A stretch of 64,000 bases of DNA from positions 1 through 64,000 of the forward strand of contig NZ_JAKHSK010000012.1 in the NCBI RefSeq assembly GCF_023499215.1. Reading direction: 5' to 3'. The stretch is from Zunongwangia pacifica (GTDB taxonomy: Bacteria > Bacteroidota > Bacteroidia > Flavobacteriales > Flavobacteriaceae). Shown here in pieces: positions 1 to 64,000 of the stretch (the stretch's first letter is position 1; the number at the start of each line of letters is the position of its first letter). The notes below the pieces were generated by a model that was not told the origin of the DNA, ran no database searches, and worked only from the letters and a program-made list of their open reading frames with translations. The translations under genes were made by a program, and so were the position numbers.

Positions 1-113
1 CCCTCTCTATGAGGGTACTACTTTTTTTTCATAACTTTCAATGAATTAATTACACAATACTTAAAGGTAGTGAATAGTGATTTAACGATCTCTTGAAGCT
101 ACCTTTAGGTTTA

Positions 114-174
114 GTTCAACAGGCTATAAAAATAATATTCTAAAAAAACACTATTTTTATAGCTATCGTTGTGC
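114..174. repeat. Long imperfect dyad, attC-like in outline
   Basis: A perfect 12-base stem (GCTATAAAAATA at 123-134 against its complement at 152-163) is bracketed by GTTCAAC at 114-120 and GTTGTGC at 168-174, which pair at six of seven positions if a wobble is allowed. The outline (short outer boxes plus long inner stem) recalls integron attC sites, but the 3' box does not fit the GTTRRRY consensus exactly. It sits just before a decayed small gene. It could equally be a bidirectional terminator or a mobile hairpin repeat. Confidence 0.4.
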
Positions 175-199
175 TTAATTGTACAAAAAATAGAAATTA

Positions 200-723
200 A
201 TGATAATTGGACATACGTTAAAAGGCATAAAAAACTTCAAACCATTTTCAATAATTGGATTTATTATAGCATATTTTGCTCTTAAAACATATTTTACCCA
301 GAATTATAAAGAAAAAGATTTCACAGAAATAAGTGGAATAATAAAAACTAGTAAATTAGTAATTAAACCTAATTTGAGTTGACGTTTAAAAACGATTATG
401 ATAAAACTTACGAAATTAGTGGTACGAAACTTAATTTTATTGAAAACTATGAGAATTTATCAAACTAAATTTCAAGAAGTAATCAAATAACGATTAAAGT
501 TTTAAAAGATAAAAAAAAATTGGATGACATAATTCAAGTATTTTATTTACAATCTGATGAAAAAGTTTTACTAAACCTTAAAGAATCAATTGCATATACA
601 AATTCTAACCGACAAGCTGCTCTATGGGTTGGAATAGCATTCATTCTAATATCATTATTTATATTAACAGGCATAAATATTATCATTGATAGAAATGGAG
701 TTACTATAACAAAAAATAACTAA
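200..723 (+). pseudogene. Decayed two-TM membrane protein gene
   Basis: An ORF starting at 200 encodes an N-terminal hydrophobic segment (about residues 17-32) and stops at 380-382. The protein appears to continue in another frame from about 379 (reading LTFKNDYDKTYEISG...), then meets an in-frame TAA at 466-468, and goes on in the same frame to 723, ending in a second hydrophobic segment and a short polar tail. One frameshift plus one nonsense codon would explain this. The intact protein would be about 170 residues: TM, small soluble domain, TM, an outline like DUF3592-type proteins. Family membership is a guess; the broken reading frame is seen directly. Confidence 0.55.
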
Positions 724-737
724 GCACGATCGAGTGG

Positions 738-971
738 ATGGCTCCGCCATCGAATGACGGAGTACACCCCTCACACCACCTTGATAATTTACTTTCTCAA
801 TTGACTGATGTAAAAGGAGAAATACAAAACTGGGGAACCATTCTGTTTACTCTTTATTACCACAACATCATTTACAATTCAATAAAATCTGACAATGAAG
901 AACAATGGTTAGAATATTTAAGACGGATTTTTTTTACGAGAAGTTTGAAATACAAGCTATACATAACATAA
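738..971 (+). pseudogene. Remnant of HD-superfamily phosphohydrolase
   Basis: The frame contains HLDNLLSQL, then WGTILFTLYYHNIIYNS and KSDNEEQWLEYL. This matches my memory of the N-terminal part of the predicted metal-dependent HD-superfamily phosphohydrolases (NxNHLDNLL...LFTLYYHDIIYNS.KSDNEE). The usual YHD reads YHN here, so a metal ligand is lost. The usual N-terminal residues and the C-terminal two thirds are missing, and the frame ends in unrelated sequence. I read it as a degraded chromosomal fragment left of the insertion site, with no real start codon. Confidence 0.5.
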
Positions 972-1053
972 AAAAGGAAATTGAATTGCTTTGATAATGC
1001 TTAAATTGAAATAAAGCACATAAACTTTTAGGATGGGACAAAATAAATTAAAA

Positions 1054-1079
1054 AAGGCTTCACATTTCTGTGAAGCCTT
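1054..1079 (-). terminator. Original tRNA-fMet terminator (left copy)
   Basis: An 11-base perfect stem (AAGGCTTCACA with its complement) around a TTTC loop is followed, reading leftwards, by a T run. It lies 8 bases beyond the displaced tRNA 3' fragment. A near copy lies next to the intact tRNA at 56830-56851, so this one is taken as the native terminator separated from its tRNA by the insertions. Confidence 0.8.
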
Positions 1080-1087
1080 GTCGTTAC

Positions 1088-1131
1088 TAGTAGCGGGAAC
1101 TGGACTCGAACCAGTGACCTTCGGGTTATGA
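1088..1131 (-). repeat. Attachment site core, left (displaced tRNA-fMet 3' end)
   Basis: This 44-base stretch is identical to 19995-20038 and to 56862-56905. In the intact tRNA it covers the anticodon loop through the 3' end plus three downstream bases. Only the 3' part of the tRNA is present here, so this is not a functional tRNA but the outer boundary of the inserted block. It marks the left end of element 1. Confidence 0.92.
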
Positions 1132-1172
1132 TTTTCAGGGGATTACGGAGGTGAGCAATATATGTATGCCGA

Positions 1173-1529
1173 TTAGTACGCCTCGGACTTATTTTCGACT
1201 ATCAATTGACAACTTCTGTTGTTTTTAATAAGTACCTGGAGAATGATTAAATGATTGGAGATATTCCCTAGGATTGAATTTATTTGTGTGTAATGACAGA
1301 GTTCAAATTCAAAGATGACTCTCATAAGAATTTCACCGTTATATTGGAGAACAACATTTTTTGAAAGCGGAATTCCGAATAGAGCTACAAAATCATTTTT
1401 TATGTATTCGTAATTCTCATATTCTAACCCATTTTCAAAAGTTGAACCTATGGATTGTAAATTAAACTCATTGAGTTCATATTGTTCTCCAATTTGAAAC
1501 CTTAACTCTTTAAATAGTGATTCATGCAT
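1173..1529 (-). CDS. Hypothetical protein, 118 aa
   Basis: No family is recognised. The predicted protein is soluble, without signal peptide or membrane segment, and mixes acidic and aromatic residues (ENGLEYENYEYIKNDF near residues 32-47). It is the outermost gene of element 1, only about 40 bases from the left core. The lipoprotein gene upstream ends six bases before its start, so the two may be co-transcribed. Coding status rests on length, codon use like the neighbours and its position in a minus-strand gene train. An immunity or accessory role is possible but nothing in the sequence shows it. Confidence 0.55.
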   Translation of the reverse strand: MHESLFKELRFQIGEQYELNEFNLQSIGSTFENGLEYENYEYIKNDFVALFGIPLSKNVVLQYNGEILMRVIFEFELCHYTQINSILGNISNHLIILQVLIKNNRSCQLIVENKSEAY

Positions 1530-1535
1530 TCTATT

Positions 1536-2372
1536 TTAAAAAGAATATGTCTGTTCATCTATTGAAAAAGTATTGTCATTAACATTATAGGTAAAAGTAA
1601 CTTCGTATCTGGAATCAGTACAATAATACAATTCTCCTAATCCTTCATTTAGAATTACTTCTCCCTGTTCATTCTCAATAGAAACATTGATGTCATAGAT
1701 ATCTATATCTTTATTTAAAATTTGAGGGTCGAAATCTGTTAACTCTAGTTTTACTGATACTAAATCTCCTGAAACAGTTTGTTCTTCATCTATTTGATAA
1801 CCTGGAGGCATAGAGTAATTAAAGTCATTAACTATTTCTCCATCTGATGAAAATGTAAGTTTTGTGTTGATATTTTCTGTGCTAGATGATAATCCATAGC
1901 AAGAAGAACCCCAACTGGAATTCATTACGTTTCCTGTGTCTATTATGATTGTTAATTCATCATTATTGCTTTCGTTCACTTCTCCTTCTCTAAAATAGTC
2001 TCCTACATAAGCTGTTGACCCCGAAATGTCTGTTTCTTGGAATTCCACTATGTTTTCAGAAATAAATACAACTTTTTGGATAAAAGTTAGAGTAACACCT
2101 TCTGGAAAGGTCATTGTCATAATATCTCCATCAAAACTGTATGAGCCATCCTCACTAATATAAGATTCAGAATTTGGATTCCAATTTGTATAGGTTACTG
2201 TACCATTAGATGTGAATGTGAAAGAATTATTATGCTCTGGATTAGTACTAGGATTTTCAAAATACCATTTTCCTATTAATTGAGATTGTATTTCACTTAG
2301 AACGCTATCATCATCACTTGAACAAGCTACTATTGACAAAAACGCTATTAATGCTAAAAAGTTTTTCTTCAT
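1536..2372 (-). CDS. Surface-type lipoprotein, lipocalin-like
   Basis: The protein has 278 residues with a lipoprotein signal peptide and lipobox ending at Cys17. The Cys is followed by S-S-D-D-D, the acidic lipoprotein export signal that sends Bacteroidota lipoproteins to the cell surface. Residues about 30-130 (LIGKWYF... TFTSNGTVTY... GSYSFDGDIMTM... ISENIVEF) have the repeating strand pattern of lipocalin-like domains. Residues 150-278 form a second beta-rich part with two cysteines near C157 and C251. Ligand and function are unknown. It is unusual among backbone genes of an integrative element and may be cargo. A start at 2372 gives a normal signal peptide. Confidence 0.75.
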   Translation of the reverse strand: MKKNFLALIAFLSIVACSSDDDSVLSEIQSQLIGKWYFENPSTNPEHNNSFTFTSNGTVTYTNWNPNSESYISEDGSYSFDGDIMTMTFPEGVTLTFIQKVVFISENIVEFQETDISGSTAYVGDYFREGEVNESNNDELTIIIDTGNVMNSSWGSSCYGLSSSTENINTKLTFSSDGEIVNDFNYSMPPGYQIDEEQTVSGDLVSVKLELTDFDPQILNKDIDIYDINVSIENEQGEVILNEGLGELYYCTDSRYEVTFTYNVNDNTFSIDEQTYSF

Positions 2373-2405
2373 GATATAAATTTTATTGGTTTACTATGTA
2401 TGTTC

Positions 2406-2768
2406 TTAGAAAGGCAAATCGTCATCACCTGGAATTTCAATAAAGCTGAGACCTTGGTGTTCTACTGTGGTTTCTTTCGCAGCTTTTGGGCTGTCTAAGG
2501 ATTGAATTCTCCAACCTTGAATGGAATTGAAATACTTAGGAACTCCTTCTGGATTTATCCATTCTCTTCCTTTTAAGTTGATGTCAATTTTAACTAATTG
2601 GCCAACTGCGTAAGCATCTAGCATATCACATTGGTCTTTTATAAATTCCACAAGTATTTTTTGGGAATATTGTTCTTCTGTTGCAATAACTACTTCTCTT
2701 TTTTGAAAACCATTATTACCTATAATCTGTGTTTGGTTTAAGACTTTTATCTTTCCTGTTAATTCCAT
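2406..2768 (-). CDS. DUF3127 single-strand-binding-like protein
   Basis: The 120-residue protein begins MELTGKIKVL, has WINPEGVPKYFNSIQGWRIQ in the middle and ends in an acidic, aromatic tail (IEIPGDDDLPF). This is the pattern of DUF3127 proteins, small OB-fold relatives of SSB common in Bacteroidota chromosomes and mobile elements. The acidic tail with a terminal Phe resembles the SSB C-terminal tip that recruits partner proteins. A role with single-stranded DNA during element replication or recombination is inferred. It lies two bases downstream of the next minus-strand gene, so an operon is likely. Confidence 0.8.
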   Translation of the reverse strand: MELTGKIKVLNQTQIIGNNGFQKREVVIATEEQYSQKILVEFIKDQCDMLDAYAVGQLVKIDINLKGREWINPEGVPKYFNSIQGWRIQSLDSPKAAKETTVEHQGLSFIEIPGDDDLPF

Positions 2769-2770
2769 GT

Positions 2771-3076
2771 TTAATATTTTATGGCACTAAAAACCTTATC
2801 AAGATTCACTAATTTGTGAGTGTTACCTTGCTCTCTTAAATAGTCTGAAACTTCATCTAGCTTTTCATAAAGTTTGATAAATTCATAGTTTTTTTTGAAT
2901 GTTCTGTCTTCTTTTAAAATATCCTTGGGAAATTCTGATTCCAGAATATTGAGAGTTTTCATGCAGGCGTGATACCTTCTTTCTTCTTTAAGTAACCACC
3001 AATCTATTTTTCCTCTAGTGTAGAATCCGTTTACTGATAATGATTTTAGCTCGTTGACTAAATCAATAAATTTCAC
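2771..3076 (-). CDS. Hypothetical protein, 101 aa
   Basis: A small, highly charged and mostly helical protein (long Lys/Glu-rich stretches such as RRYHACMKTLNILESEFPKD) without signal peptide or membrane segment. No family is recognised. It is directly upstream of the DUF3127 gene with a two-base gap, so the two are probably translated from one message and may act together on DNA. A start at 3076 is followed downstream by an uninterrupted frame. Confidence 0.6.
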   Translation of the reverse strand: MKFIDLVNELKSLSVNGFYTRGKIDWWLLKEERRYHACMKTLNILESEFPKDILKEDRTFKKNYEFIKLYEKLDEVSDYLREQGNTHKLVNLDKVFSAIKY

Positions 3077-3195
3077 TTTAAATAAGGTTTTGATTAGCTT
3101 TTTTCTTCCTGTTGAAAATAAGATATAGAATATTTATCCATGCTAATAATAGCATTGGTAATAAGATTAGAATGATGATTCTCATTTAATGATTT

Positions 3196-3576
3196 TTATA
3201 ATTGAAATAGTTCAAAGATTAATATTGCTATCATCAATATTGATAATAACACGTAGGAGATAATTGTTTTTGGATAGGGATTAACTAAATGCTTTAATAC
3301 TTTATTAGGTAATAGAAGTGAAAGTAATTTTATGACAATAGAAGGAACTAATATAAGTCCAATTAAAAATGAAATGATTGCATAAATCCAATATGTTTTA
3401 AGAAAGAGATTGATAGCTAATAAGATGTAACCTATAAAAGGAGTCGTTCTTAAAAGCAAGCTTAAAAATGTATTATAGTCAGCCGTTATTGTTCCTTCTT
3501 TAATCCTTGATGAAATTGAGTTATGAATTCCAAAGATTATGAAAGACAACAAGAATAGAGCGTAATAGTGTTTCAT
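3196..3576 (-). CDS. Hypothetical membrane protein, 126 aa
   Basis: The protein has about four hydrophobic segments: residues 1-20, roughly 45-62, 65-90 and 103-124. The first segment could instead be a signal peptide. Short basic loops lie between them. No family is recognised. It is divergent from the XRE regulator gene at 3692, and the shared interval holds two TTATCA-N4-TGATAA palindromes, so its expression is probably controlled by that regulator. Small membrane proteins in this position are sometimes entry-exclusion or toxin-like proteins, but nothing here demonstrates it. Confidence 0.6.
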   Translation of the reverse strand: MKHYYALFLLSFIIFGIHNSISSRIKEGTITADYNTFLSLLLRTTPFIGYILLAINLFLKTYWIYAIISFLIGLILVPSIVIKLLSLLLPNKVLKHLVNPYPKTIISYVLLSILMIAILIFELFQL

Positions 3577-3621
3577 AGTAATGGTGTTTAATCTTGATTT
3601 ACTTTAACAAACATACTTATT

Positions 3622-3671
3622 TTATCATATATGATAACCAGTTCAGGTTGTTTAATTATCATTTTTGATAA
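3622..3671. promoter_or_regulatory. Paired palindromic operators between divergent genes
   Basis: Two perfect dyads of the form TTATCA-N4-TGATAA lie at 3622-3637 and 3656-3671, 34 bases apart centre to centre, in the 115-base gap between the minus-strand membrane protein gene and the plus-strand XRE gene. Spacing and symmetry fit cooperative binding of a dimeric XRE repressor that controls both promoters. That the 76-residue XRE protein is the binder is inferred. Confidence 0.7.
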
Positions 3672-3691
3672 CTATTCAATTAGTTATTTAA

Positions 3692-3922
3692 ATGAGCAAT
3701 AAAGAGCAACTACAGTTAGCAATTGGTAAGCGAATTAAGATGTTGAGAGAATCAAAAAAGATAACTCAACAAGACCTTGCTGCTAAGTGTAATATAGAAA
3801 AATCTAACTTTAGTCGCTTAGAAGCTGGAGGTACAAATCCTACTTTGTATACTCTTAAAATTATTGCCGATAATCTGGGGGTAAGTCTTTGTGATATTGT
3901 AAGTATGGAAGATACTAAATAA
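3692..3922 (+). CDS. XRE-family transcriptional regulator, 76 aa
   Basis: A single-domain Cro/C1-type helix-turn-helix protein: IGKRIKMLRESKKITQQDLAAK (about residues 11-32) carries the first helices and the Q-Q-D-L turn, and SNFSRLEAGGTNPTLYTLKIIA (about 38-59) the recognition helix and following helix. There is no effector or protease domain. It faces the membrane protein gene across an interval with two perfect palindromes, so autoregulation and control of the leftward genes is the simplest reading. The start at 3692 is 20 bases after the second palindrome. Confidence 0.85.
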   Translation: MSNKEQLQLAIGKRIKMLRESKKITQQDLAAKCNIEKSNFSRLEAGGTNPTLYTLKIIADNLGVSLCDIVSMEDTK

Positions 3923-4018
3923 AAATTTAGCTATTAATACTAATCTGTACTTTTTCATTCTTTTATAAAAACTTCAAAAAACAGGGCATTCACATTCGTA
4001 TGTAAACGAGTTAAGAAT

Positions 4019-4075
4019 AAAAAGTCCTACTTTTTCCATTCTACTATATAGTTAAAAAGAAAAAATAGGATTTTT
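4019..4075. repeat. 57-bp hairpin repeat, copy 1
   Basis: Arms AAAAAGTCCTACTTTTTCC and GAAAAAATAGGATTTTT flank a loop containing CTATATAG. A second copy at 16055-16111 is in the opposite orientation, with the same arms and an ACTATATATAG loop. Both copies end at the stop codon of a minus-strand gene (radC here, the large helicase there). They may be bidirectional terminators, or binding or origin sites specific to element 1. Confidence 0.65.
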
Positions 4076-4510
4076 CTATAGCATCCCTTCATCTGCAAAG
4101 CTTAGATAATTGTCTTTACTGAGTATGATGTGGTCAAGTAGTTTAATATCTAAAAAATCAGCAGCACTTTTTAATCTTCGTGTTAAGGTTCTATCTGCTT
4201 CGCTTGACTTTAAATTTCCACTAGGATGATTGTGAGCTAAAATTATGGCAGAAGCATTACATTTGAGAGCTACACTAAAAACTAATTTAGCATCTACCAA
4301 TGTTCCAGATACACCACCTTTTGATAGGGGATAGATGCCTAAAACTTGACTACCTCTGTTCAGCATAAGAATTTTAAATTCTTCCTGTAGCTCAATAGTT
4401 CCATCATTCCAACAAGCTCTTAGAATCTCATAAGAATGTCTACTACTTTTTATTTTTAAGCAACTATTGTTATTATTTGAGTACGAAACGTTTATTTCAG
4501 AAATTTCCAT
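4076..4510 (-). CDS. radC: RadC-like JAB/MPN-domain protein
   Basis: The 144-residue protein is the JAB (JAMM) domain of the RadC family without the N-terminal helix-hairpin-helix part of chromosomal RadC. The metal site motif is visible as H93-N-H95-P-S-G followed by S103-x-x-D106, with a likely catalytic Glu near residues 43-44. Short RadC proteins of this type are a hallmark of Bacteroidota mobile elements; their biochemical role is not settled. A second, diverged copy is in element 2 (47853-48302), so each element brought its own. The gene is last in its transcript and ends at the hairpin repeat 4019-4075. Confidence 0.88.
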   Translation of the reverse strand: MEISEINVSYSNNNNSCLKIKSSRHSYEILRACWNDGTIELQEEFKILMLNRGSQVLGIYPLSKGGVSGTLVDAKLVFSVALKCNASAIILAHNHPSGNLKSSEADRTLTRRLKSAADFLDIKLLDHIILSKDNYLSFADEGML

Positions 4511-4795
4511 TTTAATACGATTTTTTCTATTGATTATGTCAAAAAATTTATATAACTTTGCTCAAAGAAAGTTTCTTTCGAAACACTTCGGAGAAATTCT
4601 TTCATCAAATTTTATATGATATAGGAGAAGGGAATAGTCTAAAGTTTCTTTCTTTTTGGTACTTTTTCTTTCTTTAGCAAAATTCAAAAACCCTTATTTA
4701 GATTATATTATTACCTATCCAGGTACAATACTAATTTTAAAAGACCTGGATAAAAAGAAGCCTAATCCATATTATTATAGATTAGGCTTTTTTAT
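4511..4795. other. Intergenic stretch with dyads and a terminator
   Basis: No gene is seen in these 285 bases. TCCAGGT at 4718-4724 and ACCTGGA at 4744-4750 form an inverted pair; the same heptamer recurs at 5236-5242 and 19898-19904. A strong hairpin (AAGCCTAATC ... GATTAGGCTT, about 4759-4791) is followed by T runs on both strands and lies just beyond the stop of the 130-aa gene, so it is a probable terminator. A small hairpin GTTTC-TTTC-GAAAC at about 4571-4584 lies in the upstream region of radC. Confidence 0.55.
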
Positions 4796-5188
4796 CTAAA
4801 TAGAGTGTTCTAAAACACCATTGTTAGAGAATACTTCAGCTTTAGCTTTTACATTATTCTCCTCTCTAGGTTTTTGTTTTTGCTGAACAACTTCATCTGT
4901 AACATATACCCAAGTGTGATACAGTGTAATTTCTTCACCAGTCTCCTTGATAACGTAGTCAAAAGGCTCACACTCTTCTTTAATGATGCTTCCAGACATT
5001 TCTGTTCCCACTAGGGCAGAACAAGTCTGTTCGTCAAATGTAGAGGGGATAAATGCCCTTTTTGCAGTAGCGTAGAACTTCCCGGTAACTTTGCTCATTA
5101 CCATTTCTATGCCTCCTTGCAGTTCCAGAACAAAGAATGATGTTCCATCCTCTTTCTGTCTTTCTTTGTAGTTAATGATTCTAACCAT
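4796..5188 (-). CDS. Hypothetical protein, 130 aa
   Basis: A soluble protein, beta-rich at the start (VRIINYKERQKEDGTSFFVLELQGG), with a short FIPSTFDEQTCSALVG motif mid-protein and a charged, low-complexity C-terminus. I recall similar proteins as conserved hypotheticals in flavobacterial mobile elements near Sak4-like ATPases but cannot name a family. It has no signal peptide. It is followed by a strong hairpin terminator at about 4759-4791 and is divergent from the XRE-methylase operon at 5476. Confidence 0.65.
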   Translation of the reverse strand: MVRIINYKERQKEDGTSFFVLELQGGIEMVMSKVTGKFYATAKRAFIPSTFDEQTCSALVGTEMSGSIIKEECEPFDYVIKETGEEITLYHTWVYVTDEVVQQKQKPREENNVKAKAEVFSNNGVLEHSI

Positions 5189-5475
5189 TTCTTTAAATTT
5201 TTGAGTTGAAGTACACCACGTAGCAGTTTAAAAAGACCTGGAGAAAAATAAATATCAACTATCACCTTGAATTTAATATTCCTGCCAACAAAATTTTCAC
5301 GCTATATATTGTGGTGGGGGAGTTTCTCTTCCCAGAAATGGGTGGGGGTCTCCGAGATAGGTAGGTCAAGCGCTCACTTTAGGCTAGCTCCAAAAAATTT
5401 CGGAAAATTTTTTTAGCTTGTTGAAATTAACTGTACTTTTAGACAAGTTTTGACAAACTAGAAGATACCCCACTC
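5189..5475 (+). promoter_or_regulatory. Divergent control region with XRE-type palindrome
   Basis: This 287-base gap lies between the leftward 130-aa gene and the rightward defence operon. The dyad AGTTT-TGAC-AAACT lies at 5446-5459, 16 bases before the ATG of the XRE gene at 5476. That is a typical place for a controller-protein operator in restriction-modification-like systems. A G-rich patch (GTGGTGGGGG, ATGGGTGGGGG) at about 5311-5353 stands out from the AT-rich background. ACCTGGA occurs at 5236-5242. Confidence 0.5.
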
Positions 5476-5766
5476 ATGACCCTATCACAATTATTAAAAC
5501 ACAAAAGGGAGACCAAAGGTTTACTTTTACGTGAAGTAGCATCTATAGTAACTGTAGACACGGCTTTGATTAGTAAACTTGAAAAGGGAGATAGGAAACC
5601 TACAAGAGAGCAATTAAAAAAGTTGGCCATAGCTTTAGAGATAGAGCATGTTCATCTTTTAAAGTTGTGGTTGAGTGAAAAAGTATATGAAGGTGTTAAA
5701 GGAGAAGATGTTGCTGTGGATGCTGTAGAATTAGCGCTTAAAAGATTAAAAGAACAAGGAGAATAA
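5476..5766 (+). CDS. XRE-family regulator of the methylase operon
   Basis: A 96-residue protein with an N-terminal Cro/C1 HTH (LLKHKRETKGLLLREVASIVTVDTALISKLEKGDRKPTREQLKKLA, about residues 6-51) and an acidic helical tail. It is the first gene of the cluster, three bases before the methylase gene, and is preceded by a short palindrome at 5446-5459. Controller proteins of this size commonly time expression of restriction-modification genes so that methylation precedes cutting; that role is inferred from position. The alternative is general repression of the operon. Confidence 0.85.
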   Translation: MTLSQLLKHKRETKGLLLREVASIVTVDTALISKLEKGDRKPTREQLKKLAIALEIEHVHLLKLWLSEKVYEGVKGEDVAVDAVELALKRLKEQGE

Positions 5767-5769
5767 CCT

Positions 5770-8469
5770 ATGAATAGCAAAGAGATTCAACAGAATGTAC
5801 AGGTATTGCTAGACAACTTTACCGAAGAAGAGTTTATCTATGATTTTTTGATTGCTTATGGCACCTCAAAATCAGTTACTACAAGACTTAAAAAGGGAGA
5901 TTTTAATCTTTCAAAAGTTGATGGAGAAGTATTATATAAAAAGAAGATATTTTTTAAAGTAGAAGAAACTAGTAAACTTTTAAGTTCAATAGATACTATT
6001 TCTAAGGATGAAAGGATTTTAAAGCATAAACCACGTTTTGCTATTTTAACAGATTATGACCAGCTTGTAGCTAAAGACCTGAGATTAGGAACTACTAGAG
6101 ATATTAAACTTAAAGAGTTAGTTAATCATTTCGATTTCTTTTTACCTCTAGCTGGTAGCGAAGTTTATAATTCTAGTAATGATAATCAGGCTGATAGAGA
6201 TGCAGCTTACAAGATGGCTTTATTATATGATTATCTTCGAGAAGAAAACCCTGATATTTATAAGTCAAAGGAAAGTATTCATAACTTAAATATCTTCCTC
6301 TCAAGGTTGTTGTTTTGCTTTTTTGCAGAAGATACAGAGATTTTTGAGGAGGAGAGTATTTTTACAGATACTTTAGCGCAACACACCAATGGAAATGGTA
6401 GTGATACTCATGATTTTTTAAATGACTTATTTAAAAGGCTTAATACTAAAAAAGCTGATGGTTTTCCTGCTTATTTGCAAAAGTTCCCTTATGTAAATGG
6501 GGGGTTGTTTAATGATACCATAAGCTCTCCTCATTTTTCTGCAAAGGCTAGAAAAATTTTAATTGAGTTAGGTGAGCTTCAATGGAAAGATATTAACCCG
6601 GATATTTTCGGGTCTATGATTCAGGCAGTGGTAATAGATGAGTACCGTAGTGACTTAGGAATGCACTATACTTCGGTGCCAAATATATTAAAGCTTATTA
6701 AACCGTTGTTCTTAGATGAGTTGTATGAAGAGTTTGAAAAGTATGAAAACAATGTTTCTCAGTTAAGAAAACTAATAAATAGAATTTCTAAAATTAAATT
6801 TTTTGACCCTGCCTGTGGTAGTGGTAATTTCTTAATTATTACCTATAAGGAAATAAGAGTTTTAGAAATTAAAATTTTAAAACAAATAATTGATTTAACT
6901 CCAAACCCACAATTGGAGTTTACTCAGATTCGTTTATCACAGTTTTATGGTATAGAAATAGATGACTTTGCACATGAAATGGCAATACTTGCCTTGTGGT
7001 TAGCGGAGCACCAAATGAATAGAATATTCGAAGAGCAATTATTTGATTATGGTAAATCTGAACCAATCCTACCTTTAAAACAAGCAGGGCAAATTCAACA
7101 AGGGAATGCTACCAGAGTAGATTGGAAAGAAGTTTGTCCATCCAGAAGTAATGATGAAATATATATTGTTGGAAACCCTCCTTATTATGGTAGCAGAAAA
7201 CAAAATGAGGAACAAAAAGATGACTTAAAGCTTATTTTTAAAACTAACTATAAAAGTTTAGACTATATCTCTGCATGGTTTTATAAGGGAGCCAACTACA
7301 TTAATGGTTTTAACGCTAAATGTGCTTTTGTGTCGACTAATTCAATCTGCCAAGGATTATTAGTTTCTATAACTTGGAATAGAATTCTCACAGAAAAAAT
7401 AGAAATAGACTTCGCTCATCAATCTTTTAAATGGACTAATAATGCTAAAGGTAATGCAGGAGTAACCGTAATTATTGTTGGCTTGAGAAATAGCTCTAGT
7501 AAACCAAAACATTTGTTTACAGGTAACTTAAAAAAGGAAGTTAAAAACATTAACCCTTATCTAGTTGAAGCTTCAAATATAGTTGTTACCAAAAGAGAAA
7601 AAACTCTGTCTAAGTTTCCAGAAATGAATTTTGGAAATATGCCTGCTGATGGAGGAAATCTATTATTTACTCAAGAAGAAAAGAATGAGTTTTTAAATAA
7701 AGAGCCTAATGCTGAAAAATGGATAAAACCAATAATTTCTGCTCATGAATTTTTGAATGGAAACAATAGGTATTGTTTATGGTTAGAAGACATAAAGGAA
7801 GATGAATACTCAAAACTGCCTTTGGTAAAAGAAAGAGTTGATAATAATTATAATGTAAGAATAAAATCTTCTAGACCACAGCTTGCTGAAGTGCCTCATT
7901 TATTTGCTCAAATAACACAACCTCGAAATAAAAGCTTTATTTTAATACCAAGACACTCTTCAGAAAATAGAGATTACATTCCTATTGGTTTTTTTGATTC
8001 ATCATATAAAGCTGGTGATTCAAATTTAATAATAGCTACTGAAGAGCCTTGGCTTTTTGCTGTAATTACGAGTAGAATACATATGGTATGGGTTGATGCT
8101 GTTGGCGGTAAGCTAGAAACAAGGTACAGATATTCTGCTAAACTTTGCTATAATACATTCCCATTTCCAGAAATTTCTGAAAAACAAAAAGAAACTTTGA
8201 ACCAATATGTGTTTGATGTACTTGATGAACGAGCCAACTTTCCTGAGAAAACAATGGCTTGGTTATACAACCCAGACACCATGCCTAAAGGCTTAAAACA
8301 AGCTCACAAAAACCTGGATGAAGCTGTGGAAAAATGCTACAGACTCCAAGAATTTAAAAACGACACAGAGCGTTTAGAGTATCTTTTTAAATTGTATGAG
8401 GAGATGGTGAAAAAAGATACCTTATTTGCAAAAGAGAAAAAAAGGAAAACAACTAAGAGTAAAAAATAA
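5770..8469 (+). CDS. MmeI-like class I DNA methyltransferase
   Basis: The 899-residue protein has the central SAM-binding motif D346-P-A-C-G-S-G-N-F and the catalytic N469-P-P-Y, the NPPY signature of N6-adenine methylases with gamma-type order. Helical linker, methylase, target-recognition part (about 640-800) and C-terminal helical tail (MPKGLKQAHKNLDEAVEKCY, about 838-857) follow the MmeI / type IIL layout. The N-terminal ~170 residues do not show an obvious D...ExK nuclease motif, so cutting is more likely done by a partner. The next genes are a helicase (3-base gap) and a GIY-YIG protein. I recall a similar methylase-helicase-T5orf172 set as yeeA-yeeB-yeeC in Bacillus subtilis, unverified here. 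Expected role: site-specific host DNA marking and, with partners, restriction of foreign DNA. Confidence 0.88.
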   Translation: MNSKEIQQNVQVLLDNFTEEEFIYDFLIAYGTSKSVTTRLKKGDFNLSKVDGEVLYKKKIFFKVEETSKLLSSIDTISKDERILKHKPRFAILTDYDQLVAKDLRLGTTRDIKLKELVNHFDFFLPLAGSEVYNSSNDNQADRDAAYKMALLYDYLREENPDIYKSKESIHNLNIFLSRLLFCFFAEDTEIFEEESIFTDTLAQHTNGNGSDTHDFLNDLFKRLNTKKADGFPAYLQKFPYVNGGLFNDTISSPHFSAKARKILIELGELQWKDINPDIFGSMIQAVVIDEYRSDLGMHYTSVPNILKLIKPLFLDELYEEFEKYENNVSQLRKLINRISKIKFFDPACGSGNFLIITYKEIRVLEIKILKQIIDLTPNPQLEFTQIRLSQFYGIEIDDFAHEMAILALWLAEHQMNRIFEEQLFDYGKSEPILPLKQAGQIQQGNATRVDWKEVCPSRSNDEIYIVGNPPYYGSRKQNEEQKDDLKLIFKTNYKSLDYISAWFYKGANYINGFNAKCAFVSTNSICQGLLVSITWNRILTEKIEIDFAHQSFKWTNNAKGNAGVTVIIVGLRNSSSKPKHLFTGNLKKEVKNINPYLVEASNIVVTKREKTLSKFPEMNFGNMPADGGNLLFTQEEKNEFLNKEPNAEKWIKPIISAHEFLNGNNRYCLWLEDIKEDEYSKLPLVKERVDNNYNVRIKSSRPQLAEVPHLFAQITQPRNKSFILIPRHSSENRDYIPIGFFDSSYKAGDSNLIIATEEPWLFAVITSRIHMVWVDAVGGKLETRYRYSAKLCYNTFPFPEISEKQKETLNQYVFDVLDERANFPEKTMAWLYNPDTMPKGLKQAHKNLDEAVEKCYRLQEFKNDTERLEYLFKLYEEMVKKDTLFAKEKKRKTTKSKK

Positions 8470-8472
8470 GTT

Positions 8473-10428
8473 ATGCCTAATCTTATAGAAGTTACATATA
8501 AACAAACGGGGAAGAGTAAAAAAACAAATGAGTTAGGTATGCGTGAAATGCAGGCAGAAGCATTTAAAGCAAATTCAGCTCAGTATTTACTAATTAAAGC
8601 ACCACCAGCTTCAGGTAAGTCTAGGGCTTTAATGTTTATAGCTTTAGAGAAGTTATATAAACAAGGAATTAAAAAGGTTATTGTTGCAGTGCCAGAAAAG
8701 TCTATTGGAGCCTCTTTTGGCACTACAGAATTGAAAAAGTTTGGTTTTTTTACGGATTGGGAACCAAACCCGAGATATAATCTTTGTACACCTGGACCCG
8801 AAAAAAGTAAAGTATCAGCATTTTTAGAGTTTCTAGACAATAATGAGCAAATTCTTATTTGCACGCATGCTACATTACGTTTTGCTTTTCAAGGGTTAGA
8901 CGAAAAAAAATTAGACAACACATTGGTAGCCATAGATGAGTTTCACCATGTATCTGCTGAGGGAGATAATAGGTTGGGTGAAGTTTTAAAAAGCGTTATG
9001 GCTAAGTCTAATGCTCATATTATAGCAATGACAGGCTCTTATTTTAGAGGCGATAATATACCGGTTCTTATGCCGGAAGATGAGGCTAAATTTACTAAGG
9101 TTACTTATAACTATTACCAGCAATTAAATGGTTATGAGTTTTTAAAATCTTTAGGTATAGGCTACCATTTCTATACAGGGAGATATTTTAAAAAGCAACC
9201 AGACAAAAATATGTCTGCATTGGAAGAGGTTTTAGATGTTAACAAGAAAACAATAATTCATATACCAAGTGTAAACTCTGCGGAATCTTCTAGAGAAAAA
9301 TTTGAAGAAGTAGGCCATGTAATAGATGTTTTAGGAGAAATTGACTATCAGGATGAACATACCGGAGTAATTTATGTTAAAAGTAAAAAAGCAGGACGAA
9401 CATTAAAAGTAGCAGACTTAGTAAATGATGACCCAAAATCTAGAGACAAAATTGCAAATTATTTAAGAGGGGTTAAATCTCCTGATGATATTGATATTAT
9501 TATAGCTCTAGGTATGGCCAAAGAAGGTTTTGATTGGCCTTACTGTCAACATGCTTTAACAATAGGTTACAGAGGTTCACTTACTGAAATTATACAGATT
9601 ATAGGTAGAGCCACTAGAGATAGTTCTAATAAAACTCATGCACAGTTCACCAACTTGGTAGCAGAACCAGATGCAGAAAATGATGATGTAAAAGTTGCTG
9701 TAAATAATATGCTCAAAGCTATAACGGCATCTTTATTAATGGAACAAGTACTTGCTCCTAATTTTAAGTTTAAGCTTAAAAGAGATGATGAGGATGAAAG
9801 TGAAGATGATGACGATACAATAAGAATTAGGGAGTTTAAACTTCCTACTTCTCAAAGAGCAAAGGATATTATAGAAACAGATTTAAATGACCTTAAAGCA
9901 CGAATTCTGCAAGATGACCAAATGCTTAAAGCTATGCCGGGTAATTTAGATGCAGAAACTATAAATACAGTGTTAATACCCAAAATAATACGTGAAGTAT
10001 ATCCTGATTTAGATGATGAAGATGTTGAAGCTGTTAGGCAACATGTTGTTGTAGATTCTGTTATAAAAAATGCTACTATAGAAGAGCAAGGAGACAAAAA
10101 ATTTATTAGAATGGCTAATAGTTTTGTGAATATTGACGATATTCATATAGATTTAATTGACCAAGTAAACCCATTTCAAAAGGCATTTGAAATATTGTCA
10201 AAGGCTGTAACAGCACAAACGCTTAAATTAATAGATGAACATATTCAATCTACAAAGATTGCAATGACAGAGGATGAGGCTATTTTGTTATGGCCAAAGA
10301 TTAAGGAGTGGGTGACAAAGACAGGGGAACAACCAAGTTTACAGGCTTTTGACCATAAAGAAAAGAGAATGGCGGAGGCAATTATATTTTTGAGAGAATT
10401 AAAACGTCAGAGAGATTTAAATGGATAA
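8473..10428 (+). CDS. DEAD/DEAH-box (SF2) helicase of defence cluster
   Basis: The 651-residue protein has SF2 motifs in order: motif Ia region Q27, Walker A A43-P-P-A-S-G-K-S50, motif II D155-E-F-H-H159, motif III M186-T-G-S-Y, and motif VI Q375-I-I-G-R-A-T-R382. A very acidic linker (DDEDESEDDDD, about 435-446) precedes a helical C-terminal part. It starts three bases after the methylase gene and overlaps the following GIY-YIG gene by eight bases, so translation is coupled. It would supply ATP-driven DNA translocation or unwinding to the methylase-nuclease complex, as the R subunit helicase does in type I systems; that analogy is inference. Confidence 0.88.
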   Translation: MPNLIEVTYKQTGKSKKTNELGMREMQAEAFKANSAQYLLIKAPPASGKSRALMFIALEKLYKQGIKKVIVAVPEKSIGASFGTTELKKFGFFTDWEPNPRYNLCTPGPEKSKVSAFLEFLDNNEQILICTHATLRFAFQGLDEKKLDNTLVAIDEFHHVSAEGDNRLGEVLKSVMAKSNAHIIAMTGSYFRGDNIPVLMPEDEAKFTKVTYNYYQQLNGYEFLKSLGIGYHFYTGRYFKKQPDKNMSALEEVLDVNKKTIIHIPSVNSAESSREKFEEVGHVIDVLGEIDYQDEHTGVIYVKSKKAGRTLKVADLVNDDPKSRDKIANYLRGVKSPDDIDIIIALGMAKEGFDWPYCQHALTIGYRGSLTEIIQIIGRATRDSSNKTHAQFTNLVAEPDAENDDVKVAVNNMLKAITASLLMEQVLAPNFKFKLKRDDEDESEDDDDTIRIREFKLPTSQRAKDIIETDLNDLKARILQDDQMLKAMPGNLDAETINTVLIPKIIREVYPDLDDEDVEAVRQHVVVDSVIKNATIEEQGDKKFIRMANSFVNIDDIHIDLIDQVNPFQKAFEILSKAVTAQTLKLIDEHIQSTKIAMTEDEAILLWPKIKEWVTKTGEQPSLQAFDHKEKRMAEAIIFLRELKRQRDLNG

Positions 10429-11635
10429 GAAGAAAACGACATTAGATGATATTTTTAATGATGATGAGTTTGGGTTGTTAGAATCTAAACCGAAAGTTTC
10501 TACCATAAAATCAGAGGAAGATAGGCTAATAGATTCATTTGAAGAAGTTAATGTATTTATAGATAAAAATAATAGAGAGCCAGGCAGGGGTAGTATGTCT
10601 GAATATGGACTACAGGCTAAGCTTAAAAATTTTAGACAAGACGAAGAAAAGAAGAAGTTGTTGAAACCTTTTGATAGGCATAATTTATTAGGTTATGTTG
10701 AGATTGATAACCCTAGTTTAGATGATATATTGAATGATGATGACTTAGGATTATTAGAAACAGATAAAGATTTATCTATTTTTCAATTTAAGCATACACC
10801 TAAACAAGAAGACAGAGCTGAAACTGACTTTGTTGCTCAAAGACAACCTTTGTCTGAAAATGAATTTGAATTATATGAAAAAATGTTTCATAAGGTTCAT
10901 CAGGAAATTAAGGAAGGAAAGCGAGAAATTAAGGAGTTCCGTAACATAGAGAAGAATCTTCATGTCGGAAATTTTTATGTTATGGATGGAATTCTACTCT
11001 ATTTGGAGTCTGCTGACCTAGAAAAAACAGAGTGGGAGCAAAAGTCCGGTAACAGGGTTAGGATTGAAGGTAGGACAAGAACCATTTTTGAGAATGGAAC
11101 TTTTAGTAATATGTTGTATAGGTCTTTAGGAAAACAAATTCAGAAGAATGGAAAACTTATTACCAACTCTAATGAATATACAGAGAATCAGCTTTTTGTT
11201 AACTCAGGTTTAGTACAAGAAGAGGATATACAGACTGGGTGGATTTATGTATTGAAATCCAGGTCAACAGACCCTAGAATATCAGGTATAGAAGATTTAC
11301 ATAAAATAGGATTTTCTAGTACAAGTGTAGATGATAGAATAAAAAATGCTAAAAGGGAAGCTACCTATCTCTATTCCGATGTGAAAAAAGTGGCAACCTA
11401 TAAGGTTTATAATAGAAATGCAGACAAGCTAGAGGCTTTACTCCATAGGTTCTTTGCATCGGTTTGTTTAGATGTTGAGTTCACCAATAGCAAAGGACAG
11501 AGACTTAATCCTAGAGAATGGTTTGTAGTACCCTTCGAAGTAATTGAAGAAGCCATTCAACTAATTTTAAATGGCAGTGTAGTTGATTATATGTATGACT
11601 CAGAAAGTAAGATTATTAAATTAAGAAATAGATAG
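10421..11635 (+). CDS. GIY-YIG (T5orf172-type) nuclease protein
   Basis: The C-terminal part of this 404-residue protein is a T5orf172/Mug113-type GIY-YIG domain: G273-W-I-Y at the first strand, H294-K-I-G-F at the second, then R307, catalytic Glu at about E338, and a W367 near the end. The N-terminal ~150 residues carry a repeated acidic motif, LDDIFNDDEFGLLE at 8-21 and LDDILNDDDLGLLE at 100-113, separated by a disordered-looking linker. Residues 150-260 are an unassigned alpha/beta region. Overlap of eight bases with the helicase gene suggests a shared complex. It is the probable nuclease of the methylase-helicase set. The repeated motif looks like a short docking sequence. Confidence 0.82.
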   Translation: MDKKKTTLDDIFNDDEFGLLESKPKVSTIKSEEDRLIDSFEEVNVFIDKNNREPGRGSMSEYGLQAKLKNFRQDEEKKKLLKPFDRHNLLGYVEIDNPSLDDILNDDDLGLLETDKDLSIFQFKHTPKQEDRAETDFVAQRQPLSENEFELYEKMFHKVHQEIKEGKREIKEFRNIEKNLHVGNFYVMDGILLYLESADLEKTEWEQKSGNRVRIEGRTRTIFENGTFSNMLYRSLGKQIQKNGKLITNSNEYTENQLFVNSGLVQEEDIQTGWIYVLKSRSTDPRISGIEDLHKIGFSSTSVDDRIKNAKREATYLYSDVKKVATYKVYNRNADKLEALLHRFFASVCLDVEFTNSKGQRLNPREWFVVPFEVIEEAIQLILNGSVVDYMYDSESKIIKLRNR

Positions 11636-11651
11636 TTAATAGTATAGAATA

Positions 11652-12251
11652 ATGGCTACCGATTTGCATATTGTAAGTAATTCTAGGTCTTTCTCTAAAG
11701 TACAAATTGAGCAACTTAAAGATGAAATTTTAGAGAAACTAAAGTCTTTAAATCTTGAACCTATTGTGGTTATTGGTGTAGGTAAATTAGAAGGAGATTG
11801 GAGTTATGAGTTTCCTGAATATTACAATGCAGAGTTAGATTTATTTGAGCCAGATGAAAACGCACAGGAGCTAATTTCTTTTAATAGTCCTTTTGTATTC
11901 AACATAAGAGTTTATGAAAATTGTATTGAATTAATTACTATTTATAAGTATCGATTTTTATATGAAGATGAAAAGATTGATAATTTTAATCAATTCCGAA
12001 AAAATATCTATGATATAATTTCAATTTTTGGAGGTACTGAAATTATCTATCTGGCAGACAATAGTTGCAATAAACTTAGTGACTATTTAGAGTTACGGCT
12101 ATGGGAACAAGGAGCTTCCTATGAAGATATTAAACAAGAAATTATAAATAAAGAATTACCATTTGTTTCTGATTATGGCAGATTGAAGTTAAATAATCTA
12201 AATTATAGAAGCATTAAAGAAGTGGTTTTTGACGAGTTTAAAGACATTTAA
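11652..12251 (+). CDS. Hypothetical protein, 199 aa, in defence cluster
   Basis: No family is recognised. The protein is soluble, acidic and alpha/beta in appearance (IVVIGVGKLEGDW near 38-50; FVFNIRVYENCIELITIY near 81-98; GTEIIYLADNS near 127-137). It lies 16 bases after the GIY-YIG gene and five bases before the putative ADP-ribosyltransferase gene, so it is co-transcribed with both. Its tight pairing with the latter makes it a candidate antitoxin or immunity protein. That is only positional inference. Confidence 0.6.
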   Translation: MATDLHIVSNSRSFSKVQIEQLKDEILEKLKSLNLEPIVVIGVGKLEGDWSYEFPEYYNAELDLFEPDENAQELISFNSPFVFNIRVYENCIELITIYKYRFLYEDEKIDNFNQFRKNIYDIISIFGGTEIIYLADNSCNKLSDYLELRLWEQGASYEDIKQEIINKELPFVSDYGRLKLNNLNYRSIKEVVFDEFKDI

Positions 12252-12256
12252 TAATT

Positions 12257-12958
12257 ATGGATGTAACAGAAATGTATAGTAGTTTAGAAGAAGTAAAAGC
12301 TGATTTTTCATTGTTGAATGAAGAGTTTGAAAAAATCAAAAGTAAAGAAGGAGTGTTTAAATATCCTGACTACACTAATGACAGATTCGCAGAGATAAAT
12401 AATTTGATAAATAATTCTGATTTTGAAGAACCTGTTCGAATCAACAAAGCATGGTCTTTAATGAAAGAAATAAGAAAAATTCATTTTACAGGAAAACTAA
12501 GTGTAAAACATATCTTAACTTTTGCTAATTCTTCAGAGGTTTTACTAAGATTTTCAAAATATTGTACGGAATTAGATGATGAAGAATACTGGAGAGGTCT
12601 TGCAGATGCGTACATAACTCAAGATTATGAAAGTATCTCTTACGAAATTATAAGAAGCCTTTTTTGTGCTAACAGGAATAAAAAGGAGTGTTTAATGAAT
12701 GAGGAAGAAAGTAGCTTTTTTAAAAGTCTACCCCAAAAAATAAAAGTTTATAGAGCAATGACTTTAAAAGAAAGTGAAAGTGGTAAATTTAGATTTAGTT
12801 GGACTTTAGATGAAGAAATTGCTGAAAATTTTTTAGAAAGAAATTCAATGATTTATGATGAAGAGATGACCATTCATGAAATGGAAATTGATAAGTCAGA
12901 CGCTTTAGCATATTTTAAAAGTAGAAATGAAGAGGAAATTATTTATTTAAAAAAGTAA
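12257..12958 (+). CDS. Putative ADP-ribosyltransferase-fold protein
   Basis: The C-terminal ~75 residues of this 233-residue protein show the R-S-E signature of arginine-type ADP-ribosyltransferases. R166 sits in KVYRAM, the S-x-T-like strand is S181-W-T183 followed by LDEEIAENF, and the E-x-E turn is E225-E-E227 in RNEEEIIY. The N-terminal 150 residues are helical and unassigned. Many phage- and defence-linked proteins share this ISWTxD...R.E.EII outline. It is five bases after the 199-aa gene. The target is unknown and could be host or phage RNA, DNA or protein. The call rests on motif spacing only. A non-catalytic ART fold remains possible. Confidence 0.55.
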   Translation: MDVTEMYSSLEEVKADFSLLNEEFEKIKSKEGVFKYPDYTNDRFAEINNLINNSDFEEPVRINKAWSLMKEIRKIHFTGKLSVKHILTFANSSEVLLRFSKYCTELDDEEYWRGLADAYITQDYESISYEIIRSLFCANRNKKECLMNEEESSFFKSLPQKIKVYRAMTLKESESGKFRFSWTLDEEIAENFLERNSMIYDEEMTIHEMEIDKSDALAYFKSRNEEEIIYLKK

Positions 12959-12977
12959 AAAATAAAGCTTTAATAAA

Positions 12978-13694
12978 GTGTTTGATACTAAAACAATTGA
13001 AAAATTAGGTTATTATGTTTATGCTTTGGTTCATCCGCAAACTAATGTTCCTTTTTACATAGGTAAAGGGCTTGGGAATAGAGTGTTTGAGCATAAGACA
13101 CTGGCAATTTCTACAAAGGAAGATAGCCTTAAACTTGATTTAATTAGAGGTTTAATTTCAAAAGGGTTGGAAGTTAACCATGTAATTATTCGGCATGGAT
13201 TAAGTGAGGCTGAGGCATTTGAAATTGAAGCGTCATTAATAGATTTTGGAAATTTTTTAGGGTTAAACCTAAGTAATTTGGTGGATGGCCATCATGTTAA
13301 TTTTAAAGGATTAATGACCACCAATGAAATTATAAGGTTGCATAATTCACCTCCTCTACTTGAATTATTACACCCAGTAATTATAATAAATATTAATAAA
13401 AAATATAACAGAGGTATTAAGACTGATACTATTTACGCTGCCACAAAAGAAGCTTGGGTGGTAGGACAACATAAGCGAAATACTGTAAAATATGCTTTAT
13501 CCGAATATTCAGGTATTATAATTGAAGTCTTTGAAATTATGGAATGGTATCCTGTGCCCATTACTAATGCTAATATTAGATGGGGGTTTCATGGTAAGGT
13601 GGCTGAAGATGATGTAAGAAGCCTTTATATTAATAAATCAATTGCACATACTAAGAAAAAAGGAGCGGCTAATCCTATTAGATATATTCTTTGA
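12978..13694 (+). CDS. LEM-3-type GIY-YIG nuclease family protein
   Basis: This 238-residue protein starts with the GTG codon at 12978; no upstream in-frame ATG keeps the spacing to the previous stop. The N-terminal domain has the LEM-3-like GIY-YIG pattern: Y13-V-Y15, P25-F-Y-I-G-K-G31, then N34-R35 and H39, and a Glu-rich helix EAEAFEIEASLI (about 77-88) containing the metal-binding Glu. The C-terminal ~130 residues carry TKEAWVVGQHKR-type sequence found repeatedly behind this domain, function unknown. Being last in the plus-strand cluster, it could be a second nuclease of the system or a separate acquisition. Confidence 0.75.
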   Translation: MFDTKTIEKLGYYVYALVHPQTNVPFYIGKGLGNRVFEHKTLAISTKEDSLKLDLIRGLISKGLEVNHVIIRHGLSEAEAFEIEASLIDFGNFLGLNLSNLVDGHHVNFKGLMTTNEIIRLHNSPPLLELLHPVIIININKKYNRGIKTDTIYAATKEAWVVGQHKRNTVKYALSEYSGIIIEVFEIMEWYPVPITNANIRWGFHGKVAEDDVRSLYINKSIAHTKKKGAANPIRYIL

Positions 13695-13764
13695 CTTTAA
13701 TTAGAAGTATTAAAATGAACTAATATACAACTCCGATTAATCATACATAAAATTTAATTTAAAC

Positions 13765-14058
13765 ATGCAAATAGAAGAGCTCAAGCTAATGTGGATATCT
13801 TCATTAATTATAACAGATAAGAGTAGCATTGTCTCAACTGAAACATTTCAAGATTTAGCCAATTACACTATAGAAAAAACAACCTTAAATATTAATATTT
13901 TGAGTAAAGATTTTTATCTTAATGAGGTTGATTTTAAGTCTTTTATAATAGATGAAATTACTAAGAAAATAATTTCTAGTGGTTTGGATTATGAACATAG
14001 TATTGATAATTTCAATTTAAGGTGTGAAAAAGATATAATTATTAGGGCCGACTTATAA
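13765..14058 (+). CDS. Hypothetical protein, 97 aa
   Basis: A small soluble protein with no recognised family; alternating hydrophobic and charged residues suggest a small alpha/beta fold. It is 70 bases after the LEM-3-type gene and ends inside a strong bidirectional terminator hairpin (its TAA at 14056-14058 is in the loop), which closes the plus-strand cargo block. It may be the last cargo gene or a backbone gene. Confidence 0.5.
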   Translation: MQIEELKLMWISSLIITDKSSIVSTETFQDLANYTIEKTTLNINILSKDFYLNEVDFKSFIIDEITKKIISSGLDYEHSIDNFNLRCEKDIIIRADL

Positions 14059-14070
14059 GTCAGCCCTAAT
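14041..14070. terminator. Bidirectional terminator between convergent genes
   Basis: ATTAGGGC at 14041-14048 pairs with GCCCTAAT at 14063-14070, with a further inner palindrome GACTTATAAGTC and a T run on the right. It separates the plus-strand cargo from the leftward DUF3871 gene and overlaps the end of the 97-aa gene. Confidence 0.85.
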
Positions 14071-14073
14071 TTT

Positions 14074-15108
14074 TCAACTCAAAAACCAATGGCGGTTAGT
14101 ATCACCACTGATAGCTTTTCCTAAGCCTTTAGAAAATTCAAAGGCATTCACATTTCTTGCAAGAAAAGAGTCGATATAAGAGCTCTTATTAGCTCCTGTA
14201 AACAAGTTGTATACTTTCCATAGATTGATGTTTCCATACTCATCTTTACAAAAGCTGTTATCTAAATAAAAGTCTTTTGCCACTGTAGAAATTTGTCCGT
14301 CATTGAGTAGTAATTCAGGGACTTGAGATTTCTCTTGTTTGGGTAGATAATTGTATAATCTGGCTCTACCTATGAGTTGAGCAAATTGGTTTTCGGTAAT
14401 GCTTTGCTGAGATAGTTTTCTCATATCTTTCAAATGCTCCTTTGCATTGTAGTTTTCCAAAAGATTCAAAATTTTAGATTGCAGCTCTGTTTTACTTCCT
14501 GCTCTTATTTCATCTTGAAATCCATCTGTAGAGATGCATAAATTACAGCACACCATATTTTGAAAACCGACGAAGAACTTAAATTTTTCATAGCTCTTTC
14601 TATTGTACAAGTTTTCTTGGTTATAAGCTCTTACGCCACCAATGGTAAGAGCAACCTCATTACCGTTAATAGTTTCCGTAATAGAAGGGACACGTACAAT
14701 AAATGCCATTCTTTCAAAATACTGAGTCTTTTCATGTTCTAGGAGCTCTTTTACCGGCTTGTAAATAGCATCGGCAGTTCTACCTTTAATTTGGTGAGAT
14801 ACTCTTATTTCAGGAGTTTGGATAGTATGATTAGAGAATGTTTGTGCTATACAGTCCTGAGCAACCTCAATAAATTCTTGATGTGCTAAAGTCTTCTCGT
14901 TGTCTTTTGAAAACACGGGAATGATACAATCATTTTGTAAACAAGAAAGGCTAACCTCTTTCGTGTTAGCCTCTATAAATGGATTGCTCTCATATATTTT
15001 ATGCTCTCCAGGTACTTTAAGATTTGAAATAAATTCGACATTACCTGGAATGGAATTAACTATTCCGTGATGTGGCTTACTAAGCTCTGTTGTTGACATT
15101 GTTTCCAT
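14074..15108 (-). CDS. DUF3871 family protein
   Basis: The 344-residue protein matches the DUF3871 pattern I know from Bacteroidota mobile elements: an N-terminal NPFIEANT segment (about 42-49), the ...EIRVSHQIKGRTADAIYKP region (about 100-119), ALTIGGVRAYN (about 153-163) and a C-terminal LWKVYNLFTGANKSSYIDSFLARN (about 294-317). These proteins resemble DUF932-type phage/plasmid proteins; the molecular role is unknown. Its start overlaps the end of the Sak4-like ATPase gene by about 29 bases (an internal ATG at 15099 is an alternative start), so the pair is translationally coupled and probably acts in element DNA processing. Confidence 0.8.
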   Translation of the reverse strand: METMSTTELSKPHHGIVNSIPGNVEFISNLKVPGEHKIYESNPFIEANTKEVSLSCLQNDCIIPVFSKDNEKTLAHQEFIEVAQDCIAQTFSNHTIQTPEIRVSHQIKGRTADAIYKPVKELLEHEKTQYFERMAFIVRVPSITETINGNEVALTIGGVRAYNQENLYNRKSYEKFKFFVGFQNMVCCNLCISTDGFQDEIRAGSKTELQSKILNLLENYNAKEHLKDMRKLSQQSITENQFAQLIGRARLYNYLPKQEKSQVPELLLNDGQISTVAKDFYLDNSFCKDEYGNINLWKVYNLFTGANKSSYIDSFLARNVNAFEFSKGLGKAISGDTNRHWFLS

Positions 15109-15943
15109 TATGTGAAAAGTTTTGTGGGTTAACTAATTTTTCTAATTGGACTTTTTTTGCTTGATATAAAGCTTGGAGTGGCATCTGAAAACTTGGATGC
15201 TTTCTGTAGAGTTCCATTAATTGACTAACCGATAAGCATTCTTCAATTTGTTGTTTTACCTCTTCTTCCTTAATTGGAGATACACACCATTCAAGGATAC
15301 GTTTTCCTGTAGCTGAGTTAATCATAAATTCAGGTTTACCCGAAAATAGATTAGTTCTGTCTTTGCTTGCTCTGGCAAAATGCTTGGTGTCAATATCAAA
15401 GACAATGGTAAATTCATAAGAAACATCGTTTCTCTGTATAGCCTTCAATCCAACCTTTTCTGGTATATATTTACCATCTTTTTGTTGTAGAACGTAATCT
15501 TGCTTAGTCCTCATTGTTGCTATAACGTGAGTATTACATTGAAGTATTTTATCAATAAATGCCTTTTGTCTTGGAGTTACCTTATTCCAATTACTAAATG
15601 AGTTTCCAGGTAATTTCGAATGAAAATCTAAAAGCTCATCCCATACGTGAGAAATTGAATCTAGTATGATTACATCCATCTCAGCATTTTCACAAACTTC
15701 TATTGCTTGTATAAACTTCTCTGGTGTATAAGGTGGTTGCAATGGTAAAACATTATAGTTACCCAAATGAGCATAAAGGTCTGCTGAACCATTTTCAGTG
15801 TCGATAACAGCAACTTTGGAGAGTTGCTCTTTAGTGAGTCCCTTAGCAAGCAAAAGAGAGCTTAAAGTCTTTCCTGCTCCTGATGAACCTTGCAAAGCCA
15901 TTTTAATTTTGGCTTGTTTTCTTTCGGATTGTCTTAACTGCAT
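15080..15943 (-). CDS. Sak4-like RecA-fold AAA ATPase
   Basis: The 287-residue protein has Walker A G19-S-S-G-A-G-K-T26, VIDTENGSADLY (about 47-58) and Walker B V91-I-I-L-D95-S-I-S-H, the compact RecA-like core of phage Sak4 / AAA_24 ATPases. Phage Sak4 proteins bind single-stranded DNA and help annealing or strand exchange. Here it is followed by DUF3871 with overlapping frames and preceded by the large helicase gene, forming the DNA-processing module of element 1. It suggests phage-like replication or recombination rather than conjugative transfer. Confidence 0.82.
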   Translation of the reverse strand: MQLRQSERKQAKIKMALQGSSGAGKTLSSLLLAKGLTKEQLSKVAVIDTENGSADLYAHLGNYNVLPLQPPYTPEKFIQAIEVCENAEMDVIILDSISHVWDELLDFHSKLPGNSFSNWNKVTPRQKAFIDKILQCNTHVIATMRTKQDYVLQQKDGKYIPEKVGLKAIQRNDVSYEFTIVFDIDTKHFARASKDRTNLFSGKPEFMINSATGKRILEWCVSPIKEEEVKQQIEECLSVSQLMELYRKHPSFQMPLQALYQAKKVQLEKLVNPQNFSHNGNNVNNRA

Positions 15944-16016
15944 AGTATTAAGTATTAAGAGTTAAATATTAATGTGAAGTGTTTAAGATGAATCTGAATT
16001 GATTCGCTATAAAATG

Positions 16017-16046
16017 AAAAGACCCACATAAATGTGAGTCTTTTTG
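16017..16046 (-). terminator. Hairpin terminator after the large helicase gene
   Basis: AAAAGACCCACAT and ATGTGAGTCTTTTT form an imperfect stem around an AA loop with T/A runs on both sides. It lies between the helicase stop and the start of the Sak4-like gene, so it probably separates their transcripts or attenuates read-through. Confidence 0.65.
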
Positions 16047-16054
16047 ATATGGTT

Positions 16055-16111
16055 TAAAAAATCCTATTTTTTCAAATACACTATATATAGAAAAGGAAAA
16101 ATAAGGACTTT
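16055..16111. repeat. 57-bp hairpin repeat, copy 2 (inverted)
   Basis: This is the reverse-complement counterpart of 4019-4075: arms AAAAAATCCTATTTTTTC and GGAAAAATAAGGACTTT around a loop with ACTATATATAG. It touches the stop codon of the large helicase gene. The two copies bracket most of element 1 in opposite orientations. Confidence 0.65.
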
Positions 16112-18545
16112 AAAGTACAACCTCGGGTAAAGGCTTATAGAGTAGATTAGGTATAGAATCATAATTTCTATTTTCTACTTCATAATAAGATATTTTCTTT
16201 CCATCCTTTGATGTCTGTCTAGAAGTTGAATTATAATAAGTTTTGATACATAGTCTATAAAATGATTCAATTGTATCTTTTCTTTTTATAGATTTCTGAA
16301 TTGTATTTTTAAATTGAAATATGTCAGTGCTTAGTAAGGTTTCATTTGCTATTAAATACTCCAGGTCTTCTTTAAAATAGAGGTTTTGAAACTCAATTTT
16401 AAACTCATCAGTGGGAGTTGTTGGTAGCCTATATCTCTCTTTAACTTCGTTTTTGTTTTTTTCAAGAATATCTAACAAAGAATTCCATTTCTTAAAAATT
16501 AGAATACACCTAGCTTCTACTTTGTTTATGCTGTCTTTTTTATTTGGATAATATTTACTGTGATGTAAACAGGAGCTTAGATAGAGTGTAAACATCTTTA
16601 ATTTAGCCTCTCTTGATTTAAAATCCTCAACACCGCCAAAGGTGTAAGCCATCATCATTAATAAAACATTATTGTTTTCTATTGGAGAGGCTTTTTCATT
16701 ATTAATGTATAAATCTGCATTATGATGAAAATCTTTTATGAATTCTAATTTTTCGTAATGAGAAAAGCTATCAAATAGATTAAATTCATGAGAAAGGCTA
16801 TTTATTATTTCAATTTCACTGTCGATTAAATCCTTGGTGTCTGAATATAAATTTTCCCTTTCTAAATTTATTTTAGAACTAGTTTCTATAGTTTTCAATT
16901 TACAGTTGAGAAATTGGTTTGTGATAGCAGCCCAAAAAATATAGGTAGGTAAACTTCCTCCGAAATATTCTTTTGAGAGATATTTTTCTCCTTGTGATAT
17001 CGTAAATATTTCTTTTGTTGGATATAGCAATCTATTTAATCCAGTTCTATTTACATTATTTATATTTTCCAAAGCCTCTTTAGATTCACTAATTAATTTT
17101 TTATAAGTGTTATCTAATACGTTCTTCTGTTTGTTTAGATTCGTGTAATCAACGTGTTTGTGATAATCTTTTTTGTAGGTTGTAAATATAGATTGTATTC
17201 TTTCTTTTATATCATCGTTGTATGGTAGAGATTCCTTATTTAATATTTCTGGATTAGGAGAAAAAATGTGGATGTCTCCTTCTTTTCTTTGCCTCGCTAG
17301 TGCTTGTATTATGGTGTTAGCTCCATTAGTAAAGACACCCTTGTTATTAACGTAATCAAGTCCTAATTCCCTAGGTAATAATATGATGAGATTGTGGTCT
17401 TTTTCTTTTATGTTAATTCCAGTGCTAAAATTAGTTCCAATGTTAATGATATTAGAATGGCTGTTATATTTTTTGTTGGCTGTAGGATTAAATGGATTTG
17501 AGTAGCATTTATTTATTCTATGTATATGCGGTTTAAGTAATTCTGGAATGTTTTTTACTTTAGAAATATCTTTCTTCTTTGGGTTAGTCAATTTTTCAGC
17601 TAAAGTTTTAGAATAGACTAGGATATCGAATGGGCTACTTTTTTCTAATAGGCTTTCTACTAAGTGAGTAAAACTAGAGTCTCTTTCCAGCTTTGGACTA
17701 GAATAGAAATTAATGTGTAAGTTGCTTTGTTTTTCAGGGCAAGGAATCCTTTCTGACTCGATGATAAATATTTTTTTATCTGTGAATTCAGAAATATACT
17801 TTATTACCTCTTTGGATGCTTCATTAAAAGTAGCACTAATGATATAGCTTTTGTGTATTAATCCATGATATTTCCAGAGATTGACAATTAGATGTTCCTT
17901 AAAATTATGGATGCTGTCATGTATCTCATCAAATAGCCAAATGATTTTTTTGTTATCATTTTTGGCATGATTTCTCAGAGTATTAAAATATTCATTTCTT
18001 AATTTGGCTGTAAATAAATTATCTTCTCCAGGGTTTTCTAATAATGCATTGGTAGTAATTACATGGACTTTGTAGTTAGGTATTCTTTTAGAAATAGGAA
18101 TCATTTCTTCGTCACTTGTAAAGCCCCATTCACTTTTTTTATTTGATTTGCTGTCTGGTTTTTTATGATGTTCTGTGTAGTTGAGTAGGTTAAATATTTT
18201 TTCTTTTGGAACGTAAGAACTACACTCATCAACGTATTGCTCAATAAGACTGTTGTAAGGAACGGCAATAATAACAACATAGTCTGATAGTTTAGAATAT
18301 TTGCCGATAACATTTAAAATAGCTCTTGTTTTACCTTGGCCAACACCGGCATTGATTATAGTAGTGTTTTTATTTTCCAGGTCTGCTTCTAATATTGGTG
18401 ATAGAGAAGCCTTGATAAAACCCTTTTTGTCTGGGGTAATTATTTGTTTTGGAGGTACATTGTAATATTCTTTGTCAAAATCTTTTGGGTTAATTTCTTT
18501 GAACTCTATTGGGATTCCTTCTATGGGAATATCTTTTATTATCAT
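16110..18545 (-). CDS. Large SF2-type DEAD/DEAH helicase
   Basis: The 811-residue protein shows Walker A A66-G-V-G-Q-G-K-T73, motif Ia VVIIAVPYNSLIEQY (about 90-104), motif II D206-E-I-H209, motif III S-A-T-F (about 238-241) and a motif VI-like IIQALARQRKEGD (about 410-422). The C-terminal ~350 residues are helical and unassigned, perhaps a primase-associated or DNA-binding part. The layout recalls origin-binding or replication helicases of phages and satellites. It is transcribed leftwards just behind the integrase gene (47-base gap) and is probably a core replication gene of element 1. Confidence 0.75.
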   Translation of the reverse strand: MIIKDIPIEGIPIEFKEINPKDFDKEYYNVPPKQIITPDKKGFIKASLSPILEADLENKNTTIINAGVGQGKTRAILNVIGKYSKLSDYVVIIAVPYNSLIEQYVDECSSYVPKEKIFNLLNYTEHHKKPDSKSNKKSEWGFTSDEEMIPISKRIPNYKVHVITTNALLENPGEDNLFTAKLRNEYFNTLRNHAKNDNKKIIWLFDEIHDSIHNFKEHLIVNLWKYHGLIHKSYIISATFNEASKEVIKYISEFTDKKIFIIESERIPCPEKQSNLHINFYSSPKLERDSSFTHLVESLLEKSSPFDILVYSKTLAEKLTNPKKKDISKVKNIPELLKPHIHRINKCYSNPFNPTANKKYNSHSNIINIGTNFSTGINIKEKDHNLIILLPRELGLDYVNNKGVFTNGANTIIQALARQRKEGDIHIFSPNPEILNKESLPYNDDIKERIQSIFTTYKKDYHKHVDYTNLNKQKNVLDNTYKKLISESKEALENINNVNRTGLNRLLYPTKEIFTISQGEKYLSKEYFGGSLPTYIFWAAITNQFLNCKLKTIETSSKINLERENLYSDTKDLIDSEIEIINSLSHEFNLFDSFSHYEKLEFIKDFHHNADLYINNEKASPIENNNVLLMMMAYTFGGVEDFKSREAKLKMFTLYLSSCLHHSKYYPNKKDSINKVEARCILIFKKWNSLLDILEKNKNEVKERYRLPTTPTDEFKIEFQNLYFKEDLEYLIANETLLSTDIFQFKNTIQKSIKRKDTIESFYRLCIKTYYNSTSRQTSKDGKKISYYEVENRNYDSIPNLLYKPLPEVVL

Positions 18546-18592
18546 CGTGAAAATTTAACTGTGCTATAAAATTATTATAACACAGTTACTAA

Positions 18593-19804
18593 TCACCTCT
18601 TTTTATTCAATTTTTTATTGAGTTTGCTCATTTGAGAGCTTACCCTTTGCTGAACAACCTTTGCGTAATGTCTCTGAGTTATGGTGATACTAGAGTGTCC
18701 TAGTAGCTCTGAAACAATTTCTATAGGAATATTGTTGTAGAGTAGAACAGTGGTAGCAAATGTTTTTCTAGCAATATGATGAGTGAGCCTTTTTTTTATA
18801 TTCACTACAACAGCAATCTCTTTTAAGTAGGAATTGAACTTTTGATTACTTATAATGGGGAGAAGTTGTTCCTCATTTTTGTATTTATCTATAATTTTAG
18901 CGGCTTTAGGAAGTAGAGGAATAGAAACTGCTGACTTAGTTTTTTGTCTCATCATTTGAATCCATATGCCTCCATCAAAGCCCTTTACTAAATGCTCTTC
19001 TTTTAGGGAAGCCATTTCTTGATAGGCAAGACCTGTGTAACAACAGAAGATGAACATATCTTTTACCTGATTAAGTCTATCTTGTTTAAAAGTGTGTTGT
19101 TCTAGCTTTTGTAGTTCTTTGTGGTTAAGATACACTACAATATTGTCATGCTTTTTTGGCTTATAGAGAATGAACGGGTCTCTTTTTAAATATCCTTGAG
19201 CAATGGATAGCTTAATAATCTTTCTTACACGTTGTATACTCTTGTTAATAGTAATTTGTTTTTGATTCCTTTGAGATTTCAGATAGAAATCAAACTCACT
19301 AAGAAAGTTTGGAGTAATAGATTCTAGTAGAATATCATTTTTCTTGTATTGGAATTTTAAAAAACGAGAAATGTGATTTTTGGCTTCTTTGAATTTAGTG
19401 TAGGTAGATTTTGTGTATTCAATGCCAATGAGTTTTTCCATTCTTTCATTATGGAGAGAGAACACTTCAAGTAAAGTTTTGTTAGCCTTTATATTTTTCC
19501 CTGTGTACTGTAGATAAATATCATCTACATCAAAATTTTCTTGGTTGACATTGAGCAATAAAAAAGCCTGGTTAATTTTATTCTTAATCAGGCTTAGTTG
19601 TGAGTTGTATACAGATTCGTTCTTCTCTGGTTTTAGTACTTTCTGTTTTTCATTATTCCAATAATCAGGGTGTACTTTAACACCTGTAGAGAACTGTTTT
19701 CTTTTCTTATTATATGTGATTCTACAGAAAATGGGTGCCTCGCTATTCTTTTTTGTTCTGTTTAAGGCTATGATAAATCGTATGTGTAAAGTGAATTTTT
19801 CCAT
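18593..19804 (-). CDS. Tyrosine integrase of element 1
   Basis: I take the ATG at 19804 as start (404 aa, MEKFTLHIRF); an in-frame ATG at 19873 would add 23 residues without family resemblance and run through repeat sequences. Order: arm-binding N-terminus (FIIALNRTKKNSEAPIFCRITYN), SAM-like core-binding domain, then the catalytic domain with H-x-x-R in HHIARKTFATT, LGHSSI and the nucleophile Tyr in RHY. The first catalytic Arg region reads TGLAYQEM, so the usual Arg I is replaced by Ala. Many Bacteroidota conjugative transposon integrases of the IntDOT type also lack Arg I. It lies about 190 bases from the tRNA-derived core at 19995 and should catalyse insertion at the tRNA-fMet gene. Confidence 0.9.
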   Translation of the reverse strand: MEKFTLHIRFIIALNRTKKNSEAPIFCRITYNKKRKQFSTGVKVHPDYWNNEKQKVLKPEKNESVYNSQLSLIKNKINQAFLLLNVNQENFDVDDIYLQYTGKNIKANKTLLEVFSLHNERMEKLIGIEYTKSTYTKFKEAKNHISRFLKFQYKKNDILLESITPNFLSEFDFYLKSQRNQKQITINKSIQRVRKIIKLSIAQGYLKRDPFILYKPKKHDNIVVYLNHKELQKLEQHTFKQDRLNQVKDMFIFCCYTGLAYQEMASLKEEHLVKGFDGGIWIQMMRQKTKSAVSIPLLPKAAKIIDKYKNEEQLLPIISNQKFNSYLKEIAVVVNIKKRLTHHIARKTFATTVLLYNNIPIEIVSELLGHSSITITQRHYAKVVQQRVSSQMSKLNKKLNKKR

Positions 19805-19825
19805 TGATTTCGAGTGTGTTAGTGT

Positions 19826-19862
19826 GTTGAAAATTGATGCCTCGAAGTTGAAAATTGATACC
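19826..19862. repeat. Direct repeats upstream of integrase 1
   Basis: GTTGAAAATTGATGCC (19826-19841) and GTTGAAAATTGATACC (19847-19862) are 21 bases apart, two helical turns, each near a CCTCGAA word. The spacing and position between the integrase start and the attachment core suggest integrase arm-type sites or sites for a regulator of the integrase. Confidence 0.5.
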
Positions 19863-19965
19863 TTAAAGTGCACCTCGAAAACTAATATTTAATATTATCC
19901 AGGTTTTTTAAATAATCAACTAAAAAACCTAATCCTCTAAAAATCTTCAATTTACTCCAAAAAAA

Positions 19966-19991
19966 AAGAGTAACCATTGCTGATTACTCTT
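19966..19991 (-). terminator. Element 1 terminator beside its tRNA-like core
   Basis: AAGAGTAA pairs with TTACTCTT across a ten-base loop; reading leftwards it is followed by a long T run. It is unrelated in sequence to the native tRNA terminator but sits at the same distance from the core. Before element 2 inserted, it would have ended the reconstituted tRNA transcript. Confidence 0.75.
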
Positions 19992-19994
19992 ACT

Positions 19995-20038
19995 TAGTAG
20001 CGGGAACTGGACTCGAACCAGTGACCTTCGGGTTATGA
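19995..20038 (-). repeat. Attachment site core, middle (element 1/element 2 junction)
   Basis: The same 44 bases as at 1088-1131 and 56862-56905. It is flanked on the left by element 1's own terminator and on the right by element 2 sequence. It proves that two separate elements share the insertion site. Each integrase gene lies within 200 bases of this copy. Confidence 0.92.
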
Positions 20039-20141
20039 GTGTTTTTCCATACTGCAACAACAATAAACAAAAACATTGATTTTCATTGTTTTAATTAAAT
20101 TTAAATAGTATTTACAATCAAATAATATCAATTAAATACAC

Positions 20142-20165
20142 AAAATGTTGTACCTATGTTGTACC
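20142..20165 (+). repeat. Left copy of tandem ATGTTGTACC end repeat
   Basis: Two successive ATGTTGTACC units (joined by a T) lie 104 bases inside the middle attachment core. A 24-base identical, same-orientation copy is at 56791-56814, 47 bases inside the right core. Subterminal repeats at both ends of the element are best explained as integrase-2 arm-type sites. Confidence 0.7.
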
Positions 20166-20201
20166 TGTTTTTATTATCTTTATAATCTAAAAACATTTAC
20201 T

Positions 20202-21410
20202 ATGGCAACCGTTAAGGCAGTACTCCGAAAAAAAAGGAATCCTGAAGGTCAGTATCCAATCGCTGTCAGAATTACAAAAGATAGAAAAAGCTCTTACATA
20301 GGAACTGGTCAATATATTGAAGAAAAATATTGGGACGAGAAAAATAGATGCGTTAGGAAATCTCATCCTAACGCGAATATCATTAATAACTTTTTACTTA
20401 CTAAAGTTGCCGAAGCAAATAAAAAGGTTTTAGAAGCTGAAAATAATTCTGATTACCAAACAGTAAAAACGATCAAGAAAAATATTATGCAGAACAAAAA
20501 AGTCAACTTTTTTGTAGTTGCAGATATGCATCTGAAAAACCTAAAGGACAGAGAAAAACATCATCAATACGATACCGAGCTTGGTCGTCTTAAAAAATTT
20601 AAGAGTTTTCTAAAAAAAAACGAGTTATCGTTTAATGAACTTAATGTACCCCTTCTCAGGAAATTTGAAACACATTTACTCCACAATAAAAAACGCTCGC
20701 CAAGAACAGTTGTAAATTATTTGATCTTAATAAGAACTATTTATAACCTCGCCATATCTGAATCTCTAGTTGATCGAGGAAGATACCCTTTTGGAAAAGG
20801 GAAAATACAGATACGAATTCCTGAATCACAAAAAATTGGACTAAACCGCAAAGAAATTATGAAATTAGAGAGCAGTACAGATTTGACAGAGGCTCAGCAA
20901 AAAGCAGTTGATATATGGCTCATTAGTTTTTATTTTGCTGGTATAAGAGTAGGTGATGTTTTGAAACTAAAATGGTCTGATTTTTATGATGGTAGATTAA
21001 GATACCGGATGAATAAAAACAGTAAGCTTGTAACGCTAAAAACACCTGATAAGGCTATTTCAATTTTTAAAAAATATCGACAAAACAGTTCATTAAATAA
21101 TGATTTAATTTTCGATTATTTAACAGGAACAGATTTGAATGACACTCAAAAGGTTTCTATACGAACACAAACTGTAACTCGAAACCTGAATAGACATTTG
21201 AAAAAAGTTGCTAATAAACTAGGCATTACCAAAAGAATGAGTATGCATATTGCTAGACATAGTTTTGGAAATATTTCAGGTGATAAAATTCCAATTCAGA
21301 TGCTTCAGAAACTTTATCGCCATTCTTCGGTTACCACTACGATAAATTATCAAGCTAACTTTATTCACAAAGATGCGGATGAGGCACTAGATAGTGTAAT
21401 TAATTTTTAA
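20202..21410 (+). CDS. Tyrosine integrase of element 2
   Basis: The start is set at the ATG at 20202 (402 aa, MATVKAVLRKKRNPEG), which begins the arm-DNA-binding domain; an upstream start at 20145 would read through the end repeat. The SAM-like domain (about 100-200) is followed by the catalytic domain with Arg I in GIRVGDVLKLKW, H-x-x-R in HIARHSFGN, a LYRHSSV block and Tyr in TTINYQ. Unlike integrase 1, Arg I is retained, and the two proteins are only distantly similar. It lies next to the middle core and should drive insertion and excision of element 2. Confidence 0.92.
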   Translation: MATVKAVLRKKRNPEGQYPIAVRITKDRKSSYIGTGQYIEEKYWDEKNRCVRKSHPNANIINNFLLTKVAEANKKVLEAENNSDYQTVKTIKKNIMQNKKVNFFVVADMHLKNLKDREKHHQYDTELGRLKKFKSFLKKNELSFNELNVPLLRKFETHLLHNKKRSPRTVVNYLILIRTIYNLAISESLVDRGRYPFGKGKIQIRIPESQKIGLNRKEIMKLESSTDLTEAQQKAVDIWLISFYFAGIRVGDVLKLKWSDFYDGRLRYRMNKNSKLVTLKTPDKAISIFKKYRQNSSLNNDLIFDYLTGTDLNDTQKVSIRTQTVTRNLNRHLKKVANKLGITKRMSMHIARHSFGNISGDKIPIQMLQKLYRHSSVTTTINYQANFIHKDADEALDSVINF

Positions 21411-21439
21411 CTCATCAACTGTATGAAAAAAAGAATTCT

Positions 21440-22036
21440 ATGAAAAACGAATGCTGTAATATAAACGAAATTGTACAAGAATTTTATGAATTCTTGAAAG
21501 CTTATATCATAAAGAAAACAAACGATATAAACCTTGCTGAAGATATTGTTCAAGAGGTGATGCTCAAATTGGTAGAGTCTCATAAAAAAAACATAGAAGT
21601 TAATAATATCAAAGCTTGGTTGTTTCAAGTAACTCGCAATACCATTGCGGACTATTATAAGGACTATTATAATAAAAACAAAATTGAATTTAATTTTAAT
21701 GAAGATTGGAAAGAACATAGTATTTCCAGTGAAAATATTTCTTCCATTTTAGAGTCTGATTTTATCATCCCTATGATTGGTTTGCTGCCAGAAAAATATG
21801 CGAAGCCATTACATCTAAGCGATATTGAAAATATCCCTCAAAAAGAGATTGCTCTACAACTTAACCTTGGTTTATCCGCAACAAAAATGAGAATACAGCG
21901 AGGTAGAGAAAAATTAAAATCCCTATTTATAGAATGTTGTGATATTCAATATGACAAATCAGGTAATTTTTCGTCGTGCACAATAAAACCTCACTGTACA
22001 CCATTACAAGAAATAGAAAAAAAAATAACTAATTAA
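21440..22036 (+). CDS. sigZ: RNA polymerase sigma factor SigZ
   Basis: A 198-residue ECF sigma factor. Region 2 is LAEDIVQEVMLKLVES (about 31-46) with NIKAWLFQVTRNTIADYYKDYY (about 53-74). Region 4 is ENIPQKEIALQLNLGLSATKMRIQRGREKLK (about 133-163). The C-terminal Cys-rich tail (CCDIQYD...SCTIKPHC) is typical of SigZ and may sense metal or thiol state. It heads a plus-strand cluster of a thioredoxin-like protein, a permease, MerT/MerP-like genes and ArsO, and probably drives their expression. No anti-sigma gene is visible nearby. Confidence 0.88.
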   Translation: MKNECCNINEIVQEFYEFLKAYIIKKTNDINLAEDIVQEVMLKLVESHKKNIEVNNIKAWLFQVTRNTIADYYKDYYNKNKIEFNFNEDWKEHSISSENISSILESDFIIPMIGLLPEKYAKPLHLSDIENIPQKEIALQLNLGLSATKMRIQRGREKLKSLFIECCDIQYDKSGNFSSCTIKPHCTPLQEIEKKITN

Positions 22037-22160
22037 CCATTGATACATAGTTGGTTATGAGTAATCTCTCAAAAAAATACTTTTTTTTGTTCCTAAAAAT
22101 GTGTCTTTTTTAAAAGATTTCAGACTTCGTAATAAAGTTTAATAATTAAAAACATTTATT

Positions 22161-22406
22161 ATGAACACTGAAGTTAAAATTTTACACTCTTCTTGTTGTG
22201 CAAAAGGTTCCCCTATTAAGGAACAATTAGAAAAATTAGCACAAGAAAACAATCTGTCAATTACTATTGAGGAACTCTCAGAAATGCAAGACACTATGGT
22301 CTATGGTACAATGTCTTTTCCTTCATTAGTAATTAACGGTAAGGTTCACGCTTATAAATCATTTAATTCTGATGCAGAACTTCTTGCAGCACTAAAAGCA
22401 GCATAA
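22161..22406 (+). CDS. Small thioredoxin-fold protein with CC motif
   Basis: An 81-residue thioredoxin-like protein of the redox-active disulfide type. The active site has adjacent C12-C13 (SSCCAKGSP) rather than CxxC, and the cis-proline segment is MSFPSLVINGKV (about 53-64). It ends one base before the permease start, so the two are co-translated. Proteins of this type often accompany ArsP-like permeases and may keep the metalloid or transporter cysteines reduced. The start follows a 124-base gap with an AT-rich promoter-like region. Confidence 0.82.
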   Translation: MNTEVKILHSSCCAKGSPIKEQLEKLAQENNLSITIEELSEMQDTMVYGTMSFPSLVINGKVHAYKSFNSDAELLAALKAA

Positions 22407-22407
22407 T

Positions 22408-23382
22408 ATGGAGAAGTTGACAGAATTATTATCTAGTTTTTCAGACTATATAGTGTTTGAATTATTAGGTTTAGACCAATCAGGGCTGTTTGCAACAGCC
22501 CTTCAATACTTTATTGCCACGTTTATTTTAATAGCTTTTTTGGTTGTGATAGTAACCTACGTTATGGGTATCATCACCAGTTATTTACCAATGGATAAAA
22601 TACGTGACTATTTAGAACGCAATAAAAAATCAGGTTTAGGAAACATATTAGCCTCTTTGTTGGGAGCTATTACCCCTTTTTGTTCGTGCTCATCAATTCC
22701 ATTATTTGTAGGAATGATGCAAGCTAGAATTCCATTGGGTATTGCATTATCTTTCTTAATAACCTCACCTTTAGTAAACGAAATAGCTATTGTATTATTT
22801 TGGGTGTCTTATGGTTGGAAGGTTACTGTAATTTATATTTTATCTGGTATTGTTTTAGGTGTTATAGGTGGGATTATTCTTGATAAAATGGGAATGTCAG
22901 CTCATATTGCAGAATGGTTAAAACAATTGCATTCTAAAACTGAAAAAACTATTGAAGATAAAAGGTCTTTAAAACAGAAGTTTCCAGAAATACATAAAGA
23001 AGCCTTAAGTACATTAAAAAAATTAGTGCCATACATCTTTATTGGTATTGGAATAGGTTCTTTTATTCACGGTTATGTGCCTCAATCCTTTTTTGAAGAA
23101 TATATTTCAGAAAGTAACCTTTTTGCTGTACCTATTGCAGTGATTATGGGAATTCCACTTTATATTGATGCTGTAGGTGTATTGCCAGTGGTAGAAACTT
23201 TGGTGGATAAAGGTGTACCATTAGGTACGGCTATTGCCTTTATGATGGGATCTATTGGTTTATCGCTTCCCGAAGCTTTACTCTTGAAAAAAGTGATGCA
23301 AAAAAAACTAATCATTGCTTTCTTTTCAGTCATCGGAATAGGAATGATTATCTCAGGTTATGTTTTTAATTTAATATTTTAA
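22408..23382 (+). CDS. ArsP-like permease (UPF0718/DUF318)
   Basis: The 324-residue integral membrane protein has about eight hydrophobic segments. The conserved cytoplasmic motif P90-F-C92-S-C94-S-S-I-P (about 90-98) is the metalloid-binding Cys pair of the ArsP/DUF318 family. A basic cytosolic loop at about 165-205 divides the halves. ArsP proteins export trivalent organoarsenicals; other family members have unknown substrates. Context with ArsO downstream, and an acr3 operon elsewhere in the element, supports a metalloid role. I do not assign the symbol arsP because substrate cannot be read from sequence. Confidence 0.82.
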   Translation: MEKLTELLSSFSDYIVFELLGLDQSGLFATALQYFIATFILIAFLVVIVTYVMGIITSYLPMDKIRDYLERNKKSGLGNILASLLGAITPFCSCSSIPLFVGMMQARIPLGIALSFLITSPLVNEIAIVLFWVSYGWKVTVIYILSGIVLGVIGGIILDKMGMSAHIAEWLKQLHSKTEKTIEDKRSLKQKFPEIHKEALSTLKKLVPYIFIGIGIGSFIHGYVPQSFFEEYISESNLFAVPIAVIMGIPLYIDAVGVLPVVETLVDKGVPLGTAIAFMMGSIGLSLPEALLLKKVMQKKLIIAFFSVIGIGMIISGYVFNLIF

Positions 23383-23385
23383 TTT

Positions 23386-23741
23386 ATGAAATCAATTTTA
23401 TCATCCATAAGTGCTGTATTTGTAGCATTAGTCGCTTGCACTTGTTGTGTTGTCCATTAATGGCTTTTGCAGGAATGTTAGGAGCAATTGTTTCTCAATT
23501 GGTATGGCTAGCAACAATAAAACCGTATCTTATAGCATTCAGTTTAATAGCAGTTTCTTACAATTTATATAGAGCATATTTTCCTAAAAAAGAACAAGCT
23601 TGCTGCACCATAGAAAGTCAAGAGACAATAAGTAAACTAGATACTAAACAAAAGAAATCATTATCATTTCTACAATCAAAAACGTTTTTATGGTGCATTG
23701 CCATTATAACATTAATCATATTAATTCTACCATATATTTAA
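23386..23741 (+). pseudogene. MerT-like transporter gene with frameshift
   Basis: The ATG at 23386 gives a signal-like start and ends ...C-T-C-C-V-V-H at a TAA (23458-23460). The rest continues in another frame as ...C-C-P-L-M-A-F-A-G-M-L to 23741. A single missing G around 23450 (restoring C-T-C-C-V-G-P-L-M-A) would rebuild one ~118-residue protein with three membrane segments and paired cysteines. That is the outline of mercuric/metal-ion transporter MerT. Either a real frameshift or a base-call error explains it. The neighbouring MerP-like gene lacks a normal start, which favours genuine decay. Confidence 0.7.
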
Positions 23742-23754
23742 AAATTTAATAATT

Positions 23755-24096
23755 ATTAAATCAATAACATCTCTTATATTAACACTAGTATTTGCTACAA
23801 ATATTTTAGCTTTTACCCATAATAACGATACAAATATTCATCAGAAAATTGAAGGAAACATTGTTATCTCTGATACTGTTAAAAAAACGTATCAATTAGA
23901 AAAATTCACCCAATCTTGTTGTACAGGAATTGTAGAATATTCATTAAAGAAAAACGTTAAAGGTTTTATTAAAGCTGTTTCTAACACTAAAAAAGGTCAA
24001 ATAACCGTTTGGTACGATAGTACAAAATCTACCGATAAAGAAGTAAAAGAAGCCATTAACAAAACCCCTTATAAAGTAATTAAAGAAATTAAGTAA
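23755..24096 (+). CDS. MerP-like HMA protein lacking ATG start
   Basis: An open frame of 113 codons begins with ATT AAA TCA where ATG AAA TCA is expected; no upstream ATG, GTG or TTG exists in frame close by. It encodes a signal peptide (SITSLILTLVFATNILAF), a mature region with T-Q-S-C-C-T-G-I-V in the metal-binding position of heavy-metal-associated domains, and an HMA-like ferredoxin fold ending in NKTPYKVIKEIK. It follows the frameshifted MerT-like gene and precedes arsO by nine bases. Bacteria sometimes initiate at ATT, so it may still be weakly translated; otherwise it is a second broken gene. Confidence 0.65.
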   Translation: MKSITSLILTLVFATNILAFTHNNDTNIHQKIEGNIVISDTVKKTYQLEKFTQSCCTGIVEYSLKKNVKGFIKAVSNTKKGQITVWYDSTKSTDKEVKEAINKTPYKVIKEIK

Positions 24097-24105
24097 GGGC
24101 TTATT

Positions 24106-25158
24106 ATGGCAATACCTAATAAAATATTTGATTGTATAATAATAGGTGGCGGGCAGGCAGGCTTGTCCGTTGCTTATTTTTTAAAAAGAAGTAAACTAAA
24201 TTATTTAATTCTAGATGCAGAAGGTAATTCCGGTGGTTCTTGGTTACATACTTGGGATAGTTTAAAATTATTTTCACCTTCTCAATATAGCTCACTTTCT
24301 GGTTGGCAAATGCCAGAAAGTAAAAATGAATATCCCTGTAGGCAAGAGTTTATTGACTATCTCAAAGCCTATGAGAAACGTTATAATTTTTCCATACAGA
24401 GAAATACAAAAGTAACTAAAGTTAAAAATAAAGATGGTATTTTTAAAATAGAGACCAATCAAGGAAATTTCGCTGAGACTGTAGTAAGTGCGACAGGAAC
24501 AGCTAAAAACCCTTTTATACCCAGTTTTCCTAAGCGAAAGGATTATCAAGGAGTACAATTACATTCGGTGGACTATCGTAATACAAAAAAGTTTAAAGGA
24601 AAAAAGATTCTTGTTATTGGAGGCGGAAACTCCGGGGCGCAGATTTTGGCAGAATTATCTAAAGTAGCTCAAACGAAGTGGGTAACATTAGAAGAACCTA
24701 CTTTTCTTCCAGAAGAAATAGATGGTCGCTATTTATTTCAGCAAGCTAACTCTAGTTACTTTAATGAAAAGAAACAAACTGAAGAAAAGGAGGTTTCATT
24801 AAGTGACATTGTTCAAGTGGAAATTGTCAAAAATGGTCTAAAAAGAAATATTTACGATGCATTAAGACCGTTTGACTCTTTTTACAAAGATGGTGTTATT
24901 TGGCAAGATGGAGAAAAGGAAACTTTTGATGCTGTAATATGGTGTACAGGTTTTAATGCTAATCTCAAACATTTAAATCCATTAGGCATTATTAAGAACG
25001 GACATATCGAAACCAAAAATACCCGCTCGATAAAATATCCGAAGTTATGGTTAGTGGGCTATGGTAATTGGACGGGTTTTGCATCTGCCACAATATATGG
25101 TGTTGGAAAGACTGCAAGAAATACGGCTAAGGAAATAAAAGCGCATTTTGATGTTTAA
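24106..25158 (+). CDS. arsO: ArsO-type flavin monooxygenase
   Basis: The 350-residue protein has an N-terminal FAD-binding G14-G-G-Q-A-G (after IIIG), a second nucleotide-binding G172-G-G-N-S-G177 for NAD(P)H, and the GSWLHTWDSLKLFSPSQYSSL segment typical of the ArsO family. ArsO proteins are flavoprotein monooxygenases found in ars operons; oxidation of arsenic species is proposed. It is the last gene of the sigZ cluster. A general flavin monooxygenase is the only serious alternative. Confidence 0.85.
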   Translation: MAIPNKIFDCIIIGGGQAGLSVAYFLKRSKLNYLILDAEGNSGGSWLHTWDSLKLFSPSQYSSLSGWQMPESKNEYPCRQEFIDYLKAYEKRYNFSIQRNTKVTKVKNKDGIFKIETNQGNFAETVVSATGTAKNPFIPSFPKRKDYQGVQLHSVDYRNTKKFKGKKILVIGGGNSGAQILAELSKVAQTKWVTLEEPTFLPEEIDGRYLFQQANSSYFNEKKQTEEKEVSLSDIVQVEIVKNGLKRNIYDALRPFDSFYKDGVIWQDGEKETFDAVIWCTGFNANLKHLNPLGIIKNGHIETKNTRSIKYPKLWLVGYGNWTGFASATIYGVGKTARNTAKEIKAHFDV

Positions 25159-25244
25159 GTTTTTTAAAACACTTAAATAGCATTTCACGTAGTGCATAAT
25201 TAAAGCTAGTTGGAAAAATACTAACCATAAAATCAATACTCTTT

Positions 25245-26096
25245 TTGCAAAAATCGATTAAGAATATACTCAAATCATATCAAGAAGATATCAACGAGAT
25301 CGGAAATTTAGATCTCGATGATTTTAAAAATGTTGAAAAAGGTCTGCAATCCTCCCGATATTTCTTACAAAAATTAAGAATTGTTGTTAGAACTGGAGAA
25401 TTTAAAAACAAAGAGGAGGAGATAAAGTTCTTCAAAAAACAAAAGCCTTTTATTTATGGAAATTTGAAATTCTTTGTAAAGCTATATAAACACCTTTTGT
25501 TAAAACCCAAGGGTTCAAATAAAATAAAGAAGATCTTTATTGAAGAAGAGATTCACAAACTTCAAACCTATTATACTCAAAATATAGATTTTATACGATA
25601 CTATCGACAAAATTCTAGCAGTTTGGATGAGTATTATTTTTTGAGAGGCAATGATAATATAGGGCTAATTTCAGACACGTCCCATTTCTACACAGATGCC
25701 GAATTTTCGACTAGTCACGATAATTCAGTTGCCAAAATTATAGCCTATGATCTACTATTTACGCACTATCTAAATGAATTAAAGAAATTGGAGTGTCAAA
25801 AAAGCAATATCAATATTCCAGTTAAAAGGCGCTTTAAGCGATTAGATCTGGGATGGACGGCAAATAAAATTGATCTGGTCGAGCTAATTTACGCTCTTCA
25901 AGCATCCGGAGCAATTACAGGAGGGAAAGCCGGAATCAAAGATATGGCAATAGCCTGTGAAGAGATTTTTGACTTGGATTTGGGTAACTACTATAGAAAA
26001 TTTCTAGAAATAAGAGCTCGAAAAATTGAACCTACCAAGTTTATAGATAGAATGAAATCAAGTCTTTTAAAACGGATGCAGGACGCAGATGAATAG
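25245..26096 (+). CDS. rteC: RteC-domain regulator of element transfer
   Basis: The 283-residue protein is full length for RteC: an N-terminal helical half (KFFVKLYKHLLL, about 76-87) and a C-terminal winged-helix half (FKRLDLGWTANKIDLVELIYALQASGAI... MAIACEEIFDLDLGNYYRKFLEIRARK). The given start is TTG at 25245, with no better ATG nearby. In CTnDOT, RteC activates the excision operon by binding an inverted repeat upstream of it. Here the next gene is an excisionase-like HTH protein behind a 267-base leader with repeats, so the same circuit is likely. No RteA/RteB two-component pair is present. Confidence 0.85.
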   Translation: MQKSIKNILKSYQEDINEIGNLDLDDFKNVEKGLQSSRYFLQKLRIVVRTGEFKNKEEEIKFFKKQKPFIYGNLKFFVKLYKHLLLKPKGSNKIKKIFIEEEIHKLQTYYTQNIDFIRYYRQNSSSLDEYYFLRGNDNIGLISDTSHFYTDAEFSTSHDNSVAKIIAYDLLFTHYLNELKKLECQKSNINIPVKRRFKRLDLGWTANKIDLVELIYALQASGAITGGKAGIKDMAIACEEIFDLDLGNYYRKFLEIRARKIEPTKFIDRMKSSLLKRMQDADE

Positions 26097-26363
26097 ACTA
26101 GTGAGTCACACAACTTGTGCTGACGTTTTTATGTTTCATTTTTCATTTTAATTGTATCGAAGTGGTACTCCCTAAAACTTCAATAAAGTCTATTTTCACA
26201 CAATTTAACTCATTGAAAATTAGTATATAAAAACACACAACTTGGGTGTTTCTTGTGAATAAAATCCAATAAACCTATTCAAATTTGTAGAACGAAAGTC
26301 AAATCAGGTTAAGGGCTATCAATTAAAAATTCCCGATAGCCCTTTTCCATAAATCGTTCTATT
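26097..26363 (+). promoter_or_regulatory. Leader with repeats and hairpin before excision gene
   Basis: CACACAACTTG occurs at 26107-26117 (within the dyad CACAA-C-TTGTG) and again at about 26233-26243. A strong hairpin AAGGGCTATC ... GATAGCCCTT (26311-26343) followed by TT lies 20 bases before the HTH start. The repeats may be RteC sites and the hairpin an attenuator of the excision/replication operon; both are inferred. Confidence 0.5.
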
Positions 26364-26648
26364 ATGCCAACAAGTATTATTACCACCGACGATCTTCGAG
26401 AATTCAAAATGGAATTACTCGATGATATCAAAAACCTTCTAGCCAAACAAGCTTCTGGAAAAATCAAGAAATATCTTAAATCTTCCGAAGTGATGGAATT
26501 GCTCCAGGTCAGTCCGGGAACACTTCAAAACCTTCGCGTCAATGGCACGTTGCCGTACACCAAAGTGGGAGGTATCATTTACTACGATGCCGAAGAAATC
26601 CAGAACGTGATGACAGAAAACCGTGTTCATCACAAATTTGATTCGTAA
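26364..26648 (+). CDS. Excisionase-like helix-turn-helix protein
   Basis: The 94-residue protein has an N-terminal coiled segment and a MerR-type HTH_17 domain: YLKSSEVMELLQVSPGTLQNLRVNGTLPYTKVGGIIYYDAEEIQNVM (about 38-84). Such proteins act as excisionases (Xis2-like) or regulators in Bacteroidota conjugative transposons. It is first in a three-gene run with the winged-helix replication protein (four-base gap) and the DnaC-like ATPase, and lies downstream of rteC. Control by a leader hairpin is suggested by 26311-26343. Confidence 0.85.
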   Translation: MPTSIITTDDLREFKMELLDDIKNLLAKQASGKIKKYLKSSEVMELLQVSPGTLQNLRVNGTLPYTKVGGIIYYDAEEIQNVMTENRVHHKFDS

Positions 26649-26652
26649 GGCA

Positions 26653-27372
26653 ATGAATTATATAAAGCTACTCAATGCGGCTTTTGAAAAATTCTTCTTC
26701 GACGACCGCTTGAATCCGACCCATATTAGTCTATATATGGCGCTGTTCCAAGAATGGAACAGCAGCCGCTTCGCCTATGAATTTTATGTGAACCGTAGAG
26801 ATTTGATGCGCGCAGCCAAGATTGGTTCTAAATCTACTTATCATCGTTGCATAACTGACCTTGACTGGTGGAATTATCTCACCTACTTTCCATCGAATAA
26901 TCCCTACAAAGGCAGTAAAATCAAGATGTCCATTATCAGGACAAGTGATGAACCGGTTACGGGACACTACGATCCCAAATTAGAACAACTTGCGGAACAG
27001 TACCATCCCGTACGTGAACCGGTAGTGAACCAGCACCGTCCCTCCAGTGGACAAGCATTGGTATCTACTATAAACAATAACAAACAAGTAAACAATACTA
27101 AACAGCCAAAGGCCAGGCAGGCCGTCTTAGATTTTTTTATTAAAAAAAATTTTAATGCGGATGAAGGAAAAAAATTCTTTGCCCATTATCAAACCAATGA
27201 TTGGAAAACGAGCGACGGAGAACCGATACGTGACTGGCAAGCATTGGCCGTTAACTGGATGGATCGAGCTGAATTGTTTGATCAGGAAAACAAACCAAGC
27301 AAAAAACAAGCGTCCCTTAAAGAGGACAACTTGCGAACCACTAAAACCAAAGACTATGGACAACCCCTCTAA
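26653..27372 (+). CDS. Winged-helix replication-type protein
   Basis: The start is the ATG at 26653 (239 aa, MNYIKLLNAAFEKFF), which matches homologues I recall better than the upstream 26623 start. Residues 1-95 form a winged-helix domain (LNPTHISLYMALFQEWNSS... GSKSTYHRCITDL). Residues 100-165 are a Gln/Asn-rich linker, followed by a DnaD-like helical region with DWKTSDGEPIRDWQALAVNW (about 193-212). The arrangement with a DnaC-like ATPase overlapping its 3' end resembles phage replication initiator/helicase-loader pairs. This suggests the excised element can replicate; that is inference. Confidence 0.7.
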   Translation: MNYIKLLNAAFEKFFFDDRLNPTHISLYMALFQEWNSSRFAYEFYVNRRDLMRAAKIGSKSTYHRCITDLDWWNYLTYFPSNNPYKGSKIKMSIIRTSDEPVTGHYDPKLEQLAEQYHPVREPVVNQHRPSSGQALVSTINNNKQVNNTKQPKARQAVLDFFIKKNFNADEGKKFFAHYQTNDWKTSDGEPIRDWQALAVNWMDRAELFDQENKPSKKQASLKEDNLRTTKTKDYGQPL

Positions 27373-28018
27373 AATAACCGAAGGTGGCGTGGAATATTCG
27401 CTAGGTGAATTTGACGGTAAAAACGTAACATACGATTTTCCGAAAATCTTGATTTACCTGGATGCAAAGGGGAAACTAATTTTCGGAAAAAGATTCAGGA
27501 TTTATGAAGAGGATAAAAAGATAATTTTGAAATTATGCTCTTATTTTATCAAAGACCGTGAGTCTTGCGACAAATTTAATATAGATTTAGAAAAAGGGAT
27601 TCTCCTTTCCGGTCCGGTAGGATGTGGCAAAACCAGTTTAATGAAACTTCTTCGTCATATAGTTCCTTTTCGACGCCCCTATGAAATGATCCCTTGCCGT
27701 AATGTAAGTTTTAGCTTTAATCATTTAGGTTTTAAAACTATTGAAGAATATGGCAATACTAAGTTCTTCTGCTTTGACGATTTGGGGGTAGAACCAGCCG
27801 GTAGGTTTTACGGAAAAGATTTAAACGTTATGGGCGAAGTGCTTTTATCGCGTTATGATCTGTACTTGCAAACCAAACATAAAATTAAGACTCACGCTAC
27901 CACCAACCTAAATGCTGAAGAATTGGAAGAACGCTATGGCAACCGTGTCCGTAGCAGAATGCGGGAACTTTTTAACTTGATTGCTTTTGATGAGCGAGCT
28001 GGGGATAAACGGAAGTGA
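27356..28018 (+). CDS. DnaC-like AAA ATPase
   Basis: I use the ATG at 27356 (220 aa), which overlaps the previous gene by 17 bases; a longer start at 27155 would lie wholly in another gene. Walker A is G86-P-V-G-C-G-K92-T93, Walker B is FFCFDDLGVEP (about 135-145), and the tail has LEERYGNRVRSRMRELFNLIAF typical of DnaC/IstB-type loaders. It probably loads the host helicase at the origin of the excised element together with the winged-helix protein. IstB-like transposition helper is the alternative, but no IstA is present. Confidence 0.8.
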   Translation: MDNPSKITEGGVEYSLGEFDGKNVTYDFPKILIYLDAKGKLIFGKRFRIYEEDKKIILKLCSYFIKDRESCDKFNIDLEKGILLSGPVGCGKTSLMKLLRHIVPFRRPYEMIPCRNVSFSFNHLGFKTIEEYGNTKFFCFDDLGVEPAGRFYGKDLNVMGEVLLSRYDLYLQTKHKIKTHATTNLNAEELEERYGNRVRSRMRELFNLIAFDERAGDKRK

Positions 28019-28037
28019 ATTATGCTCTGGATTTTTG

Positions 28038-29090
28038 TCAATTTAGAACTTCGGTTTTGCCATAATATTTTTTTCGCAACCAAAAGGAAACCCTAACCAA
28101 TAAGATCAATGCAGGAACTTCTACCAAAGGGCCAATTACCCCTGTAAAGGCCTGTCCCGAATTCAACCCAAAAACAGCAATAGCTACCGCAATGGCCAAT
28201 TCAAAATTGTTTCCAGCTGCCGTAAAGGCTACAGAAGCCGTTTTATCGTATTCAATTCCCATCGCTTTAGAGAAAAAGAAACCTATAATAAACATTACGG
28301 TAAAGTATAAAAGTAATGGTAAGGCAATAATCAGTACATCCATTGGGATTTCCACGATTAATTCACCTTTTAACGAGAACATCACCACGATGGTAAACAA
28401 AAGTGCAATCAAAGTCATCGGTGAAATCTTAGGTATAAATACGTTCTCATACCAGTCTTTCCCCTTTAGTTCAACTAAAATCAAGCGGCTTAAAATCCCC
28501 ATTAAAAACGGAATCCCCAAATATATTGCTACACTTTCCGCAATCGTACCTATAGAAATATCTATAATAGCACTTTCAAAACCAAAGTAAGGAGGGAGCA
28601 CCGTAATAAAAATCCAAGCATAAAAACTATACGCAAAAACCTGAAATATACTGTTCAGAGCTACCAGCCCCGCACCGTATTCGCTACTTCCCTCGGCCAG
28701 GTCGTTCCAGACCAATACCATAGCCACACAGCGGGCCAGGCCAATGAGAATGAGGCCAACCATATATTCCGGGTAATCTCGTAAAAAAGTAATTGCAAGG
28801 ACAAACATCAAAGCGGGACCGATTATCCAGTTTAATAAAAGGGAAATACCCAGAATTCTTGTGTCTTTAAAAACCTTTGGCAACAACGAATAATTTACTT
28901 TTGCCAGTGGTGGGTACATCATTAATATCAGGCCGATTGCTATCGGGATATTGGTTGTTCCGCTACTGAACGAATTTATGATATTTGGAAAGGTAGGAAT
29001 GAAATATCCAGTTCCAACTCCTATTGCCATTGCAATAAATATCCAAAGTGTCAGATTTTTATCAAGAAAACTTAGTTTTTTATTAGTCAT
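28038..29090 (-). CDS. acr3: ACR3-family arsenite efflux permease
   Basis: The 350-residue membrane protein has about ten hydrophobic segments. The two residues essential in ACR3 transporters are seen: C121 in [14 protein letters not shown] and E324 in GPLVEVPAL. It exports As(III) across the inner membrane. It is the last gene of the leftward arsR operon, one base after the gcvH-like gene. A short C-terminal basic tail is normal. Confidence 0.93.
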
Positions 29091-29091
29091 C

Positions 29092-29472
29092 TTATTTTTC
29101 GATTTTTTTTTGATATTCGGCTTCGCTCAAAAGGTTTGATAGTTCTTCCAAATCCTTAATTTCTATTTTAACCATCCAACCTTCCACAAAAGGTTTTTCG
29201 TTTACAAGTGTGGGGCTGTCAAGCAAATCCTCGTTGATAGCCGTCACTTCCCCCGTCAGGGGCATAAACAAATCGCTAACTGTCTTTAACGCCTCAACGG
29301 AGCCAAAGACTTCGTCTTGGTTGAACTCGTCGCCAACGCTGGGCAGGTCAACATAAACTATTTCGCCGAGCTCGCTTTGAGCGAAAGTGGTAATCCCCAC
29401 AGTTCCTGTTTTATTTTCTATTCTAATCCACGTGTGTTCTTTGGAAAAATAGATATCATTAGTGTTTTTCAT
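29092..29472 (-). CDS. GcvH-like lipoyl carrier protein in ars operon
   Basis: The 126-residue protein is a complete H-protein fold. The lipoylated Lys is K63 in [13 protein letters not shown], and the flanks LPSVGDEF and [15 protein letters not shown]...GWMVKIEI follow glycine-cleavage H protein. No GcvT or GcvP lies nearby; instead it sits between a phosphoesterase and acr3 in an arsenic operon, one base from acr3. A lipoyl dithiol binds As(III) tightly, so a scavenging, chaperone or decoy role is imaginable. That is inference. It could instead replace an arsenite-poisoned housekeeping H protein. Confidence 0.85.
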
Positions 29473-29483
29473 TCCTTCTAATT

Positions 29484-30257
29484 TTAAAATCCATTTCTTA
29501 AATTTTCGGCATAGTCGTTTGGTAGGATACTCTCTTCAATTGCCTTGGCAGCTTTTTCAATATCATATTCAAATTTTACAAATTGTACCGAAATACTGTC
29601 TTTGTCCAAAACAGAAGCATTTTCGTTGATTTCCAGAATCACGTAACTACCCCGATTATCGTTGTCTTTTGGTTTACCTACTGAACCTATATTGATAGCG
29701 TGTCTAAAATATGGTGTGTTTTCATCTGCTGAATTGAAAGTTCTGTGATATGGCTTGTGTGTATGACCAAAACACATAATGTCCGCATCGGCTTGTTCCA
29801 TAATGCGTATCATACTCTTTTCGGCCCTGTCCTCAAAAAGGTATTCGTTTATTTTCCTTGGGCTGCCGTGAACCAACAACACATTCAATTGATCGTCATT
29901 CAGTTTAAATTCAATCTTGATATGTGCAGGAAGGGTTCTCAAATAAACTCTATTGTCATCATTTATCAATTCATTGGTCAACGAAATAGAAACCGCTCCA
30001 TTGGCTTTTTCTTCGTCTGTTTTGTAGGCACAACCACAATCATCACTACTTCTTCCGATACCAAAATCGTAGTTTCCAGCTATGGTCGGTATTTTTCGTT
30101 TCTTGATTTCTTCGATGACCTCGTTTGGCCAAATATTGTAGCCCACTAAATCGCCGAGACAATAGATGGCGTCTGCATCCCTTTCCTCCACATCGTTAAA
30201 AAAGGCCTGCAACGCAGGTAAGTTTGAGTGAATATCACTAAACAGGATAATTTTCAT
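29484..30257 (-). CDS. Calcineurin-like metallophosphoesterase
   Basis: The start is the ATG at 30257 (257 aa, MKIILFSDIH); the longer frame to 30305 would overlap the upstream gene. The metal-site motifs appear in order: D8-x-H10, CLGDLVGYN (about 37-45), GNYDFG (about 61-66), VHGSPR (about 131-136) and GHTHKP (about 164-169), the YfcE/DUF2156-like pattern of prokaryotic phosphodiesterases. The substrate is unknown. It lies between DUF6428 and gcvH in the ars operon. I recall similar phosphoesterases in other flavobacterial ars operons. Confidence 0.82.
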   Translation of the reverse strand: MKIILFSDIHSNLPALQAFFNDVEERDADAIYCLGDLVGYNIWPNEVIEEIKKRKIPTIAGNYDFGIGRSSDDCGCAYKTDEEKANGAVSISLTNELINDDNRVYLRTLPAHIKIEFKLNDDQLNVLLVHGSPRKINEYLFEDRAEKSMIRIMEQADADIMCFGHTHKPYHRTFNSADENTPYFRHAINIGSVGKPKDNDNRGSYVILEINENASVLDKDSISVQFVKFEYDIEKAAKAIEESILPNDYAENLRNGF

Positions 30258-30277
30258 AATTAGTATTATTTTTAAGT

Positions 30278-30745
30278 TTAACAGCAACCGCTTCCCGGTG
30301 CGCAAGAAGTTTCGGTTTGAATTTCGGATAATTTCATTTTAGGTTTTTCTGAAGGAATGCCACATTGCTCTTTAGCCAAACAGTCGGTTTGTTTGGATGT
30401 CAGCAAGAAATTCTTTCCGTCAAAGTCAAGTCCGAATTTCCCAATCGTATCTGCTTGATATTCCACTTCGATTTCCAAATCGCCTAATTCCAGTACTTTT
30501 TCGGAAAGCTCGATGATGCTCAACAGTTTTTCGGGATGCAATCTGTGATCATAATCGTTGGCATTCCAAAGTTGGAAGTTTACTACTTCTTCAGTTCTTT
30601 CGGTTCCGCCACAGTCAATAAAATGCTTTGTGATCTTACCGACTTCGGTAACGTGGAAATGGTTGGGAACCAGTTCCCCATTTGGTAGTTGGAAGGCGAT
30701 TTCTTCCAATTGGTTCAGTTTGTTCTTTACTTCTAGGAGTTTCAT
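30278..30745 (-). CDS. DUF6428 family protein of ars operon
   Basis: The 155-residue protein starts with a helical segment and the conserved NGELVPNHFHVTEVG (about 22-36), contains LWNANDYDHRLHPEKLL (about 64-80), and ends in a Cys-rich tail SCAPGSGCC. This matches DUF6428, a family known to me only from arsR-linked operons of Bacteroidota. The histidines and terminal cysteines suggest metal(loid) binding. It is preceded by a probable ArsR site at 30758-30779, which gives the lower part of the operon a second control point. Confidence 0.8.
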   Translation of the reverse strand: MKLLEVKNKLNQLEEIAFQLPNGELVPNHFHVTEVGKITKHFIDCGGTERTEEVVNFQLWNANDYDHRLHPEKLLSIIELSEKVLELGDLEIEVEYQADTIGKFGLDFDGKNFLLTSKQTDCLAKEQCGIPSEKPKMKLSEIQTETSCAPGSGCC

Positions 30746-30757
30746 ATTTATTGTTTT

Positions 30758-30779
30758 ATTGCGATTATACGATTAATAT
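30758..30779 (-). promoter_or_regulatory. Probable ArsR operator, second copy
   Basis: This 22-base site matches 31144-31165 at 19 positions. It shares ATTGC at one end and ACGATTAATAT at the other. It lies 12 bases upstream of the DUF6428 start, between that gene and arsR. Confidence 0.6.
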
Positions 30780-30791
30780 GTTTAAATTTTT

Positions 30792-31121
30792 TTAACAACA
30801 ATCTGGTTTTGGAATGTCCTGATCTAAAAAACGAATCATAACTTCTTTCATTTTGACCCAATTTTCAGTGTTGATACAATAGCATACACTTGTCCCTTCC
30901 ACATTCCCTTTAATTAAGCCTAAATGCTTCAATTCTTTTAGGTGTTGTGAAATGGTCGGCTGGGCAAGTCCAATTTCGTTGACCAAATCACCACAGACAC
31001 AATGGTCGATTTTAAAAAGGTATTCTAAGATCGCTATCCTTGCCGGATGTCCAAAGACTTTTGCGAACAAAGAAATTTCGTTTTGTTCGTCGGTAAACAT
31101 TTCTGTTTTGGCTAATCCCAT
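30792..31121 (-). CDS. arsR: ArsR/SmtB-family metalloregulator
   Basis: A 109-residue winged-helix repressor. The metalloid site is C41-V-C43-G-D in DHCVCGDLV at the start of the recognition-helix region, followed by QPTISQHLKELKHLGLI (about 54-70). Additional cysteines C80 and C82 in the wing and C108-C109 at the end may complete a three-coordinate As(III) site. It is first in the leftward operon and is preceded by a palindrome ATATTA-CGAT-TAATAT at 31150-31165. Expected action: repression released by As(III)/Sb(III). Confidence 0.92.
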   Translation of the reverse strand: MGLAKTEMFTDEQNEISLFAKVFGHPARIAILEYLFKIDHCVCGDLVNEIGLAQPTISQHLKELKHLGLIKGNVEGTSVCYCINTENWVKMKEVMIRFLDQDIPKPDCC

Positions 31122-31143
31122 TTTTTTTATTGCTTATTTGTTA

Positions 31144-31165
31144 ATTGCAATATTACGATTAATAT
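31144..31165 (-). promoter_or_regulatory. Probable ArsR operator upstream of arsR
   Basis: It contains the perfect dyad ATATTA-CGAT-TAATAT and lies 22 bases before the arsR start. A near copy precedes the next gene of the operon (30758-30779). The repetition of a 22-base site in front of two genes of one operon supports specific regulator binding. Confidence 0.65.
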
Positions 31166-31262
31166 ATAAACAACCAAAATATTTCATCGTATTAAATTCC
31201 AAAACTCTTTAAAGTATATAGTTGTGAGTTGTTGAATGCTATTGATAATTTCGATAAACAGT

Positions 31263-31910
31263 TCAATCATAACCTAATTTTTTAATTTCTAAACCTTTTA
31301 AAATAGTCAGCACAATGGCGAGGACATTTTTTTCTTTCATCAGATATCGTGCTTCATCCCAATTACTCAAAAATCCCAATTCAACCAGTACCGAAGGAAA
31401 ATCATTAATCGTTTCCCGCAATACCTGAAAATCTGCAAACTTCACGCCCCTACTTTCAAAACCAAGTTTCTTGTTAAGGTCTGCCTGTAGTTGAAAAGCT
31501 AACCAAATGGCTTCTTCGGAAAACCCAGAACTTTGATTAGCCACGTAAGCTTCCACTCCTCTTGCGTTGGGATTATCGGAATGATTACAATGCAATGACA
31601 AAAACAAATCCGCCTTTATGGCTTTTGCCAACGTGATCCTATCGCATAATGAAATAAGCGTATCAGTATATCGAGTTAAGTAGATATCCAGAGGTTCATC
31701 CAACTTCTTATTCAGTTTTAAAATAACTTCAGCAATGTCCAATACCACATCCTTTTCCTGGATGCCATTTATTCCGATAGCACCTGATTCTTTTCCACCG
31801 TGCCCAGGGTCAATTACAATTACCTTTTTTGCATCCAAATCCTGACTCAAAAACAAGCAACTTTTGAGTAGAAAAATCATAAAACTGACGTTTTTGAGCA
31901 CTTTTTTCAT
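31263..31910 (-). CDS. N-acetylmuramoyl-L-alanine amidase
   Basis: The start is taken at 31910 (215 aa, MKKVLKNVSF), giving a normal signal peptide; 31946 would add a charged extension. The Amidase_3 zinc site is visible: H37 in DPGHGGKESG with E41, SLHCNHSD (about 119-126) for the second His, and VELGFLSN (about 182-189) with the catalytic Glu. It cleaves the peptide from peptidoglycan in the periplasm. In ICEs such enzymes open the wall for the transfer channel. It is transcribed away from the tra operon, which starts 190 bases to the right. Confidence 0.85.
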   Translation of the reverse strand: MKKVLKNVSFMIFLLKSCLFLSQDLDAKKVIVIDPGHGGKESGAIGINGIQEKDVVLDIAEVILKLNKKLDEPLDIYLTRYTDTLISLCDRITLAKAIKADLFLSLHCNHSDNPNARGVEAYVANQSSGFSEEAIWLAFQLQADLNKKLGFESRGVKFADFQVLRETINDFPSVLVELGFLSNWDEARYLMKEKNVLAIVLTILKGLEIKKLGYD

Positions 31911-32099
31911 TTTCAATTTTCGAGTTATTAACAACCTCTCTTCCAAATTCCATAGAATTTGATATTAAATAACAGCATCGAAATCCAAATCAATCCGAAT
32001 AATATTTTATTAACAATTATTTGATTTACAGGTATTTAAATAAGTAAATTATTACTTTTCTCATAACGAAAACGAATCAAAAATTTAAACCGTTCCGTT

Positions 32100-32387
32100 A
32101 TGAAAAAATCATATTATTTGGCCAGCGTTCTTTCGCTGCTATCCACTTCTCTTTTCGCACAAATTGGTGGTATTGAAGATTCCGTTGATGATGTATCCAA
32201 TACCATTAGAACAATTTTCCCCATCATCCTGGGGGTCATTTTCTTAATCGGCTTTCTTTTTAATGCCGGCCATTTCTTCGGGGAAAATGCCGACCTTAAA
32301 AAAGGGATTACCCGTGTGCTGGTCTTTGTCCTTATTGCCGGCGCCGTAGTAGGCATTTTCACCTACCTCATTGGAATCGTAGTCTAA
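32100..32387 (+). CDS. traE: Conjugal transfer protein TraE (DUF4134)
   Basis: The 95-residue protein has a cleavable signal peptide (to about residue 20, ...SLFAQ), an acidic mature start (GGIEDSVDDVSNTIRTIFP) and two membrane segments (about 38-58 and 70-93). It is the DUF4134/VirB2-like small membrane protein that begins Bacteroidota tra operons. The VirB2 analogy suggests it builds the pilus or channel. It is the first gene of a compact operon reaching 39312. Confidence 0.88.
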   Translation: MKKSYYLASVLSLLSTSLFAQIGGIEDSVDDVSNTIRTIFPIILGVIFLIGFLFNAGHFFGENADLKKGITRVLVFVLIAGAVVGIFTYLIGIVV

Positions 32388-32423
32388 GTCGCCAAGCGAC
32401 ATTTGGAAGTTAATAAATCTGTT

Positions 32424-32708
32424 ATGAAGAAGTTCGAGGTCTATAAAAACATCAGAAAAAGGGCAGTCATTTTTGGATTGCCCCTTTCCCTCTTTGCGGT
32501 GATGATGATATCCATCATAGCTTCTTTGCTCATTATTATTTTCTCGTTCAGTTTTGGAGTGATCATCAGCGTAATGGTTTTTAATGCAGTCCTATATGTC
32601 GCTCTGATACGAATCATCAACAATCCTCAGATTTTTCAGCTGACAAGAATCTTCCCCAAAAGCATCAGTAACAAACGAAATTCCGGTCTTGATTATGAAC
32701 ACGATTAA
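32424..32708 (+). CDS. traF: Conjugal transfer protein TraF (DUF4133)
   Basis: With the ATG at 32424 the protein has 94 residues (MKKFEVYKNIRKRAVIFGLP). The FEVYKNIRKRAVIFGLPL start followed by two hydrophobic segments (about 18-55) is the DUF4133/VirB3-like signature. It is thought to anchor the VirB4-type ATPase to the membrane. It overlaps the traG start by 14 bases. Confidence 0.85.
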   Translation: MKKFEVYKNIRKRAVIFGLPLSLFAVMMISIIASLLIIIFSFSFGVIISVMVFNAVLYVALIRIINNPQIFQLTRIFPKSISNKRNSGLDYEHD

Positions 32709-35097
32709 TCTTTCTACTTATCAGCCCATTGCGGATATCCGTAACAACATACTATTTGCCAATAATGGCAATGTAGTAGTATGCTATAAAGGAAACCTAC
32801 CTGAAATTTATTCCTTATCGGAAAAGGACTTTGAGGATATGCACGGGGCCTGGTTTCAGGCATTGAAATCATTGCCTGTTGGTACTGTAGTCCACAAGCA
32901 AGATGTCTACCTCAAAAAGCATTATACTGCTGACGAGCTTCCCAATACCACATTTTTGGAAAAAGCTACTAGCGATCATTTTAAAGGTCGCGAATTTATG
33001 GATCACAACTGCTATCTCTTTTTTACACTAACCAAAAATAAAGCGCTGAACAACACTAAATATGTCAATCCTTTCCGCAAGGTTTCAAAAACGATAATAC
33101 AGGAATTGGATGACAATGTTCAACATTTTATAAATGCCGTAAATGATTCCGTCTCCTTTATCAATAACAGTCGGAAAATTGAATTTATTCCACTTGATGC
33201 TAAGGAGATTGAGATCATAACTAAACAGTATTTCAATGGCTTCAATGAGGGTTTTGACACCGATATCATACTGGACAAGAAAAACGTCAACATCGGCGAA
33301 AACTATTTTGATGCCCTGGCCATCAACAGCGAACTGTGCTTTGGCGAAAGTGTACAGACTAGCAAAACCAATGATAAATTCACTTCTGACGATTTTGTAT
33401 TTCATCAAGGGTTTATTGATGGTTTAGGGCTTACGCTAAACGAAAACCATATCGTTAACCAAATCCTATACCTGGACGACAAGCACAAGTGGCGCAAGTT
33501 GCTTGATAAGAAAGTGGAAGAGCTTAACAAAAGCTCCAATTTCGGTTCGCAAAACAAAGTGATACTGGGTAAAATCCAGCACATCCTGGATCAGATCAAT
33601 GCCGATGATAATGCCCGGATTATACGCGGACACTTAAACATCATTTTCTGGGACCGGGAAGCCCGGAACCTGGATAGAATTGCTTCCAAAATAAAAACGG
33701 AATTTAAAGAGCTTGATATTATTCCCTACTATCCACGGGGCGAAGAGCGGAAAAATTATATCCTGAACAGCTACTGCGGTTTTTCTTCTAATTTCTCCAA
33801 TAATGATTTGTATGTAACGGATCTGAAACACGCACTTTGCCTGCTTATCAATAACAGCAATTACAAATCAGATTCTACTGGAATCATCTTCAATGACCGG
33901 GAACATAATATACCTGTGCTCAAAGATGTCTGGGACGAGGAAAAAAAACGCATCAAAGCACGAAACTTTGCCATTTTTGCACCAACCGGTGAAGGGAAAT
34001 CCTTTTTGGCCAATAACATTCTGCGCCAGTATTTTGAAAGCGGAGTTCGCCTGGTCATTATTGATTTGGGTGGTTCCTATACCAAATTTGCTAAGCTTTA
34101 TCCTGAGAAGTACACCTTACTCCGTTATGAAAGTGGAAAAAACTTGGGCATCAATCCATTTTACATCAGCGACACCAATGACCTAAGCCCGGAACGCCTG
34201 GAGGATTTATCTGTATTTCTCTTTGAACTATTTGCTTCTGATTTAAAGGTAACCAAGGCACAATCGGTTTCCGTAAAAAAGATATTACGCCATTATTACC
34301 ATAGTGTTTCTGAAAATCACTCACTGAATGGCTTTTACAATTTTATTGAGAGCAATCAAAAAGATCTCTTAAGGCAACTTAAAATCCATCCCGACTACTT
34401 CAACGTTACCAGCTTTTTACACGTAATGTCTGAATACGTCGGCGATGGTCTATATAGCTTCCTTTTTGAAGTCAGCGAAGACCAGACTTATAAAATCGAA
34501 GATAAGCGTCTTATTGTATTTGAACTGGACGAAGTAAAGGACAATAAAGAAATACTCTCCGTAATGCTCAAGCTGATTAAATCGGCCATTCAACGAACCA
34601 TTTGGAAAAACCGTGCTGAAAAAGGCATCATCCTTTTTGATGAGTTCGCCAAGCAACTGAAGTTTGAAAACGTACTCGAAAGTGTGGAATTTTACTACCA
34701 AGCTATCCGAAAACAAAATGGTGCAATCGGCATCATTCTGCAATCCATTAATCAACTTCCCAACAATTCCACCTCTGCAAGCATATTGGAAAATACACAG
34801 GTCATTTATAGCCTGAACAATGAAAAGGGCTACGATGAATTGGTCAAGCGCCTCAATCTGTCCAGTCACGACCTGAACCAGTTAAAATCTATAAAAAACA
34901 ATCTTACCGGCCAAAGAAAGTATACCGAAATGTTTATCAAAATTGGAAAGGAAAGCAACATTTTCCGCTTGGAAGTTCCGAAAGAAGTATATGCCGCTTA
35001 CCTCACCGATGGACAAGAAAATGAGACCATAATGTCCCTTTATAAAAAGACCCAGGATATGGAAAAAGCTATCAAGGAATTCATCGCTAAAACATAA
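32695..35097 (+). CDS. traG: TraG-type conjugation ATPase (VirB4-like)
   Basis: Start at ATG 32695 (800 aa). The N-terminal half is the TraG_N-type region. The C-terminal half is the motor domain with Walker A A429-P-T-G-E-G-K435-S436, followed by VIIDLGGSY, Walker B GIILFDEFAKQ (about 640-650) and the QSINQL segment. It energises assembly and substrate transfer by the type IV secretion machine at the inner membrane. Length is normal for the family and the frame is intact. Confidence 0.93.
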   Translation: MNTINLSTYQPIADIRNNILFANNGNVVVCYKGNLPEIYSLSEKDFEDMHGAWFQALKSLPVGTVVHKQDVYLKKHYTADELPNTTFLEKATSDHFKGREFMDHNCYLFFTLTKNKALNNTKYVNPFRKVSKTIIQELDDNVQHFINAVNDSVSFINNSRKIEFIPLDAKEIEIITKQYFNGFNEGFDTDIILDKKNVNIGENYFDALAINSELCFGESVQTSKTNDKFTSDDFVFHQGFIDGLGLTLNENHIVNQILYLDDKHKWRKLLDKKVEELNKSSNFGSQNKVILGKIQHILDQINADDNARIIRGHLNIIFWDREARNLDRIASKIKTEFKELDIIPYYPRGEERKNYILNSYCGFSSNFSNNDLYVTDLKHALCLLINNSNYKSDSTGIIFNDREHNIPVLKDVWDEEKKRIKARNFAIFAPTGEGKSFLANNILRQYFESGVRLVIIDLGGSYTKFAKLYPEKYTLLRYESGKNLGINPFYISDTNDLSPERLEDLSVFLFELFASDLKVTKAQSVSVKKILRHYYHSVSENHSLNGFYNFIESNQKDLLRQLKIHPDYFNVTSFLHVMSEYVGDGLYSFLFEVSEDQTYKIEDKRLIVFELDEVKDNKEILSVMLKLIKSAIQRTIWKNRAEKGIILFDEFAKQLKFENVLESVEFYYQAIRKQNGAIGIILQSINQLPNNSTSASILENTQVIYSLNNEKGYDELVKRLNLSSHDLNQLKSIKNNLTGQRKYTEMFIKIGKESNIFRLEVPKEVYAAYLTDGQENETIMSLYKKTQDMEKAIKEFIAKT

Positions 35098-35101
35098 TAC
35101 T

Positions 35102-35677
35102 ATGAAGACAAAAATTTTAATCGTTGCAATAGCCCTGATTTTTATAGTGCACAGCCGTGCTACGGCCCAGGGAATGCCCGTTTATGACAATACCAATTTT
35201 GTAAGTCTGGTAAAACAACTTGTAGAATCCGGGAAGCAGACCGCTCAACTTATCAAGTCCGTGAAATTCCTCAAAGAGGCAAAAGAAAGGATTGAAAAAG
35301 TTTCTAACGTGGTACGGCAACTTAGGGCTGTACAAGAGATTGGGCAAAACAATCATAGGCTTATTAGCGTAATGCAAAATGATTTACAGGATATCTTAAA
35401 CTCCCCGTATATCAAGCCGGCAGAAATTTCCCGTGTCACAGCATCTTTTGAAAACATTGTTCAAAATTCTTTGGATACAATGGATTTTATTGATCAAATC
35501 TTATCCAGCGATTACCTAAAAATGAGCGACGCTGAACGTGCTACCATATTAAAGCAGAAAGAAATGGAATCGAAGGAAATGGTCTCCGCTATTAGGGTAA
35601 AAACCAAACGCTACCGTGACATTATTTCCTTTCGAAAAATGCAGGATAAAATCAATAACAGGGAAACAGAATATTGA
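35102..35677 (+). CDS. traI: Conjugal transfer protein TraI (DUF4141, VirB5-like)
   Basis: The 191-residue protein has a signal peptide (to about residue 23, ATAQG) and a long helical mature part (QLVESGKQTAQLIKSVKFLKEAKERIEKVSNVVRQL). This is the DUF4141/TraI pattern of Bacteroidota conjugative transposons, comparable to VirB5. It is periplasmic and probably part of the pilus tip or channel. It sits four bases after traG and its stop overlaps the region of the next start. Confidence 0.82.
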   Translation: MKTKILIVAIALIFIVHSRATAQGMPVYDNTNFVSLVKQLVESGKQTAQLIKSVKFLKEAKERIEKVSNVVRQLRAVQEIGQNNHRLISVMQNDLQDILNSPYIKPAEISRVTASFENIVQNSLDTMDFIDQILSSDYLKMSDAERATILKQKEMESKEMVSAIRVKTKRYRDIISFRKMQDKINNRETEY

Positions 35678-35679
35678 TT

Positions 35680-36522
35680 ATGAATGCAGTAATTATTTTA
35701 AGTTTTGGTCTTGAATATGTAGATACTGTTTTTCAGACCATTCAAGACAGTGATTTCTCCCAGTATACCATTGGCGGAATGAAAACCCTTGCAGTGCTTT
35801 TCTTCCTGATTAATATTCTAAAAAAATATAATGAGGGAGTGGCTGACAAAGACGGTTACACTTGGGGTTTAAGCCCGGGGGAACTCGTCAAGAATTTTGC
35901 GGTAGTTATCCTCGTTATATTCTCCACACAGGTATTGGGCTTTTTTGACAGTATTCTTGTTTCCATTGAAAGCCAATATCGGGACACCGCTCCTGCTTTG
36001 CTCCCCTTGCAGATGCAGGATATTCCTATCGAAGAAGAGGTCAACCTTATAGATGCTGCTAAAAATGCAATGACATTGCTTTATGAAGCTTTGGTTACCC
36101 CGCTTTACGGATTCAAGATACTTGCCTTTATTGGAGGGGTCATTTTGTGGATTCTAGATTTATTTATCTATCCGTTGTTCTTAGCGGAACGTTTTTTCCT
36201 TCTCGGTATAATGCAAGCGTTTTTTCCGCTGGTGATTAGCCTGTCCGTATTTGAAAAGTTCCGTTCCCTGGCCTATACCTTTTTCAAACTATATGCTGCC
36301 GTTTATATGTTGGTGCCGGCGTTCTTCTTGGTCAATGTTTTTGTTAATGCACTCTATACAGAGATCAATACCAACTTTTGGACAAATCTATTCGGTACCG
36401 ATACGGGAAGCGGATTTTTTGCCCCGGTGGTACAGCTTGGAACCATAGGGTTTATTGTTTTTCTGAAGTTCAAACTGTACCGACGTGCCACCTCTTTCAC
36501 TTTACGATTATTTACCGCCTAA
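35680..36522 (+). CDS. traJ: Conjugal transfer protein TraJ (VirB6/TrbL-like)
   Basis: Start at ATG 35680 (280 aa). About six membrane segments with an extracytoplasmic loop near 90-130 give the polytopic VirB6/TrbL layout of TraJ. It forms part of the inner-membrane channel. Placement between TraI and TraK is the standard order in this system. Confidence 0.82.
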   Translation: MNAVIILSFGLEYVDTVFQTIQDSDFSQYTIGGMKTLAVLFFLINILKKYNEGVADKDGYTWGLSPGELVKNFAVVILVIFSTQVLGFFDSILVSIESQYRDTAPALLPLQMQDIPIEEEVNLIDAAKNAMTLLYEALVTPLYGFKILAFIGGVILWILDLFIYPLFLAERFFLLGIMQAFFPLVISLSVFEKFRSLAYTFFKLYAAVYMLVPAFFLVNVFVNALYTEINTNFWTNLFGTDTGSGFFAPVVQLGTIGFIVFLKFKLYRRATSFTLRLFTA

Positions 36523-36529
36523 AACAGCT

Positions 36530-37156
36530 ATGATGAAAACACCTTACAAGAATATTTACGCCATCCTTAAAACAAATAGGTTCATTGTTTTAGCCGTTGT
36601 GATCTGCTGCTTACTCTCCAGCTTTTTTGCCATTTGGATGGTATTCAACATCAACAAAAAAGCCCTGAACAATGCTTTTGCCATTAATACCGATGGTAGT
36701 ATCATTCCCTTAAAGCTCGTTAGCCAGAAAGAAAATTTTAAAGTGGAGACTTTGGCGCATTTAGAGCTTTTCCACAATTATTTCTACAATATTGATGCAA
36801 GTAATTATGAAAAGAATTTAGAAAAGGCACTGTGGCTGGGCAATAGCACAGTGGATGATTTATATCGTCAAAAAAAGGCAGATGGTGTTTACAATCGGCT
36901 ATTACAATATTCCTTAGTTCAAAAAGTATTGAGTATCGATTCTCAAGTCGAAGAACAAAATGGAACTTATTCCTTCAAAACGATTACTGTTTTTGAGATC
37001 AACAGGGGTTCGATCATCGACACCTATCAATTAATTTCTACCGGAAACCTGATGACCGTCGACCGAAACTTTCCCAACAATCCGCACGGATTACTCATCA
37101 CCGATTATTTCGAAAAATCTCTTAAAAAATTGAATAATGAAGATAGAAAAAAATAA
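36530..37156 (+). CDS. traK: Conjugal transfer protein TraK (VirB8-like)
   Basis: Start at ATG 36530 (208 aa, MMKTPYKNIYAIL); the upstream 36485 start lies inside traJ. There is one N-terminal membrane anchor (about 18-40), then a periplasmic VirB8-fold domain with LELFHNYFYNID (about 78-89) and the VDRNFPNNPHGLLI motif (about 178-191) characteristic of TraK. It bridges inner- and outer-membrane parts of the secretion system. It overlaps traM by 20 bases. Confidence 0.88.
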   Translation: MMKTPYKNIYAILKTNRFIVLAVVICCLLSSFFAIWMVFNINKKALNNAFAINTDGSIIPLKLVSQKENFKVETLAHLELFHNYFYNIDASNYEKNLEKALWLGNSTVDDLYRQKKADGVYNRLLQYSLVQKVLSIDSQVEEQNGTYSFKTITVFEINRGSIIDTYQLISTGNLMTVDRNFPNNPHGLLITDYFEKSLKKLNNEDRKK

Positions 37157-38066
37157 AATAGTCTTTGCGTCAGTATTCGCTGTCGTGATCATTTTCCTGA
37201 TTTCCTATTCTATTATGGTAATGGGTAATGATGAAAGTGAACCTACAAACCTTAAGGAAACTTCGGTTCCCGCACTGGAAGAAGACCAAAAAGAATATGA
37301 TTCCAAACTGGATGCCATTAACGATCTAAAAGAAGTCCGAGAAACTAATGCGCCCAGCATCTATGACGAAAAACTGATCGATTCGCTTGGCTTTTATGAT
37401 GAAAATCTACCCGAACGGGAAAAAGAACGTATCGTGGACAGTATCTACGCCACAGGTAGAATTAAATATTCCCAAAGAAATTATCAGCATATGAGTGCTA
37501 GCGAAGCTGAAACCAAAGTGGAAAGGGTAATTGATTCTCACGAAATAAAAATGGAACAAAAAATTGCGGCTAAAGAAATGGGGCTGGAACATCAATTGTT
37601 CTTTGCCTCAGATCCGAAAGAAAATGAAATTTCAGTTTCTGGTACTACCGATGACTTCATTTATGCCGTGGTGGATGGCGACCAAGTGGTCAAAGCCAAT
37701 TCCCGTTTACGGATGCGCCTGTCCAAAGCCGCTACCATTAACAGGAAACACCTTCCAAAAAATACGCCTATTTACGGTTTTATCAGTTTTCAGCCCAACC
37801 GGGTATTGATCGAAATCGAAAATATTAAGCATCATCCAACGAATTTAAAAGCCTTTGACCTTCAGGATGGCAGTGAGGGTATCTATGTGGAAAACAACTT
37901 CCGTGCCCAGGTTTCCACCGAGGTCATTGGGGATATGGTGGATGATATCAATATCGCCGGTATACCACAGGTCAGTGGTTTCAAAAAGATATTTCAGCGT
38001 AATAACCGCAATATTAAGGTCACCGTGCTCAACAATTACAGGCTCATCCTGAAGCCTAAGTTATAG
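37137..38066 (+). CDS. traM: Conjugative transposon protein TraM (VirB10-like)
   Basis: The 309-residue protein has a single N-terminal membrane anchor (about 8-30), an acidic disordered periplasmic linker (about 33-120), and a C-terminal globular domain starting near VSGTTDDFIYAVVDGDQVVKANSRLRMRL (about 168-196, quoted in part only as family pattern) and ending in the beta-rich channel-like region. This is the TraM/VirB10 arrangement, linking inner-membrane energy to the outer-membrane pore. Start overlaps the end of traK. Confidence 0.87.
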   Translation: MKIEKNKIVFASVFAVVIIFLISYSIMVMGNDESEPTNLKETSVPALEEDQKEYDSKLDAINDLKEVRETNAPSIYDEKLIDSLGFYDENLPEREKERIVDSIYATGRIKYSQRNYQHMSASEAETKVERVIDSHEIKMEQKIAAKEMGLEHQLFFASDPKENEISVSGTTDDFIYAVVDGDQVVKANSRLRMRLSKAATINRKHLPKNTPIYGFISFQPNRVLIEIENIKHHPTNLKAFDLQDGSEGIYVENNFRAQVSTEVIGDMVDDINIAGIPQVSGFKKIFQRNNRNIKVTVLNNYRLILKPKL

Positions 38067-38096
38067 ACTCAAAAACAAAACTTAAAACTTATTTTT

Positions 38097-38930
38097 ATGA
38101 AGCATTTAATTTTTATCTCACTATCCCTGCTTGTTACTGTTATGATGACAGCACAAACATCTTTTCACCTTGATACCATTTATGCGAACGATCAAAAAAA
38201 TGTAGCACTATTCTTCCCAGAACCGATCCGTCAGGGAATAACAGGCTCTGAAAATTTTGTCTTTACCTATAATCGTGAGAAAGGGCAATATTTCGGATTG
38301 CTTCAGGCAAAGCCCGGAAAAGAAAGCAATCTTTTGGTAGTCAACAAAAACGGTGCTGTTTTTTCGTATATTGTAAAGTATAGGAAAAAGCTGGATCGGC
38401 TGAATTACTTTATACCGTCATCTAAAAGCATCGGTAATGAAAAGCCTATTGTTGCTGATTCAACTACTATTGTCAAACGTGAAGACACAATAGATAACAA
38501 AACCTATTATTACAATAAATTTTGTTCTTATCTAATTGATCGAAAACAACGCATTGGCCGACTCAAAAAAAGGAATGAGGGTATCGTATTGCGTGTAGAG
38601 AATATTGTTTTTGACAAGAAGGAGCTGTATTTCGTGATTCAGATTGAAAATAAATCTTCGTTGGATTATGACCTCAATTTTCTGAAATTATCGGTAGAAA
38701 CAAGAAAAAAGGGCAAAAAGAAATCTTTACAACGGCTTTATCAAGAACCGGTTTTTAAATATGATTTACCTTCAAAAGTAAAAGAAAACGAAACTGTGAG
38801 ATTGATTTATGTACTGCCAAAATTTTCGATAAGCAATGACCGAAGAACGGTTTTTGAGCTCAATGAAAAGAACGGGGAACGAAACTTAAAATTAAAGATA
38901 TCGCATAGATTCATCAATAACCCAGATTAA
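38097..38930 (+). CDS. traN: Conjugative transposon protein TraN (DUF4138, VirB9-like)
   Basis: The 277-residue protein has a signal peptide (to about residue 19), an N-terminal beta-rich domain with NVALFFPEPIRQGITGSENFVF (partly quoted pattern, about 32-53) and a C-terminal domain with the EGIVLRVENIVFDKKELYFVIQIEN-type segment. It matches DUF4138/TraN, the VirB9-like outer-membrane-side component. It is the last conjugation gene recognised before a lipoprotein gene. Confidence 0.85.
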   Translation: MKHLIFISLSLLVTVMMTAQTSFHLDTIYANDQKNVALFFPEPIRQGITGSENFVFTYNREKGQYFGLLQAKPGKESNLLVVNKNGAVFSYIVKYRKKLDRLNYFIPSSKSIGNEKPIVADSTTIVKREDTIDNKTYYYNKFCSYLIDRKQRIGRLKKRNEGIVLRVENIVFDKKELYFVIQIENKSSLDYDLNFLKLSVETRKKGKKKSLQRLYQEPVFKYDLPSKVKENETVRLIYVLPKFSISNDRRTVFELNEKNGERNLKLKISHRFINNPD

Positions 38931-38937
38931 CATCATT

Positions 38938-39312
38938 ATGAAAAAAATAGCCGTTTTTTCGTTAGTAGTATTATTTCTCTCTTGTACCAGAAAACAAGAT
39001 TTATTTCCTTCAGAAACCGCTAAAATCGTCGCTAAAAGTTTTTATCACGGTGATAAGACAACTTTAAAGGAATATACTACAGAATCCGGGTATGCAAATC
39101 TTTCCAGTATACAAGAAATGTTTACCGAGGATAAAAATTCCGAACCTCATTTTAAGGTCGTGGATGAACAAAAAGAAGGTACGGTAACCTGGATTAAATA
39201 TTCAACATCCTACGACCCCAAACCCGGTATTTTTAAATTAGTCAAGGAAGATGGCGTATGGAAGGTTACACATAATGGGCCGAAAGATACAGGACCGTTT
39301 TTGAGAAAGTAG
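38938..39312 (+). CDS. Small lipoprotein, DUF4878/NTF2-like
   Basis: The 124-residue protein has a lipobox ending at about Cys16 (LFLSCTRK) and an NTF2-like domain (ETAKIVAKSFYHGD... GTVTWIKYSTSYDP... VKEDGVWKVTHNG). It starts eight bases after traN, so it belongs to the tra transcript. Similar lipoproteins in conjugative operons act in surface exclusion or stabilise the outer-membrane complex; that is inference by position. Confidence 0.75.
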   Translation: MKKIAVFSLVVLFLSCTRKQDLFPSETAKIVAKSFYHGDKTTLKEYTTESGYANLSSIQEMFTEDKNSEPHFKVVDEQKEGTVTWIKYSTSYDPKPGIFKLVKEDGVWKVTHNGPKDTGPFLRK

Positions 39313-39385
39313 TCCTATGATAGGCTATCGCTAAAACTTGCAAAATTTTCACTATTACAATATAGTATCCTAACAAGCAGTATTA

Positions 39386-40483
39386 TCAAATGTTATCTGG
39401 ATGTATGAAGACTAAATTGTCTTTTTTAGTTATTTCATCCATTAAACTTTCTTTCAAATCACTTCCCTCTTCATTTGATAGTTTTAATGTTATTTGTTTA
39501 GATTTCGGGTCTTCTGTTGCCTTATATGGGAAGTCGTTAATCTTATCTCCTTGATGAAAATTAGTTAAAGCTGTATGATGAATATAAATATTTATAGCAG
39601 AATCGGTTCTATATAATATTACCGAATATATTTCTTCTGGAAGTTCAACATCATCAGCTAAATCAAAGCATAATAATTTTTTCTTAAGTACTTCACTACA
39701 TTCACAACGTATCGTAGTACCTAGCAGTAATTTTTTATTCTTTTTTGCTATTTCATTAAAAATAAAATCTTGGGCAAAATCATCGATAACATCGTCTTCA
39801 ATATCTCCTGTTAGATTATGTGTAGTAGCTCCACTTGGGCTTTTGATTTTTTTAATATTTGAAGTTTCTGGGAGTGTTAAATCATTATCTTGAAAGACAT
39901 CATCAATTGAGGACATTCTATAATTTCCACCTCCACAAAAAGCTTTATAAAATTGGTCATCGTTAGTCAGAAAAATAGTATGTTCCTCTTTTAAAAATTC
40001 TTGTGGATAAACACTGGACAGTAGAACTAAGCTATCTTCTTTAGAAAGACGTGATGACAACACTAAATCTTGATGTGGAAGCCAAAGTGCTTGATGTAAA
40101 ATGTTTTCATCATAAATAATCTCGAAATCATCATTGAGCTTTTTCAATTCTTCCTCAATAGTATTTTTGATATCAGAGTAGCATTCCGAATAGTCTAGTT
40201 CTGGAGCCTTAAATTCATTGCGATATTTAAGAGCAGAACTAAAATTCATATTCCCTTTTGTGGATTTATAGAGTGTTCTCAGATAGTGTTCTAACTTCCT
40301 AATTCCAATATATTCATAAGTGACAAATCTTGAACACACAATATCTACAAAAGGAGAGTTAGTAAGGTTTTTAAAAAATCTCGTAAAACTCGGATAACTA
40401 TCATCTATTAGGTATGCTAATAATTGAGTATCTACCGCAATTTTAATTTTGAAAACTGGATCTACATAAGGTTGGTTTGACAT
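39386..40483 (-). CDS. PIN-domain-like nuclease of four-gene operon
   Basis: The N-terminal ~190 residues of this 365-residue protein have PIN features in order: D18 (KIAVDTQLLAYL), E56 (RFVTYEYIG), D149 (LSKEDSLVLLSSVY) and D174-D175 (TIFLTNDDQFYKA). The C-terminal 170 residues are unassigned. PIN proteins are Mg-dependent RNases or structure-specific DNases. It is the last gene of a leftward operon, four bases after the AAA ATPase gene, and faces the tra operon tail-to-tail. It is the likely effector of the module. Confidence 0.68.
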   Translation of the reverse strand: MSNQPYVDPVFKIKIAVDTQLLAYLIDDSYPSFTRFFKNLTNSPFVDIVCSRFVTYEYIGIRKLEHYLRTLYKSTKGNMNFSSALKYRNEFKAPELDYSECYSDIKNTIEEELKKLNDDFEIIYDENILHQALWLPHQDLVLSSRLSKEDSLVLLSSVYPQEFLKEEHTIFLTNDDQFYKAFCGGGNYRMSSIDDVFQDNDLTLPETSNIKKIKSPSGATTHNLTGDIEDDVIDDFAQDFIFNEIAKKNKKLLLGTTIRCECSEVLKKKLLCFDLADDVELPEEIYSVILYRTDSAINIYIHHTALTNFHQGDKINDFPYKATEDPKSKQITLKLSNEEGSDLKESLMDEITKKDNLVFIHPDNI

Positions 40484-40487
40484 AATA

Positions 40488-41768
40488 TTACTGAAGATTA
40501 GCTTCTACAAATTTCACATCTATCTCGTTAATAGATTCAGAGTCAGCTGCTCTTTCTAATAAAAAGTAAAGTTTTCGAAGAGCTAATCTTGGCAATTCTC
40601 CTGTAATCTTATTCACCATTTGAATTGCTTCTTCAGTAAAAGGAGTGAGCGAATCACTATTTTCTCTACTTAAGTTAAGATAGTTTAATACTAAAATTTT
40701 CATTTGTGCAGTAGATAATCTTTCTATATTAATCTCCCGATCAGTAAGACGATCAGCAAGAGGAGGTGAAATTTTTTGGATATCCTCTAAGGCTGTACGG
40801 GTCAAAGCGATTAAAAGACACCACCTTCTTTCCTTATCAATTAAAGCTCTTAGATTGTATGCATAAGTATCACTCTCTTTTTTTGTTAAACGCCCTGAGG
40901 TAATATCTTCAAATTCATCAACTAATAAATAAAATCTTTCAAAACCCTGCTCCTGTACAATATCAATGATTGCATTAAGTAATTTAACTACTTTGTTGTT
41001 TAGGTATTTACCACTCCCTGATGTTATCGTTTCCCAAGTTTTACTTATACCGAAATCTTCAGAGATTAAATTATAGAAGTAATCGGCTATAACCGCATCT
41101 TGATTCCTTTCTTCTAGTATACTTAGAATTATATGTTTTAATGTATTATTCAATTCAGCCCTCTTCGACCTGCTATTTATTTGCTTGATAAATGCATCCA
41201 AAAAAGCTTTATGGTTAGCTTCATTTTCAATAGAAAATGGATCATTAGATTTTCCGAACATATCACCTTGAGGACTTGCGAGGAACTTTTCAAGATCAGC
41301 TTTATATGTATTCTTTGGTTTTTTAATTTCATCAAGAACCTGAGTCCAAAGATATTTTTTAAATTGCTCCTGCCCGATTTTTTCAATTATAGATCCTATA
41401 AGTTGCGGTAAATTTGTTCCAGGATTATTAATGTAAATAGCAAAAGCTTTTTTACTTTCGTTCTGAATTATTGATTTTGCATATAATAATAATTGAGTTT
41501 TCCCTGTACCATAATCTCCCGTTATCGTTCCAATTAATTTTTGATCTTTTTTAGAACTTGCATATAGCGAATCAGCAATATAATTAACAATTTCTTTATG
41601 TACTTTTTCATCTATTGGAGCAAGTGCGACTGTTTGATCAGATGATTCGTTGATATTTGCAGTTCCAGATTTAGGAAAGGGATTGGATTTAAGTCCGAAC
41701 TTAGAATAACGGTCTTTTTGAGACTGTTGAGCTCTATCTTTCAAAATTTTATTTACGTCTATACTCAT
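40488..41768 (-). CDS. AAA+ ATPase (Orc1/Cdc6-like) of four-gene operon
   Basis: The 426-residue protein has Walker A G84-D-Y-G-T-G-K-T91, Walker B FYLLVDEFEDI with D284-E285, a sensor-like CLLIALTRTALEDI (about 308-321) and a RLTDREINIERLS segment (about 331-343) with candidate arginine fingers. A helical insertion separates Walker A and B. STAND/Orc-type regulatory or loader ATPases look like this. Its start overlaps the 338-aa gene by four bases and the PIN gene follows at four bases. It probably senses or remodels DNA and controls the PIN partner; inferred. Confidence 0.8.
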   Translation of the reverse strand: MSIDVNKILKDRAQQSQKDRYSKFGLKSNPFPKSGTANINESSDQTVALAPIDEKVHKEIVNYIADSLYASSKKDQKLIGTITGDYGTGKTQLLLYAKSIIQNESKKAFAIYINNPGTNLPQLIGSIIEKIGQEQFKKYLWTQVLDEIKKPKNTYKADLEKFLASPQGDMFGKSNDPFSIENEANHKAFLDAFIKQINSRSKRAELNNTLKHIILSILEERNQDAVIADYFYNLISEDFGISKTWETITSGSGKYLNNKVVKLLNAIIDIVQEQGFERFYLLVDEFEDITSGRLTKKESDTYAYNLRALIDKERRWCLLIALTRTALEDIQKISPPLADRLTDREINIERLSTAQMKILVLNYLNLSRENSDSLTPFTEEAIQMVNKITGELPRLALRKLYFLLERAADSESINEIDVKFVEANLQ

Positions 41769-42781
41769 TTTCTTACTATAATATGTGACACATAACTATT
41801 ATCTATTAATGGATATAGATATGTAGCCGATTTTATTTGTTCACTTTTATTCTTGCCTTTAACGATAAATACCGCTGACGTTCTTTCATAAGTAAATTTA
41901 TCATTGAATTGAATTTCATTAATTAGAAAAGATTTTATCTCATCTACTGCATAGTGAAAATTTTGACATATACTAAAAATTAGTTCTGGTAAAGAAATTT
42001 GTCTTTGATACTGGAAATGCTTTTGAATAAACTTCATTAAATCGAAATTCTTGAAAGGCCTTATAAAGTAAGTACAAGTGATTTCTCTATTTTCAAAAGT
42101 TTTAATATTTACTGAATTTAGATTAAATTTTTCAATGAAGTTAAGTGTTGTACCCCATTTATAAAAAACTTCAATAAACCGCATTAGATGAGAGTCTTTT
42201 GGAGGAATCACATATACTTTCGACACATCCTCTAGAGAGAATAAGAATTTATTAAAAAATTTATCTTCCTTTATAGCATACATAAGACGGGACTTTTCTA
42301 TTAAGTCCGGAATAGTTACCTCATTAATATCTAATTGTTTTTTAGAATCGGAAATTAGATACCAAGTGGCTATCTCTTTAAACCTAAAAAACTCAAAAAA
42401 TATGTCTTTGAAATCTTGCAAATCTTCATCGGATAATTCATTTCCTAAAGCAGAATTAATGAAAATATTTTTCTGGACTTTATAATTTCCATCAATGAGT
42501 CCAAAATTTTTTATTGCATTGACATATTCTAATATTTTTCTTTCAGACCATTCTTTGCTTAGATCTTTAGTTATTTTAAGATATTCATACCTTATAAACT
42601 TATTATTTAAATCTTCAGTTTTATTTTTTTTTATTATAAGATAAATATCCCTTATGGGTTTTAAATAGTAGATATTTGAAAATGACCATCCTTTATTATA
42701 ATACTGATATACTTCTTTATCAGTAAGAAATGGTAAAACTTCCTCGGGAAATAAGCTAATATTAGGTAATCTTTTAATCAA
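41765..42781 (-). CDS. Unknown 338-aa protein of four-gene operon
   Basis: No family is recognised. The protein is basic and helical with winged-helix-like stretches (EWSERKILEYVNAIKNFGLIDGNYKV, about 96-121, where a helix pair is followed by a turn and strand). There are two similar-sized halves (about 1-170 and 171-338). It overlaps the methylase gene by eight bases and the ATPase gene by four, so production is coupled at fixed ratio. A DNA-binding adaptor or specificity protein is the best guess from position. Confidence 0.65.
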   Translation of the reverse strand: MIKRLPNISLFPEEVLPFLTDKEVYQYYNKGWSFSNIYYLKPIRDIYLIIKKNKTEDLNNKFIRYEYLKITKDLSKEWSERKILEYVNAIKNFGLIDGNYKVQKNIFINSALGNELSDEDLQDFKDIFFEFFRFKEIATWYLISDSKKQLDINEVTIPDLIEKSRLMYAIKEDKFFNKFLFSLEDVSKVYVIPPKDSHLMRFIEVFYKWGTTLNFIEKFNLNSVNIKTFENREITCTYFIRPFKNFDLMKFIQKHFQYQRQISLPELIFSICQNFHYAVDEIKSFLINEIQFNDKFTYERTSAVFIVKGKNKSEQIKSATYLYPLIDNSYVSHIIVRK

Positions 42782-44033
42782 GTATCAATATGTTTTCTGA
42801 CAATTTAATATTATGTCTATAAGTAAGTGACTGCCACTTAGTGCCTCTTTCTCTAATTTTAATTATTTCATAACCTTTAAAACCGCAATTCTTAGCAATT
42901 TCTCCCAAAATTTTAGTTGTATCTATAAAAATACCGTATGGTGCCGAATCTCCTAAAACCAAATATGCCTTACTACCTTCTTTCAAAACTCGTCGCATTT
43001 CTAAAAATACTTTGTACATATCTTGAAAGTAATACAAGGCAAGGATATGAAAACTTTTCCTTCCCTTTCTAGTTTTACTAATTTCTTCAATTTTTTTAAT
43101 ATCGGGTAATAGTTTATCAATGATACTTTTATTTTTAATATAAAAATCACTACTTTTCCACTGTTCCAAATCGAATTCGGATTCTTTGTAATGTGTTGTA
43201 GCGCCTGTCACCAATTCCTTTCTAACCTTTTCAGTAATTTCATTCCAGTCATTGGTATAACCGAAAAAATGAGAACAAACCTTAGAAACCTCTCCATAAT
43301 CTAAATTATTTAAATACGGCGGAGAAGTAATTGATATTGAACAGCTATCAGTTTCAATTTTTTCATTTCTCTTGCGAGAGTCGTGTCTATAAATATTCGT
43401 ACAATTACTCATCCCATCTACTGTTGCTAAATCCTCTATCATTTTAAAAACAGTATTTTTGAAAGTATCATAAGCAGTAAGATTACCACTTAACATTTTA
43501 CTTCTTGATATATAAGGGATTGCAATAGGATGAATACTTACTTTATGTAATGTTTGGGTTAATGCTAAGTTTAAAAAAACTTTACAATTATTTTCCAGTT
43601 TACTATCAGTAATGAAATCTCTAATATAATATAATTGAAATAAGTTGCTATCTGTGTAAAGCGTTTTAAGCAGTTGGTGGTAAGGCTTTTCGTAGGTTCC
43701 ATTTTCTATAGACAACTCTATTTTCAACATAAACTGCTTCAAGGAATTTATGTTTACAGACCAATCCAATTTTGCTTTTATTACATTGTATAATAATTCT
43801 TGACCTTCATTACCTACAGCAGGAATACCATTTTTCTGAGCAGAAACTAATGTTGTCCCACACCCTGCAAAACATTCATATATACAGTCTTTATCTCCTA
43901 GTTCTTCCAATTCTATTATTTTCTGAACTAATTTATATGAAAATCCTGCCGTAAATCTATACCAATCGTGTATTGGATTATTCCTATTATCCTTTGCAGT
44001 TCCAATATTTTTATGTAATTCTTTAAGATCCAT
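42774..44033 (-). CDS. DNA methyltransferase (SPPY type) of four-gene operon
   Basis: The 419-residue protein has the SAM motif E53-C-F-A-G-C-G-T-T and the catalytic T236-S-P-P-Y240-L-N-N-L-D-Y-G-E, in the order motif I then motif IV. S/T-P-P-Y with N-x-x-D-Y fits amino-methylases (N4-cytosine or N6-adenine). A middle helical insertion (about 100-210) may carry target recognition. It is the first gene of a leftward operon with an unknown protein, an AAA ATPase and a PIN protein. It may protect host DNA from the operon's own effector. Confidence 0.83.
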   Translation of the reverse strand: MDLKELHKNIGTAKDNRNNPIHDWYRFTAGFSYKLVQKIIELEELGDKDCIYECFAGCGTTLVSAQKNGIPAVGNEGQELLYNVIKAKLDWSVNINSLKQFMLKIELSIENGTYEKPYHQLLKTLYTDSNLFQLYYIRDFITDSKLENNCKVFLNLALTQTLHKVSIHPIAIPYISRSKMLSGNLTAYDTFKNTVFKMIEDLATVDGMSNCTNIYRHDSRKRNEKIETDSCSISITSPPYLNNLDYGEVSKVCSHFFGYTNDWNEITEKVRKELVTGATTHYKESEFDLEQWKSSDFYIKNKSIIDKLLPDIKKIEEISKTRKGRKSFHILALYYFQDMYKVFLEMRRVLKEGSKAYLVLGDSAPYGIFIDTTKILGEIAKNCGFKGYEIIKIRERGTKWQSLTYRHNIKLSENILILD

Positions 44034-44187
44034 CTAGTTAAATTAGTTTTCAAAGATAAAATCGCATATACAAATTTTATTTGAATTCACAAATATATTT
44101 AACTAATTCCACACTTTTTGCTTATTATCAGTTTATTTAATCAATTTTCAGATAGGTAAAGGTTTAATAATTTGGATTCTAGTAATA

Positions 44188-45771
44188 TTAACAGTTGAAA
44201 ATCGATCTTGCCTCCTCATAAATCCGCTCAAAATTAGTCTCCAGATCAGTTTGAGAAAACTGCTTTAAATTCTCTGGTAAACCCCTTTGAATCTTTGCTA
44301 ATTTAAACTGCACTTTTTTGTCAGTCCCATCTGCATAAGTAATAAACTCCCCCTGCTTTAAACGAAAGAAAACATCCGCCCTGATTTTTGGAATTTCCTT
44401 TTCCCCTGTGGTTATACGGGTATCAAAATCGAGGTTATGGCCACGGCTTATACTTTTAGTCGGGTCTTTAATGATTTCAAAAAAACGTTCATAATATTTT
44501 GCGGTGTCCGGGTCGTTGACCTTTCCAAAAAACTGATAGGAAAGATTGCTCAATATCGCCTTGCTTGCCTTATCTCCATACATCATATCGTTCTGGATCT
44601 TATCCTGCATCACATAGACCGTAGAAATATTATAGCTCCGCAATGTTGCCGGAATACGATGCATATTCAATAATCGAATAGTCGGCGCTTCTTCCATTAA
44701 CAGGAATGAAGGGTTGGAATTCCGTACGCTCATTTGTTTGGTAATGGTATGGACAATGGTAGCAATCACCGGAGAATACGAGCTTTCAAACTTGGGATTA
44801 TTGACGATTGAAATTACCGCAGGATTTTCTTTACTATTGATATTAAGCGGCACTTCATCTGCCGACAACGCAATAAAGATCCGTTGCGTACTGATACGCT
44901 TGAGTGCATTGGCCAAGGTACTTTTTACCCCAGCGGTCTGCCGTTCCGAATCCTTACCACTAATAAATGCATCTGCCATAGCCCGTGAGGTGGTATTTGT
45001 TTCCAAAAACTGTATCAGGCTGTCGGTGTCCAGATATTGATAAATAGAAATTAAATGTGGAAGGGTACAGAATTGGGGATAGGTCGTTTTCAGTTTCCAA
45101 ATGAGTCCACCAATTAATCCTTCCGCAGCATCATTGAAAAATTTAGTAGTTCCGGTGGTGCCAGCTTCCCTTTGCTCCAATAGGTTCTCGATAAGTACCC
45201 GTGAAACCTCATTCACACTTTCCTCATTCTCTAAATAGCGTGGAGCAATGGGATTAACCCGATGGATTATTTTATCAAAGGAAATCACCTTAAACGGAAT
45301 ATCCCCATCCTTAAAAAGTGGATACGCCATTTCCGTCAGTTCAAAATCCTTATAATCGTGAATAATTCCACAAAAACCTTCTTTTTGGAAATGTTTTAGG
45401 AATCCATAGACCACACTTTCGGTTTTTCCGCTTCCCGCAGAACCGATGATGGATGCCCCACGTTTAATATTGTCCAGTTTGAAACTTCCGTTGGTTGTGG
45501 CAAAATCAACCTGATACCTATGGTCACTATTTTTTGAGTTTTCCCTTTTATGCAGGAAAACATACAATGCCGTGTTGATTAGCAAAAGCGGACAGACCAC
45601 ATTTAACAATACCAAAATCAAATTATTGGAAGATTGTAAACAATAAGACAATGCAAACAATAACAGGTTGTTTACCCAAAATGCATAGTTGGATATCTTA
45701 TACCCACCAAAAAACAACGCACTGGTCAGCCCTATGATGGAAAGAACGGTAAAGAGATGATCTACAAACAT
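44188..45771 (-). CDS. mobC: Type IV coupling protein MobC (TraG/VirD4-like)
   Basis: The 527-residue protein has two to three N-terminal membrane segments (about 8-28, 33-72), Walker A G110-S-A-G-S-G-K-T117-E, GIIHDYKDFELTEMAYPLF (about 137-155), Walker B LLMEEAPTIRLL (about 353-364) and VMQDKIQ. It delivers the relaxase-DNA complex to the secretion channel. It is 15 bases downstream of mobB on the same strand. Confidence 0.92.
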   Translation of the reverse strand: MFVDHLFTVLSIIGLTSALFFGGYKISNYAFWVNNLLLFALSYCLQSSNNLILVLLNVVCPLLLINTALYVFLHKRENSKNSDHRYQVDFATTNGSFKLDNIKRGASIIGSAGSGKTESVVYGFLKHFQKEGFCGIIHDYKDFELTEMAYPLFKDGDIPFKVISFDKIIHRVNPIAPRYLENEESVNEVSRVLIENLLEQREAGTTGTTKFFNDAAEGLIGGLIWKLKTTYPQFCTLPHLISIYQYLDTDSLIQFLETNTTSRAMADAFISGKDSERQTAGVKSTLANALKRISTQRIFIALSADEVPLNINSKENPAVISIVNNPKFESSYSPVIATIVHTITKQMSVRNSNPSFLLMEEAPTIRLLNMHRIPATLRSYNISTVYVMQDKIQNDMMYGDKASKAILSNLSYQFFGKVNDPDTAKYYERFFEIIKDPTKSISRGHNLDFDTRITTGEKEIPKIRADVFFRLKQGEFITYADGTDKKVQFKLAKIQRGLPENLKQFSQTDLETNFERIYEEARSIFNC

Positions 45772-45786
45772 ACTATTAGAATTAAA

Positions 45787-46818
45787 TTAAATACCTATGG
45801 AACTTGATTTGATAGCTACTTCCACGCCGCGGCGTAGGCGGTTAAAAGCTTTCATTGCTAATTGCGCTTGAGAAACCGGAATGCTGGGCAGCATCGGAAC
45901 ACCACTTTCTTTTATCATTTTAAAGGCAATCGCTTTTTCATTGGTGGGCAGTTTCATCAGCGATGCAAAATAGGCTTTCGGGTTTTTAATGAAATCCTTT
46001 CGAGCTTTGTAGGTCTCAGCGAAGTTCCGTTGATAGCCAAAAGTTTTATCAAAAGTCTTCTCCGCCCGCTGGAAAAACCCATCACGGTCAAAGCCTCGTT
46101 TTACTTTCTTCCCGTGCATCTCGACTTCCGATGCCTTATGCTTGCTCCCCGGGGAAAGGCTAAAGGTATTGGAGGCATCCTTTCGGCTTACGATGATATG
46201 GATATGGCTTTGTTTTCCGGATTTTGGCATTCCCTGAACGATACGCTTTCCATCCTGCTGATGGGGCGCTTCCCTTTCTAATTTGGAGATCCCTCGTTGC
46301 AGGGATTTAATTTCCCCTTCCCTACTTTGTGCTTTCAATTGTCGGATCTCATTTTTAAGCTGAAGGATTTGAGTAGCATAAGGCTGGTTTTCTTTAATCT
46401 GCCAATCGGTCCCTTTAAAACTACGCTGGTGTTCTATTTTTGCATAATACTTAATATCTTCAATACGAATAGGTCGTCCGTTGATTTCACGGTTGAACGA
46501 TGCCACATAATCCTTCATCAGTTCCCGGGTGTATCTTTTTAAATCTTCGCTACTATTCTGTAATCGGTTCAGTTCGTATTTGGAAGGGCTGACCGTAATG
46601 GAATAAAATTTGGGTTCGGTCTTTTTGAGTTTAGCAGCGTTGCCATCAATTTCTTTGACGACTTCTTCAGCGGAAATCTGATCATCATATTGATTGAAAA
46701 AATCTTCCATTTCAGAAGGCTCCAAGCCTTCGTTTTCTTTTTCCAGGTAACCCACAAAATCGCCTGAACTTTGTGAATAATTGCCTCCCAGTTTTTGAGG
46801 TGTGATCGTGATGTACAT
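45787..46818 (-). CDS. mobB: Relaxase MobB (DUF5712)
   Basis: The 343-residue protein starts MYITITPQKLGG and has the metal-binding H205-I-H207-I-I-V-S motif with H130 (AKIEHQR) as a possible third ligand, and a basic C-terminal half. It fits the DUF5712 relaxases of Bacteroidota ICEs. It would nick the transfer origin, probably in 47211-47595. Candidate catalytic Tyr residues lie near the N-terminus (Y14, Y24). mobA is 11 bases upstream. Confidence 0.87.
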   Translation of the reverse strand: MYITITPQKLGGNYSQSSGDFVGYLEKENEGLEPSEMEDFFNQYDDQISAEEVVKEIDGNAAKLKKTEPKFYSITVSPSKYELNRLQNSSEDLKRYTRELMKDYVASFNREINGRPIRIEDIKYYAKIEHQRSFKGTDWQIKENQPYATQILQLKNEIRQLKAQSREGEIKSLQRGISKLEREAPHQQDGKRIVQGMPKSGKQSHIHIIVSRKDASNTFSLSPGSKHKASEVEMHGKKVKRGFDRDGFFQRAEKTFDKTFGYQRNFAETYKARKDFIKNPKAYFASLMKLPTNEKAIAFKMIKESGVPMLPSIPVSQAQLAMKAFNRLRRGVEVAIKSSSIGI

Positions 46819-46829
46819 AGCTCAAAAAT

Positions 46830-47210
46830 TTAGTGTTCGTTATGATGATTTTGCTTTTCCTGAAACCTTACTTTAGGTTGTTCTTCGGCATATTTCTTTT
46901 CCACAATCAAGGGTTTCTTTTTGGGTTCTTCTATTTCAAACAGTGATTGAATCATTGCCGCAGTCGGTTTGGTTTGTGTCTTTTCCACGTCCCGCATTAT
47001 GGCGATAACGGCATTAATCCTTTTTAAAAGTTTCGCTTCTATTGTTCTTCCGGTAGGCCCTAATTTTTCTTTTGGGGAGATCTCATTGTAGAAGAAAAAG
47101 TTGAGCATTGTTTCCAATGCTTCGGTGTGTGATTTGAAGTGTGTTCTTGAAAATTCCTGAAAACGTTTTGCCGTTTCCTTTTTGAACCTGATGCCGATAA
47201 ATGAATCCAT
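46830..47210 (-). CDS. mobA: BfmA/BtgA-type mobilisation protein MobA
   Basis: The 126-residue protein begins with a ribbon-helix-helix-like segment (SFIGIRFKKETAKRFQEFSRTHFKSHTEALETML, about 3-36). A GPTGRTIEAKLLKRINAVIAIMRDVEKTQTKP region (about 51-82) and a charged tail follow, as in BfmA/BtgA proteins. It binds the transfer origin and assists the relaxase. The divergent region upstream holds repeated ATTTGTCGCAAAT sites that may be its targets. Confidence 0.87.
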   Translation of the reverse strand: MDSFIGIRFKKETAKRFQEFSRTHFKSHTEALETMLNFFFYNEISPKEKLGPTGRTIEAKLLKRINAVIAIMRDVEKTQTKPTAAMIQSLFEIEEPKKKPLIVEKKYAEEQPKVRFQEKQNHHNEH

Positions 47211-47595
47211 AATTCGCCGATTTGTCGCAAATCCTTCCCTAAAAATGGGCGTTCACAGGGCATTTGTCGCAAATTGTAGGAGGTCGAGAATTTTGTCTTT
47301 TTACAAATTACTGAATATCAGATATTTGAAAATCAAAAGGAGTACTAAACATCGCATCGCGTGTTACCCTCTTGCTACTCCTTTTCGTCCCGCCCAGCGG
47401 GACAAAATTCCGTACAATTTGGCTAAAAGCCAATTGCCAGTTTCAGGGAAATAATTTCCTGTTATGTGATTTTTCGATAGGTACGGTTATCGGCGAAAGT
47501 CAAAAAATGGATAACCCTACGTAAAATTGAATGCTGAATTTCAGCGAAATAAAGATAGTGATTTTTATTGAATTGGAATTAATCAAGCAAAAAAA
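47211..47595. promoter_or_regulatory. Probable oriT region upstream of mobA
   Basis: A 385-base gene-free stretch. ATTTGTCGCAAAT occurs at 47220-47232 and 47262-47274 (arms ATTTG/CAAAT). A perfect GC-rich hairpin GTCCCGC-CCA-GCGGGAC lies at 47387-47403, and TTGGCT-AAA-AGCCAA at 47419-47433. Paired repeats and hairpins directly upstream of mobAB are typical for a transfer origin and MobA autoregulation. The nick site cannot be placed from sequence alone. Confidence 0.6.
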
Positions 47596-47620
47596 CACCT
47601 CCAAAAATTCAGAGGTGCTT
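47589..47620 (-). terminator. Terminator downstream of 65-aa gene
   Basis: CACCTC (47596-47601) pairs with GAGGTG (47612-47617); read leftwards the stem is followed by seven T. It ends the leftward radC/65-aa transcript before the oriT region. Confidence 0.8.
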
Positions 47621-47644
47621 GACTTGACTATAAAGTTTAGAAAA

Positions 47645-47842
47645 TCAGATATTGAATACAAACGTATAGGAATACAAATTCCGTAATGCTTCTTCTTCTA
47701 TCATCGTTTCAAAACAAGTATAATTTTCCCTTACGTATTTGCGGATGTCCTCCCCAAATTTTCGTTCCACATCCTTTTTAGAATTCTCCAAAAGTCGGTT
47801 TTGAGTCTCTTCGCTCAAGTCGGTAAAATTTAGATAAATCAT
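47645..47842 (-). CDS. Hypothetical protein, 65 aa
   Basis: The start is the ATG at 47842 (MIYLNFTDLSEETQNRLLE); a longer frame from 47893 overlaps radC. It is a small acidic protein with a hydrophobic start and a helical body containing KKDVERKFGEDIRKYVREN. No family is recognised, though similar short proteins often follow radC in these elements. It is ten bases downstream of radC and has its own terminator. Confidence 0.6.
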   Translation of the reverse strand: MIYLNFTDLSEETQNRLLENSKKDVERKFGEDIRKYVRENYTCFETMIEEEALRNLYSYTFVFNI

Positions 47843-47852
47843 AAGCGTGATT

Positions 47853-48302
47853 TTAAAGGATTCCGTTATCTGCAAAACTGTAATAGTCGCCATCGGGAGA
47901 AATTATCAAATGGTCTAGAACTTTAATATCAAGTAACTCTCCTGCTTTTTTAATTTTTTGGGTCAGGCGTTTATCCGCTTCACTTGGTTTTAAGGTTCCA
48001 CTCGGATGGTTATGTAATAAAATTACTGCGGTAGTGAGACTCTTTAAGAGTACGGCAAATAAGATGCGCACATCTACTAAAGTGCCGGTAATCCCCCCGT
48101 TGGAAACCTCATAAATCCCTTTTACCTTATTGGCATTATTGAGCAATAGTATTTTAAAGGTTTCGTGTAGTTCGATTGTTTCTTTGTTCCAATGGCTATA
48201 GGCTAAATCTGCCGCACTTTGGGAACAGGTGATCTTGGGAAGTAAATTTGCTTTGGTGCTTCCGCTGTAACTTATGGCTATTTCATTAACTTTGCTTTTC
48301 AT
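47853..48302 (-). CDS. radC: RadC-like JAB-domain protein (element 2)
   Basis: The 149-residue JAB domain has H97-N-H99-P-S-G and S107-x-x-D110, an upstream Glu at about E47, and the LLDIKVLDHLIIS core. It resembles the element 1 copy (4076-4510) along its whole length but is clearly diverged. No N-terminal HhH region is present. It lies between ssb and the mob region, as usual for Bacteroidota ICEs. Confidence 0.88.
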   Translation of the reverse strand: MKSKVNEIAISYSGSTKANLLPKITCSQSAADLAYSHWNKETIELHETFKILLLNNANKVKGIYEVSNGGITGTLVDVRILFAVLLKSLTTAVILLHNHPSGTLKPSEADKRLTQKIKKAGELLDIKVLDHLIISPDGDYYSFADNGIL

Positions 48303-48331
48303 TATTAGCTTATTTAGAAGGTTAATAATTA

Positions 48332-48367
48332 AAAGAGGGCGAAACTTTCGACGATGACGCCCTCTTT
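48332..48367 (-). terminator. Terminator between ssb and radC
   Basis: AAAGAGGGCG (48332-48341) pairs with CGCCCTCTTT (48358-48367). It lies 11 bases after the ssb stop, reading leftwards, and before the radC start. Confidence 0.75.
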
Positions 48368-48378
48368 GCTTTTTAGAA

Positions 48379-48720
48379 TTAATTGTTTTTGCTTCCTAGT
48401 AATAGGATTTCATTGGCTTCCACCTCGGTTACATAGCGTTGGTTTCCCTCTTCGGTGGTATAGCTTCGTGTTCGTAGTTTTCCCGTTAGGGCTATTTCTT
48501 TTCCTTTACCTACATAATTTTCGATAATCTCGGCTGTCTTGCCCCAAGCTACAACGGTGTGCCAGTCGGTGGACTGTACTTTTTCGCCCTTGTTGTTTTT
48601 GTAGTGTTCATTGGTAGCGATTGATAAACGGGCTACTTTTTTTCCGCTTTCAAGGTTGGTAATGGTTGGTTCCTGTCCAACGTTTCCGATTAACTGTACG
48701 TGATTTTTTAAAGTACTCAT
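48379..48720 (-). CDS. ssb: Single-stranded DNA-binding protein
   Basis: Start at ATG 48720 (113 aa, MSTLKNHVQLIGNVG). The OB fold is clear: VQLIGNVGQEPTI, KKVARLSIATNEHYKN, STDWHTVVAWGKTAEIIENYVGKGKEIALTGKLRTRSY. The acidic DDLPF tip of chromosomal SSB is absent, as in many element-borne SSBs. It coats transferred or replicating single strands. A TCTGAA-CCA-TTCAGA dyad at 48750-48764 lies 30 bases upstream and may be an operator. Confidence 0.92.
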   Translation of the reverse strand: MSTLKNHVQLIGNVGQEPTITNLESGKKVARLSIATNEHYKNNKGEKVQSTDWHTVVAWGKTAEIIENYVGKGKEIALTGKLRTRSYTTEEGNQRYVTEVEANEILLLGSKNN

Positions 48721-49380
48721 AATAAAATATTTAAAGATTAATAATGCTATCTGAACCATTCAGACAGTTTGCGTTTCTATTTTTTTGAAGTGATTTACTT
48801 ATTATATCTTGAGCGTTTTCCTTTTTTGTTTTTTTTGGTGCCGCTTCCTTTTTGATGTTTTGTATGATTTCATAAGATTCATTTTAGATTTACTTCCCAT
48901 AGCGCCCTCGCTGTTACCTTTTTTTGTTGCTGATACAGTTTCAATATTTGGAATTGATAAGGATTTATAAAAAAGAGGCACGACTGGCTTATGCAATCCG
49001 TTCAACTTCCAAATGTTGGTATTTTGCTATCAAAAAAAGGGAGGGACAGTGAGGGTGCGGGAGTAGACCTAAAGGCTTTTGTGAAGTACCAATACATAGG
49101 AAGTGGCACCAAATGATTAAATGGAATTCCGATGGGGCGGACTTCGTTCACGATTTCGGATGGGAATGCAGTGTTCCTTCCCAGAGCATCGGGAAGGGTC
49201 AACGGAATGGAAAGGAGAAATTGTGGATGGTGTCCAAGACTTTTTAGGGAAGCTTTTTTGCCGAAATGTAGCTTTTCGCGGAATGGAGGGGCAATGTGCT
49301 GAACGGTATTTTAAATAATGGAAGTGTTTTTAGTTAAAACACAGTACACTAATACAGATTAGCTAAATCTAAACCTGAAA
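48721..49380. other. 660-bp stretch with no convincing gene
   Basis: Only short frames occur here (49002-49202 and 48802-49005 minus, 49121-49318 plus), without family signs or ribosome-site context. The part 49020-49300 is visibly more GC-rich than its surroundings. It has an imperfect inverted patch around CTTCCCAGAGCATCGGGAAG at about 49178-49197. It could hold a structured RNA or the scar of a lost gene. The dyad TCTGAA-CCA-TTCAGA lies at 48750-48764. Confidence 0.45.
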
Positions 49381-50577
49381 TTATTGTTTATTAATTCCAA
49401 ATCCATCAAAATCTTTCAATGAATAATCAGAATTACTAGATTGTAAAGAATTTTTGAAATATCCAAGTTCTTTTTGAATCTCTTTAGCGTGCTTAACAAA
49501 ATCATCAGAAACCTCAGGAATGTAGTGGTAACAAATATCATAGACGCTCTCATCCTTTCCGTTGGATCCAAAAGCTAGTCCAATAACTGTAATTACAGAT
49601 GGGTTTAAGTATCGAGCGACAATGCATCTCAACTCTAATTCTCTCTCTTTCCCTTCCCAATTTTTTTGTGTTAGAGGCATAAATACATACATATGATTGG
49701 CACCTGGCTGTGGGAGAAGCATTCTACCAATTGACTTTTTTTTAATAGCATCATCAAGAGCTAAACCTAATTCAGTTCTATTTATCCTGTCCTCTAGATT
49801 TATTATTCGGATTGCATTTTCTAAATCTTGAATTTGCTGATCATTTGTTTCATCTTTTATGTGATAAGCGTGTAATTGGTTTATCATATAATCCCAAATA
49901 AAACTAGGTGCAATTCTTTTTCTCCAATCACTATAATCTTCTGACTTAATGTAACTTTCCCAAAGCCCACCAGAACCAGCAATTGAATCTACTGGATAAT
50001 CGAACTCAAGTCCTGTCTGAATATAAAGAGCAAAGAAATCCGTTTCCTCTGGAAGTAACATATGATTTGAACTAAGAAATTTTTCTTTTGCTGTTAGATA
50101 TCTTGTAAAATCTGTTATTGTGTCAAGTTCACTGATAATAGTAGCTGTTGATTGTTCATCAAATATGTGTACAAAACCCTTATTATTCATTCCCATAGGC
50201 AATGGAAAATCATAATCACTTCCAAAAGCAATAGCGATTCTATAAATGGTTCGTTCATTTTTATCTGGTAGAGCAACCTTCGTGGTCCGATTCTTTAATG
50301 TTACGTCATCAACATTTTTCAAGAATCTTTCTGCTCCATAAAGCTGTTGAATTGAATCGTCCACAGCCTTTTTAACCCATCTTGAGTATTGGATGCTTTT
50401 ATCTTTGTGGCTAGATACTTGTATATCTTTAACAGAAATCAAAAGGATTGTGCTACCGCATACAACGAGCACATCGCATAATTCTTTGTCCTTCTTGCCT
50501 AAAGGGTTGGGAAAACTCCAAAATGGTAAAAAAGATTTTTCACATAAATCTGCTACATATTTTTCTGATGGTGTCAT
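49381..50577 (-). CDS. Putative PD-(D/E)XK-like nuclease, 398 aa
   Basis: Residues 1-60 carry an EKYVADLCEKSF helix, then D35 (ELCDVLVVCGSTILLISVKDI) and K50 two strands apart. That is the D...xxK spacing of PD-(D/E)XK nucleases, with Ser in place of the usual acidic residue before V-K. The rest (60-398) is an unassigned helical and beta mixture. It resembles nuclease-related NERD/Mrr-like proteins only in outline. It lies alone between the mob region and the AbiE genes, in the defence-rich right part of element 2. Confidence 0.5.
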   Translation of the reverse strand: MTPSEKYVADLCEKSFLPFWSFPNPLGKKDKELCDVLVVCGSTILLISVKDIQVSSHKDKSIQYSRWVKKAVDDSIQQLYGAERFLKNVDDVTLKNRTTKVALPDKNERTIYRIAIAFGSDYDFPLPMGMNNKGFVHIFDEQSTATIISELDTITDFTRYLTAKEKFLSSNHMLLPEETDFFALYIQTGLEFDYPVDSIAGSGGLWESYIKSEDYSDWRKRIAPSFIWDYMINQLHAYHIKDETNDQQIQDLENAIRIINLEDRINRTELGLALDDAIKKKSIGRMLLPQPGANHMYVFMPLTQKNWEGKERELELRCIVARYLNPSVITVIGLAFGSNGKDESVYDICYHYIPEVSDDFVKHAKEIQKELGYFKNSLQSSNSDYSLKDFDGFGINKQ

Positions 50578-50638
50578 TATATTTTAATTAATTGGAAAGA
50601 ATTATTTGATGTAAAGACTGGTTGCCGAACAATTTAAA

Positions 50639-51631
50639 TCACCATTTTAACTCTCGGATTTGTTTCTGGAGTTTATTAAGCCTTTCCGTCAATTCTTTCC
50701 AAGAAAGGGTATTACCCGAGAACATACTTTCTTTCATCTCATTATAATCGTCTTCGTAATGTTTAATAACATTGTCAGGTGGTAAAATGCAAATAGCCTT
50801 TGGCTGATGATCTTCATAATCTACTCCTTTCACAGCTGAGAATTTACTTCTGTGGTCAATGATGTGAAAATACAAATCCTTATCATTCAAAGCTTTTTTG
50901 CCAAACTTAGTATCCATTAAGCGTTCTAAGTCATATAAGTGTCTGCTAAGACGATCAACTCTAATTACTTCCTTTTGCCATTCCTCGTGAAGCAAAAAAA
51001 CTTTTTCTAAAAATGTTCGTTGGGGTTGTACTGTTCTTACTGGAAATGTTGGGTTGGTAAATGTCGTATCTGGATATTCCTGATCCACTAAAGAATTAAT
51101 GGGCACTTCTTCAAAAGGCTCTATCAATGATCTACAGCTTATCTCAAGTAAAATTCTCGGAGTAACATATTTGTTCTTTTCCGTCAGAGGTTCATACGTA
51201 ATATAAATTCTTAACGGGTCAGTGTCAGATGCTTCATATGGCTCCACCCCAATAGAGGTAATTGGAAGTTCTTTCTTTGCGATTTCTTCTGTTAAGTGCT
51301 CAATCAATTCTGTACTAATAAATTTAGAGTTCTTCTTTCGTAATTTCTTAATTTGGGTTCTTGATAATTCACCAGGCATATCAAAAAATGTACGATCAAT
51401 CGCTAAATCAATGTCTTCGGAAAAACGTCTTATCAAATTATACCCCTTACTTAAAGAAGTACCTCCCTTAAACACAAAAGCTTCAGCATAGGGAAGTGAG
51501 AAAACTATCCTCATAATTTCCGTAACCCACCAATCTTTTTCTACCGCATAGGATGGAAGACCTGTTCTAACAGCAGTCTGACTAAAAATTAATGCCTTTC
51601 TATCATTATCAAATTGTAAAAAATCACTCAT
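50639..51631 (-). CDS. AbiEii/AbiGii-type nucleotidyltransferase toxin
   Basis: The 330-residue protein has the nucleotidyltransferase motif K55-G-G-T-S-L-S-K62 and S71-E-D-I-D75, preceded by AVEKDWWVTEI (about 29-39), all typical of AbiEii/AbiGii toxins. These modify tRNA by adding nucleotides and stop growth on phage infection. It overlaps the antitoxin gene by eight bases, in the usual antitoxin-first order. Confidence 0.9.
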   Translation of the reverse strand: MSDFLQFDNDRKALIFSQTAVRTGLPSYAVEKDWWVTEIMRIVFSLPYAEAFVFKGGTSLSKGYNLIRRFSEDIDLAIDRTFFDMPGELSRTQIKKLRKKNSKFISTELIEHLTEEIAKKELPITSIGVEPYEASDTDPLRIYITYEPLTEKNKYVTPRILLEISCRSLIEPFEEVPINSLVDQEYPDTTFTNPTFPVRTVQPQRTFLEKVFLLHEEWQKEVIRVDRLSRHLYDLERLMDTKFGKKALNDKDLYFHIIDHRSKFSAVKGVDYEDHQPKAICILPPDNVIKHYEDDYNEMKESMFSGNTLSWKELTERLNKLQKQIRELKW

Positions 51632-52232
51632 AATAATACATCAGTAAATCACCAAAAATGTTTGCAATCCAAGATGGAGCAAGCTTCATATCGTGATATA
51701 ACAATTCCGGTTCTTCCTTTTTAAGTTGTTCTTTAATTTTGGCAATTTCTTCTTTGGTTACTTTTTCTTTTCCAATCTCTTTTAATGCCTGTATTGCAAG
51801 ACCGCTCAACCTACCCTTGGCAGCTAAATTTTTTGGGCTGGCTTTTTTGAATTTTATTTTTCTCTTACCAATTTTAATGGTGCGAGGCGAACCATCGGTT
51901 AAAAAAACCACATTCAATGGAACTTGTGTTGAAAGCCCTAGTAAATTCAAAGCTTGTAGTCCAGTCGGAATAATGCGAGCGTTATCACGCAGTGCAATTT
52001 CTTCTGCGATAGTTTCGATATCCGGATACAGTACACCCAATAACTCATCTCTTTCAGGGTATAGATAAATACCACGTGCTAAACGTTCTAAAAACCCTTC
52101 ATTGGTAAGGCGCAATAAGGATTTTTTCGTGTTTTCTACCCCATACTTTATTTCAAAGTCTGATGGCAACACTATCTTACCTTTATTTCCAAGTTGGATA
52201 TCGCTCTTTATTTTTTCTTTTACAGACTTCAC
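51624..52232 (-). CDS. DUF6088/AbiEi-like antitoxin
   Basis: I choose the GTG at 52232 (202 aa, reading V-K-S-V-K-E-K-I), because the longer frame to 52313 runs through a perfect operator-like palindrome at 52243-52271. The N-terminal winged helix includes KKSLLRLTNEGFLERLARGIYLYP (about 35-58) and the AbiEi_4-type body includes ARIIPTGLQALNLLGLS (about 85-101). It represses its own operon and neutralises the AbiEii partner. Confidence 0.82.
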   Translation of the reverse strand: MKSVKEKIKSDIQLGNKGKIVLPSDFEIKYGVENTKKSLLRLTNEGFLERLARGIYLYPERDELLGVLYPDIETIAEEIALRDNARIIPTGLQALNLLGLSTQVPLNVVFLTDGSPRTIKIGKRKIKFKKASPKNLAAKGRLSGLAIQALKEIGKEKVTKEEIAKIKEQLKKEEPELLYHDMKLAPSWIANIFGDLLMYYYE

Positions 52233-52242
52233 TGTTTTAATT

Positions 52243-52271
52243 TGTCCCAAAAATATACTTTTTTTGGGACA
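52243..52271 (-). promoter_or_regulatory. Operator palindrome of the AbiE operon
   Basis: TGTCCCAAAAA (52243-52253) and TTTTTGGGACA (52261-52271) are perfectly complementary across a seven-base spacer. The site is 11 bases upstream of the GTG start of the antitoxin. Autoregulation by the winged-helix antitoxin is the likely function. Confidence 0.75.
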
Positions 52272-52333
52272 TTTTAAAATGAAAAAACCAACAAAATTCT
52301 TCAAAAAACACACAATTAAATAAAATTTTACAT

Positions 52334-52366
52334 TTTTGTGTGTGTAATAAATTTTTCGTATTTTTG
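52334..52366 (+). promoter_or_regulatory. Bacteroidota-type promoter for XRE-ImmA gene
   Basis: TTTTG near 52334-52338 and TATTTTTG (TAnnTTTG) at 52359-52366, with about 20 bases between them, match the -33/-7 consensus of Bacteroidota sigma-A. The gene start is 30 bases downstream at 52396. Confidence 0.6.
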
Positions 52367-52395
52367 TAAAAATGTTGAACTAACACGTTTAAAAA

Positions 52396-53499
52396 ATGGA
52401 ACTTGGAAAAAGAATAAAACAGTTAAGGCAAGATGCAGGGCTATCCCAGCAAGAATTTGCTGATTACACAGGATTTTCAGTTTCATATATCCAAAAGTTT
52501 GAAGAAGGAAAACGAGAAATGAAAACCAATCATTTAATACGCTTTTCTAAAGTTTTAAATTTGAAACCATTCGATATAATAAATACTGAAAGCACAAACT
52601 TAGAATACAATCCGACCAACAAGTCTGCATTCTCGATGACTAATATTGAATATAGGGAAAAGCAAGACTCACACAAAATTTTTGAAAATGAAATCATAGA
52701 AACCATTTCAAATGATTTCTTCAACATCATTGAGCTTGAAAACATAATGGACGATAAAATCAAGTTCAAAAATCCAGTTGAAGATATTGTGATAACCAAT
52801 GGTGATGATATTGAAGATGCAGTCAAGGTTATTCGCAAAAAATGGAAACTTGGAAAAAACCCTATATACGATGTTATCCACCTATTGGAAAACAAGGGTA
52901 TCAAAATATTTGAGGTAGAAAAACCTAATAGCTTTGTTGCTTTTTCTGGTTGGGCTGGAGAAGTACCAATTATCGTACTCAACGCTGTAAATCCAGACAT
53001 TGCACGAAGGCGCTTTACAACTTTGCACGAGTTGGCCCACCTGATACTTGACTTTGACATTGACGACCACAATAAGATTGAACGTTTTTGCAATCACTTT
53101 GCAGGTGCAATGTTGCTTTTTGAAGATGTCCTGTTTGACCACTTCAATAATCAAAGAAACGGTATCACACTAGAAGAACTAAAGAGCATTAAATCTGCCT
53201 ATGGCATATCCATTTGGGCTATTATAATGCGCGCCCTAACTCTCGGCATTATCAATTGGGACACTTATCACTCTTGGAAAGAGAACTATGACCAATGGCG
53301 AGAAAATGAAACCTCTTTTGGCGAGTATCGCGGTGTAGAAAAACCAAAACGATTTTTCAGCCTATTGGCAAAAGGATTGAATATCGATAATAGGGAAGGT
53401 AAATCTTTACTTTCCCATACAAGGGCGGCGGAACTATCAAATATGACAGTAAAAGATATTAAAGCTAGGTTTGGTGGTAAAAACTTTATGAGAAACTAG
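52396..53499 (+). CDS. XRE-HTH plus ImmA/IrrE metallopeptidase
   Basis: The 367-residue protein has an N-terminal Cro/C1 HTH (ELGKRIKQLRQDAGLSQQEFADYTGFSVSYIQKFEEGKR, about 2-40) and a C-terminal COG2856 domain with H211-E-L-A-H215 and a downstream ERFCNHFAGAMLL (about 231-243) holding the third ligand. Such proteins act as antitoxins or de-repressors in toxin-antitoxin and element-induction circuits. The next gene begins directly after its stop and may be the toxin. Confidence 0.88.
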   Translation: MELGKRIKQLRQDAGLSQQEFADYTGFSVSYIQKFEEGKREMKTNHLIRFSKVLNLKPFDIINTESTNLEYNPTNKSAFSMTNIEYREKQDSHKIFENEIIETISNDFFNIIELENIMDDKIKFKNPVEDIVITNGDDIEDAVKVIRKKWKLGKNPIYDVIHLLENKGIKIFEVEKPNSFVAFSGWAGEVPIIVLNAVNPDIARRRFTTLHELAHLILDFDIDDHNKIERFCNHFAGAMLLFEDVLFDHFNNQRNGITLEELKSIKSAYGISIWAIIMRALTLGIINWDTYHSWKENYDQWRENETSFGEYRGVEKPKRFFSLLAKGLNIDNREGKSLLSHTRAAELSNMTVKDIKARFGGKNFMRN

Positions 53500-53913
53500 A
53501 TGTATATATTCAGTGACATAGAATTATTGCTTCTCTTGGATAGTCTAAGGATATTGGACAATTCAACAGATTGTTTTTATGTAACTGAAATGGCACTTGA
53601 ATCACCTTGTTATGATTATGTAGAACAAAATCGTCTGAAACGCTTGGTAGAAGAAGGTAAAATAAAAACATACTCGCTGGAAGGCGATTTTTTTAAGTTC
53701 TCTTGTAAGGAAAGTATAAAGTTCAACGGGTTGCACATTATGGATTTTGCAGCTATTTATTATTGCAAAACAATAAATGGATGCCTTGTGGAAAGAAACG
53801 ATGTGATAAAGGAATGCGCCTCAACTAATGGAGTCAATGCCTTATCAGTCGATGAAATATTGAGTAGTATTGTTAAAGAAAAAAAGTATATGGAATTTAT
53901 AAAAGCACTATAA
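53500..53913 (+). CDS. PIN-like small protein, possible toxin
   Basis: The 137-residue protein starts at the base after the XRE-ImmA stop. Acidic residues are spaced as in reduced PIN domains: D6 (YIFSDIELL), E34 in VTEMALES, D82 (GLHIMDFAAIYYCK) and D101 (LVERNDVIKECAS), followed by a GVNALSVDEIL segment. XRE-ImmA proteins are known to pair with PIN toxins such as DUF4411. The fit here is by motif and position only. It is followed by a hairpin terminator. Confidence 0.5.
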   Translation: MYIFSDIELLLLLDSLRILDNSTDCFYVTEMALESPCYDYVEQNRLKRLVEEGKIKTYSLEGDFFKFSCKESIKFNGLHIMDFAAIYYCKTINGCLVERNDVIKECASTNGVNALSVDEILSSIVKEKKYMEFIKAL

Positions 53914-53918
53914 AAAAA

Positions 53919-53940
53919 GCTGACATCTAGATATCAGCTC
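53919..53940 (+). terminator. Terminator after XRE-ImmA/PIN-like pair
   Basis: AGCTGA and TCAGCT pair across CATCTAGATA with an A run before and TATTATTT after. A second dyad, ATACCG-TTTATTT-CGGTAT, lies at about 54007-54025 before the Pycsar cluster and may be an operator or further terminator. Confidence 0.65.
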
Positions 53941-54128
53941 TATTATTTACTTTAAGATAAGATTGGAATATTATCTGTAAAGACTTTGTTTTTGGCGAAA
54001 CAAATATACCGTTTATTTCGGTATTTACAAGTCCCTCACACATAATCTTCCCTTTTCAATTAGAGTAATAATCCGCTACCATAATGGTGGCAAGAAATAT
54101 TTGTTTAATTACTCAAAATAAACCTGTT

Positions 54129-54305
54129 ATGGCAAAGAACAAACCGTATGGTGACAATGCTAGAAAAGGGGCAGTTAAAAACCGTTCCCAAGTATTTAAT
54201 CCCAAAACTGGGCTTTACGTTAAAAGAGATTCCGACTCAGGAAAATTTATGGATGTAAAAACCAGCGGCGGAAAATTTAAGGGTGTTACCGATAAAAGTA
54301 AGTAA
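54129..54305 (+). CDS. Small basic protein, 58 aa, before Pycsar genes
   Basis: Start at ATG 54129 (MAKNKPYGDNARKGAV). It is rich in Lys/Arg/Gly, with NRSQVFNPKTGLYVKRDSDSG and a repeat-like GKFMDVKTSGGKFKGV. I recall near-identical short proteins scattered in bacterial accessory regions, function unknown. It is probably a nucleic-acid-binding or structural peptide. It precedes the TM peptide and Pycsar genes on the same strand and may belong to the same transcript. Confidence 0.6.
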   Translation: MAKNKPYGDNARKGAVKNRSQVFNPKTGLYVKRDSDSGKFMDVKTSGGKFKGVTDKSK

Positions 54306-54357
54306 CGCTTCAGCGAAACCCAAATGCTGTGAACTTGGGCAAATTTAAATTTTGACT

Positions 54358-54510
54358 ATGAATTATTCATTTCAAAATGACAGGTTGAGTCTTTGTGAAA
54401 AAGACACCTGTTTACATTTAAAAGGAAATAACGCTAAAGTTATTTCTACAATTCTTACTGTGGTAACTTTTGTTGCGGCTGTTTCAGCCATTGCAAAGAC
54501 TATTAAGTAA
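54358..54510 (+). CDS. 50-aa single-TM peptide before Pycsar effector
   Basis: An open frame with a clean ATG and TAA encodes a polar N-terminus with two Cys (LCEKDTC) and one hydrophobic segment VISTILTVVTFVAAVSAI (about 29-46), ending AKTIK. It lies 50 bases before the three-TM effector gene. It could be a partner, regulator or anti-toxin-like peptide of that effector, or only a leader. No family is recognised. Confidence 0.45.
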   Translation: MNYSFQNDRLSLCEKDTCLHLKGNNAKVISTILTVVTFVAAVSAIAKTIK

Positions 54511-54560
54511 TCAACTAGGCTGGTTCTTAGGATTCAGCCTAGTTAATAATTTAACTCTCT

Positions 54561-55055
54561 ATGGAAAAAGAAAGATTGGAATATACCGTGAGTCGCCTAG
54601 ATCATTATTACGATAGCGTTAACAACAAAACAGCAGTTTATATTGCCATAAATACCTTTATCACAGGTGGTGCAATTACGCTATTAACCCAAATTCAGGA
54701 ATTCTTTGATAAAGAAATATGGCTCTTAATATTTTTAGCAGCGATTATTCTATTTGGCGTTGGCAGCCTCATACTGCTGGCATTAGCAAGTATGCCTTAT
54801 TTCTCACCTAAGTCAGATGTGGAATCGCTATACTATTTCGCCAGTATCGCTCAGAAAGACAAAAAAGAATTTTTCGAGCTTTCAAAAAAGCAAGATAAAA
54901 AAGAGAATGTAAAAGATTTGAGAAATCAAGTTTTTGTTCTTTCACAAGGCTTGAAATCAAAATTCAAAAAACTAAAGTGGGCTTGTCGCCTATTAATCGT
55001 ACAATTTATGCTATTGACACCCTTAACCTGCATATTAATTAAAATAACCTCTTAA
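54561..55055 (+). CDS. pycTM: Pycsar effector, PycTM-type membrane protein
   Basis: The 164-residue protein has an N-terminal RLEYTVSRLDHYYDSVNNKTA helix (about 5-25), then membrane segments at about 26-44, 53-78 and 144-162, with a charged cytosolic stretch between the second and third. This is the PycTM (Pycsar effector) pattern: on binding cyclic CMP or UMP it damages the inner membrane and stops phage spread. The cyclase gene starts at the next base, giving the effector-cyclase order of class Pycsar operons. Confidence 0.85.
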   Translation: MEKERLEYTVSRLDHYYDSVNNKTAVYIAINTFITGGAITLLTQIQEFFDKEIWLLIFLAAIILFGVGSLILLALASMPYFSPKSDVESLYYFASIAQKDKKEFFELSKKQDKKENVKDLRNQVFVLSQGLKSKFKKLKWACRLLIVQFMLLTPLTCILIKITS

Positions 55056-56042
55056 ATGAACTTATTTGAAGACTACAAAAACGTAATTAAAAAAGCGGTC
55101 GAGAACGACCCTACAAAATCAAACAAAATCTACGGATTAAGCGAACCTTTGTTGGAAAGCAACCGTGAATACCTTAAATCGTTGAGAAACGAACTTCCAG
55201 GTCGAGAGCTATCCCACGAAATGAAATTATTTGCGAAAGGGATGGGTGTGCCCGAGACTTTTGATTATCAGCCGTTGGGAAGTCATCCAGACTTTGCGCA
55301 CTTAAAGGGTACAGACCTAGTTGAAGAACATTGGATAATTTCCGGCTTCATAGATGTTAAGAAAAGCACTAAACTCTTCAACAATTTCACAAAAGCAACT
55401 GTAAGGTTGATTACAGAAAGTATCATCCGAGCATCAATATTTGCAGTAAACCTATGCGGTGGCTACGTGCATCGCATACAGGGCGATGGTTTAATGGTAT
55501 ATTTCGGCGGAAAAAAGAAAGAAAAGCTAAAAGCCGTAGAAGATGCCTTAAAGTCCTTCTCTATGATATCCTATTTCGTGAAAAATGATCTTAAAGAGTT
55601 TTTTGAAGATAATGGTATTCAAGACATACATACAAGAGCAGGATTGGATTTGGGTCATTCCAAACAAGTGGATTGGTTCTATTCCGGCATTGGTGAATCA
55701 GGCGAAGTTACTACTTGCAGTCTTCATACGAGTCTTGCACCTAAAATGCAAAGTAACGCAAAAAACAGTGGCATAGTTGTAGGTCACAATGTGACAACAC
55801 AACTTAGAAAGGACAAGTATTTTGAGCAACGAAGCAAAGAAATACACGATTATGAGGATGGAAGAAAATATTACCAATACAACTTTGATTGGGAACGCTA
55901 TTTGGTAGATAACAACCTAGCTGTTCAAAATGATATGGGTGTCTTGGTATTGACAATTAACACCTTTCCTGATCCCAACAGGAATAGCCGTGATTTGTAT
56001 CCAATCGCTTCTAAAAGTAAACCTTACTTCAACTATGGGTAA
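55056..56042 (+). CDS. pycC: Pycsar nucleotide cyclase (PycC-like)
   Basis: The 328-residue protein has one class III cyclase homology domain. Metal-binding Asp residues are D100 (ISGFIDVKKST) and D144 (HRIQGDGLMVYF), with THTRAG-like IHTRAGLDLG (about 191-200) and SGIGESGEVTTCSLHTSLAPKMQ (about 208-230). The long helical N-terminus (1-92) is typical of pyrimidine cyclases of anti-phage Pycsar systems. cCMP versus cUMP specificity cannot be decided by eye. It overlaps the E2-like gene by eight bases. Confidence 0.86.
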   Translation: MNLFEDYKNVIKKAVENDPTKSNKIYGLSEPLLESNREYLKSLRNELPGRELSHEMKLFAKGMGVPETFDYQPLGSHPDFAHLKGTDLVEEHWIISGFIDVKKSTKLFNNFTKATVRLITESIIRASIFAVNLCGGYVHRIQGDGLMVYFGGKKKEKLKAVEDALKSFSMISYFVKNDLKEFFEDNGIQDIHTRAGLDLGHSKQVDWFYSGIGESGEVTTCSLHTSLAPKMQSNAKNSGIVVGHNVTTQLRKDKYFEQRSKEIHDYEDGRKYYQYNFDWERYLVDNNLAVQNDMGVLVLTINTFPDPNRNSRDLYPIASKSKPYFNYG

Positions 56043-56715
56043 AAAAGGCCTCAGTACTGATATTGAAAATTTTCTGGACAAATATTTTGCCTTTGAGAAA
56101 GTTGAAAGCCCTAAAACCGGATATTTAGCTCTGGAAGGCAAAATAAGTGTCTTAGACAAAAGTGATAAGCTCTGGGGGCACTTTAAAATCCTAATTCTTA
56201 TAAACGAAGCTGAATACCCATATACCGTTCCTATGGTAATCGAGAAAACTCAAATTATCAATAGAGATTGGGACTTTCATATTTCCAAGAAAGGGGAATG
56301 TTGTTTGGACATTCCGCATAAGCTAATGAAAAGAAAAGGGAGAGGTATCGTTTTTGAAGAGTTTTACAGAGAAGTTATATATCCTTTTTTTGCCAATTAT
56401 CATTATAAAGAATCCACAGGGGGTTATGCGAATGGGGAATACAAGCACCACTTTGATGGTATCGCACAATTTTACCAAGAAGAATTTGGACTATCTGATT
56501 TAAAAAATATTGTTTCCTTATTGGAAACGGCCATTAATGGCATCAAATATCACCCCAATAAAGAATGTCCATTATGTGGCGGGCCTAAATACAAGAAATG
56601 TTGCCGGAAGAAAATCTATGATTTGAAAGGGTATGGCTTGCAACAATTAAAATTTGATTTGGCACTTTTTAGGAAATACAAACCTCAACTCAATATAGAA
56701 CAAGTTTCGAACTGA
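56035..56715 (+). CDS. E2-like protein with C-terminal SEC-C-type motif
   Basis: Start at ATG 56035 (226 aa, MGKKGLSTDI). The N-terminal ~110 residues follow the ubiquitin-conjugating (E2) core: ILINEAEYPYTVPMV (about 53-67, like YPFKPPKV), then H82-I-S-K-K-G-E-C-C90-L-D-I-P, like HPN...G-x-I-C-L-D-I, so C90 (or C89) is the probable catalytic Cys. A helical middle part follows. Residues about 185-197 read ECPLCGGPKYKKCC, a SEC-C-like zinc site. E2-like proteins occur in CBASS type II and prokaryotic Ub-like systems; one coupled to a Pycsar cyclase is unusual. No E1 gene is nearby. It is the last gene of element 2, 76 bases before the end repeat. Confidence 0.7.
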   Translation: MGKKGLSTDIENFLDKYFAFEKVESPKTGYLALEGKISVLDKSDKLWGHFKILILINEAEYPYTVPMVIEKTQIINRDWDFHISKKGECCLDIPHKLMKRKGRGIVFEEFYREVIYPFFANYHYKESTGGYANGEYKHHFDGIAQFYQEEFGLSDLKNIVSLLETAINGIKYHPNKECPLCGGPKYKKCCRKKIYDLKGYGLQQLKFDLALFRKYKPQLNIEQVSN

Positions 56716-56790
56716 AACTATAACCAAAATAAGATATAAGTACAATTGACATCAATTCTCTTCAAATTAAAATTCTTGAAGAAAAAATTT

Positions 56791-56814
56791 AAAATGTTGT
56801 ACCTATGTTGTACC
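56791..56814 (+). repeat. Right copy of tandem ATGTTGTACC end repeat
   Basis: Identical over 24 bases and in the same orientation as 20142-20165. It is 47 bases from the right attachment core. In the circular form both copies would flank the core on either side. Confidence 0.7.
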
Positions 56815-56828
56815 CAGTCTATAAAAAA

Positions 56829-56852
56829 AGGCTTCACATTTCTGTGAAGCCC
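56829..56852 (-). terminator. Terminator of intact tRNA-fMet (element-borne copy)
   Basis: AGGCTTCACA pairs with TGTGAAGCCT across TTTC; leftwards it is followed by seven T. From this hairpin through the core the sequence matches 1050-1131 with only three substitutions, so the element carries a near copy of the native terminator. Confidence 0.85.
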
Positions 56853-56861
56853 TGTCTTTGC

Positions 56862-56937
<76 letters not shown>

Positions 56938-57285
56938 ATATATATTGTATAATATCTTATTTCAGTATGTCTTGATATCGCTTATTGCGTTATCGGGATG
57001 CAAATATACAACGCTTTTTCACTTCTCCAAAACTTTTTTCAGAAAAATATTTAGCAATTCAACTAAATATTAAAATTCGATATTTAAGAGACTTATTTTG
57101 TAAAAAGTATCCTCTAGACAAAAGCCTTAAAATCAAAGAATTTCAGGGAAAAATTCAAAATGACTGGTTAATTGATATTTTCTCAGTAACTAAAAAAATA
57201 ATCAGATTTCTTTCTAATGTGAAGAAATAGCTGCGAACAGATTTTAATAGAGCCCAAAAAAGACATTCAACATCAATGCATCTGA
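56938..57285. other. Intergenic region, tRNA leader and promoter
   Basis: No convincing gene; the frame 56985-57230 overlaps the tRNA promoter. On the minus strand TATATTTG (TAnnTTTG, at 57001-57008) lies 19 bases from TTTTG (57028-57032), the Bacteroidota -7/-33 pair, giving transcription of tRNA-fMet after a leader of roughly 60 bases. Confidence 0.6.
57001..57032 (-). promoter_or_regulatory. Promoter of tRNA-fMet
   Basis: TTTTG at 57028-57032 and TATATTTG at 57001-57008 on the minus strand, spaced 19 bases, match the TTTG/TAnnTTTG consensus. It is the only such pair in the tRNA upstream region. Confidence 0.7.
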
Positions 57286-57480
57286 TTACTGCTCGATACT
57301 TTCTGCTGCAAACTCCATTAATTCGCCATCCTGAAAAGAGACCGTAAATTCTATTGGATTACAGCAATTCTCGCAATCTTCAATATAAGTTTGGCGGCTT
57401 ACTGAAGGGTCTAAAAGTACCGAGATTTCTTCCCAGCAATAAGGACATTGAAAAAAATGTTCAAACATATCAAAACTCAA
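57286..57480 (-). CDS. CPXCG-motif cysteine-rich small protein
   Basis: The 64-residue protein has two zinc-ribbon-like pairs: C12-P-Y-C15 (FQCPYCWEEI) and C36-E-N-C39-C (EDCENCCNPIEF). This is the CPXCG motif-containing family, a small conserved bacterial protein of unknown role. The second pair of the first knuckle reads CPYCW instead of CPxCG. Its start overlaps the tolC-like stop by about 11 bases, so it is the last gene of the efflux operon transcript. It is outside the inserted elements. Confidence 0.8.
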   Translation of the reverse strand: MSFDMFEHFFQCPYCWEEISVLLDPSVSRQTYIEDCENCCNPIEFTVSFQDGELMEFAAESIEQ

Positions 57481-58816
57481 TATTTAGCAACTGGCCGGTT
57501 AATTGTAATAATTGCAGTTCGGCCAATTTTGCATCGTACTTCGCTAAGTTCAGACTCGTCTTGGCGTCCAGCAAATTAATCTGTGCCTGCCTAAACTCAA
57601 TCGAAGAAATTTGTCCTAAACGATATTGCTCTTCAGATCGGTTAAAATTATCCTCGTTGGTGAGTACATTTTCTTCCTGAACGCGATAGATGTATAGCTT
57701 ATTCTCATAATTGCCTAAGGCATTGGCAATATCTCGCTCTACTTCTAATGCGATCTGTTTTTTCTGAAGTTGTTGATTTTCTTTATTGATTTTCGCATTC
57801 TGAATAGCCACACTGGTTTGCCCGCCGTCAAATAGATCCCAGGATAAATTCACTCCCGCTGAAAGACCATCTGTAGTTGTGGTAGATCCCGGAAAAAAAG
57901 CGGTAGCCGCACTAATATTCCGGTTCCAGCCATAAGACCCTGTAAGCCCAACCGTAGGCAGATATCCCGATTTGCTTACTTTAATATCGTAATCGCTAAT
58001 CATGATATTACTTTGCGCCTGCAACAAACTCACATTATTTTGAGCTGACTGTGCTAAAAAAGATTCGATTTGTAATTGCGGAATAAAATCGACTAAAGTA
58101 TCGACCTGAAATTCTCGATTATTGATATCCCTATTAAGAATCACATTTAAATCCCGTTTGGTATTTTGTAATTGCTGTCGGGTTTCAATAAGATTAATAC
58201 TATCGGTATTCACATCGACTCTTGCATTGAGGACTACCAAATTATTGGATTGTCCATATTCAAATTGATACTGTGCCCTTTTTACTCTCTCCTGTGAAAT
58301 CTGAAGGGTTTCCTCTAAAACCTCCATATTCTGGCTTAACCTCGCTACTTCGTAATACACGCTTAACAGCTGAAGTATTGTATTTTCTATCGTTTCCCGG
58401 GCTTCTAATTGAGAGAGATTATATTGTTCTTTTAAGCTCTTATAATTATAAAGCCTTCCCAATCCATCAAAAAGCGTATAATCTAAATTGATTGAAGCAT
58501 TGTATGATTTCCCTTCAATTCCCTTCTGATCCACAACATCACCATCCTCGGGTTCTGTAAGTCGGTCGTTAAGATTATACGTATAACCGCCATTTCCACG
58601 TAAAGACGGTAAGTAACCCGAATTTAAAATACCCTGATTATTTTCTGCTATTTCGACATTATTATTGGCCATTTTGATACCATAATTACTTTCCAGAGCT
58701 CTGGCGATAACTTCTTCTTTAGTAAGCAGAGAATCTTTTACCGTTTCTTGCGCGTTTACTGAAAAAGAAAGCAACACGAAGAAAAAGATCGTAATATGTA
58801 TCACCTTAGTATTCAT
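57470..58816 (-). CDS. TolC-family outer-membrane efflux protein
   Basis: The start is set at ATG 58816 (448 aa, MNTKVIHITIFFF), which gives a normal signal peptide ending SVNAQ; the frame opens at 58837. Two tandem OEP repeats are seen with GYLPSLRGNGGYTYN (about 67-81) and GYLPTVGLTGSYGWN (about 276-290), plus long helical coiled segments. It forms the outer-membrane duct. It overlaps the RND pump gene by 11 bases. Confidence 0.9.
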   Translation of the reverse strand: MNTKVIHITIFFFVLLSFSVNAQETVKDSLLTKEEVIARALESNYGIKMANNNVEIAENNQGILNSGYLPSLRGNGGYTYNLNDRLTEPEDGDVVDQKGIEGKSYNASINLDYTLFDGLGRLYNYKSLKEQYNLSQLEARETIENTILQLLSVYYEVARLSQNMEVLEETLQISQERVKRAQYQFEYGQSNNLVVLNARVDVNTDSINLIETRQQLQNTKRDLNVILNRDINNREFQVDTLVDFIPQLQIESFLAQSAQNNVSLLQAQSNIMISDYDIKVSKSGYLPTVGLTGSYGWNRNISAATAFFPGSTTTTDGLSAGVNLSWDLFDGGQTSVAIQNAKINKENQQLQKKQIALEVERDIANALGNYENKLYIYRVQEENVLTNEDNFNRSEEQYRLGQISSIEFRQAQINLLDAKTSLNLAKYDAKLAELQLLQLTGQLLNIEF

Positions 58817-61800
58817 CTCTATTTTTTTCAGCTTCATGTAATTCTTTAATTGTTCGCTCTACAGACTCCCTTTCTACCCGCTCTCCAGTAGCAAGCCACT
58901 TACTCCCTACTTTTATGCCATTGGTGATCGATAATAGCAATGGCAGCAAGAAAAGTGTTAATAAAGTAGCAATCGCTATCCCGTAACTAATAGAAATTGC
59001 CATAGGTTTTAAAAATTGCGCCTGTCTGCTCTTTTCTAAAAGCAAGGGTGCCATACCTGCAATAGTCGTTAAAGAAGTTAAGAAAATAGCTCTAAAACGT
59101 GATTTTCCGGCTTCGTAGATTGCCTCTTTAAATTTCAATCCGTCCCGTAAATTCCCATTGTATTTTCCTATAAGGACGAGTCCGTCGTTTACCATAATTC
59201 CCACCAGAGCAATAATTCCCAATGCTGAAAGCATATTGATAGGAAAGTCATGGATCCAATGTCCCCAGGCTACGCCAATTACACTAAAAGGAATCATAAT
59301 CATTAAAAGGAAGGGCTGACTGTAACTTCTGAAAGTAAACGCAATGGTTGCATAAATAAGGAAAAGAATAACCGGCAAAACGGTACTTGCCGAACTTACC
59401 AGTTTTCCTGCTTCACGATTCTGCCCTTCATAAGAAACACTCAAACTAGGATATTTTGCCAATAAATCTGGCATCACATTTTCCTGAATATCTGCTAAAA
59501 TATCGGTAGAACTCCCGTTAGGATCTTCCATATCGGCACTTACCCTAATTTCACGCATTCCATCAAGATGACTTATCGATTCGGTTCCCCGGATAATTTC
59601 ATAATTGGCGATTTCATCAAAAGGCACACGATTACCGCTAGGGGTCATGATACGCATATCGTCTAAATCGTTGATCGAGGATCTATTTTCCAGGTCGTAA
59701 CGTACCCAAACTCTAATTTCGTCCTGCCCACGCTGAAAACGTTGTGCCTGTGTCCCAAAAAATCCATTTCTAACCTGTCGCATCACATCGGCCAGATCTA
59801 AACCTAAAGCATAGGCATTATCTTTTAAATGAATATTAATCTCTTTTATCCCTTTTGGATCACTATCACTAACATCCTTTAATAAAGGATTGTTCTCAAA
59901 AATTGTTTTCAGTTCTTCCTTGGCCGCTTCAAGTTCATCCAGATTATTTCCTAATAAGGAAACAGATACCGGAGAGCCACCAAAGTTCCCTCCCGATCCA
60001 AAGGTTAAGTTTTCTACTCCGTAAACGGGCCCAACTTCATCTCGTATGGCATTGGTGATTTCAGGTGCTCCAAAATCTCGTTCTTCCCCCGGCAACAGGT
60101 TCACCTGTATAGAGGCTTTATTGTTTCCCGGCCCTACTCTTTTAATCGTGTTTTCGATAACCGACAGGTTTCCTGTCTGCCGTTCTGTAAAATCCTTGTT
60201 TACCCGCCAGGCCGCTTCCTCTACCATCGTAATAATCGAGTCGGTTCTTTCGGGATTAACGCCTTCAGGCATTAAAAGATCAATAGAAATCCGGTCACTG
60301 GCGACACTTGGGAATAATGTAATTCTAATAATATTCCCTCCAATCGCTCCAAAAGTCAGAATTAAAACAGCCAGTAAAATCCCGATACTCAGGATTTGTT
60401 GTTTCAGTATAAAATCTAAAGTAGGAGCGTATAATCTATCACGAAGAAAAAGCATAATCCGGTCCCCCACTTTATTGATATCCCTCATTTTTCCAAAGAA
60501 CTTTCCAACCGCTGTTTTTGGCTTTGGCGCATTACGCATTAAGGCTTTAGAATGTGCAATGTGTGCCGGCAAAATGATTAAGGCTTCAATTAAGGAAACC
60601 ACGAGCGTTAACATCACCACAGTAGAGACTTCACCAAAAAATTCACCTATCCGACTATCCAGAAAAAGAAAGCTGGCAAAGGCCAAAATCGTAGTAATGA
60701 TTGCTGAAATAATGGGAGGCACTACTTCCATCGTTCCATCTAAAGCTGCTTTGATGGGATTTTTACCCATCTCGAAATGCTGATAGATATTTTCTGAAAT
60801 CACAATCCCATCATCCACCAGTATTCCAATAACGATGATCATCCCAAAAAGCGAAAGCACATTGATAGTTACGCCAAATTGTTCCGCAAAAATAAACATG
60901 CCTAAAAATGCTACGGGTAACCCAAAAGCTACCCAAAAGGCCAATCGTGTATTTAAAAACAGGGAAAGGAAAAATAGCACCAGTACAATCCCCATGATTC
61001 CGTTTTCTACAAGCAATTGTGTTCTTTCCTGTAATCGAATAGACGAATCGAAAATCACGTCTAACTGCACATTACTGCTTTTACGATTGTAATCTTCAAT
61101 ATATTCGTTTACCTGCTCGGCAGCGGCAAGTAAATCTTCAGAGTTGGTATTACTGATCGTAATATTTACACTCTGATTTCCGTTAAAAAAAGAGGCGTTT
61201 GGTGTTTCTGAAAATTGATCTGAAACCCTGGCAACATCAGATAATCTTATAATTTCTCCACTGGTTGTAGATTTTAAAACCAGATCCTGTAAATCTTCAG
61301 CATAATAAGCTCGATTATTGGCCCTAATTAGATAATCTTCACTACTGGTTTTAATCGTTCCTCCTGTGGTCAATATATTGGCTCCCGAAACGGCCTGAGC
61401 CACCTCTTCGAACGTAAGGTTATAGGCCAAAAGATCGTTTTCCCTAACCGCAATTTCAATCTCTTCTTCAGGGAAACCATCGATTTCGATCTGCGAAATC
61501 CCCTCCATCATTCGCAAATCATTTTCAATTTGCTCGCTAATCCTTTTTAAGGTCACTAACGGAATTTTATCTCCGCTAATCGCAAACCGAATCGTAGGTC
61601 GTATCGATTCTTCTTTAGCAACAATTAAAGGTTCCATTCCTGTGGGAAATGTAGGCACTCGATCTACCGCGTTTTTTACCTCGGTAAGCATCACATCGAT
61701 ATTCTCATCACGCTCAATCTCTACAGTGATTGAGCCTCCACTTTCTCGTGCTACAGAGGTAACCCGTTCTATTCCTTCTAAACCTTTTAAATTATCTTCT

Positions 61801-62003
61801 ATTTTTAGAATGATCCCTTCTTCAATTTCCTCGGGTGCCGATCCCGGATAAGTAACATTAATATTTATCATTCGGCTTTCTTCTAATGGGAAAAAAGAAG
61901 ATTTTAAGGTAAATGCTCCCAGGGCTCCAAACAAAAGGAAAGCTATAATTACGATATTTACCGCAACTTCGTACTTAATAAAGTAACTAATTAGTTTTCT
62001 CAA
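58806..62003 (-). CDS. RND-family efflux pump permease
   Basis: The 1065-residue protein has the full AcrB-like layout: TM1 near residues 12-32, large periplasmic loop, TM2-6 with the proton-relay pair in ILVDDGIVISENIYQHFE (about 392-409), second periplasmic loop, TM7-12 with GIMVNDGLVLIGKYNG (about 965-980). It pumps hydrophobic compounds in a tripartite complex with the adjoining adaptor and TolC-like genes. Substrates cannot be predicted. The adaptor gene ends three bases upstream of its start. Confidence 0.93.
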   Translation of the reverse strand: MRKLISYFIKYEVAVNIVIIAFLLFGALGAFTLKSSFFPLEESRMININVTYPGSAPEEIEEGIILKIEDNLKGLEGIERVTSVARESGGSITVEIERDENIDVMLTEVKNAVDRVPTFPTGMEPLIVAKEESIRPTIRFAISGDKIPLVTLKRISEQIENDLRMMEGISQIEIDGFPEEEIEIAVRENDLLAYNLTFEEVAQAVSGANILTTGGTIKTSSEDYLIRANNRAYYAEDLQDLVLKSTTSGEIIRLSDVARVSDQFSETPNASFFNGNQSVNITISNTNSEDLLAAAEQVNEYIEDYNRKSSNVQLDVIFDSSIRLQERTQLLVENGIMGIVLVLFFLSLFLNTRLAFWVAFGLPVAFLGMFIFAEQFGVTINVLSLFGMIIVIGILVDDGIVISENIYQHFEMGKNPIKAALDGTMEVVPPIISAIITTILAFASFLFLDSRIGEFFGEVSTVVMLTLVVSLIEALIILPAHIAHSKALMRNAPKPKTAVGKFFGKMRDINKVGDRIMLFLRDRLYAPTLDFILKQQILSIGILLAVLILTFGAIGGNIIRITLFPSVASDRISIDLLMPEGVNPERTDSIITMVEEAAWRVNKDFTERQTGNLSVIENTIKRVGPGNNKASIQVNLLPGEERDFGAPEITNAIRDEVGPVYGVENLTFGSGGNFGGSPVSVSLLGNNLDELEAAKEELKTIFENNPLLKDVSDSDPKGIKEINIHLKDNAYALGLDLADVMRQVRNGFFGTQAQRFQRGQDEIRVWVRYDLENRSSINDLDDMRIMTPSGNRVPFDEIANYEIIRGTESISHLDGMREIRVSADMEDPNGSSTDILADIQENVMPDLLAKYPSLSVSYEGQNREAGKLVSSASTVLPVILFLIYATIAFTFRSYSQPFLLMIMIPFSVIGVAWGHWIHDFPINMLSALGIIALVGIMVNDGLVLIGKYNGNLRDGLKFKEAIYEAGKSRFRAIFLTSLTTIAGMAPLLLEKSRQAQFLKPMAISISYGIAIATLLTLFLLPLLLSITNGIKVGSKWLATGERVERESVERTIKELHEAEKNRDEY

Positions 62004-62005
62004 AG

Positions 62006-63142
62006 CTATTCGTTTTTTGCGGTGTCTTGTACTTCTTCAGCATTTACTAATTGCCCGGCATAAGCTCCAGGCACCGATGCAGCAAGTATTCTGGTTCCAT
62101 CTTCCAGACCTTTTACCACAACCGTTTCTGTACTAAAATATACCGGCTCTACGCTTACAAGATCTAACACGCTATCTCTAACCACATAAACTTTAGAGCG
62201 TTCTACAAGTAATTCCCTCGGAATTTCGAGCGCATTGGGTTCTTCCTTTGCATCGAGCATGGCCTCTAAATACATTCCTTCCTGAATATTTTGTCCTTCT
62301 ACGCGAATAAATACCTGAATGGTTTGTGTTTCCAGATTTACCCTACCGTTAATTCGGCTTACTGTACCGGTGTATTTTTGAGTCCTATCAAGGTTTTGGA
62401 GCTTTACTTCTTTCCCTACACTTAGTAAATCACTAAATTTTTTAGCTATAGAAACCTGCAATTCGTACACTGAAGGATCGATAAACTCCCCTAATTTTTG
62501 CCCAGATCTAATTAGTGTTCCTTCTTTAACCAAAGCTTCGGTAAGAATACCATCAAAAGGTGCGATATGAGTATATTTCCTTAACCGCTCTTCCAGGTTT
62601 TTAATATTATAATAGGCGGAAACAATGCCACGCCCACTAATAAAATATTTTTCTTTATCGGTTTCAATTTCCGGAAGTGAAGGAACCGATCTGTTGATAT
62701 CGAAATTGTTTAAATATTCCTGCCATTTTTCAAATACTTCAGGATAATCTAAACGCAAATCGGGCATTATCGCGGTGATACTATTATACAAATCACTTTT
62801 GGCCGATTGCACACTGGCAGCATATTCCGCTGCATCGATATTCAGTAAAACCTGACCTCTTTTATATTTTTGCCCGGGTAGGAAATTATGCGAACTACTT
62901 CTAAAAATGCCCTGAACTTCTGAGTATAATTCAACTTTGCGTAAAGCCGAAACGTTTCCGTTAGCTGGAATGCTGATGGGAACCGTATCGTTTTTTACGG
63001 TTTTTACAAATACATTTTTTACAACTTTCTGTATTTCAGGATCCTTTTTCACATTACTGTCAATGATCCATTTTGCTGCAAATATGGCTCCCACGATAAG
63101 TAAGAGTCCAAGAGCTGAGAGAATTATCTTGCGTATATCCAT
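62006..63142 (-). CDS. RND periplasmic adaptor (MFP/HlyD family)
   Basis: The 378-residue protein has an N-terminal membrane anchor or signal (about 7-27), VPISIPANGNVSALRKVELYSEVQGIF (about 55-81, quoted as pattern) for the first beta-barrel/lipoyl half, a helical hairpin (about 110-185), THIAPFDGILTEALVKEGTLI for the second lipoyl half, and a beta-barrel with VQVFIRVEGQ-like strands. It bridges the RND pump and the TolC-like duct. First gene of the leftward efflux operon. Confidence 0.92.
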   Translation of the reverse strand: MDIRKIILSALGLLLIVGAIFAAKWIIDSNVKKDPEIQKVVKNVFVKTVKNDTVPISIPANGNVSALRKVELYSEVQGIFRSSSHNFLPGQKYKRGQVLLNIDAAEYAASVQSAKSDLYNSITAIMPDLRLDYPEVFEKWQEYLNNFDINRSVPSLPEIETDKEKYFISGRGIVSAYYNIKNLEERLRKYTHIAPFDGILTEALVKEGTLIRSGQKLGEFIDPSVYELQVSIAKKFSDLLSVGKEVKLQNLDRTQKYTGTVSRINGRVNLETQTIQVFIRVEGQNIQEGMYLEAMLDAKEEPNALEIPRELLVERSKVYVVRDSVLDLVSVEPVYFSTETVVVKGLEDGTRILAASVPGAYAGQLVNAEEVQDTAKNE

Positions 63143-63206
63143 AATTATTTACTTGGACTCTTAAAACTCGTTAAAGTTTAATCGAATATTTTAATTTTTT
63201 AAGAAT

Positions 63207-64000
63207 TTAGCTAATATCTTCTATTTCCAACTGCACATCTTCCCATTCCTGCATTAATTTTTTCAGGTGTTTCTTTTTATCATTGTAGCTATCCAGAAAA
63301 TTGGGCTGGGCTATAGTCTTCTCATAATTCGTGGCCAGCTCCTGATCTTTTTTCTTAAGATCTTTTTCGATTTTAGTGATTTTAGACTCTACTTTACTCA
63401 GCTTATTCTGTAGCGATTTTAATTTTTTCTGGTCTTCGTAAGATTGCTTCTCTGAAGTTTCTTTTTTTACCGCAGCTTTCGGAGTTTTATCTCTTTTTTC
63501 TACAGCACGCATGTCTTCCAATTTGCGCTGCTCCAAATAATAGTCGATATCGCCTAAATATTCCTTTATCTTTTTATTTCTGAATTCGTAAACGGTACTT
63601 GTTAACCCTTGAAGGAAATCCCTGTCGTGAGAAACAATAATCAAAGTGCCTTCAAAATTCTTACAGGCTTCTTTTAAGACATTCTTGGATTTTATATCCA
63701 GGTGGTTGGTAGGCTCATCCATCACCAAAACGTTAAAAGGCTGCAAGAGCATTTTACAAAGCGCCAGCCTGTTTCGTTCTCCCCCAGATAATACTTTTAC
63801 CTTTTTATCTACATCGTCACCACGGAATAAAAATGATCCCAACATATCGCGAACTTTAGCGCGATTACTCTCATTCGCAGCGTCGACCATGGTATCGTAA
63901 ATACTTTTTTCTCCTTCTAAATAATCTGCCTGATTTTGTGCAAAATACCCCAGCTGAACATTATGTCCCAATTTTAGGTTTCCGGAGTGAGAAATTTCAT
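63207..64000 (-). CDS. ABC-F family ATPase (C-terminal part, cut by window end)
   Basis: The frame is open to position 64000, with sequence EISHSGNLKLGHNVQLGYFAQNQ at the edge, so the gene continues beyond the window. Visible parts of the second nucleotide-binding domain are the signature KVLSGGERNRLALCKMLL, Walker B VLVMDEPTNHLDIKSK and the switch HDRDFLQGL. A basic linker and C-terminal coiled coil (KSLQNKLSKVESKITKIEKDL) follow, typical of Uup/YheS-like ABC-F proteins acting on ribosomes or DNA. Start and first domain are not seen. Confidence 0.9.
   Translation of the reverse strand, partial: EISHSGNLKLGHNVQLGYFAQNQADYLEGEKSIYDTMVDAANESNRAKVRDMLGSFLFRGDDVDKKVKVLSGGERNRLALCKMLLQPFNVLVMDEPTNHLDIKSKNVLKEACKNFEGTLIIVSHDRDFLQGLTSTVYEFRNKKIKEYLGDIDYYLEQRKLEDMRAVEKRDKTPKAAVKKETSEKQSYEDQKKLKSLQNKLSKVESKITKIEKDLKKKDQELATNYEKTIAQPNFLDSYNDKKKHLKKLMQEWEDVQLEIEDIS

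What the first reader, a model, noticed from the sequence alone, without database searches (positions are those of the whole stretch)
5476..13694. Methylase-helicase-GIY-YIG defence cluster with extra effectors
Seen: XRE controller, 899-aa MmeI-like methylase without evident N-terminal nuclease motif, SF2 helicase, GIY-YIG protein, then an unknown protein, an ART-like protein and a LEM-3-type GIY-YIG protein, all plus strand with tiny gaps. Known: methylase-helicase-T5orf172 sets exist (I recall yeeABC of B. subtilis). Inference: the core trio is a restriction-like system, and the last three genes may be a second-line abortive module.
Basis: partly seen in the sequence, partly recalled or inferred. 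Interest (0 to 1): 0.7.

Follow-up and report, generated by a model that had tools for sequence, protein, structure and literature searches.

The report
Layered restriction cassette on tRNA island
A mobile DNA island carries a known methylate-and-cut operon followed by a known type of enzyme that cuts phage DNA with disguised bases and an untested toxin-like gene, so the row looks like stacked modules guarding against different phages rather than one new machine.

Summary
The seven genes are there as described. Behind the XRE gene, three are the known DnmA-YeeB-YeeC set: an MmeI-family methylase without nuclease motif, an SF2 helicase and a T5orf172 GIY-YIG protein. A D...ExK motif is present in 4 of 4 fetched solo MmeI-type enzymes and in 0 of 24 trio methylases. 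The 'LEM-3-type' gene matches PD-T4-3/CMoRE, published as cutting 5hmC/5ghmC DNA without abortive infection, so 'abortive module' is wrong for it. The ART-like call holds: R, SxT and ExE positions are conserved and the C-terminal model matches ART folds, at modest Z; relatives occur in phages and plasmids. The unknown gene stays unknown. In 36 surveyed loci unk and art occur in none and CMoRE in one, so the last three genes are not part of the core. Relatives carry other modules beside or inside the trio: McrBC, CmdTAC, DRT3, LmuB, AbiE, RhuM. The cassette lies on an 18.9-kb island between exact 44-bp copies of the tRNA-Met 3' half, in tandem with a conjugative-type element carrying Pycsar and AbiE. 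Best reading: stacked, complementary defence modules; all function is inferred.

The parts
1088..1131 (+). left att copy: 44-bp direct repeat of the tRNA-Met 3' half
   Evidence: exact; three copies in the window and three in the whole assembly
5476..5766 (+). XRE/HTH_3 regulator
   Evidence: Pfam HTH_3 1.9e-8; 75-76% identical gene at the same place in L001 and L002
5770..8469 (+). DnmA/MmeI-family N6-adenine methylase, 899 aa, no nuclease motif
   Evidence: MmeI_Mtase 3e-105, TRD 1.6e-75; DPACGSGNF and NPPY motifs; no D...ExK motif in the N-terminus, which 4 of 4 solo MmeI-type enzymes have
8473..10428 (+). YeeB-type SF2 helicase, 651 aa
   Evidence: DEAD 2.6e-10, Helicase_C 1.2e-5; IDEFHH and QIIGR conserved among 28 aligned proteins
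10421..11635 (+). YeeC-type GIY-YIG (MUG113/T5orf172) protein, 404 aa
   Evidence: MUG113 4.2e-14, T5orf172 6.1e-11; GWIY, KIG, R, E, H and PREWF conserved at 90% or more in 29 aligned proteins
11652..12251 (+). unk, 199 aa, no family
   Evidence: no Pfam, PADLOC, NCBIfam or PHROG hit at E<=1; relatives in two other genomes, full length in one
12257..12958 (+). ART-like protein, 233 aa, of a family found in phages
   Evidence: PHROG 4776 9.2e-23 and 25265 7.6e-19; R166, T183, E225, E227 invariant, S181 nearly so; model C-terminus matches ART folds at modest Z
12978..13694 (+). PD-T4-3/CMoRE-type modification-dependent nuclease, 238 aa
   Evidence: PADLOC 2.3e-47; PDB 9u75 1.9e-30; GYYVY...FYIG and the aligned R and E kept
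13765..14058 (+). small ORF, 97 aa, next to DUF3871; not clearly part of the cassette
   Evidence: 35% relative at the same place in L001
14074..15108 (-). DUF3871 protein, island backbone
   Evidence: Pfam 7.3e-138; relatives in L001, L002, L003
15080..15943 (-). AAA_24 ATPase, island backbone
   Evidence: Pfam 1.3e-19; relatives in L001, L002, L003
18593..19873 (-). tyrosine integrase of the island
   Evidence: Phage_integrase 5.1e-15, Arm-DNA-bind_5 6.1e-15; 73% relative in L001, only 26% in L002 and L003
19995..20038 (+). right att copy of the island (junction with the second element)

Best explanation
A mobile island carries stacked, complementary anti-phage modules transcribed in one direction. 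Layer 1: the DnmA-YeeB-YeeC-type set. The methylase marks host DNA at one asymmetric site; on unmarked DNA the same site-recognition protein recruits the helicase, which moves along DNA, and the GIY-YIG partner cuts (a type I-like division of labour). Layer 2: CMoRE cuts DNA with modified cytosines that could evade layer 1. Layer 3, weakest: the ART-like protein, with or without unk, modifies a target using NAD+ and stops growth or phage production. Shown: gene content, order, families, lack of the methylase nuclease motif, island borders, different cargo in related islands. Inferred: every activity, the order of action, co-transcription, and any ART/unk partnership.
For: All three core genes in 33 of 36 loci, though the loci were chosen by a giy1 or helicase match. 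D...ExK in 4 of 4 solo MmeI-type enzymes, which show no helicase or giy1 match by tblastn in the 7-10.5 kb held, and in 0 of 24 trio methylases with a readable N-terminus and 0 of 4 plasmid relatives followed by a helicase match. CMoRE assigned by family and solved-structure match over nearly its full length. Three of four islands with this RadC/DUF3871 backbone carry a modified-DNA (type IV-type) enzyme beside the trio: CMoRE in the window and L002, McrC with an AAA protein in L003. Other trio loci carry recognised defence genes: CmdT/CmdC (L089), Drt3a/Drt3b (L029), LmuB (L021), AbiEi/AbiEii (L008). BREX plus the type IV enzyme BrxU is published as complementary protection (PMC8565348, abstract). 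Deleting dnmA and yeeB homologues in Vibrio crassostreae raised sensitivity to some phages (as cited in PMC9973331).
Against: In B. subtilis, deleting dnmA did not change plasmid transformation and deleting trio genes did not change infection by three phages; the authors judge the set a relic (PMC9973331, PMC7261158; passages). The type IV pairing rests on four related islands, in one of which (L001) none is recognised. In a Flavobacteriaceae sample CMoRE and the trio helicase share only the window's own genome (10 and 11 of 397). The acidic run of the CMoRE loop is missing here. 2 of the 24 trio methylases (L009, L010) have a bare ExK-like string near the old motif, without the D. unk has no assigned fold or function. 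No expression or methylation data.
Confidence: 0.55

Rival explanations
1. The three downstream genes are unrelated passengers of an island cargo slot; they happen to lie behind the trio and each works alone, with no complementary logic.
For: unk, art and CMoRE each occur without the trio elsewhere. Cargo differs in all four islands. In other loci some genes behind the trio look by eye like ordinary non-defence genes.
Against: Same strand, gaps of 5-19 nt, and two different type IV-type enzymes in three of four islands.
Confidence: 0.4
2. The trio no longer restricts; the methylase is an orphan epigenetic regulator, and only CMoRE (and perhaps ART) defends.
For: B. subtilis results (PMC9973331, PMC7261158).
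Against: All three genes are intact here and helicase and GIY-YIG motifs are conserved across the survey, which suggests selection on them and not on the methylase alone.
Confidence: 0.15
3. unk and ART form an antitoxin-toxin pair that triggers abortive infection.
For: 5-nt spacing; ART-like residues and fold; another trio operon holds CmdT and CmdC of the ART-based system CmdTAC; a unk relative lies 272 nt behind two ORFs that by eye resemble an antitoxin-Fic pair.
Against: The pair is not conserved: unk has no match in the phage and plasmid collections that hold 52 and 13 ART relatives, nor beside the ART relatives of two genomes, and the two unk loci show no ART (one is a short contig). 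PADLOC has no hit for this ART at E<=1.
Confidence: 0.3
4. All seven genes are one integrated system.
For: One strand, tight spacing.
Against: 0 of 36 surveyed loci hold unk or art; 1 of 36 holds CMoRE.
Confidence: 0.04

Closest known systems
DnmA-YeeB-YeeC of Bacillus subtilis and homologues (MmeI-like methylase, helicase, T5orf172 protein)
   Same: gene order, families, methylase without nuclease motif
   Different: XRE in front here and in two related islands; downstream cargo; different phylum; restriction not seen in B. subtilis
PD-T4-3 / CMoRE (PMC12923530)
   Same: GIYxY-YIG motif with third tyrosine, aligned catalytic R and E, nearly full-length similarity including the C-terminal part
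   Different: acidic run of the autoinhibitory loop absent; lies behind a methylation-based operon, whereas the paper describes single-component systems
pEFER island: BREX plus type IV enzyme BrxU (PMC8565348)
   Same: methylation-based defence next to a modified-DNA nuclease
   Different: unrelated proteins; tested there, inferred here
CmdTAC (PD-T4-9; PMC11618068, abstract)
   Same: ART-type effector; CmdT/CmdC genes sit inside a trio operon in relative L089
   Different: PADLOC does not match the window's ART to CmdT, and no SecB match is listed for the eight proteins scanned
PHROG 4776/25265 phage proteins (e.g. LeBron gp117)
   Same: sequence family of the ART-like gene
   Different: there in phage or plasmid gene runs; annotated as hypothetical

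Membership tests
DnmA-YeeB-YeeC set | MmeI-family methylase lacking the N-terminal nuclease motif | tested here: met
DnmA-YeeB-YeeC set | SF2 helicase directly downstream | tested here: met
DnmA-YeeB-YeeC set | T5orf172/GIY-YIG protein next | tested here: met
DnmA-YeeB-YeeC set | m6A at a non-palindromic site | not testable with these tools
   needs long-read methylation data
CMoRE / PD-T4-3 | GIYxY-YIG motif with third tyrosine (all identified members, PMC12923530) | tested here: met
   GYYVY...FYIG
CMoRE / PD-T4-3 | acidic autoinhibitory loop (the paper says most members, so not strictly defining) | tested here: not met
   gap at the acidic run in the alignment to 9u75; no run of four acidic residues there in the five other copies aligned either
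CMoRE / PD-T4-3 | two-domain similarity over the full length | tested here: met
   query 2-236 of 238 aligned
CMoRE / PD-T4-3 | cleavage of 5hmC/5ghmC DNA | not testable with these tools
   bench assay needed
R-S-E class ADP-ribosyltransferase (class name recalled) | R, S-x-T, E-x-E residues | tested here: met
   R166, T183, E225, E227 invariant in 9 and in 14 aligned proteins; S181 not invariant
R-S-E class ADP-ribosyltransferase (class name recalled) | ART fold | tested here: inconclusive
   C-terminal matches include KptA/Tpt1 Z up to 6.1, Vis 4.3, ExoS 4.3, ParT 4.2; best Foldseek PDB E 0.56
R-S-E class ADP-ribosyltransferase (class name recalled) | NAD+-dependent transfer | not testable with these tools
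   bench assay needed
CmdTAC | CmdT-type ART with SecB-like CmdC beside it | tested here: not met
   no PADLOC hit for unk or ART at E<=1; no SecB Pfam hit listed for the eight proteins
MmeI-type (IIL/IIG) single-chain restriction enzyme | N-terminal D...ExK nuclease motif | tested here: not met
unk-ART as a conserved toxin-antitoxin pair | pair recurs together in other genomes | tested here: not met

The most novel reading that the evidence does not exclude
The trio operon works as a docking site for second-line modules, and here it has taken up a new ART-based module built from a phage protein family (PHROG 4776) with unk as its partner, giving three layers: unmarked DNA, disguised DNA, and a last-resort NAD+-using effector.
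Probability: 0.25. Interest if true: 0.65.

Novelty: new variant of a known kind. Interest (0 to 1): 0.45.

Why it matters
It separates two things that the row of genes blurs: the core trio is a known but poorly understood set, and its cargo is exchangeable. If the pairing with type IV enzymes holds, it is a second, unrelated example of the BREX plus BrxU logic of covering both plain and disguised phage DNA. The slots beside and inside the trio operon held recognised defence genes in several relatives, so they are a place to look for untested ones; the ART-like gene, from a phage family of unknown function, is one candidate.

Tried and rejected
Rejected: a hidden nuclease in the methylase N-terminus; BREX or DISARM membership (only hits to parts of their methylases); ART as CmdT. 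unk relatives in phages, plasmids or viral contigs: none found (with a relative as query). Led nowhere: unk structure from a single sequence (pLDDT 42) and its profile against PDB (best E 0.74); ART against PDB by sequence (best E 0.66); viral scans with two single ART proteins before a four-row alignment found 16 loci; inverted repeats in front of the XRE gene gave only AT-rich pairs. Helical-bundle rows rank above ART rows and concern the N-terminal helices. PMC2731913 (the MmeI family paper) is not held; what it says is taken from PMC7261158 and PMC9973331. Search 122 asked for PD-T4-3, CMoRE, DnmA, YeeB and T5orf172, two or more together: 3 papers, none holding both a CMoRE and a trio name; the other paper searches showed no such pairing in their listings, and most subscription papers are not held.

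The 36 loci were found by giy1 or helicase matches, so trio completeness is conditional; 7 of them hold under 3 kb behind giy1. L021 gave no methylase N-terminus. The plasmid comparison used 8 of 296 matching records: 4 of the 6 listed rows whose match starts at residue 86-88, and 4 rows matching from residue 1 or 21. RhuM in L013 and L014, AbiE in L011 and L013, Fic in L020 and L028 rest on BLAST clusters, not on family scans.
Full report
Observation. The seven plus-strand ORFs exist at the stated coordinates. Spacings from the coordinates are 3, 3, -8 (overlap), 16, 5 and 19 nt; an eighth ORF of 97 aa follows after 70 nt. The window is the start of a contig of a 5.1-Mb assembly of 100 contigs.

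Core trio. The 899-aa protein matches all five MmeI Pfam domains in order and MmeI itself (5hr4, E 1.1e-186, but only from residue 86). Methylase motifs DPACGSGNF and NPPY are present. I compared it with plasmid relatives (8 of 296 matching records fetched). Four whose match starts at residue 87-88 (L101-L104) carry a D...ExK string (4 of 4) and show no helicase or giy1 match by tblastn in the stretch held. Four matching from residue 1 or 21 (L098, L099, L100, L105) lack it (0 of 4); three of these have both helicase and GIY-YIG genes next door, and L098 shows the first part of a helicase match before the record ends. In the trio survey the D...ExK string is in 0 of 24 methylases with a readable N-terminus, window included; two (L009, L010) have a bare ExK-like EEK string near that place without the D. 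The helicase and the T5orf172/MUG113 protein follow; IDEFHH and QIIGR are conserved among 28 aligned helicases and GWIY, KIG, R, E, H, PREWF among 29 GIY-YIG proteins (the N-terminal 153 residues of the helicase alignment show no column at the 95% threshold, so Walker A was not assessed there). This is the DnmA-YeeB-YeeC arrangement. In B. subtilis, deleting dnmA did not change plasmid transformation and deletions did not change infection by three phages; the authors call it a relic, and cite Vibrio crassostreae homologues whose deletion raised sensitivity to some phages (PMC9973331, PMC7261158; passages).

The LEM-3-type gene. It matches PADLOC PD-T4-3 (E 2.3e-47), PHROG 5356 (E 3.2e-47) and the solved chains 9u75 and 9u7u, named GIY-YIG domain-containing protein; that these are the CMoRE structures is my inference, since the parts of the paper I read (1-3 of 6) do not show the codes. 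The paper (PMC12923530) renames PD-T4-3 as CMoRE, shows degradation of 5hmC and 5ghmC DNA, and reports normal growth at high phage load, hence direct rather than abortive defence. The three tyrosines, the aligned R and E and nearly full-length similarity are kept; the acidic run of the loop is not.

The ART-like gene. Pfam gave nothing above its cut-offs. PHROG 4776 and 25265 match. tblastn finds 52 of 50,697 phage records, 51 of them mycobacteriophages, and 13 of 72,556 plasmid records; 2 other genomes of 395 sampled in the phylum hold a relative; a four-row profile finds 16 IMG/VR loci. R166, T183, E225 and E227 are invariant in 9 and in 14 aligned proteins. The AlphaFold2 model has mean pLDDT 79. 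VIA-align rows that reach the C-terminus are KptA/Tpt1 (Z up to 6.1), Vis, ExoS, ParT, iota Ia, VIP2 and IcmQ; higher rows are helical bundles matched to the N-terminus. That these C-terminal rows share the ADP-ribosyl-transferase fold is recalled knowledge. Foldseek's best PDB E-value is 0.56; two viral predicted models are below 1e-7. The Z values are modest, so the fold is supported, not proven.

unk. No family at E<=1. Of 395 phylum genomes, 3 match including its own; of 395 order genomes, only its own. One full-length relative lies 272 nt behind two ORFs that by eye look like an antitoxin and a Fic protein. The single-sequence model failed.

Do the last three genes belong to the trio? In 36 loci found by giy1 or helicase, 33 hold all three core genes (incomplete: L018, L026, L028); unk and art occur in 0, CMoRE in 1, L002, where it overlaps the end of giy1. 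Seven of the 36 hold under 3 kb behind giy1, so a distant copy there would be missed. CMoRE matches 10 of 397 Flavobacteriaceae-sample genomes at E<=1e-8, 5 of them over nearly the full length including the window's; the trio helicase matches 11 of 397 at E<=1e-60; only the window's genome is in both lists. So the three are not a unit with the trio.

What occupies the slots. Four loci share the RadC and DUF3871 backbone: window with unk-ART-CMoRE, L001 with two unassigned genes and a small ORF, L002 with CMoRE and unassigned genes, L003 with an AAA protein plus McrC (PF10117 E 2.4e-60). Only L001 shares the window's integrase closely (73%; L002 and L003 26%). In 9 of the 32 loci with methylase and helicase on one strand, over 500 nt of extra sequence lies between them (L006, L007, L009, L013, L014, L021, L024, L025, L089): RhuM, AlbA_2, a sub-threshold PIN hit, and in L089 CmdT and CmdC (PADLOC E 9.4e-82 and 1.3e-55). 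Other neighbours: AbiEi/AbiEii in front (L008), Drt3a/Drt3b (L029) and LmuB (L021) behind. These are selected, related loci, so no enrichment is claimed.

Mobile setting. A 44-bp sequence, the 3' half of tRNA-Met, occurs exactly at 1088-1131, 19995-20038 and 56862-56905, the last overlapping the tRNA-Met gene at 56864-56937, and at no other place of the assembly with up to 2 mismatches. L001 shows its island between two tRNA-Met genes. The cassette island therefore spans 1088-20038 with its integrase at the right end, in tandem with a second element up to 56905 with TraG, TraM and coupling-protein matches, AbiE and Pycsar genes.

Reading. The row is best seen as stacked modules on a mobile island: a known methylation-based set, a known type of modified-DNA nuclease, and an untested ART-like gene. 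The complementary logic follows the published BREX plus BrxU case (PMC8565348, abstract). All activities here are inferred.

Noticed in passing
20038-56905: second element in tandem at the same tRNA-Met site, with its own integrase (20145-21410), TraG and TraM Pfam matches and a coupling protein
   Followed up: partly
54561-56039: Pycsar pair: 2TM effector/PycTM (E 8e-66) and PycC cyclase (E 5e-155)
   Followed up: partly
50639-52313 (-): AbiEi/AbiEii pair, PADLOC E 1e-68 and 6e-102
   Followed up: partly
39386-44033 (-): four-gene run: type II-like methylase, unassigned, BrxC/D-like ATPase (Pfam E 1.4e-6), unassigned; possibly an undescribed methylase plus ATPase system
   Followed up: partly
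L089 12608-13859: CmdT and CmdC genes, with an unmatched 81-aa ORF, between methylase and helicase of a trio operon
   Followed up: partly
L001 11245-12703: two genes without a Pfam match above cut-off or a PADLOC match (316 and 168 aa, the second membrane-like by eye) in the slot behind the trio; possibly a new module
   Followed up: partly
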